A stretch of DNA of 32,401 nucleotides, from the NCBI GenBank assembly GCA_021791755.1, contig JAJYWA010000011.1, forward strand, positions 6,838 to 39,238, read 5' to 3'. A model generated the notes under the pieces. It was not told where the DNA came from. It saw only the letters and a list, made by a program, of their open reading frames with translations, and made no database searches. Each line of letters starts with the position of its first letter. Within the stretch, counting starts at the first letter, position 1. Below, piece by piece: positions 1 to 32,401 of the stretch. Both the position numbers and the translations under genes were made by a program. The DNA comes from Actinomycetes bacterium. Lineage in GTDB: Bacteria; Actinomycetota; Acidimicrobiia; Acidimicrobiales; JAJZXF01.

Positions 1-1
1 T

Positions 2-349
2 AGGGCTACCGGCGTGGGGAGCGCGTTCCTCGACGCAGCCTGGTCGCTTGCCGCCACTGAACCACCAAGTGAAGCTCCAGGCTCGGCGCTCGACGCACTC
101 GTCCAGTCTGGCCTCGAACGTATGGTCGACAAGCTGTGCGTCGGACCGTTGGCGCCGGACTTGGTGCCAACGGTGTACTCGTCTACTGACCATCTCTCGA
201 CGCACGTCAAGAGGTGCATTGCCGAAGCACAGGTTGCGTGTATCGCCCGCCAGATAACCCGCCGAGGCTGTAGCGGAGACGTACGTGCTCCACGAGGTCG
301 GCTATCGCGGCCAGGCACGAAAGGACTCCTCTATGAACCCATCGCATAG
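2..349 (+). CDS. Possible C-terminal part of an uncharacterised protein, open at the left window edge
   Basis: Frame 2 is open from the window edge to a stop at 349; overlaps the start of the next gene by 17 nt. No recognisable domain. Confidence 0.3.
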   Translation, partial: RATGVGSAFLDAAWSLAATEPPSEAPGSALDALVQSGLERMVDKLCVGPLAPDLVPTVYSSTDHLSTHVKRCIAEAQVACIARQITRRGCSGDVRAPRGRLSRPGTKGLLYEPIA

Positions 350-1703
350 CGGCGCCGGGCGTCACTGGGCCTTCAACGCGGACCACGAGCAGGTACGGAC
401 CACGCAGGGGGTAACCATCAACGAGCTCCGGGTCGCCGAGCTACTTGGCAAGACGCCGCCTGGTTCGTTCATGGATCTCGTAGAGCTAGTCGCGGCGGTA
501 CACCTTGTGGACCGAGCACAACGTCGTCCGCGGGCGACGAAACCTGGCGACTCATGGTCGCGACGCCTGCACCTCATTATCGGTGTTCGAGAACCACAGT
601 GGTGGTCCGCTCCGCCAATTCACGATCAGCTTGCCGGGCTCCTGAGAATGCTTACCGATGACGAGTGGCTCATCGAGTTCGTCCCACGCGTTGCACCTGA
701 GCGACCGGCCGAGTGCATCCAATTCCTCTTTCAGTCGGCACTTGACAGCGATGTCGTCGCGCTGTTCAGCGGTGGCCTCGATTCGCTCTGCGGGTTGGCA
801 GCTGATGTCAGCGAAGGCGTCACCCCCCTCGCGCTGTCTATCGAATCGAACAGACGCGTCGCTAAGAGCCAGCGGGAAGTTCTCGAGTCTTTCAATCACA
901 GGCTCGGCGCGTCGATAGTGCGGGCTCGGATCGAACTACATCTGAAGAGCACGCCCGCCAACGAGAAGAGTCAACGGGCCCGTGGATTTGGGTTCTTGGG
1001 TTTGGCGGCGGCCTTGGCTGCGCTTGCCGGCCACGACACGGTGCACGTCTATGAGAACGGCATAGGTGCGATCAACCTCGCCTACACCTCAGCGCAGACA
1101 GGCGCCCATGGAAGTCGCGCCATTCACCCTGAGACATTGGCATCCGCAGCGCAGCTCTTCTCTCAAGTGCTCGATCATCGAGTGACGATTGTCAACAGGT
1201 CGCAGTACCTGACCAAGGCCGAGATGTGTGCGCAACTTCCAGACGTGTTACTACCAACGATCGGGTTGACGAAGTCCTGCGACACCGCGTTTTCCTATCG
1301 AGGAAGCGGACCGGCCAGCTGCGGCAAGTGCACTTCGTGTCTTCTCAGGAGGCAGGCGCTAGCAGCCGCCGGGCTAATTGCCCTCGATCCAGCATCGAAC
1401 TACCGGCTGGACGCCTTCGCCGGCCCATCAACACTGCCTGAACCTCCTTATGAGCTTCGTGCAATGCTGAGCCAAGCTGGTCGGCTGAATCGCGCCCTGG
1501 CGATCGACACAACCCCCGCGTGGCCTCGCCTGGTCCGCGAATTTCCCGATCTCGTCCGAACCGCCGAGGCGCTCCGCGTCATCCCCGGAACGAATCCCGA
1601 GATCGCCGTCACCGACCTACTGCGACGCTATGTGAAGGAGTGGGGCGCGGCGCCGAGCCCTCTCGTCGCGCCCTTCCTCGTCAACAGTAAGGCTGCGGCG
1701 TGA
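333..1703 (+). CDS. QueC-like PP-loop ATPase (7-cyano-7-deazaguanine synthase-like, possibly a defence-associated member)
   Basis: PP-loop motif LFSGGLDSLCG and C-terminal zinc motif SCGKCTSCLLRR typical of the QueC superfamily. ORF track starts at 285; the ATG at 333 (MNPSHSG) follows an AAGGA and is more likely. Confidence 0.8.
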   Translation: MNPSHSGAGRHWAFNADHEQVRTTQGVTINELRVAELLGKTPPGSFMDLVELVAAVHLVDRAQRRPRATKPGDSWSRRLHLIIGVREPQWWSAPPIHDQLAGLLRMLTDDEWLIEFVPRVAPERPAECIQFLFQSALDSDVVALFSGGLDSLCGLAADVSEGVTPLALSIESNRRVAKSQREVLESFNHRLGASIVRARIELHLKSTPANEKSQRARGFGFLGLAAALAALAGHDTVHVYENGIGAINLAYTSAQTGAHGSRAIHPETLASAAQLFSQVLDHRVTIVNRSQYLTKAEMCAQLPDVLLPTIGLTKSCDTAFSYRGSGPASCGKCTSCLLRRQALAAAGLIALDPASNYRLDAFAGPSTLPEPPYELRAMLSQAGRLNRALAIDTTPAWPRLVREFPDLVRTAEALRVIPGTNPEIAVTDLLRRYVKEWGAAPSPLVAPFLVNSKAAA

Positions 1704-1724
1704 TATCAACATGAGAGGAGTCCC

Positions 1725-2945
1725 ATGACCGATCAGCAACTTCCGACCGACCTATCAAACATAATGATCGACCGGCTGCGTGCCGCGCGGCGCGCCCGAG
1801 GTCTGACCCAACAGGACGCCGCGGATCATCTGGGCATCGCCCGGACCACCCTCGTTGCGATCGAGAAGGGCGAGCGTCCCGTGCGTCCTCAGGAGATCAT
1901 AGAACTGGCGCGCCTCTACGACCGACCGCTGAACGAGCTTCTACGACCCGCGCCCGTTCCCGATGATTTCGTCGCCCAATTCCGTCTCCGCCCGGGCGAT
2001 GCCGGACAGGATGAGCAACTGACCCGTTCCGTCGAGCTCCTCCAGGAGCTAGCTGACGACTACGTCGAGCTTGAACGACTCGCTCGTGCGCCGCTGCCAC
2101 AGCGCTATCCGCCAGAAATGGACATCTCGTCTCTCGCTCCAGCGGCTGCGGGAGAAACCCTGGCGACCAGCGAGCGCAATCGACTCGGCCTCGGCGACGC
2201 GCCAGTACATCAACTACGGCAGATCCTTGAGAGCGATGTCGGACTTCGGATCTTCCTGCTGCCCCTTCCTGCTCGCGTTGCTGGCCTGTTCGTCGCATCC
2301 AGCTCCTATGGCGCTTGTATCGGGGTCAATGTTCACCATCCAGGCGAACGTCAGCGGTGGTCTCTGGCCCATGAGCACGCACACTTCCTTGCCCAGCGAT
2401 CACGAACGGAAGTCACCGTGCTGCACGGCTACCAACGAGCCCCAACTGCCGAGCGGTTCGCCGACGCGTTCGCTGAGAACTTCCTCATGCCCGCGAGCGG
2501 TGTGAAGCGCCGCTTCCACGAGATACGACAGTCGCGTCGCGAAGGAGTGACCCCGGCAGACCTCCTCCACCTCGCGGACCTCTTCCAAGTTTCCCTGGAG
2601 GCCCTGGTCCGACGCCTGGAAAACCTCGACTTGCTTCGGGCCCACACCTGGGACCGCCTAGTCAAGCAAGGCTTCCGGGTCGGGGAAGCGCGCAAGATGC
2701 TCGAGCTCGCCGCCCTACCTCCCGACCAGGAACTGCTCCCCCTCCGCTACCGCTACCTGGCCGTCGAAGCCTATCTCGAAGGCAACATCTCCGAAGGCCA
2801 GTTCGCTCACCTGCTTCACACGGATCGGACCGCGGCCCGCAAGCTCGCCCTGCAGCTCTCACATCGGATCGGTATGGACGAGACCGGAACGACCTCGGAG
2901 ATCGAGTTTGGTCCCCTTGGCCCAGCCGACGTTGCCAACGGCTGA
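1725..2945 (+). CDS. XRE-family HTH plus ImmA/IrrE-type metalloprotease domain protein
   Basis: N-terminal HTH (RLRAARRARGLTQQDAADHLGIARTTLVAIEKGERPV); HExxH in LAHEHAHFL followed by ERFADAFAENFLMP, typical of ImmA/IrrE (Peptidase_M78). GAGGAG upstream of ATG. Confidence 0.88.
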   Translation: MTDQQLPTDLSNIMIDRLRAARRARGLTQQDAADHLGIARTTLVAIEKGERPVRPQEIIELARLYDRPLNELLRPAPVPDDFVAQFRLRPGDAGQDEQLTRSVELLQELADDYVELERLARAPLPQRYPPEMDISSLAPAAAGETLATSERNRLGLGDAPVHQLRQILESDVGLRIFLLPLPARVAGLFVASSSYGACIGVNVHHPGERQRWSLAHEHAHFLAQRSRTEVTVLHGYQRAPTAERFADAFAENFLMPASGVKRRFHEIRQSRREGVTPADLLHLADLFQVSLEALVRRLENLDLLRAHTWDRLVKQGFRVGEARKMLELAALPPDQELLPLRYRYLAVEAYLEGNISEGQFAHLLHTDRTAARKLALQLSHRIGMDETGTTSEIEFGPLGPADVANG

Positions 2946-2966
2946 CGTTCAAGATCGAAACGTACT

Positions 2967-3500
2967 GTGGAAGACCTTCTCCTCGACGCCTGCGTCGCAC
3001 TCAACCTCCTCGCCTCGGGCGTTCACCTCAGCGAGCTCGCAACCGCGTCCGAAGTCCGCTTCCTCATGACCACCGTCGTCGCCACCGAGATGTTGTGGCT
3101 GGATCCACTTGATCCGTCAGGCACGCGAGAGCGCTTCGACAGGGACGCTCTCACCGCCCGAGGCGTGACGCTCGTCACCCTTGGTGATGACGAGTCGGAG
3201 CGATTCGTCGAACTTGCTCGCTACGTCGATGATGGCGAAGCGTCCACGATCGCCGTCGCGATCCATCGCGGGCTCCGCGTCGCCACTGACGACCGGAAGG
3301 CGTTCCGACTGGCAGCCAGCCAATCCCCTCCCGTCGAGGTGACGAGAACGACGACGCTCCTGAGACGATGGGCGGACACCTCGGGCGCTCACGGTGAGCA
3401 CGTTCGCCAAGTCCTCCAAGCTGTTCGGACTCGGGCGAGCTACGTCCCTCCTCGAGATGATCCCCATCTCGACTGGTGGACCTCGGCGACCGGAGCATGA
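2967..3500 (+). CDS. PIN-like domain protein (putative RNase/toxin)
   Basis: N-terminus LLLDACVALNLLAS and later GEASTIAVAIHRGLRVATDDRKAFR fit the PIN acidic-residue pattern; GTG start 21 nt after the preceding stop. Confidence 0.7.
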   Translation: MEDLLLDACVALNLLASGVHLSELATASEVRFLMTTVVATEMLWLDPLDPSGTRERFDRDALTARGVTLVTLGDDESERFVELARYVDDGEASTIAVAIHRGLRVATDDRKAFRLAASQSPPVEVTRTTTLLRRWADTSGAHGEHVRQVLQAVRTRASYVPPRDDPHLDWWTSATGA

Positions 3501-3626
3501 GAGCCCGGCGCCGAGCCACCGGAGACAACGTTCGTTTCGGAAACCCAGTTCGAGCACGCCAATCGCTGCCGGACCGTCGGTCGCCAGATCGGAAGCGTCG
3601 CAGCAGCTCTCCAGCCGTGGCCGACG

Positions 3627-3728
3627 TCAGCGGCCTGTCCCGAGGGACGCGCCATCGCGTGAGGCGCCACCTTGCGCCTCTGCTACGAACACACTCGTGT
3701 CGAAGACGACCCGGCGCGGTTCACCCAC
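3627..3728 (-). pseudogene. Truncated VapC-like PIN toxin remnant
   Basis: GTG start overlaps the stop of the RHH gene (GTGGGTGA). It encodes MGEPRRVVFDTSVFVAEAQGGASRDGASLGTGR*, which has a PIN N-terminal motif (VVFDTSVFV) then stops after 33 codons. Confidence 0.55.
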
Positions 3729-4005
3729 CGCGCACGGATCGTGAACGACGCGCCTTGCGAACTACTCGCACCTCGTCTACTGCCTCAGCGAGTGCGACAT
3801 CCTCACCCAGGTCGCCCGCCATGCCAACCCGCTCCAGGAGCTCTCGTAGATCGTCCCGCACGGCATCGCCGTATTCGCTTCGAAGGTACGACCGCAACGC
3901 GTCCTCAATGACCGCGCTCTCCGACCGGTTCGACGTGAGCGCCGCAGCCTTAGTCGCCACGAGGACGTCGGAGCCCAGGTAGACGGTCGTCTTCTTCTTT
4001 GCCAT
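3721..4005 (-). CDS. Ribbon-helix-helix (CopG/VapB-like) antitoxin
   Basis: MAKKKTTVYLGSDVLVATKAAALTSNRSESAVIEDALRSYLRSEYGDAVRDDLRELLERV has RHH-family character. ATG at 4005 inside the longer track ORF 3721..4281. Confidence 0.75.
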   Translation of the reverse strand: MAKKKTTVYLGSDVLVATKAAALTSNRSESAVIEDALRSYLRSEYGDAVRDDLRELLERVGMAGDLGEDVALAEAVDEVRVVRKARRSRSVRGG

Positions 4006-4011
4006 GGTCTC

Positions 4012-4040
4012 ATCGTACGACGATGCCGTTATGACGTCAT
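4012..4040 (-). promoter_or_regulatory. Putative leaderless promoter and operator of the RHH antitoxin gene
   Basis: -10 TACGAT ends 6 nt before the ATG; -35-like ATGACG 17 bp upstream, overlapping the perfect 10-bp palindrome ATGACGTCAT (4031-4040). Confidence 0.5.
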
Positions 4041-4129
4041 GATGCCATCTGCCACCCCCTCCATCCTGACGGTCACCACTACACCGACGATAGCGACTTC
4101 CACTGCGCCGACTGCTGGAATGGATCGAC

Positions 4130-5455
4130 CTATTTGAAGAATTCGCCCCCGTTCGGCCGCTGGTACCCCTGGTCTGCTGGGGGCCGCGACCGTGCAAGCG
4201 CGCGCACCTGGTCGGACGACGCCTCGAACGTCGTCGCCCCACGGCGGATGTAGTACTTCGGATGCGCCGGATCGATCCCATAGGGTGGCTGCTCGCCTTG
4301 GTCCACCCTCAGCACGATGACTTCCCGGGCGGTCCCGTCATCACCGTCGTCAGATACTCGGTTGACTCGATAAGCAGGACACGGCATAACGAGCGACTTC
4401 ACGAACTGCGTCACCGTGTCGCACTCCTTCCGGGCATCAACTCCGCTGAGGCCCACGACCGTGCCATCATCCCCAACACCGAAGAGGATGTGTCCACCAT
4501 CACCGTTTGCAAAGGCAGCAACCGTCGCACATACTTTCTTACGCGTGTCGGTATCACGCTTTGGAACGACGCTCTTGAACTCGACCGTCGGCCCCTCGCC
4601 TCCGGATACCAGCGCCTGCAGTTCGGTCATCGGCTCGACAACCACCTCGACACCGGGGTCAGCGTTGAGAGTGTTCGGGTAGTTGATGAACTTGCGATCG
4701 ATCCACTCCGACCCTTCCTTCAGCACGATCCATGCCCCCGTCGGCAGCCCGTGAGGCAGCGGGAACCGCACGACTTCTGGCGACTCGTCCGACAGCTCTT
4801 CCAATGGTCCCGGCGCCACGGACGCAAGCTCCACGATCATGCCTCCGAGGCCAGTTCCTTCCAGGTGGACCTCGATATCCGACGAACCAAGCAGCACCTT
4901 CGTAATGCGCCCCCTAAGGTCCGTCAGTTGGAACACTGGCGCGGCATGGTCGACAGACCCGCCCGGAGGAAGAGCGCACCCAAAGTATCCCGCCACTGCA
5001 TGTGCAAAGGAAACGAACGAGGGGCCGTCGCCAATGACGGAACCGAACCCTGGTCCGGATGCGAGGGGCTGCGACGCCAAGTCGTACAGCGTCGATGGCC
5101 AGTGCAGCGGCTCAAAGATCCCGTACTTTTGAAGGCTCGATCGCTTGTGGTACTGAAGCTGGTGACCCTCTGGCGTCTCAGCGAGCCGCACTTTGACGCC
5201 GTCGATCTCCGCCTCGTGAGACTGCAGCCATGCCGCACCTTCAGAGCCCGAAATTTCACATGAGAGAAAGACGACGTCGTCATATGTCCACCGACGCGGC
5301 GCCCAACTCGCTGGTGCAACGCCGCTCGTCATCTCGACGTGCGTGGCAGCCCATCCGTCTCCATCGCGCGTGGCAGCAAGCCGCACCCAGAGCGCAGTCG
5401 AGGCTTCGACGAGCCCGATGACCTCGTCGGGTGCGGTCTGACCGGACTCGTTCAC
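4130..5455 (-). CDS. AlbA_2 / Schlafen-type domain protein encoded with a type I R-M system
   Basis: C-terminal [51 protein letters not shown] ... [14 protein letters not shown] is typical of the AlbA_2 (Schlafen) domain. Start overlaps the hsdR stop by 4 nt. Confidence 0.82.
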
Positions 5456-8400
5456 GGTGCTACGCCAGCGGCCATAAGTTCTGCTTGCTGCATCACGAGC
5501 TGGACCGCAGCCTCCTGCTTGTCCGGCGGGTAGCGGTACTTGGTAAGCAGACGACGGATATGCCGTCGCAGCGATGCCCGCACCTGTTCCTTCTTGTCCC
5601 AGTCCACCGTTGCGTTCGCCCGTACGACATCCACCAGCTCTTGGGCGATCCTCTTCAAGATGTCGTCGCCGAGCTCCATCACTGCTGAGTCGTTCTGGCA
5701 GACGGCGTCATAGAAGGCAAGCTCGTCGTCCCGGAGACCAAGGGTCTCACCACGGTCGTGCTCGGCCTTCATCTGCTTCGCGAGCTCCACCAGCTCGGCG
5801 ATCACCTCAGCAGCAGTAAGCGAGCGGTTGTTGTAGGAGCGCATCGCCCGCTCCAGCATCTCGGAGAACTTCCGCTCCGCTACGACGTTTCGCTTCGAGA
5901 GGGATCGGACCTCTCCGGCGAGAAGTCGCCTCAGGAGCTCGATCTGCACGTTCGGGTGGGGATTCGTTGAGAGCCGCTTGGCGAACTGCTCGTCGATGAT
6001 GCTGAGGTCCGGACGTCCAATGCCGGACGCGGCATAGATGTCGATGACCCCGGCTGACGTTACGGCATCAGAGACGACCTGTCGGAGTGCGGTCTCCAGC
6101 TCGACGTGGTCATCGCTCTCTGAACGATCCGCCGCCCGTGCACGGCGCAGCTCGACGGCGACAGCCTGGAAGAAGGCGAGGTCATCCCGGTATGCGGCGG
6201 CGTCTGGCGACGAGACGGCAAGGGTGAAGCTCTGAGTTGCTCCTCGGACGTGCTGGAGGAAGCGCTCGGGAAGCTCTATCTCCGCGCCACCAAGGAGATG
6301 CTCCAGAGCCACCATGATCGCGTCGATCCTGGCCCGGTCACTTCCGGACTCCAGTGCTTCCCTCCATGGGCAGCCATACAGCAGCTCGCAGCAGACCTCG
6401 TGGTTCTCCTGGAGCAGTGCAAACGCCTCGTCGATCGGCGCGCCGACCTCCTGGCGTGCTCGGTCACGGTCTGTGTACTCGGCGAGCGCAGCCCGGAGGC
6501 TTTCCGCGATCCCGATGTAGTCCACGACCAAGCCGCCGGGCTTGTCTCGGAACGTCCGGTTGACCCGGGCGATCGCCTGCATGAGCCCTGCTCCGCACAT
6601 CGGTTTGTCCACGTACATCGTGTGAAGTGACGGCGAGTCAAATCCGGTGAGCCACATGTCGCGCACGATGACCAGCTCCAAGGGGTCGCCCGGCTCCTTC
6701 GCCCTCTGCTTCAGCGCAGCAAGCCGCTCCTTGCTGCGAACGTGGCGGTTCAGCTCCGGGCCGTCCGGTGCGGAACCCGTGATGACGACCTTGATCCTGC
6801 CCTTCGCATCATCCGCAGAGTGCCAGTCTGGCCGCAGTTTCGCGATCTGGTCGTACAGGTCCACGCAGATACGGCGGCTCATACAGACAATGATCCCCTT
6901 GCCGGCCTCTGCCTCTCGACGCTTTCCCCAGTGTTCGACGATGTCTTGGGCGACCTCTGCGATGCGCTTGTCTGCTCCGACGATTGCCTCGATGCGAGCC
7001 CACCTGGTCTTGAGTCGCTCCCTTGGCTCCAGCTCCATCGTTTCGGTGACGTCCTCGAACTCCTCGTCGATGGCAGCTCGTGCCTCTTGAGGGAGCTCAA
7101 CCTTTGCCAGTCGGGCCTCGTAGTACACCCGGACCGTCGCCTCGTCCTCCACCGCTTGGGTCAGGTCGTAGATGTCCACGTACTCACCGAAGATGGCTCT
7201 CGTGTCCTTGTCTGCTGTCTCGATTGGCGTGCCGGTGAAGCCCATGAACGCTGCATGCGGAAGAGCGTCCCGCAAGTTCCGTGCTAGCCCGTCAATGAGG
7301 TCGTACTGCGTCCGGTGCGCTTCGTCGGCCACCACCACGATGTTCCGCCGGTCCGAGAGGAGCGGGAATGGTCGGTTGGCGTCGCGGTCTTCCTTCGTAA
7401 GCCCGAACTTCTGCATCGTCGAGAAGACGATGCCACCGGATGCCTTCGTCCGGAGTAACTCACGGAGGTGCTCCCGAGACTCGGCTTGCACCGGAGCCTC
7501 GGGGAGGGTCCGGGTCGGGGCGAACACCTCGTTGAAGAGTTGGTCATCGAGGTCGTTGCGGTCCGTCAGCAGCACGACGGTCGGATTTGCCATGGCCGGG
7601 TGCCGCATGACCTTCCCGACGTAGAAGACCATCTCCAGGCTCTTGCCGCTGCCCTGGGTGTGCCAGACCACACCGGCCCGGCCATCACCGCGGTGGATGG
7701 CCGAGACCGTGGCGTCGATTGCCTTGTTGACGGCATGGAACTGGTGGTACTTCGCGAGCCGCTTGACGACACCACCCCGCTCGTCCGAGAAGCTGATGAA
7801 GTTGCGCACCAGGTCCAGGAACCGACCGTGCTCGAACGCACCACGGACGAGCACCTCCATCTCAGGAGTGCCAGGGGCAGCGAGCCTCTTCCCGTCAATC
7901 GTCTTCCACGGGGCGTAGTGCTCGAAGCGACCCCGGAGCGGCCCCATGCGGGCCTGGGTCCCCGTCGATATGACTGACGTGGCGTTGTACGCCAACAGGG
8001 CTGGAATCTCGGCGGCGTAGGTGCGGAGCTGGTCGTAGGCTCCCCGCAGCGTGGCGCGCTCCTCTCCAGGGACCTTCAACTCCACGATGCCGAGGGGCAG
8101 ACCGTTTACGAACAGCACGATGTCCGGACGCCTCGTGCTCTGATCGCCTTCGACCGTGTACTGATTGACCGCAAGGAACTTGTTATTGCCAGGATTGTCA
8201 AAGTCCACGAGCCAGGCGACATCGTGGCGGGACTCTCCGTTCTCCGTTCGCCGCTCGACGGGCACTCCCGCCGTCAGCAGACGGTAGTTGCGCCAGTTCT
8301 CAGCAAGAACGTCGGCGCTCTCAGGACGGCGCACCGTCCCGATGACCTCATCGATGACAGCGGGCGTGAGCTTTGGATTCAGCGTCGCGATGGCCAACCG

Positions 8401-8556
8401 GAGACGGTCTTCCAGGATCACCTCGCGATAGTTGGATCGCTCAGCCCGTGCCTCGCCCGGCGCTATCTCTGGTCCGTACAGCACGTCCCAGTCGAGGTCG
8501 GCCAGGTAGTCAAGGCAGACCTCTTCAACGCCGGACTCTGCGATGAACGACTTCAC
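5452..8556 (-). CDS. hsdR: Type I restriction endonuclease subunit R
   Basis: 1034 aa; N-terminal nuclease region ([24 protein letters not shown]), helicase motifs [35 protein letters not shown]. Confidence 0.96.
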
Positions 8557-9784
8557 ACCGCGTCCTCAACGAGATGTTCCGCATCACGGACACGAAGTTC
8601 ACCAGACATCAACTTAGGGAGGAGCGTGTCGCGGAGGGTGGCGAGTATGGAAGTCTCATACTCCAGCTTGACTACGAGCTGATACAAGGGTTCCGCCGCG
8701 TTCATCCACTGATCGATAACCCTTGCAGGCGGAGTGTCGAATCCAATCGGTCTAAAATTCGCTTTACTGATCTCCTGGAACGTCGTGCCGTTGGCACGAT
8801 CCTTAATCTCGGCCATGTGGTGAGCTACCCACTGCCAAAGGTACAGATTGGGAACGGCGCCCAAGGAGTTCAAAGCTATGAAGCCTTGGTTGATTGCAAG
8901 TGGCACCTCGGCAATTGCCAGATAACCAATTGGTGCTCTGGAGGACAGAAGAACCGTTCCACGCGGAAGGAGCCCGGAGCTGATCTGCTGGAGTCCCTGT
9001 TCGGTGATGGACCTCTCCGTTCGAAACAATGGAGTCGAGGTAAGTCGCGACAGGTCTTTCGGGGTTGCCCAACTGATCGAGCCATCCCAGTAATCTGCGA
9101 CGGAGGTCCGTGGAGTCGAGCCACCAACGATCTTCGCCACCTCACTTATCGGCTGCTGTAACCACTCCGCCGACTCACTTGATGCATCCTCCCAGCTTGC
9201 TCTTATTAGAGATTCGAGGAGGTCTATCTGAGACCGATTCGCCTCGATCTTGTCGTCGAGCGCCCCGAGGACCTCTGCGATCGCACGCTGCTCGGAGAGG
9301 GGGGAACAGGAATAGCGATCGCCTGTAAGCTCGTAAGCGGTTGACTGATCGCTGGCACTCCGGTCTGTGACGTGTTCCGAAGAAGGGCATGCTGCCCTTC
9401 GGGAGAGCAGAACCAGTAGTAGACGTATTCTGGGAGAACGCGCTCTTCGTCAATCGTCGCCTTCATTTGACTCTGCGAGACAAGGTAGAGCGGGTATCGC
9501 GGACGTCGCGGTACTAGAGCCACCTGTCCCAGCGTGCCTCGATGGGTGAAGACTAAGTCACCAGGTCGGGCAATGGACGCCGACAGTTCCTCCGCTTTAT
9601 CTTCATCAACGAAAACGACATCGGAATCGTCGAAGCGGTTTCCGCCAAGGTTCTTTCCTCGAAGCACTGGAACACCCGACGAGCGGAAATTCTCCTTCTT
9701 GATGCGCGAGCCGAAAGGCCCCATCGCAAATGCGCGGCCACCAGAACCAAGCTGGGAAAGCTGCACCTCCGGCCAGCCGGTCAC
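8553..9784 (-). pseudogene. hsdS: Type I specificity subunit S, split into two frames (TRD1 9224..9784; TRD2 8553..9140)
   Basis: Both halves are HsdS-like (TRD1: RIKKENFRSSGVPVLRGKNL...LRNTSQTGVPAISQPLTSLQAIAIPVPP; TRD2: VAKIVGGSTPRTSVADYWDGSISWATPKDLSRL). The linking sequence PLSEQRAIAEVLGALDDKIEANRSQIDLLESLIRASWED is intact in the other frame after a C6 run at 9299-9304. Confidence 0.88.
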
Positions 9785-11364
9785 TCGCTTACCTCCAGTC
9801 GCCCCAGAGCACTACGGACCCGTCTCTGGAGTCGCTCGCTCTCCTCGAATGCCTCGTACAGCCGCTGCTTCAGTCGTGCGATCTTCTCCTCGATCGGTTC
9901 TCCGTCGTCCTCGGCATCCTCGGTGCCTACATAGCGACCAGGGGTCAGCACGAAGCGGTGTTCGGTGATCTGCTCGATCGTTGCGGAAGCGCAGAAACCT
10001 GGGACGTCCTGGTACTCGCTTTTGCCAGGTTCTCCACGCCATGCGTGGTAGGTGCTCGCGATTCTTCCGATGTCTTCGTCGGTGAGTTCGCGATGAGTCC
10101 GATCGACCATCGCGCCGAGCTTGCGGGCGTCGATGAAGAGGACCTCTCCCCGGCGATCTCGCCAGGCACCCTTCGCATGGCCGTTCTGCTTGCTTCGGTT
10201 GAGGAACCAGAGGCTCGCCGGTATCTGGGTCGAGTAGAAGAGCTGGCCAGGAAGTGCGACGATGCACTCGACGAGATCGTCCTCGACCATCTTCTGGCGG
10301 ATAGCCCCCTCGCCTGACTGCTGCGATGAGAGAGACCCGTTCGCAAGAACGATCCCCGCAACACCACGAGGTGAGAGCTTCGACGCCATGAGCTGGAGCC
10401 AGGCGTAGTTGGCGTTGCCGACTGGTGGAGCACCGTACTTCCACCGGGCGTCTTCCCGGAGCTGATCGCCTCCCCAGTCCGAGATGTTGAACGGCGGATT
10501 GGCGAGGACGTAGTCGGCCTTGGGGTCGGGGTGCAGGTCCTCGTGGAATGAGTCGCCCCAGCGGGGTCCGAGATCGGACTCGATCCCGCGGATGGCGAGG
10601 TTCATCTTGGCGAGACGCCAGGTCGTGTCGTTGAGTTCCTGCCCGTAGACAGCGATGTCGTTGCGCTCCCCACCGTGCGCTTCGACGAAGCGCTCGGACT
10701 GGACGAACATGCCACCCGAGCCGCAGCACGGGTCGTACACTCGTCCCTGGTACGGCTCGATCATCTCGACCAGGAGCTTGACGACGCTCCGTGGCGTGTA
10801 GAACTCGCCTCCACCCTTCCCCTCCTGTGAGGCGAAACGACCGAGGAAGTACTCGTACACCCGACCGAGGAGGTCCTTCTCCCGGTACTCGGCAGCCCCG
10901 AGCCCGAGACCGGCGATCAGGTCCACCAGCTCACCGAGGCGGCGGACGTCAAGGCTTGGGCGCGCGTAGTTCTTCGGGAGCACGCCTCGAAGGCTCGGGT
11001 TCTCCACCTCGACGGCATCCATGGCTGCGTCGATAAGCTTCCCGATCTCCGGCTGCTTGGCTTTCGACTGGAGGAACTCCCATCGGGCCTCCGGCGGGAC
11101 CCAGAAGACTCCCTCGGCCGTGTACTCGTCACGCGACTCAAGGAGGTCGTCCGCGTGCTCACCCGTGATTCCCTCGCCCGCTAGGTCAGCAGCGAGCTCC
11201 TCCCGCCGCTCCGTGAAGGCATCGTCGATGTACTTGAGGAAGACGAGTCCCAGGACCACGTGCTTGTACTCGCTCGCGTCCATCGACCCACGGAGCTTGT
11301 CTGCCGCCTTCCACAGGGTGTCCTCGAAGCCGAGTGGCTCACCGTTGCGACTCTGTCGAGCCAT
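9781..11364 (-). CDS. hsdM: Type I DNA methyltransferase subunit M
   Basis: [18 protein letters not shown] and NPPFN motifs; N-terminal [27 protein letters not shown]. Confidence 0.97.
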
Positions 11365-12134
11365 CAGAAGGTTCCCTCCGATCTGAAGAAGTCTCCACTT
11401 CGTCCTGTCCCCTTATCCGGCGTGCCGGGCTGCTGGAGGAGCTGGATCACCTGGCCATCATCGAGCTGGATACGGACCTCCAATGGACTGCGACCGGGAA
11501 CCTCGACCTTCCTGATGGTCCGACCTACAACTGCCTCCACCTCGAACCCAAGGTCAGCAGTCCGGAGAGCATCGAGTTGGATGACGGCATAGCGCAGTTG
11601 CTTGCGACCGGCCTCAGAGATCGACGTGACCTTCACCACGTCGAGACGATCGACGGTGCACTGATACGTCAGGTCAACAACGCACTCGTCCACGAGGTTC
11701 TCGGGGTGCCGCGGCAGCGGCAGGTAGCCGATGACCCTGCCCGCGAGAAGGTTTCCACGCCCGCCACGCAGATCGCTCGGATCGACGAGTGGACTGACAG
11801 CCAGGGTGCGATCGAGGGTTACATCCGAGGCGGCTTCACGTTCGGCACGATCAAGCGTCATTCCGCTTCGCTCAAGCTCGCGGACTCGCTGGTTCCATTC
11901 CTTGTCGAGCTGGCAGTCATGCGTCACCACCATTGCCAGACCGATGCCAGCAGCGACCCCAAGCGGGCGCCCCGTGTCCCACGCGTCGTCAATCTGCACG
12001 AAGTGCGCATCGAGCGCTTCCCACTGCGGAGGACTGTGACGGTCATCGGCAATGATCCGCGAGACACCGCACAGCACTATGTCGCCCTGTCGGGGTTCGT
12101 CGTGCCACTCGTAGAAGTCGTCCGGACTCATCAT
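11364..12134 (-). CDS. Uncharacterised protein in the R-M operon
   Basis: 256 aa; [13 protein letters not shown] and [14 protein letters not shown] motifs; start overlaps the upstream gene stop by 4 nt; its stop abuts/overlaps the hsdM start. Confidence 0.75.
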
Positions 12135-12925
12135 CGGTAGCTCCTGCGGCTCCTCCGGACCGGCTCGTCGGGCATGAGGCGCTCGGCCCGCGATAGGTCC
12201 TGCTCGTAGTCCGATTCCGGATGGGTGGTGGCGGCGCGTCCGAGGGGACGAAGCTCGCCCCGGAGATAGGCATCGAGCGCGTTCTGATGCAGCGGTCGCT
12301 TGGACGAACGACGGTGCACGATTGTCACTGAAGGAGCCGATCCTCGCAGAAGCTGCCAGTCACGCGCATGAGCGAAGCGACCACTTGCGATGTGATCGAG
12401 AAGGTCCTGTCCTCCAGTGCGGCTCAGCAACACCTCCGTGGCACTTCCGGGTTCGGTAGCGTCGATGTCGCGGACCACATCTGCCAACAATTGCAGTCGT
12501 CCCAACTTGTCTGCACCGGGAGCACTTTCGCCCTTGACCCAGGCGCTCAGTGACCGGCGATCGACACCGAGAGCACGAGCGATCTGCTCGCGAGTAAGGC
12601 GCGTACGCCGAGCGATCTCATCGCGGAGCTGCTTTACCTCATCACGTACTGGCCGAGGAGCGCTGGCATAGGTAATGCCGGTCTCGGTGGAACTGACGTC
12701 CATGCGCCAGAACTGGCCGCTCCAGCTCACAGCGCTGCCGGTCATGCGCTCGGCGCCAAGGAGCACATCGTCGAGATCGTGGACGACTAGGGCCATCCCG
12801 AGCCTTGTCGCGGTGGAGGACTTTCGCTCTACGAGCATGTCAGCGATCGGAAGGATCGCCCAGGGTCCCTCAGCCCCAGGGTCGTTGAAACGGGCACGAG
12901 GTCGTGCGTGTACTTGTGGGCTCAT
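12131..12925 (-). CDS. HTH-domain protein in the R-M operon
   Basis: Central HTH: RTRLTREQIARALGVDRRSLSAWVKGESAPGADKLGRLQLL; 4-nt overlaps with both neighbours. Confidence 0.75.
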   Translation of the reverse strand: MSPQVHARPRARFNDPGAEGPWAILPIADMLVERKSSTATRLGMALVVHDLDDVLLGAERMTGSAVSWSGQFWRMDVSSTETGITYASAPRPVRDEVKQLRDEIARRTRLTREQIARALGVDRRSLSAWVKGESAPGADKLGRLQLLADVVRDIDATEPGSATEVLLSRTGGQDLLDHIASGRFAHARDWQLLRGSAPSVTIVHRRSSKRPLHQNALDAYLRGELRPLGRAATTHPESDYEQDLSRAERLMPDEPVRRSRRSYR

Positions 12926-13725
12926 CGCTCTGCTCCGAACTCATCGAGGAACGCATCAGTAACTGCCCAGCGGAAAAACGTGTAGATGCGGTCGCAGAAG
13001 TCGGCGACCGTCCCGCCGATCGTGGCGAGGTCGAAGTCCTCTTGCTGTGAGGTGTAGTGGTCGAGATCGAGAACCCAGGACGGTTCGCGCGCTGGCTCGA
13101 TACCTGGGTCATACGTGGCGCCGGCGGGGAGCCTGCCCCAACGTCCACGTAGCTGCGAGGAGTCGTCAGGACGAAACAGCGTGTCCGACACGGCGTGCAC
13201 GACCTCCGCGCTGCCAAGTGCAGCCTCATCCCCCGCGATGCCGAGTATCTCGGGACGAACGAGCGTGCTGATCCGAGCGAGCTGTTCACCTGTCACCCGG
13301 TCCACGTATCGGACGCCGATACGGTCGCAGACGTTTGGGTGCAGCCAGCTCTCCAGGGCGTGGAGCACCACAGTCAGGCGAGCAAGGAGGTCGCTCCGGC
13401 GCGTATAGCGCTTCGCGGAGAGCGACACGAAGGTGGGCGCCAGCGTCACCTGCCAGGCATCCGGATCCTTCGCCTCGAAGCGCCACACGATCCCAGCATC
13501 CTGCGGCTGGACTCCTCCCGGCCCGATGAGGACGCCGAGCTGTCGCTCCGGTCGGAGGATCGGGTAGTCCTTCCGGATCGCCTCCTGGAAGTTCGCCACG
13601 AAGGCGCTGTCCTCGATCTTCATCACGGCCGGGAAGCGCACCTGGGCAATGACGTTCACCAGGGGAGCCCTGGTCAGCTGCACCTCCTGTACCGATGGTC
13701 CGAACGGCGTTATGGTCAGCGTCAC
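12922..13725 (-). CDS. TIGR04255-family-like protein, first gene of the R-M operon
   Basis: N-terminal LTRAPLVNVIAQVRFP, central RIGVRYVDRV and C-terminal FFRWAVTDAFLDEFG resemble TIGR04255 proteins. GTG start at 13725. Confidence 0.68.
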   Translation of the reverse strand: MTLTITPFGPSVQEVQLTRAPLVNVIAQVRFPAVMKIEDSAFVANFQEAIRKDYPILRPERQLGVLIGPGGVQPQDAGIVWRFEAKDPDAWQVTLAPTFVSLSAKRYTRRSDLLARLTVVLHALESWLHPNVCDRIGVRYVDRVTGEQLARISTLVRPEILGIAGDEAALGSAEVVHAVSDTLFRPDDSSQLRGRWGRLPAGATYDPGIEPAREPSWVLDLDHYTSQQEDFDLATIGGTVADFCDRIYTFFRWAVTDAFLDEFGAER

Positions 13726-13726
13726 T

Positions 13727-13760
13727 TTCCCAGTATACTTCCCATGACACTAGCTGGGAA
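13727..13760 (-). promoter_or_regulatory. Putative leaderless promoter/operator for the TIGR04255-HTH-hsd operon
   Basis: -10 TATACT (reverse of 13732-13737) lies 6 nt before the GTG start; TTCCCA at -35 position with 17-bp spacer. Forward strand shows TTCCCAG (13727), TTCCCA (13739) and inverted CTGGGAA (13754). Confidence 0.55.
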
Positions 13761-13797
13761 CCCGCGGAGCGTGGTCGATGACAAGTCCGACTTCAGC

Positions 13798-13875
13798 CTG
13801 GCGGGCTCAGCGGGAGTTTCAGCTCAGCGGGATCGTCAGCTCAGCGGGATCGTCAGCCGATCGGGCTCAGAAGGA
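13798..13875. repeat. Short tandem repeats between the Mce-associated gene and the R-M operon
   Basis: 17-bp TCAGCTCAGCGGGATCG at 13819-13835 and 13836-13852, flanked by degenerate copies. Confidence 0.7.
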
Positions 13876-13878
13876 GCG

Positions 13879-14601
13879 TCAGCCCAGCGGGCTTGCCGGG
13901 CTTGCCGGGCTGCTTGCCGGGTTTGGAGCAGCTGTCGGCTGAGAGCCCGAGTACACAGACGGGGGCTGCAGCACCGTGACGTTGGCAACCTTCCAGGCGC
14001 CCGACCCAGGGGCCTTTGCCATCTGGAGCACGACGCGCAGCACATCTGCGTTCGGGGTGCTCATCTTCGCATTCGCGTACGTCTGGTCGACCACCGCGTA
14101 GACCGTCGCCGAACCAGCAGACATCGACTCGATGAACAGGTGACGCACCTCGCCCCTCGATCCAGCTCGTGCAGTCTCGAGCTGCTGGCGAATCTTCGTT
14201 CCAAAGAACTGGTGCGCCTGTTGCAAGAACGCGCCGGTGGCATATCCGGTGATCCGAGAGAAGTCGGCGTCAATCGTGCCCGGGTCGAAGTTCGTCAACG
14301 CCGTCAGGAACCCCGACGACACGGCACGCACCTGAGCCTCCTGCTGGACGAGCGCGTGCTCGGAAGACCACGCCACCCCGAAGCCCACAGCCCCGGCGAG
14401 GCTGGCAGCTGTGGTGACGGCTAGGACAGTAGCGAGAATATTTGCACGGGCAAGTGCGAACAGCCGGCGAACCCCCGAGGGGGGCCGGCCAAGCCCCGCG
14501 CCGGAGCGCCGGCCGAGACCTGAGAGTGCCTCCTCGGTGTCCGGGCTCCCTTCTCTCACAATCTGGCCTGCATCCTCAGCGCTGGACAACTTAGTGCTCA
14601 T
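13879..14601 (-). CDS. Mce-associated membrane protein
   Basis: Single TM (ILATVLAVTTAASLAGAVGFGVAW) and NTF2-like region (FLTALTNFDPGTIDADFSRITGYATGAF...), directly downstream of mceF; AGGAGGTGG upstream of ATG. Confidence 0.8.
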   Translation of the reverse strand: MSTKLSSAEDAGQIVREGSPDTEEALSGLGRRSGAGLGRPPSGVRRLFALARANILATVLAVTTAASLAGAVGFGVAWSSEHALVQQEAQVRAVSSGFLTALTNFDPGTIDADFSRITGYATGAFLQQAHQFFGTKIRQQLETARAGSRGEVRHLFIESMSAGSATVYAVVDQTYANAKMSTPNADVLRVVLQMAKAPGSGAWKVANVTVLQPPSVYSGSQPTAAPNPASSPASPASPLG

Positions 14602-14630
14602 AATGGACCACCTCCTGTTCGATCATCTGC

Positions 14631-16064
14631 CTACGTAGTACTCCGTGAATCGGTGGCGGGGCCGCTGGCGGGGCGAGCCGCTGGCGGGGCGGGGCGAAGC
14701 CGCTGGCGGCGCAACCGCGAGCATCGTGAGAGCAGCAGCCAGATCATCGCTAGGCCAAAGAGCAGCAGCAGCAGAGGCAACCCACCGCCGCCAAGCGGCG
14801 CCTGGTAGGGCGCCGGCCGGTACGAGGCCGGCACGCTCGAAGCGAAGCTCCCCTGCGGCCCAGGCCCAGACCCGGTGCCAGACCGAGACGCGCCCTGAAC
14901 CACCGACTCCCTTGCAGGGGCCGGGTCGACGCGACCGCCCGGGCCTGCGGGCTGGAAGCCAGGCTGGGTTGCCGGGCCAACCCCATTGCCGAGCACGGTG
15001 GAGCAGCCCGCTCCTGGCTTCACCGGTGGAAGGGCCGTGGGCGCCGCGTATGCAAGCGCCGAAGGCTGCTTTCCGGGGATGTACAGCCTCACCCGGATCC
15101 ACTCCTGGTTCGGGTTGCCTGGGTCCCCCGGGTAGAGGCTCTTGGCGGGTCCGGTCGGCGTGATGCCTCCGATGGCGCCGAAGAACTCCTGATTGATCGC
15201 GAGGCTCACATCCAGGTTCACGAGGTTCGGCGCAGACGCGATGTTCGCCGTGACATGCGCCGCGTCGTGCAGGAGACATCCGAGGTTCGGTCCCTCGCTC
15301 ACAAGGAGGCTGTTCACGTCTTGGGCAGCGTGCGCACCCTGGCTGAACAGGTCGACCAGCTGGTAGCGCTGCTTCGCGAGGACGCTGGCGAGCACGGACG
15401 TGTTCGACAAGGCTTGGCGGAGCTCGGGGCCGGCGATGGTGACGGCGTTGAGCACCGGTGGCGAGTTGGCGAGCAGAGACCGGAAGCTTTGCTGGTACTG
15501 GAGCATCTCAGCCGAGAACACCCTGCTCGCAAGGATGATCTGGCGCATGTCGCCCACCCGGCCTTGGAGCGCCGCCGACGCCTGACGGAGCACGGTGTTG
15601 AGATCGCCCTTTGGTATCGCGTCGAGCAGGCGCGTCGCTGTCTGGACTACGGCGCCGATCTGGGCCGGGCTCGGGTTCCCTGCGACCGGGACCACCGCGC
15701 CGTTGGCGATCGTCTTACCCGTGGGGCGGCCCAGCGGCACAAGGTCGACTTGCTGCTCACCGAGGTCATTGGCCAGGTTCACCTTTGCTGCGACGTTGGC
15801 GGGAACACGTGCTCCCGGATCAAGAGCCATCGTAACTCTGGCGCCGGATCTGGTCAGTTTCACCGAGCTGACCGACCCCACGTCAACGCCGTTCAGCGTC
15901 ACGCTGAAGTGCGGGTAAAGCCCTGAAGAGGTCGGGAGCACCGCCGAGATCTCCACCGGCTTGCGAAGCGGGTTCCCGAGGAGGGTCACCGTCCCGTAGC
16001 CGACCAGGAACGCGGTCGCGAGCGCAAAGACGACCAGGTTCACCACGACCCTGCGAGTGATCAT
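14631..16064 (-). CDS. Mce family protein (MceF position)
   Basis: MITRRVVVNLVVFALATAFLVGYGTVTLLG TM followed by a MlaD/Mce domain (VTLNGVDVGSVSSVKLTRSGARVTMALDPGARVP). ATG at 16064 overlaps the previous stop. Confidence 0.88.
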   Translation of the reverse strand: MITRRVVVNLVVFALATAFLVGYGTVTLLGNPLRKPVEISAVLPTSSGLYPHFSVTLNGVDVGSVSSVKLTRSGARVTMALDPGARVPANVAAKVNLANDLGEQQVDLVPLGRPTGKTIANGAVVPVAGNPSPAQIGAVVQTATRLLDAIPKGDLNTVLRQASAALQGRVGDMRQIILASRVFSAEMLQYQQSFRSLLANSPPVLNAVTIAGPELRQALSNTSVLASVLAKQRYQLVDLFSQGAHAAQDVNSLLVSEGPNLGCLLHDAAHVTANIASAPNLVNLDVSLAINQEFFGAIGGITPTGPAKSLYPGDPGNPNQEWIRVRLYIPGKQPSALAYAAPTALPPVKPGAGCSTVLGNGVGPATQPGFQPAGPGGRVDPAPARESVVQGASRSGTGSGPGPQGSFASSVPASYRPAPYQAPLGGGGLPLLLLLFGLAMIWLLLSRCSRLRRQRLRPAPPAARPASGPATDSRSTT

Positions 16065-17200
16065 CCCCCACCCCCAGGCGCCTGCCCGCCAGGTTGGGCC
16101 GAGCTCTGCGATGCGCCCGTATGGCATGACGTCGCCGGTTGGGAGGGGTTGGAGCCGCCATTCGGGATCCCGCACACAATAATGTCGTTCAATATTTGCT
16201 GGTAGTCATTTACCGTCCCGTTCTTGGTCGCCACGTCATGGCGATAGATCCACTCCAGGAGCCCGGCGAGTGCCGCCTGGTGGGTCGCGAGGACCCTGGA
16301 TACGGTGTAAAGCGTCTTCAGCTGCAAGGTCATCTGCGGGAAGTAGAGCTCGAGGAGGCTGCGCCCTTGGATCGAGAGGTTCTCCAGCGCCTGGAGCAGG
16401 GTCTCGAAGCGGCCCGCATCGGCGGCAAGGATCTCTGAGGTCTGGGCGAGGTTAGCGATCGCCTGCGCGTTCGCCTGAGACGAGGGCGCTAGCGACGAGC
16501 TGAGCTGGTCCATGCTCGCCACGAGCGATCGTATCGTCGCGTCACGGCTCGCGTACGCAGTCATGACCGTCGAGAGGTTCGACAGCAGGCTGTGAAGCCT
16601 TGCGCCCTCACCTCCGAACCCCTGGGCTCCGGCTGCGACGGCGCTCGCGAGATCCGTCGAGCTGATCGCCCCGAACACCCCTGCTCCGGCGGAGACGAGC
16701 TGTTGTATGCCGGGCAACGTGGTCGTGTTCGCTATACGGGCGCCATTCGCGAGCAGCGGCGCCTTCGCCGCCTTGCTGACATGCACCAGCTCTACGAAGC
16801 GCTGGCCGAATATCGCCGTACGACGGAGCTCAGCAGTTACGCCCGCAGGCACTCTCGCCGACTTCAGCAAGGACATCTTCACGAGCGCCCGCGTCCCGTC
16901 GAGCGATATCGAGCTCACGCTGCCGATCGTCACATCCGCCATCTGCACCGGAGCGCCGCTCTCCAGGTCGCTCACGTCCGAGAAGACCGCCGACACCGAG
17001 ATGCTCGAGGCAGCCTGGCCGCCGAGGAGCTGGCCGCCGAGGAGCTGGTAGGAGGCTGCGCCGACGAGCACTCCAACGAGAACGCCTGCAACCGCCACCC
17101 AGACGCCAAGGCGCCTTAGTCTGTGCCGACGGCCTGCGCCCGCCGGCGCCGCTGGCTCTGGCGCTGCTGGCTCTGCCGTTGGCTTTCCTTCGATCGTCAC
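16061..17200 (-). CDS. Mce family protein (MceE position)
   Basis: TM then VFSDVSDLESGAPVQMADVTIGSVSSISLDGTRALVKMSL MlaD domain; 4-nt overlap with mceD. Confidence 0.88.
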   Translation of the reverse strand: MTIEGKPTAEPAAPEPAAPAGAGRRHRLRRLGVWVAVAGVLVGVLVGAASYQLLGGQLLGGQAASSISVSAVFSDVSDLESGAPVQMADVTIGSVSSISLDGTRALVKMSLLKSARVPAGVTAELRRTAIFGQRFVELVHVSKAAKAPLLANGARIANTTTLPGIQQLVSAGAGVFGAISSTDLASAVAAGAQGFGGEGARLHSLLSNLSTVMTAYASRDATIRSLVASMDQLSSSLAPSSQANAQAIANLAQTSEILAADAGRFETLLQALENLSIQGRSLLELYFPQMTLQLKTLYTVSRVLATHQAALAGLLEWIYRHDVATKNGTVNDYQQILNDIIVCGIPNGGSNPSQPATSCHTGASQSSAQPGGQAPGGGG

Positions 17201-18945
17201 AACACCGTCTCCACTCGCTCGACCAACGTCACGATCGACCCGAACACCGAGCGCTCCGAGCTGCTCCGGCTGCGCTCTGGCCGCCTTGAATGCCTCGCGC
17301 CTCCGCCTGCCGCCGGGCCTCCCGCTCCCCCGCCCCCACCTGCGTTAGCTCCCCCGCCAGCCGGGCCTCCCGCTCCCCCTCCCGGAGCGACCTTCGGCAG
17401 CGGCCCGAGCAGCTGATCCGGCGATCCAAGCAGTCCCGTCCCCGGGCCCGTCCCTGGCTGCGCTGTCCCTGGCGCCGTGCCCGGCGACGTCCCGGTGCTC
17501 GATCGTCCCGGCGATGCCGTCCCTGGCTGCGCTGTCCCTGGCGCCGTCCCTGGCTGCGCTGTCCCTGGCGGCTGGGCTCCGGCAAGGCTCGACCGCTCCG
17601 AGCTGCTCAAACCGGGAATCGCGCCGAGGCCCGTAGCGAAAAGTTGGGCCGCAGTCGGCGCCACGGACCGCGATGTCCCCCCGGACCCCGCAGCAGACCC
17701 GGAGGGGCCGGCGGATGCCGACGAACCGCCCGAACCCGACGCGCCCGCCAGCCGGCCAATAATCCCCGGCACATAGCCAAGTATCCCGTCGAAGAACCCC
17801 GAGTACGGGTTGCCACAGCGCTTGAGCGTCGCTATCTGGGCCGCAGAGAGCCCCTGGGAATGGTGAGCGAGGAGCCGCCTGCATACCCCAGCAAGGCGAT
17901 CGCGTACGAGGCCAGCGACTATCGAGCCAGCGAGCCCCGGAGGCAGCTGGTTGTTGAGGTTGAGCCAATGATGCGTCGGATCGTACGCACGGCCTGCGGC
18001 CGCAAAGAGCGCAACCGCTGACGACATGGTCTCGTCCAGCGATGCGATGTTCCTGTCGATGGTGCGGCCAGCGGTCGTTATTACCGGTACCTCCTGCTGG
18101 ATGGTCGAGAGGTTTGGATCCAGCAGCGCCGCCAGCTGGCCGCTCATGTTCACGAGCTCCGTGATGCCCTGCGCCAGCTGCGTGTGGTTCGCCGCCACCA
18201 CGCTCGAGACGGTGTCATACTCCTGGATGAGGGCCGTTATCGCAGCGGTGTGTGATCTCAGCGCGCCGGTCAACCTTGCCAGGGCAGTCTCCAGATTGCC
18301 GATCTCGTCACCCTTGGCTGCGAGGAGCTGGAGCGTGCCGGCGGCGTTGTGGATCAAGCTGTTGAGCCCCGCACCCTGGCCGCGCAGGTCCTGAGCCAGG
18401 TAGTGGACCAGGTCTCCCGTCGCCTGCGGGTTGATCTTCCCGAGGAAGGACTGCATCGCTCTCAGCATCTGGTTCGCTGACACCGGCACTGAGGTATGGG
18501 CCTCCGGGATCACATTTCCCGGAGCGAGCCGCCGACCGCCGGTGAAGGCGGGCGCCAGGTCGACGCTCGGCTCGCCGAGTAGCTGCTCAGCGACCAACGA
18601 CGCATGGACCGCTGCGGGGACGATGGTCCCGGCGTCGATCTTCATGGACACCCGAACGTGGTCGCCCACGTTCTGGACGTCCGTCACCGAGCCGACGGTT
18701 ACACCGAGCACCTTCACCGCTGCGCCAGGGAAGAGCCCCTGAGCGCTCGCGAAGTCTGCGCTCAAAGGGTACGCCGGCGAGGAGCTCGAGACGACCAGCA
18801 GGCCGCCGAGCACAGCCACTGCGACGGCCGCCACGGACAGCATGCGCCGGAGCGAGCGCTTCGACATCTTCATCACGCCCATCCAGCGAGCCATCATCCC
18901 GGCCCTCCAGCGAGCCATCATCCCGGCCCTCCAGCGAGCCATCAT
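17197..18945 (-). CDS. Mce family protein (MceD position) with Pro/Gly-rich repetitive C-terminus
   Basis: MMARWRAGMMARWRAGMMARWMGVMKMSKRSLRRMLSVAAVAVAVLGGLLVV then MlaD domain (LFPGAAVKVLGVTVGSVTDVQNVGDHVRVSMKIDAGTIVP). ATG at 18945 overlaps the mceC stop as ATGA; internal starts are possible. Confidence 0.85.
   Translation of the reverse strand: MMARWRAGMMARWRAGMMARWMGVMKMSKRSLRRMLSVAAVAVAVLGGLLVVSSSSPAYPLSADFASAQGLFPGAAVKVLGVTVGSVTDVQNVGDHVRVSMKIDAGTIVPAAVHASLVAEQLLGEPSVDLAPAFTGGRRLAPGNVIPEAHTSVPVSANQMLRAMQSFLGKINPQATGDLVHYLAQDLRGQGAGLNSLIHNAAGTLQLLAAKGDEIGNLETALARLTGALRSHTAAITALIQEYDTVSSVVAANHTQLAQGITELVNMSGQLAALLDPNLSTIQQEVPVITTAGRTIDRNIASLDETMSSAVALFAAAGRAYDPTHHWLNLNNQLPPGLAGSIVAGLVRDRLAGVCRRLLAHHSQGLSAAQIATLKRCGNPYSGFFDGILGYVPGIIGRLAGASGSGGSSASAGPSGSAAGSGGTSRSVAPTAAQLFATGLGAIPGLSSSERSSLAGAQPPGTAQPGTAPGTAQPGTASPGRSSTGTSPGTAPGTAQPGTGPGTGLLGSPDQLLGPLPKVAPGGGAGGPAGGGANAGGGGGAGGPAAGGGARHSRRPERSRSSSERSVFGSIVTLVERVETVL
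17450..17585. repeat. Imperfect tandem repeats encoding PGTAPGTAQPGTA-type C-terminus of the MceD-position protein
   Basis: Repeated CGTCCCTGGCTGCGCTGTCCCTGGCGCC-like units. Confidence 0.75.
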
Positions 18946-18962
18946 CCCGCCCCTCCAACGAG
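18883..18962. repeat. 24-bp tandem repeat (three copies plus partial) at the mceC/mceD junction
   Basis: CCAGCGAGCCATCATCCCGGCCCT at 18883, 18907 and 18931 (last copy one mismatch), then partial CCAACGAG. Confidence 0.95.
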
Positions 18963-20180
18963 CAGCGGATCGAACAACGACGGAAGCGGCCCCCCTCCGA
19001 ACCCCGACCCCGCCGTCCCAGCGCTCCCCGCTCCCGCTCCCCCAGCTCCCGCACCCCTCGCGCTCACCGCTCCCGCTCCCACTCCCGCTCCCGCGGCGCT
19101 GCTCTCGGCGGGGACCGGTGGCCCGGTCTGCTCGCTGCACGGGAGCGGATCCGGACCCAGCGCGAGGTTCAGGGCCTGATCGAGGGCTCCGCACGGACCT
19201 ATGACTCCGTAGGCCCCAGCGGTCCCGAGCGTGTTGACGAACACGTTCGCCCAGGTGTTCGGCGTGTTGGCCTGCCCCGAATAGCCGATCGACGAGAAGC
19301 CCTTCACTGCGGAGCCGAGATAGGCGACACCCTCCGCCAGATCCACCTGGTGACGGCTCACAACCGATAGCGCCGAGCTCAAGTTGGACAGCAGCGAGTC
19401 GAGCTGGGGCCGGTTTGCCCCGATGACCCCGGCAGTCTGGGTCGCGACAGCGTCGATGTTCTGCACCAGGGCCGCAAGGCTCCCAGAGTGCTGGGCAAGT
19501 CCCGAGACGACTACATAGAGGTTCTCGACCAGCTGAACCAGTTGGTGGTCGCTCTCCGCCAGGGTCGATGACAGCGAAGTCGCAGCGTCTATCAGCGAGG
19601 AGAGCTCGCTACGCCGGGCGTCCAAGACGCCCGTGAACCTGCTCAAGCCTGAGATGATCGCCGCTACCTGAGCCTGCTTTCCCTTCGACACGGCAGCGAG
19701 ATCGGTGATCACCTTGTTGAGAGCAGATGCGTCGCTCCTGGCAAGGAGGTTCCCCGCAGTGTTCTGGAGCTGGTAGAACTGCTCAGGCACGGTAGTGCTC
19801 GTGATCATCGCCCCCGACCGAAGGGGCTTTGCCCACCCACTCTCCGGCTTCAGCCTCACCGCTATCAACCCGAGCAGCGTCTGGACGTCAATGCTCGCCG
19901 CAGTCCTCTCCGGCAGCACGACACCCCGGTCAATGTTCATCGCCACCACAACACTCCCTCCCGCGAGACGAACCCCGCTCACGGACCCGACCTTCACCCC
20001 GGCGAGCACCACCTCTGTTCCCGGGCGTACCCCCGCGGCGTCGCTGAACCGCGCCCGGAGAGGATATGTAGACGCGAAGACGCTGCGGTTCAGCGCAAGC
20101 GACGCTGCGACAGTGGCGAGCACCACGATCACGACGACTGCGCCGATCCGCTGCGGCCTGCGCTCGGTGAAGGCCTTCAT
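18942..20180 (-). CDS. Mce family protein (MceC position) with Gly/Ala-rich tail
   Basis: TM VVVIVVLATVAASLALN; MlaD domain FSDAAGVRPGTEVVLAGVKVGSVSGVRLAGGSVVVAMNIDRGVVLP. Confidence 0.88.
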   Translation of the reverse strand: MKAFTERRPQRIGAVVVIVVLATVAASLALNRSVFASTYPLRARFSDAAGVRPGTEVVLAGVKVGSVSGVRLAGGSVVVAMNIDRGVVLPERTAASIDVQTLLGLIAVRLKPESGWAKPLRSGAMITSTTVPEQFYQLQNTAGNLLARSDASALNKVITDLAAVSKGKQAQVAAIISGLSRFTGVLDARRSELSSLIDAATSLSSTLAESDHQLVQLVENLYVVVSGLAQHSGSLAALVQNIDAVATQTAGVIGANRPQLDSLLSNLSSALSVVSRHQVDLAEGVAYLGSAVKGFSSIGYSGQANTPNTWANVFVNTLGTAGAYGVIGPCGALDQALNLALGPDPLPCSEQTGPPVPAESSAAGAGVGAGAVSARGAGAGGAGAGSAGTAGSGFGGGPLPSLFDPLLVGGAG

Positions 20181-21298
20181 CCCCTCGCTCCTGACGCGGC
20201 GCCGCGCCCGCTGACGGCGTCAGCACCGCCGCCAGCGGATGCCGCTCCGCCGGAGATCTGGCGAAGCACCTGGCTGATCGATCCGCTGTTGGATGACGAG
20301 GGGGCATTCGTGGGCTGGTAGTACGTGCAGCTCGTCTCGTCAGCAAGGCAGGAGTAGACGGTCTGTATCTGGAACCACTGGCCCCACGCGGAGATCTCCG
20401 TGTACGGCGCCAAGCCGGATCCGAGCGTGCTCAAGTCCCTGCCAAGAGCCGCCTGGTGTGTTGCCAGCGTCGACGCCACGACCTCCAGGTTCGCCGCCAC
20501 GCCGTTCAAGTTCGATCGGTTCGCGACCTCGAGCGCGGCCAGCTCTCCGGCGGCCTTCGACAGGTTGACCACCACCCCGTCCAGCAGCGAGTTACGCGAC
20601 GCCAGCGACGCCGAGAGAGAGCTCAAGCTCCCTATCACCCGGGAGATGCTCACATCCCTCGCCGCAAGGGCCGTGAGGACCTGGTCGAAGTTGTCGATGA
20701 CGGCCCCGACCTGAGTGTTCATCGATCCGAGCGCCCCTGCGAGTGAAGCCGAGCTGTTCAGGAGATCGTTCAGCTTCGACGTGTTCCCCTGCAGCGCCGT
20801 CGCGATCGCCTCCACGAACACATTTGCCTGCTGCGGGTTTATGGCTGCGAGGAAAGGCCCGAGCGAATTGAGCAGCTTCCCGACGCTCGCGCTCGCTACG
20901 TCATGGCTGAGCGGGATCGTCGATCCAGGCGGCAGCGAGGGGCCGTGGCTGCCCGGGTAGAGGTAGAGGTACTGCTGGCCGAGGACATTGTGCCACTCGA
21001 GGCCTACCCTCGTGCTGCGCGGCACTCTCACGCCGGTCGTCACAGTGAAACCGACGAGCGCATGACCGTGCTGGACCCCGATCGACGTCACGCGACCCAC
21101 AGTCACACCAGCGATCTTCACGGCGTTCCCGGTCGTCAGCCCGGTCGCGTCCGCGAGCTGGGCCTCGTAGCCGGCCTGGTGGGAGAAGAAGCTGAAGTGA
21201 CCGAGCTTCTCCGCAAGGAGCGCCAGCAGCACGATGCAGACGGCGGCGAACACGGCGAGCTTCACCGCGTTCTTCCAGTGACGTGCGTCCCATCTCAT
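20177..21298 (-). CDS. Mce family protein (MceB position)
   Basis: LADATGLTTGNAVKIAGVTVGRVTSIGVQHGHALVGFTVTTGVRVP MlaD domain; 4-nt overlaps with both neighbours. Confidence 0.88.
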   Translation of the reverse strand: MRWDARHWKNAVKLAVFAAVCIVLLALLAEKLGHFSFFSHQAGYEAQLADATGLTTGNAVKIAGVTVGRVTSIGVQHGHALVGFTVTTGVRVPRSTRVGLEWHNVLGQQYLYLYPGSHGPSLPPGSTIPLSHDVASASVGKLLNSLGPFLAAINPQQANVFVEAIATALQGNTSKLNDLLNSSASLAGALGSMNTQVGAVIDNFDQVLTALAARDVSISRVIGSLSSLSASLASRNSLLDGVVVNLSKAAGELAALEVANRSNLNGVAANLEVVASTLATHQAALGRDLSTLGSGLAPYTEISAWGQWFQIQTVYSCLADETSCTYYQPTNAPSSSNSGSISQVLRQISGGAASAGGGADAVSGRGAASGARG

Positions 21299-22704
21299 CC
21301 GGCTGCTCCACCCCCTGTCAGCATGTTGAGGTAGGACTGGATCGACTTGCGAGCCGGCGCCACGGGAGCTCCGATCTGGGCGTAGAGGCTGTTCAGGAGC
21401 TGTTTGGCGGCTCGCGTCGCAGGCGACGTGGGGTTGGCGCCCACTGCGGCGCGTGTCGTGGGCGCGATACCGGGGCTTTGCCCTGCGACCCCAACTTGCG
21501 CCGAGGGGGCTGCGCCCTGAGCCGCGTCGAACGCGGCGATCTGGCTCGAGCAGTTCAGAGGGGTGCCCGCTCCAGATACGGCCTGCTGCAGGGGCTCCAG
21601 GTACGCGAGCCCTGGCTCCGCTGGTGCGATCAAGGAGCAGATAAGGTTATTGACCTGTGAGAACATGACGAACGTGTTGTAGTACGCCATCGTCGTGCCA
21701 CCCGGAAGCCTCTCCGGACCGGCGCCCTTGGCTATCCTCTGTGTGTACTCGTATAGGCCGCTCACGACCTGACCAAGGTTTTGCTGTCGGGCGAGCAGCA
21801 CCCTGGCGACGTTCGCCCCCTGGACGAGGAGTGTAACGATATCGGGTCGGAAGTCCTGGAGGAAGGTCGCCAAGCGTTGGGCGAAGGGAGCGACTTCGTC
21901 TAGGAAGCGCTGGAAGTTCGCAGCCGCTCGGTTGAACACCGGCAGCCCCTGGTTCGAGCTCGCTGATATCGCGTTCACAGAGGGACCGATCGGAGCGATC
22001 GCCGAGTTGAAGGCGCTGAACGAGTCCAGCGCCGTGATCTGCTGAGCTATCGTTGCGTCAAAGAGGCTCGCGAGCTTGGTCCCCTCCGCGATCGACGCTG
22101 CGATATTGGGTCCTTCTCCGCTCGACGCCCTGGCGAGATCGGAGACCACCGACCCCAGCGCCGGCGCGTCCAGCCTCTTGAGCAGCGGATCTGCGGCTGC
22201 GAAGAACTGCGTGATCTGATCGGACACAGCCGTGTGCCTCAGGTGGTCGCCGGGGTTGAGCCACGGTCCGGTCGACCTCGACGGAAATGCCAGGCTCACC
22301 GACTCGGCGCCGAACAGGTTCTTCGGCCGGATGGTCGCCACCGCCGCCACCGGGATCCGAAAACCGGGGTCGATTGACAACGTGATCCTCGCCTCGCGGT
22401 CTGCGAGGTTGATAGATGACACGCTGCCGACCCGCACACCCCGGTACGAGACACCTGATCCAGGATGGATCCCCTCGCCCGCCCGCGAGAACATCCCGAC
22501 GACGCTGTAGTTGCCCGAGAAGTCGCCGTTCACCGCCTTCACGATGAGCACCATCGAGGCGACGAGCACCGCCGCTGTAACGGCTGCAACAGCGAGGTGG
22601 ACAAGGCGCCAATCACGCCGGCTCCTCCTTCTCGCGCTCGTCGCCGGGATCCGCCCAGCCGTCGCCGGGACCTGCCCACTCGACGCTGGGACCCGCCGCC
22701 TCAT
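21295..22704 (-). CDS. Mce family protein (MceA position)
   Basis: ATG at 22704 (MRRRVPASS) overlaps the YrbEB stop; TM plus MFSRAGEGIHPGSGVSYRGVRVGSVSSINLADREARITLSIDPGFRIP. Track ORF 21295..23064 is over-extended. Confidence 0.87.
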   Translation of the reverse strand: MRRRVPASSGQVPATAGRIPATSARRRSRRDWRLVHLAVAAVTAAVLVASMVLIVKAVNGDFSGNYSVVGMFSRAGEGIHPGSGVSYRGVRVGSVSSINLADREARITLSIDPGFRIPVAAVATIRPKNLFGAESVSLAFPSRSTGPWLNPGDHLRHTAVSDQITQFFAAADPLLKRLDAPALGSVVSDLARASSGEGPNIAASIAEGTKLASLFDATIAQQITALDSFSAFNSAIAPIGPSVNAISASSNQGLPVFNRAAANFQRFLDEVAPFAQRLATFLQDFRPDIVTLLVQGANVARVLLARQQNLGQVVSGLYEYTQRIAKGAGPERLPGGTTMAYYNTFVMFSQVNNLICSLIAPAEPGLAYLEPLQQAVSGAGTPLNCSSQIAAFDAAQGAAPSAQVGVAGQSPGIAPTTRAAVGANPTSPATRAAKQLLNSLYAQIGAPVAPARKSIQSYLNMLTGGGAAG

Positions 22705-23630
22705 CCGACGAGCCTCGCTGTAGCGCTCGGTCCACCGAACATGACCATGGACATAATCAGGTTCAAGATCACGACCCCGATGATCGACACCCTGATCGCA
22801 CGCCCGGCGGAGACGCCTACGCCAGCGGGGCCACCCTTGGCCCGCCAGCCGTAGTAGCAGTGCACCAGCGTGACGACCACAGCAAAGACCACGGCCTTGA
22901 TCAGCGAGTACAGGACGTCGATCGGGGGCAGGAAGAGCTGGAAGTAGTGGTGGTAAGTCCCGGCCGACAACGAGAAGAACCGCGTCACTATCGCCTCTGT
23001 CGCGAGGTAGCTGGAGAAGAGAGCAGCCAGGTAGAGCGGGATCATGGTGATGAGAGCAGCCCACACCCGAGTCACCACGAGGTAGACCAGCGAGTCCACC
23101 CCCATCACCTCGAGCGCGTCGATCTCCTCAGAGATCCGCATCGCTCCTATCTGCGCGGTGAAGCCAGCGCCTACCTGTGCGGCGAAGACCTGGCCGGCCA
23201 CTATCGGAGTGATCTCTCGCGTGTTCGCGAGAGAGGAGATCACGCCGGTGAACGCCTGCGCTCCGATCTGCTGCAGGCCCGTGAAGCCTTCGAGGCCGAC
23301 CACCGTACCAGTGAAGAAGGTGATGGTGGTCACCACCAGGAACATGCCACCGCCGATGACAAGCGCTCCGGCGCCCATTGTGATGTCTGAGACGACGTTC
23401 GCGATCTCCTTGCGATAACGCAGTCCTCGCGGGAGTGCGACGAAGACCTTGACGTAGAAGTGGAACTGGTCATAGAGGCCGTCGAGCAGCGATCCCACAG
23501 AGGCCAGCAGTCGACTGGACAGCGGTCCCGTGGCCGGCGGTCTCACGGCCAGCGGTCCCGTCGTCGAAGACGACCGCACACGAGCCCGCGGCGCTGCTTT
23601 CGTGCCCGACGTGGCCTCAGTGGGAGTCAT
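22701..23630 (-). CDS. yrbEB: MlaE/YrbE-family ABC permease (second)
   Basis: Multi-TM permease with FTAQIGAMRISEEIDALEVMGVDSLVYLVVTRVWAALI, the YrbE/MlaE signature. Confidence 0.92.
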   Translation of the reverse strand: MTPTEATSGTKAAPRARVRSSSTTGPLAVRPPATGPLSSRLLASVGSLLDGLYDQFHFYVKVFVALPRGLRYRKEIANVVSDITMGAGALVIGGGMFLVVTTITFFTGTVVGLEGFTGLQQIGAQAFTGVISSLANTREITPIVAGQVFAAQVGAGFTAQIGAMRISEEIDALEVMGVDSLVYLVVTRVWAALITMIPLYLAALFSSYLATEAIVTRFFSLSAGTYHHYFQLFLPPIDVLYSLIKAVVFAVVVTLVHCYYGWRAKGGPAGVGVSAGRAIRVSIIGVVILNLIMSMVMFGGPSATARLVG

Positions 23631-23631
23631 C

Positions 23632-24411
23632 TCAGATCGCCTTCTGCGGGATGAAGTTGAAGTACACGACCGTGAGGACGAAGTTGACGAAGAACGCCAG
23701 GACGAACGTGACCACGACCGCCTGGTTCACCGCGTCGCCGACCCCCTTTGCCCCGCCCTTCGTGTACATCCCCTTGTAGCAGGCGACCATTGCGGCAATG
23801 AACCCGAAGGTGGCCGCCTTGAACAGGGCGATCCACAGGTCGGCCAGCTGGCTGAGCTCTGAGAACGTGGCGAAGAAGCTGCTCGTCGTGATGTGAACGC
23901 CACGAGTGCCGAAGTACCACCCGCCCGCTATCCCAGCTATGCTGACCAACCCGTCCAAGAGGACTGCCACGATGGTCGCAGCAACTAAGCGAGGGAGAAC
24001 GAGGCGATGGACCGGGTTGACGCCGATCACCTCCATCGCCGATATCTCGTCACGGATCTTGCGTGAACCGAGATCCGCGCACATCGCAGAGCCCCCGGCG
24101 CCTGCGATCAGGAGCGCCGTGGCAAGCGGCGCCTGCTCACGTACGACGGCGAGGACCATCGCAGCGCCGAGGTGCCCCTGGGCGCCGACCTGCTGGAGCA
24201 GCGACCCCACCTCCAGCGCTATCACCATTCCGAACGGCACCGAGATCAACATCGCCGGAAAGGTCGTGACCTTCACGAGGAACCAGGACTGGTCCACCAC
24301 CTCCGCCATCGGCACGCCCTTGCGAAACCCGAGCCGCACAGCTTCGAGCGCCAGCGCGAACATCCTGCCGATCTCCCCCAACCAATTCGACAGCTTGCCC
24401 TCGCTCACCAT
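23632..24411 (-). CDS. yrbEA: MlaE/YrbE-family ABC permease (first)
   Basis: GAGGSAMCADLGSRKIRDEISAMEVIGVNPVHRLVLPRLVAATIVAVLLDGLV; likely ATG at 24411 (MVSEGKLSNWLG). Confidence 0.92.
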   Translation of the reverse strand: MVSEGKLSNWLGEIGRMFALALEAVRLGFRKGVPMAEVVDQSWFLVKVTTFPAMLISVPFGMVIALEVGSLLQQVGAQGHLGAAMVLAVVREQAPLATALLIAGAGGSAMCADLGSRKIRDEISAMEVIGVNPVHRLVLPRLVAATIVAVLLDGLVSIAGIAGGWYFGTRGVHITTSSFFATFSELSQLADLWIALFKAATFGFIAAMVACYKGMYTKGGAKGVGDAVNQAVVVTFVLAFFVNFVLTVVYFNFIPQKAI

Positions 24412-24550
24412 GCTTGTACAACGTTGCGCACCCGCGATACTTGCGAGGTTCCGATGTTCACTCGCGAACATCAGGATCGCCCGTACGATTCGATCCCGCC
24501 TCCCGTAACGCTCGCCCGCGCGCGTGGCGCTCCGCGACGACCCCCAGACC

Positions 24551-24615
24551 CCCTGCGACAGCGCTCAGACGCCCTGCGACAGCGCCCGAGCCGCCCTGCG
24601 ACAGCGCCCGAGCCG
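24551..24615. repeat. Three tandem ~22-bp repeats between the mce operon and the SDR gene
   Basis: CCCTGCGACAGCGCTCAGACG, CCCTGCGACAGCGCCCGAGCCG, CCCTGCGACAGCGCCCGAGCCG. Confidence 0.9.
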
Positions 24616-24625
24616 CCGGTAATAT
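24597..24625 (+). promoter_or_regulatory. Putative leaderless promoter of the SDR gene
   Basis: TAATAT at 24620-24625 lies 6 nt before the GTG at 24632; TGCGAC at 24597-24602 (inside the last tandem repeat) lies at a 17-bp spacer. Confidence 0.45.
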
Positions 24626-24631
24626 CCAAGC

Positions 24632-25399
24632 GTGGTGAACGACTCCGACGACGTATCCGGCAAGGTGGCTGTGATCACCGGAGCAAGCCGTGGAATCGGC
24701 GCCGGCCTTGCGAAGCGCTTCGCACATCGAGGCATGCTCATCGGGATTTGCGCAAGGACTACGCCGGCTGCCCCACAGATCAACCCTGCCCTATCGCCGC
24801 CGGACCGAGTCGTCGCATCATCGGTCGACGTGCAGAGCTACGAGGCGCTCGAGAGCTTCGCCGCCGAGGTCGTCGAGCGCTTCGGGCGGATCGACCTCTG
24901 GGTGAACAACGCAGGGGTGCTGGCCCCGATCGGCGCTCTGCGCGACTGCGACCCCACGCTCTTCGCAACCAACGTCGCGATCAACGTCACAGGCGTCGCC
25001 TTCGGCAGCCGGATCTTTGCCCGCCACGTCCGCTCACGCGAAGGAGGAGGCGTGCTGATCAACGTCACCTCTGGCGCAGCCGAAGCCCCCTATGAAGGTT
25101 GGGCCGCCTACTGCGGGTCGAAAGCAGCTGTGAACATGATCACCGAGGTCGTCGCGCTCGAGGAGAGGGACACCGGGCTCGAAGCGTACGCGGTCGCACC
25201 CGGGGTCGTAGACACTGGGATGCAGGAGCTGATCCGCTCTTGCACGCCCGAGCAGTTTCCCGCAGTGGGCCGTTTCCTCCAGATCGCCGCCGACGGTGCG
25301 TTCCGGTCTGCCGAGTGGATTGCCGACCGGCTCCTCGATCTGGCCTTCACAGGCGCAGACCCCGCGCTCCGGACCGCTGGCACGGCGCTTCGCCTTTGA
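24632..25399 (+). CDS. SDR-family oxidoreductase
   Basis: VAVITGASRGIGAGLAKRF, NNAGVLAPIG, INVTSGAAEAPYEGWAAYCGSKAAV (YxxxK context), VAPGVVDTGM. Confidence 0.95.
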   Translation: MVNDSDDVSGKVAVITGASRGIGAGLAKRFAHRGMLIGICARTTPAAPQINPALSPPDRVVASSVDVQSYEALESFAAEVVERFGRIDLWVNNAGVLAPIGALRDCDPTLFATNVAINVTGVAFGSRIFARHVRSREGGGVLINVTSGAAEAPYEGWAAYCGSKAAVNMITEVVALEERDTGLEAYAVAPGVVDTGMQELIRSCTPEQFPAVGRFLQIAADGAFRSAEWIADRLLDLAFTGADPALRTAGTALRL

Positions 25400-25502
25400 G
25401 CCTGCGCGGTCTCCGGAACGAGCGGCATCACCACGCAGTTGAACAGGTAGTTCGTGATCTGCGGTACGTCACGGAAAGGGGCTTTGAGCTAAGTGCTCCG
25501 GC

Positions 25503-25775
25503 TGATCTCCAGAGCGCCTGAGCTACACCGTAGCGAACAGCGTTCTCAGATGCCCCAAGCGCGGGCCATCGGCCCACGAGCGCTTCGAGTCCGACGGCGA
25601 GGCCCGTGTCTTCAACGGCCCACAGCTACTCACGATCTTCGACAAAGACAACATCGCGATGCTGGAGTGCCGCCGCAACCAGAGCACCTTTACCACCTTC
25701 GCCAGGACCAGCGGCGAATGGACTACCCGACTCCTCGAGGTCTCCCGTGGGTCCACTGCACGCGTGCGACTTTAG
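25503..25775 (+). pseudogene. Possible gene fragment without a start codon
   Basis: Open frame SPERLSYTVANSVLRCPKRGPSAHERFESDGEARVFNGPQLLTIFDKDNIAMLECRRNQSTFTTFARTSGEWTTRLLEVSRGSTARVRL* has protein-like composition but no plausible start after the preceding TGA. Confidence 0.3.
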
Positions 25776-25777
25776 GG

Positions 25778-26584
25778 TCACCCTGCGCCCTGCGTCTGTC
25801 CGGCGACGCCTGCAATCCCCGGCGCCTCGCAGAACGTGATAGCTATCGCCGAACCGTACCGCTCCTTGAACCACATCATGGCACGCCGGTCCTGGCCCGC
25901 GGTACAGGCCGACACGCCGACGTCTACGGTGCTCTCCACCGGGTCAATTCGCGCGGATTCAATCCTTCCCCACGGGTAGCTTCCGGAATGTTCACCTTTC
26001 CCCAGTTGTAAGGAACTAACGATGCTCGCGAGACACGACTTAGAATGAGCAGATACTCGGAACACGACACGATCAAATGCCACGCGGAATCCCTGCGCCT
26101 CAGCCTCGAGAAGTGGATCGCGCTCGGTCTCAAACACCGTAAGTGTTGATGGCATGAGATACCCCTTCGGTATCGCTGCTGAGGACAGCGGGTGCGCAGT
26201 CGAGTGATCGTAATTCACCGCCGTTCCGCCATATATGGTGGGAAATCCGTCACCAAGCCAATTCCGCAAAGCGTCAAGCATTCGAAACCCGTTTGGCATC
26301 GTTGGTTCAGCACCAGTTGCCTCAAGAACACGCGGTTGTGTGCAGGTATGAGGAAGCAACGATGGGATAGTCACATGCTGCGCCGACCTCGGGCGATACG
26401 TCTTCGCGATCGTGTTGGCACTGGTTTTCACAGCCGGGCCTCTAGCGCCAGTGTCCCCGGCAGCCCCACATGACGCTAAGACAAGTCCTGCCAGCGCACA
26501 CGCAACCGACGCACATATCACTCCACGCGTCGCCCGAGCACTCTGTCGAATACTCCCTCGCTCACTTGCTGTTTCCACCGTCAT
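25778..26584 (-). CDS. Putative secreted lipoprotein of unknown function
   Basis: Lipobox LVLASC after a hydrophobic stretch (GVICASVACALAGLVLASCGAAGD); GGAGGAGG immediately upstream of the ATG. Confidence 0.7.
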   Translation of the reverse strand: MTVETASERGSIRQSARATRGVICASVACALAGLVLASCGAAGDTGARGPAVKTSANTIAKTYRPRSAQHVTIPSLLPHTCTQPRVLEATGAEPTMPNGFRMLDALRNWLGDGFPTIYGGTAVNYDHSTAHPLSSAAIPKGYLMPSTLTVFETERDPLLEAEAQGFRVAFDRVVFRVSAHSKSCLASIVSSLQLGKGEHSGSYPWGRIESARIDPVESTVDVGVSACTAGQDRRAMMWFKERYGSAIAITFCEAPGIAGVAGQTQGAG

Positions 26585-26633
26585 CCTCCTCCTCCTCTCA
26601 GACAGACCTCACTTCGGGCACCAAGCAACCAAA

Positions 26634-26820
26634 CTACGGAGAATTGACAGAATTTACAATCATTTCGGCTCCGTAATATGCGGAGCACGTGTACAGTGAT
26701 GCGTCGATTAACTCACCGTACCAGGATTCCGTGATAGTGCCGTTCGACGCCTGGCAACTAGAGCCCACAGTCGTGCCACCCGCCAGGGGACCATAAGTGG
26801 TGCCCTCGGCTAGTTCCACC
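26634..26820 (-). pseudogene. C-terminal fragment of a gene cut by the IS30-family element
   Basis: ...ELAEGTTYGPLAGGTTVGSSCQASNGTITESWYGELIDASLYTCSAYYGAEMIVNSVNSP*; the frame runs into the IS left end. Confidence 0.4.
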
Positions 26821-27853
26821 GGTCGGTGCACGGTCCCGGTCATGATGACCGGTGCACACCGACACCAACCGATGGAGGCCACAGCATGCCAGGTGCACCC
26901 CTGTCCCTGCTCGAACACGAGGAGATCTCACTCGCTGTGACCGAAGACCGAGATACGCCGTGGGCCACGATCGCCCGGCGCGTTCATCGTTTCCCGACGA
27001 CTGTAATGCGCGAAGTGGTGCGCAACGCTGGACGTAGGGGCTACCGTCCTGGGCTCGCAGAGCGCCGATCGGAGAGCCAGCGTTGTCGGCCACGCCCACG
27101 TCGCCTGGAGATCCCTGGGGAGTTGCGGGAGCAAGTGATCCGAGAGCTCACCCTTGGTCGGTCCCCTGTGGCGATCTGGACCGATCTCGTGGCCGAGGAG
27201 GCCGCCGTGCGGGTCTGCGTCGAGACCATCTACCGGGCCGTCTACGACGGCGTGCTCGGGGTCAAGGCGACTGAATGTCTGCGCACCAGACGACCGAGGC
27301 GCCGCCGCCGCCAGGCTCGCCACGAGTCCGTCCGCCCTGGGCTGCCCAACATCGCCAGCCGCCCGGCGGCGGTCAACGACCGGGCAGAGCTCGGTCATTG
27401 GGAAGGCGACCAGATCATCGGCTACCGCAACCGCTCCTCGATGCTGTGGCTCACCGAGCGGGTGACCCGCTACTCCATCGGGGTCACGATGTCCTGTGGC
27501 TACGCCGGCGAGGCGATGCTCGCCGGGCTCGCAGACGGCCTCGAAAAGATCCCGGCCCACCTCCTGCGCTCGATCACCTTCGACCAGGGATCCGAGTGGG
27601 CCTGCTGGGAAACCATCGCCGCCACCTACGGCATCGACATCTGGTTCTGCGATCCCCACAGCCCGTGGCAGCGTGGTCAGGTGGAGAACCTCAACCGCCA
27701 GTGGCGCTGGCGGTTCCCACGGGGAACCGACCTCGGGAAGGTAGACCAGGCGGAGGCCGATCGGGCCGCCTCCATCATCAACGGCCAGCGCCGCCGAAGC
27801 CTCGACTACCAGAGCCCCGCTCAGCTGTACACTCGTGCTGCCGTGCAGTGACC
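26821..27853 (+). mobile_element. IS30-family insertion sequence
   Basis: Transposase bounded by imperfect terminal repeats GGTCGGTGCACGG (26821) and CCGTGCAGTGACC (27841-27853), 11/13 identical as inverted repeat. Confidence 0.7.
26886..27851 (+). CDS. IS30-family transposase
   Basis: ELGHWEGDQIIGYRNRSSMLWLTERVTRY, ITFDQGSEWACWETIAATYGIDIWFCDPHSPWQRGQVENLNRQWRWRFPRGTDL: IS30 DDE core. Confidence 0.95.
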   Translation: MPGAPLSLLEHEEISLAVTEDRDTPWATIARRVHRFPTTVMREVVRNAGRRGYRPGLAERRSESQRCRPRPRRLEIPGELREQVIRELTLGRSPVAIWTDLVAEEAAVRVCVETIYRAVYDGVLGVKATECLRTRRPRRRRRQARHESVRPGLPNIASRPAAVNDRAELGHWEGDQIIGYRNRSSMLWLTERVTRYSIGVTMSCGYAGEAMLAGLADGLEKIPAHLLRSITFDQGSEWACWETIAATYGIDIWFCDPHSPWQRGQVENLNRQWRWRFPRGTDLGKVDQAEADRAASIINGQRRRSLDYQSPAQLYTRAAVQ

Positions 27854-28009
27854 ACTGGAACTGGCCCTCCCTCAGCCATCGAGGCCGTTAATCCACGATA
27901 TGGCCTGAAGACGGGAGCCGGCCTGCTCCATGCTGACTATGACTCGAACGGCGAGGTCTCCCACGTGACCGACCCCTCGGGCAACACCGTATCGACCACC
28001 TACACCTAG
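27854..28009 (+). pseudogene. rhs/YD-repeat fragment
   Basis: NPRYGLKTGAGLLHADYDSNGEVSHVTDPSGNTVSTTYT* is YD-repeat-like; truncated by the IS on the left and by a stop on the right. Confidence 0.6.
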
Positions 28010-28012
28010 CAC

Positions 28013-28045
28013 CGAGACCGGAACCGGAGGTTCCGGCTCGGGGTA
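28013..28045. repeat. Strong inverted repeat (hairpin)
   Basis: CCGAGACCGGAACC-GGA-GGTTCCGGCTCGG, nearly perfect stem, immediately after the rhs fragment stop; no T-tract. Confidence 0.7.
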
Positions 28046-28164
28046 GGTCGTCCGCGACGGAAGGTCACGCGACGCCGAGCGCGAGGAATGGGGACCTTTC
28101 GGTTCCCTTTGCCTCGCGGCTCGCGTACCCTTACGAGAGAAACCCAACCGACTCGTAGAGGTGC

Positions 28165-29766
28165 ATGATGGGTCCAGTCTCAACGTTGCTCACCGAACGG
28201 TCGTCCTTGCGTCTGTCCTGCATGGACCGTCTCTTGGTGGCGGGATACGTGCCCCGCTTACAGTCCGAGGGCTTGCTCGTGCGCTGGATGCTCGACCGTG
28301 GCGACTACCCCTCCCCGAGGGTCTTCGGCCGTGCTCAAGAGCGTATGGTTGACGCGGTCAAGCGCTTCGCAAAGGCTGAGGGCCTCGAGATCGTGACCTT
28401 CGCCAAGGGCGAGTCCAAGGAGGACCGGGCGCGCCCATTCCAGGATGCTGCCGAGCGCGCCGGTCGGGAGGCCGTGGTCTTGATCGGCCAGGCACAAGAG
28501 AAGATGGTCGGCGGGTTCCGTGGGACCAAGGACGGCGGTACTCCAAGCCACCCTCATTTCCACTTCACCCGCGCTCAGATGTTCGTGACGCACTACTACT
28601 TCTATATACGCGACGCGCAGTGGGGCCCCGTATTCATCAAGCTCTGCCCCTTCGCGCCCTTCCCGGTGCTGGCGTGCCTGAACGGCCACGAATGGCTCAA
28701 ACGCCGTCTGAGCGACACCGGTGTCGGGTTCAGCGCGTTGGACAACGGTCTCGGCGCCTGCGAGGACCATGTCGCAGCCCAGTCGTGGGCAGACCGCCTC
28801 GCTGCCGGTTGCATCCGGGAGCTCCTCGACCGATGGCTAGCGCTGGCGCCCAACCCGTTCCAGAGCATCGACACGGACCTCGGCTACAGCTACGACTACT
28901 CCTTCCGTCAGGTCGAGTTCTCCGACACGACGATCTTCGATCGTCCCCGCGACGCACGAGCCTGGTTCGACGCCGCGATCCGCGACCATCTCGACGTCGG
29001 CCGCCCCGAGAAGGTGTCGCTCACCTTCGACCGTCGAGTCACCTCGCGCACACCCGGGGCGTTCCGTACGAAGATCGTCACCCCGGGGGTCGACCCCCAC
29101 ATCCAGATCCACTACCGGTCCTCCAAGACCAAGGCCTACCTGAAAGAAGGCCACGGTGTACGGGTGGAGACCACGATCAACAGCCCTGCCGACTTCGGTG
29201 TGAGAAAGACGGTCAACCCCGAGAACTTCGCGGCGCTCAAAGAGATCGGCCGGGCGACCAACGCCCGGTTCCTCGATGGCCTCGGTGAGCGATCGGCCCC
29301 ACCTCCTGACACGACCGCCTTCGAAAGTGTGGTCATGCTGTCGGTCCATGACGGCAACAAAGCTCCCGGACTCCGTTTCGGGGAGCCGCGCGCGCAGGCG
29401 TTGCTCGCGTCGATCGTGGCCTTCTGCCACCTCATCGGTGGTCTCACCAACGCAGGGCTCGTCGCCTCGATGCGCTCGCTGCACGATCCTTCATACAGCA
29501 GCCGCCAGGCGACCTACGACCTGCGCCGTCTCAAGCAGAAAGGGTTCATCTACCGTGTTGCCAACCGCAACGTCTATCGACTCACCCCCACCGGACACGC
29601 CCTGGCAGTAACGTGCACCAAGCTGTACGCGCGCGTCATCCTGCCCGCCACCTCGGGCTTCGACGAGCCCATTGATCCACCCGGAGAGCTACAACGACCT
29701 ATCATCGTGGCGTGGTGCGTCCTGAAAGCTGGACCAGACCTGCGGGTGAGAGTCCCGTCCGGGTAA
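28165..29766 (+). CDS. Uncharacterised protein with C-terminal winged-helix-like region; 3' end runs into a group II intron
   Basis: 533 aa ORF; ...SYSSRQATYDLRRLKQKGFIYRVANRNVYRLTPTGHALAVTCTKLYARVILPA is wHTH-like. Codons after 29714 are encoded by the intron 5' end. Confidence 0.8.
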   Translation: MMGPVSTLLTERSSLRLSCMDRLLVAGYVPRLQSEGLLVRWMLDRGDYPSPRVFGRAQERMVDAVKRFAKAEGLEIVTFAKGESKEDRARPFQDAAERAGREAVVLIGQAQEKMVGGFRGTKDGGTPSHPHFHFTRAQMFVTHYYFYIRDAQWGPVFIKLCPFAPFPVLACLNGHEWLKRRLSDTGVGFSALDNGLGACEDHVAAQSWADRLAAGCIRELLDRWLALAPNPFQSIDTDLGYSYDYSFRQVEFSDTTIFDRPRDARAWFDAAIRDHLDVGRPEKVSLTFDRRVTSRTPGAFRTKIVTPGVDPHIQIHYRSSKTKAYLKEGHGVRVETTINSPADFGVRKTVNPENFAALKEIGRATNARFLDGLGERSAPPPDTTAFESVVMLSVHDGNKAPGLRFGEPRAQALLASIVAFCHLIGGLTNAGLVASMRSLHDPSYSSRQATYDLRRLKQKGFIYRVANRNVYRLTPTGHALAVTCTKLYARVILPATSGFDEPIDPPGELQRPIIVAWCVLKAGPDLRVRVPSG

Positions 29767-30503
29767 TCGCCGGAGAGCCCGGTAGCAGGCCCCGGTTCGT
29801 CGTCGAGAGGCGGCGGGCTGAGCGGGGGGCGTCGAAAGCCTCTTTGGAGGGAGCAAGCGTGCGGGAGGTAGGACCACCCGGTCCGAGTCCTGCAGCCTCG
29901 TCACATTTACAACGGGTGAGCCGAGCCGCTCATGTCACGGCGAAGGCCCATGTCCGACCTCCTGGCCAGCTCCGGAGATGCCCCTGGTCGGGTCCCCCCG
30001 GGGTACGGGGAGCGGCACGTACGCAACGGTTTGGTTCGGAACAGGAGAGGCCCGTCTTCCCAGCCTCGTCAGCAAAGACCGCTCGTATAAGCCAGTGGCG
30101 AAGTCGAGCGGAGGGAAGCGGGAGTCCGACGGGGTCATAGTACTGATGATCGCTGCGAGAAACGCAGCAGGAGGGAAGGGCCCCGACTTCGGTCACGCTG
30201 GTGTCGGAGTCGTCACGTGCGAGGACATGACCGGGACCGCCCGGTCCAATCATCCCGGCGGGCGTTCGCCCGTCGTCGAAGCACGACGGCTCCGAAACCA
30301 GCTATGGGCTACGGCCAAGTTGTCTCCTCGGCCCCGATGTGCTGTCGATGGTTCCAGGTGCGATGACTCCGCATCTGGTGGTAGTGGGTCGGGATCGAAG
30401 CGAGGCAGCGTAACCATGCTGAGAAGACCGTCGGTGAGCTGTGTGCGGGAGAATCGCATGCACAGTTCGAAGGGCGGGTGCTGGAAACGGAGCAACGCTG
30501 TTC
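29715..30503 (+). ncRNA. ORF-less group II intron (boundaries approximate at the 3' end)
   Basis: Starts GTGCGTCC; contains AAGTCGAGCGGAGGGAAGCGGGAGTCCGACGGGGTCATAGTAC typical of D3/D4 regions; domain V GAGCTGTGTGCGGGAGAATCGCATGCACAGTTC at 30436-30468; domain VI-like GGGCGGGTGCTGGAAACGGAGCAACGCTGTTC. No reverse transcriptase ORF. Confidence 0.8.
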
Positions 30504-30663
30504 GGCGTGTCATGAGCTCCAGGTCGGTGCGCTGAAATGCCACCTCAAGGACCAGGCCGCGACCCTGCCGCAGAGCCGAGCCACCGCGCCAGCACTCGAC
30601 CCAAGGCGAAGCTACGAACGCGAGCTCGACCAGCTGATCGAACGAGCACACCTCGCGGCCTGA
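30504..30663 (+). CDS. Predicted 3' exon of the 533-aa ORF after intron splicing
   Basis: Joining 29714 to 30504 reads in frame: ...PIIVA-W-ACHELQVGALKCHLKDQAATLPQSRATAPALDPRRSYERELDQLIERAHLAA*. Confidence 0.55.
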
Positions 30664-30734
30664 GCCCGTCTCGACCCTCCACCGGCCCACACCCGTACTG
30701 CGCTCACCGCTCAAAACTTGACCCGAAAGTGCAG

Positions 30735-32401
30735 ATGTTGGTCCCCAAGTGGGGCTACGACACCTCAGGCCAGAAGACCTCGAAGACCCTTCCCTCCGGG
30801 GCCAAGACCAGCTACAGCTACAACCAGATCCATGAGCTGACAGGAGTCTCCTACTCAGACGGCGCCCTGCAGCAGAGCTACACCTACAACGCAGACGGCC
30901 AGATATCCTCTTCGACCGGAGCCTCTGGTACGACGAGCTACAGCTACGACTCCGAAGGACAGCTTGTCGCAAAGAGCCTCGACCCGGACTCTGATCTGTC
31001 GACGGAGTCCTCCACCTCCACCCCTGACTCTGACTCAGCTTCTGCGGCGTTCTTGGAGGCATCGAGCATCACCTACTCCTATGACCCGATAGGAGAGCTG
31101 AGCGCCGTCGGATACCCAGGTGGCCAGAGCGTGAGCTACTCGTATGCCAATGGGCTCATGTCCTCGGTGACAGTTCCACTCCCTGGCACGACCTCTGACA
31201 CGACCACGTTTTCCTACAATCCGTCCTCACGGCTCACCCAGATCTCCTACCCCTCGTCCACCGACACCTACGCTTACTACGGCTACAACCCCTCCGGTCC
31301 CATGACCTCCACCGAGGTCGACTCTCCAGGAGGCAGCTCGTCTACCTCGAACGTCTACAACTACTCAGGCCTCCTCTACGCCTCCGACTGGAACACCAAA
31401 CAGAGCTTCACCTGGACCTACGATCCCTCGCTGCGCATGAGCCAGCCGGGGGCCAACTCCTATACCTACGATCCCGCAGGGCGCATAGCTACACAGGACA
31501 TGGCATCTGGTCCGTCCTTTGCGTTCACGACCAACGCGGACTCTCAGATCACACAGGTCCAGGCGTCCTTTTCTCCGCAGCCAACGATGACCGAGTACGC
31601 CTCCTGGAACAGCTCAGGAGAGGCAGTATCTGTGTCTTCTGCTTCTTCTCCTCCCGCTAGTGACTGCGGATTGACGAGCCCGGAGACCTCATGCGCGTCC
31701 TGGAACGCGGCAGGAGAGCTCACGAGCACTATAGAGGCCCCACAGAGCACGTCATCTACAGCTACAACCGCTGACTACACCTACTCTGCCTCCGGGCTCT
31801 TGAGCTCTGTTCAAGGATCATCTCCTCCTCCAGGGTGTCCTTCTACTGGATCTGCTGTGCACCTCGTATGGTCTCATCAGCTCGCTTCTTCACCAAAGCT
31901 CATCTACGAGGGCAACTCGACCTGCTGGTATGACATCATCTACGGACCTCAGGGACGTGCGATAGAGCAACTCTCGTGCACGAGCGCCTCTGGAGCTGTG
32001 ACATGCGTTCCTAGCTACCTAACAACCGGTCGCATGGGATCTGTGCACGGGGTCATCAGCTCTTCTGGATCCCTTACAGACGCCTACGGGTATGGTCCCT
32101 ACGGGACCACCTACAACCTTGCAGGCGCCTCGCCCCCATTGATCGGCTTCGACGGATACGCCTACATAGGAGCCCTCACCGGCACGAGCTTCTACTACCT
32201 CATCAACCGCTGGTACTCCTCTTCGATGAAGGGCTTCGTCTCACTGGACCCAGCCCAGAAGACAACCGGTGCGCCATATGGGTATGCGAACGACAACCCT
32301 GTCACGAACACGGACCCGACAGGGCTCGGGCCATGCCCGTTTGGAGTCTGTCTTGGGTTCCATCCAGGCAACAGCCTAAAAGGCCTCGCCAACTTCGGAG
32401 C
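30735..32401 (+). CDS. RHS/YD-repeat protein, partial at the right window edge (5' end probably lost)
   Basis: Continuous stop-free frame with repeated YxYD/YTYN motifs (WGYDTSGQKT, SYTYNADGQISS, SYSYDSEGQL, YTYDPAGRIA) and the RHS core end FYYLINRWYSSSMKGFVSLDPAQKTTGAPYGYANDNPVTNTDPTGLG. Confidence 0.88.
   Translation, partial: MLVPKWGYDTSGQKTSKTLPSGAKTSYSYNQIHELTGVSYSDGALQQSYTYNADGQISSSTGASGTTSYSYDSEGQLVAKSLDPDSDLSTESSTSTPDSDSASAAFLEASSITYSYDPIGELSAVGYPGGQSVSYSYANGLMSSVTVPLPGTTSDTTTFSYNPSSRLTQISYPSSTDTYAYYGYNPSGPMTSTEVDSPGGSSSTSNVYNYSGLLYASDWNTKQSFTWTYDPSLRMSQPGANSYTYDPAGRIATQDMASGPSFAFTTNADSQITQVQASFSPQPTMTEYASWNSSGEAVSVSSASSPPASDCGLTSPETSCASWNAAGELTSTIEAPQSTSSTATTADYTYSASGLLSSVQGSSPPPGCPSTGSAVHLVWSHQLASSPKLIYEGNSTCWYDIIYGPQGRAIEQLSCTSASGAVTCVPSYLTTGRMGSVHGVISSSGSLTDAYGYGPYGTTYNLAGASPPLIGFDGYAYIGALTGTSFYYLINRWYSSSMKGFVSLDPAQKTTGAPYGYANDNPVTNTDPTGLGPCPFGVCLGFHPGNSLKGLANFG

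Follow-up and report, generated by a model that had tools for sequence, protein, structure and literature searches.

The window, i.e., the whole stretch of 32,401 nucleotides that was analyzed, lies on contig C9 of genome G000 (2.67 Mb, 193 contigs). As judged by eye, its minus strand carries a type I restriction locus with hsdR (5452-8556), hsdM (9781-11364) and a specificity gene (8553-9784) that is present as two open reading frames, 8553-9140 and 9224-9784, as well as an mce-like operon (14631-24471) with several MCE/MlaD-like and two permease-like open reading frames. Inspection by eye also revealed pieces of a YD/RHS-repeat gene at 27275-28009 and 30720-32401, which flank the gene treated here, and an IS30-like transposase (26826-27851) beside it. 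As RHS pieces are present on both sides, this gene and the transposase seemingly reside inside a broken RHS gene. The gene itself is interrupted by a group II intron, and the following features were assigned:

28165-29714, plus strand: 5' exon of the host gene, from its start to the intron, encoding a member of an uncharacterized family of ~535 amino acids (open reading frame; intron-less homologues)
29700-29714, plus strand: insertion-site motif TATCAT-CGTGGC-GTG (TANNNT-N6-NTG), directly before the intron (motif present at 44/49 sites of the family)
29711-29714, plus strand: IBS1 (CGTG), pairing with EBS1 at 29931-29934 (covariation in the family)
29715-30605, plus strand: group II intron without open reading frame (ORF-less), 891 nt (Rfam matches and four divergent 3' flanks)
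29740-29876, plus strand: domain I-IV core (Rfam match to RF02003)
29925-29941, plus strand: EBS1 hairpin GCCG-CTCATGTCA-CGGC with EBS1 CATG at 29931-29934 (conserved loop, covariation)
30280-30425, plus strand, approximate limits: domain IV with leftovers of a deleted reverse transcriptase (RT) gene (alignment with the RT-bearing intron L044)
30436-30468, plus strand: domain V with AGC triad and bulge (RF00029 match, fold)
30472-30602, plus strand: domain VI, arms 30472-30484 and 30589-30602, bulged A30599 (fold, covariation)
30603-30605, plus strand: intron 3' terminus AAG, at which RT-bearing relatives have TAC or ATG/GTG (comparison with copies)
30606-30663, plus strand: 3' exon encoding (W)RSYERELDQLIERAHLAA followed by the stop (aligns with the C-termini of the intron-less homologues L024 and L029)

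The assignment as an ORF-less group II intron is sound, since two Rfam models match and no RT lies in between. The intron starts at 29715 with GTGCGTCCTGAAAGC, its first nucleotides GTGCG agreeing with the GUGYG of group II 5' ends. Close downstream, RF02003 (group-II-D1D4-4) matches over the full length of the model with 72.1 bits (E 4e-14), and domain V is matched by RF00029 at 30434 with 40.0 bits, which is exactly the cut-off of that model. In the list of open reading frames of the window, none between the intron 5' end and domain V encodes an RT. With regard to the GTGCG end, domain V, the lack of an RT, the interruption of a protein-coding gene and the proposed comparison with group II intron models, the original prediction, made from the sequence alone, is therefore confirmed.

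This does not apply to the 3' boundary. The predicted element of ~789 nt ending at 30503 is 102 nt too short. Four insertions of window-type introns in three genomes are homologous through CTCGACCCAAG (30605) and diverge immediately thereafter. Full-length ORF-less copies reside on contig C4 of genome G032 (87-88% identical to the window) and contig C19 of genome G555 (88.5% identical). Similarity between the G032:C4 copy and the window passes 30503, covers a further 102 nt up to CGCCAGCACTCGACCCAAG (30605) and ends abruptly there. The 3' flanks GCGAAG, AGACAG, AAGTCG and TAGGCG all start directly after CCCAAG; AAGTCG is the continuation of the 3' end found on G032 contig C130 and TAGGCG that of the copy on G555:C19. 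At G032:C4, the flank AGACAGCTCCTC opens a small antitoxin-like gene (RQLLLRVPDDIHRRLAARA), and a PIN-like open reading frame was noted by eye as the next one. Because four different flanks begin at the same base, the intron 3' end is placed at 30605; as the same G occurs at both borders, 29714-30604 is equally possible, i.e., an ambiguity of one nucleotide persists. The alternative that the intron ends at 30503 and that 30504-30605 is exon sequence coding for 34 residues appears extremely improbable. The reading frame is indeed open from 30504 to the stop, but this is due to the 102 extra nucleotides being a multiple of three. The four independent flanks starting after 30605 speak against this end, as does the fact that the 102 nt accompany the intron at unrelated sites, such as the one before the antitoxin-like gene in G032. 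Furthermore, the 34 residues occur in none of the homologues, and domain VI pairs across the 102 nt with compensatory changes.

Domain VI is formed by GGGCGGGTGCTGG (30472-30484), which pairs with CCAGCACTCG-A-CCC (30589-30602) over 13 bp and leaves A30599 bulged, 6 nt before the intron end. All 13 pairs are present in the window, the copies from G032 and G555 and the RT-bearing cousin L103, and 12 of the 13 are present in L117. Compensatory changes are evident at one pair (T-A, G-C, C-G) and at another (G-C, A-T), and the bulged A is kept across the compared copies. In the window lineage, about 100-104 nt are enclosed by the helix, so that most of the formerly supposed exon lies inside it; the enclosed segment of the cousins is slightly shorter. 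The Rfam alignment places the end of domain VI at 30568; the pairing that this implies is unsupported, and the placement was rejected, as the covarying helix ends at 30602. Group II introns usually terminate in AY, a consensus that is not strictly defining. The window intron deviates from it, as it ends with AAG (AA if shifted by one); CCCAAG is the end typical of its lineage, whereas cousins end with CCCTAC, in line with the AY rule. An atypical 3' end had been correctly foreseen, the suspected degeneration had not: the 13-bp helix is intact. A further peculiarity in this region, ~140 nt of extra sequence between domains V and VI, was observed in the glyA-like intron of genome G728 (L219, about 2960-3110).

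In the host gene, the intron is located about 19 codons ahead of the stop. The reading frame is open from 28165 and, as listed in the original prediction, runs 17 codons into the intron when unspliced, giving 533 amino acids. Joining of 29714 with 30606 yields a predicted in-frame protein of 535 amino acids ending in LQRPIIVAWRSYERELDQLIERAHLAA. Precise removal of the intron restores the frame as had been proposed, albeit with the junction 29714/30606 rather than 29714/30504, and a product of 569 amino acids must be dismissed because the intron accounts for 34 of its residues (ACHELQ...APALDPR). The empty-site comparison for the host gene is one at the protein level and involved intron-less homologues with 36-40% identity from other genomes of the same order. 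Among them, L024 aligns with residues 5-535 of the predicted product up to its own last residue and ends in RLEGTITHLVQKAGLAA; the homologues extend to a C-terminal ...GLAA that resembles ERELDQLIERAHLAA, just as the homologue check suggested at the outset had anticipated. Host-type proteins (L024, L026, L027, L029, L030) form a family of ~550 amino acids, several members of which are encoded near contig ends. Searches in Pfam, NCBIfam, PADLOC and PHROGs yielded no convincing match for this family, and the AlphaFold model of the host protein is poor (mean pLDDT 52). Possibly, a winged helix is present near the C-terminus of the family.

From these comparisons we infer that splicing restores the 535-amino-acid protein in vivo. 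That splicing would choose between two C-termini is speculation, as nothing here supports regulation. It is rather unlikely that the element is a dead remnant that does not splice, in which case the host gene would either end early with 533 amino acids or be a pseudogene. Such a remnant would be compatible with the non-canonical AAG end and with the loss of the RT in a genome without an assembled intact RT. On the other hand, the catalytic parts are intact, domain VI is conserved, the in-frame junction with its homologous tail has been retained and multiple copies exist in other genomes.

Information about the origin of the intron was obtained by comparison with the intron L044 of genome G044, the protein of which is a group II RT/maturase (TIGR04416). 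Relative to L044, the copies in the window, G032 and G555 all lack ~1.08 kb of the RT gene at the same place, with remnants of both ends kept. Copies at different sites share this deletion, as is characteristic of introns mobilized in trans. In G000, RT sequences comprise a broken copy on contig C2 and copies on C51 and C64 that end at contig edges, the one on C64 being a 3' piece; a complete RT was not found among these assembled sequences. The window intron arose from an RT-bearing intron via internal deletion of the RT open reading frame, and the ORF-less form has reached several sites in several genomes, probably with the help of an RT that a related intron supplied in trans. Mobilization in trans appears to be the simplest explanation of the spread and has been demonstrated experimentally for ORF-less introns in Thermosynechococcus elongatus (PMC2882425). 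The 5' part of the window lineage resembles the L044 type and its domain VI the L103/G443/G408 type, which hints at recombination between introns of these two types.

The conserved hairpin at 29925-29941 can be identified as EBS1 with good confidence. In the window, its CATG pairs with CGTG of the 5' exon via one G.U pair, a positive outcome of the EBS/IBS check that had been recommended. Within the family, the usual EBS1 is CAUG, complementary to CATG before the insertion point; the loop reads CACG, CACA or CACT at several GTG sites and can be CATT at GATG or AATG sites. Across 41 rows, the EBS1-IBS1 pairing score amounts to 148 of 164 even though two false anchors (the first rows of L092 and L227) are included and lower it. 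Shuffled pairings gave a mean of 135.2 and a maximum of 145.5, and the observed score was reached in 0 of 20,000 shuffles, an outcome that is not a strict probability because the related sequences are not independent.

For the insertion site, we compared the sequences upstream of 49 distinct insertion points, mostly from Actinomycetota; the 5' match L007 was discounted as a partial intron. TANNNT-N6-8-NTG precedes the intron directly at 44 of the 49 sites, with a spacer of 6 nt (31 sites), 7 nt (11 sites) or 8 nt (2 sites); among 2450 positions further upstream, TANNNT occurs just 3 times. The 5' exon ends with ATG at 36 sites, GTG at 10, CTG at 2 and GCG at 1, and 80% of the sites with a 6-nt spacer have a C at position -4. 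No -35 motif was seen upstream of the 49 sites. The same pattern extends to Nannocystis (Myxococcota) and a planctomycete bin.

Many relatives of the window intron sit directly behind the start codon of a gene, and the frame downstream of the intron is usually that of a known gene from its codon 2 onward (hemB, queA, purL, xseB, glyA, antitoxins). Matches to curated families begin near the first residues for porphobilinogen synthase, QueA, PurL, XseB and a MobA-like protein; products resembling MetF, sigma factors and antitoxins were recognized by eye. Relatives without the intron exist for a glyA-like gene in the G728 genus; they align without a gap through the junction and show a single GTG, which places the insertion point immediately after the start codon. 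The RT-bearing introns terminate in CTACCAATG or CCAGTG and carry their own start codon in frame with the gene. Some of them (L049, L050, L057, L191) end with GTG and, as far as both ends could be read, occupy GTG start codons; in L057, the EBS1 loop moreover reads CAC. The pairs ATG/ATG and GTG/GTG suggested a target-site duplication of NTG. This explanation was rejected, as ORF-less copies carry AAG at ATG as well as GTG sites, the glyA and xseB introns combine GTG with ATG and a single GTG is present at glyA sites without the intron. The window copy shows the family motif, but within coding sequence and not directly after the start codon of a gene, and further sites away from gene starts are those of G555 and L060.

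Taken together, an 891-nt ORF-less intron that originated by deletion of the RT open reading frame, spread to multiple sites in trans and belongs to a start-codon-targeting family is very probably the correct explanation of the locus. What the family recognizes at its sites is a separate question. Most transcription starts of Mycobacterium tuberculosis are preceded by a -10 motif TANNNT without -35 consensus, and a quarter of the genes, including most toxin-antitoxin genes, are leaderless (PMC3898074). The intron sites look like leaderless promoters followed by start codons. We give an even chance to the proposal that the family homes to the transcription start regions of leaderless genes: the EBS1 loop would read the start codon like the initiator anticodon (CAU), insertion would require a -10 element 6-8 nt upstream, perhaps in an open promoter bubble, and the AUG at the end of the intron itself would keep the gene translatable whether spliced or not. 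Both the use of this AUG and the dependence on the RT are inferences from sequence. The window intron would then be an ORF-less offshoot with enlarged domain VI at a promoter-like sequence inside a gene. Alternatively, TANNNT may be read as DNA by the intron ribonucleoprotein, gene starts being hit since leaderless starts resemble the target, a possibility to which we assign somewhat less than an even chance. The lack of a -35 signal would agree with direct reading of DNA, but promoters of M. tuberculosis likewise have no -35 consensus. The occurrence of the motif at sites other than gene starts, also put forward for direct reading, fits either explanation. A spacing of 6-8 nt is looser than expected from fixed base pairing and matches the distance between -10 element and start in leaderless promoters (PMC3898074). 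This variability favors recognition of promoters.

ORF-less introns, enlarged 3' regions and mobilization in trans are known as such. The TeI3 introns of T. elongatus likewise lost the RT open reading frame at one place with remnants of both ends kept, and their copies spread with the help of RTs of relatives (PMC2882425). They differ from the introns described here in their target, and the window-type copies are spread over several families of one order and possess an enlarged domain VI. In introns of the Bacillus cereus group, the true 3' splice site is also located well downstream and mobility persists with the extra segment; there, 53-70 nt are added at the 3' end (PMC3261151), as opposed to ~100 nt within the domain VI hairpin in the window. 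For class C introns, a transcription-signal motif in the 5' exon similarly helps to define the target, which is a terminator or attC (PMC4424553) in place of a -10-like box plus start codon. C.te.I1 of Clostridium tetani contains start codons of downstream open reading frames within domains V/VI, and in B.a.I2 of B. anthracis the choice of the 3' splice site alters the protein made (PMC3919590). Unlike these, the present introns have no tandem domains V/VI, and it is their RT-bearing relatives that have a start codon at the intron end, which the window copy lacks. Full-text searches of open-access literature, which covers few subscription journals, and term look-ups in a review and a genome survey revealed no description of group II introns directed at a -10-like box with a start codon; this is weak evidence of novelty.

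For annotation, the window shows that an enlarged domain VI makes it easy to set the 3' end of an intron 100 nt short and thereby to invent exon residues. Beyond that, promoter-like boxes at start codons would give bacterial group II introns a second niche defined by a transcription signal, besides that of class C introns behind terminators. An intron of this kind would use the promoter of a gene and yet leave the gene expressed, even in the case of housekeeping genes. This suggests a testable link between transcription and retrohoming, and the sites of such introns could help to spot leaderless genes.
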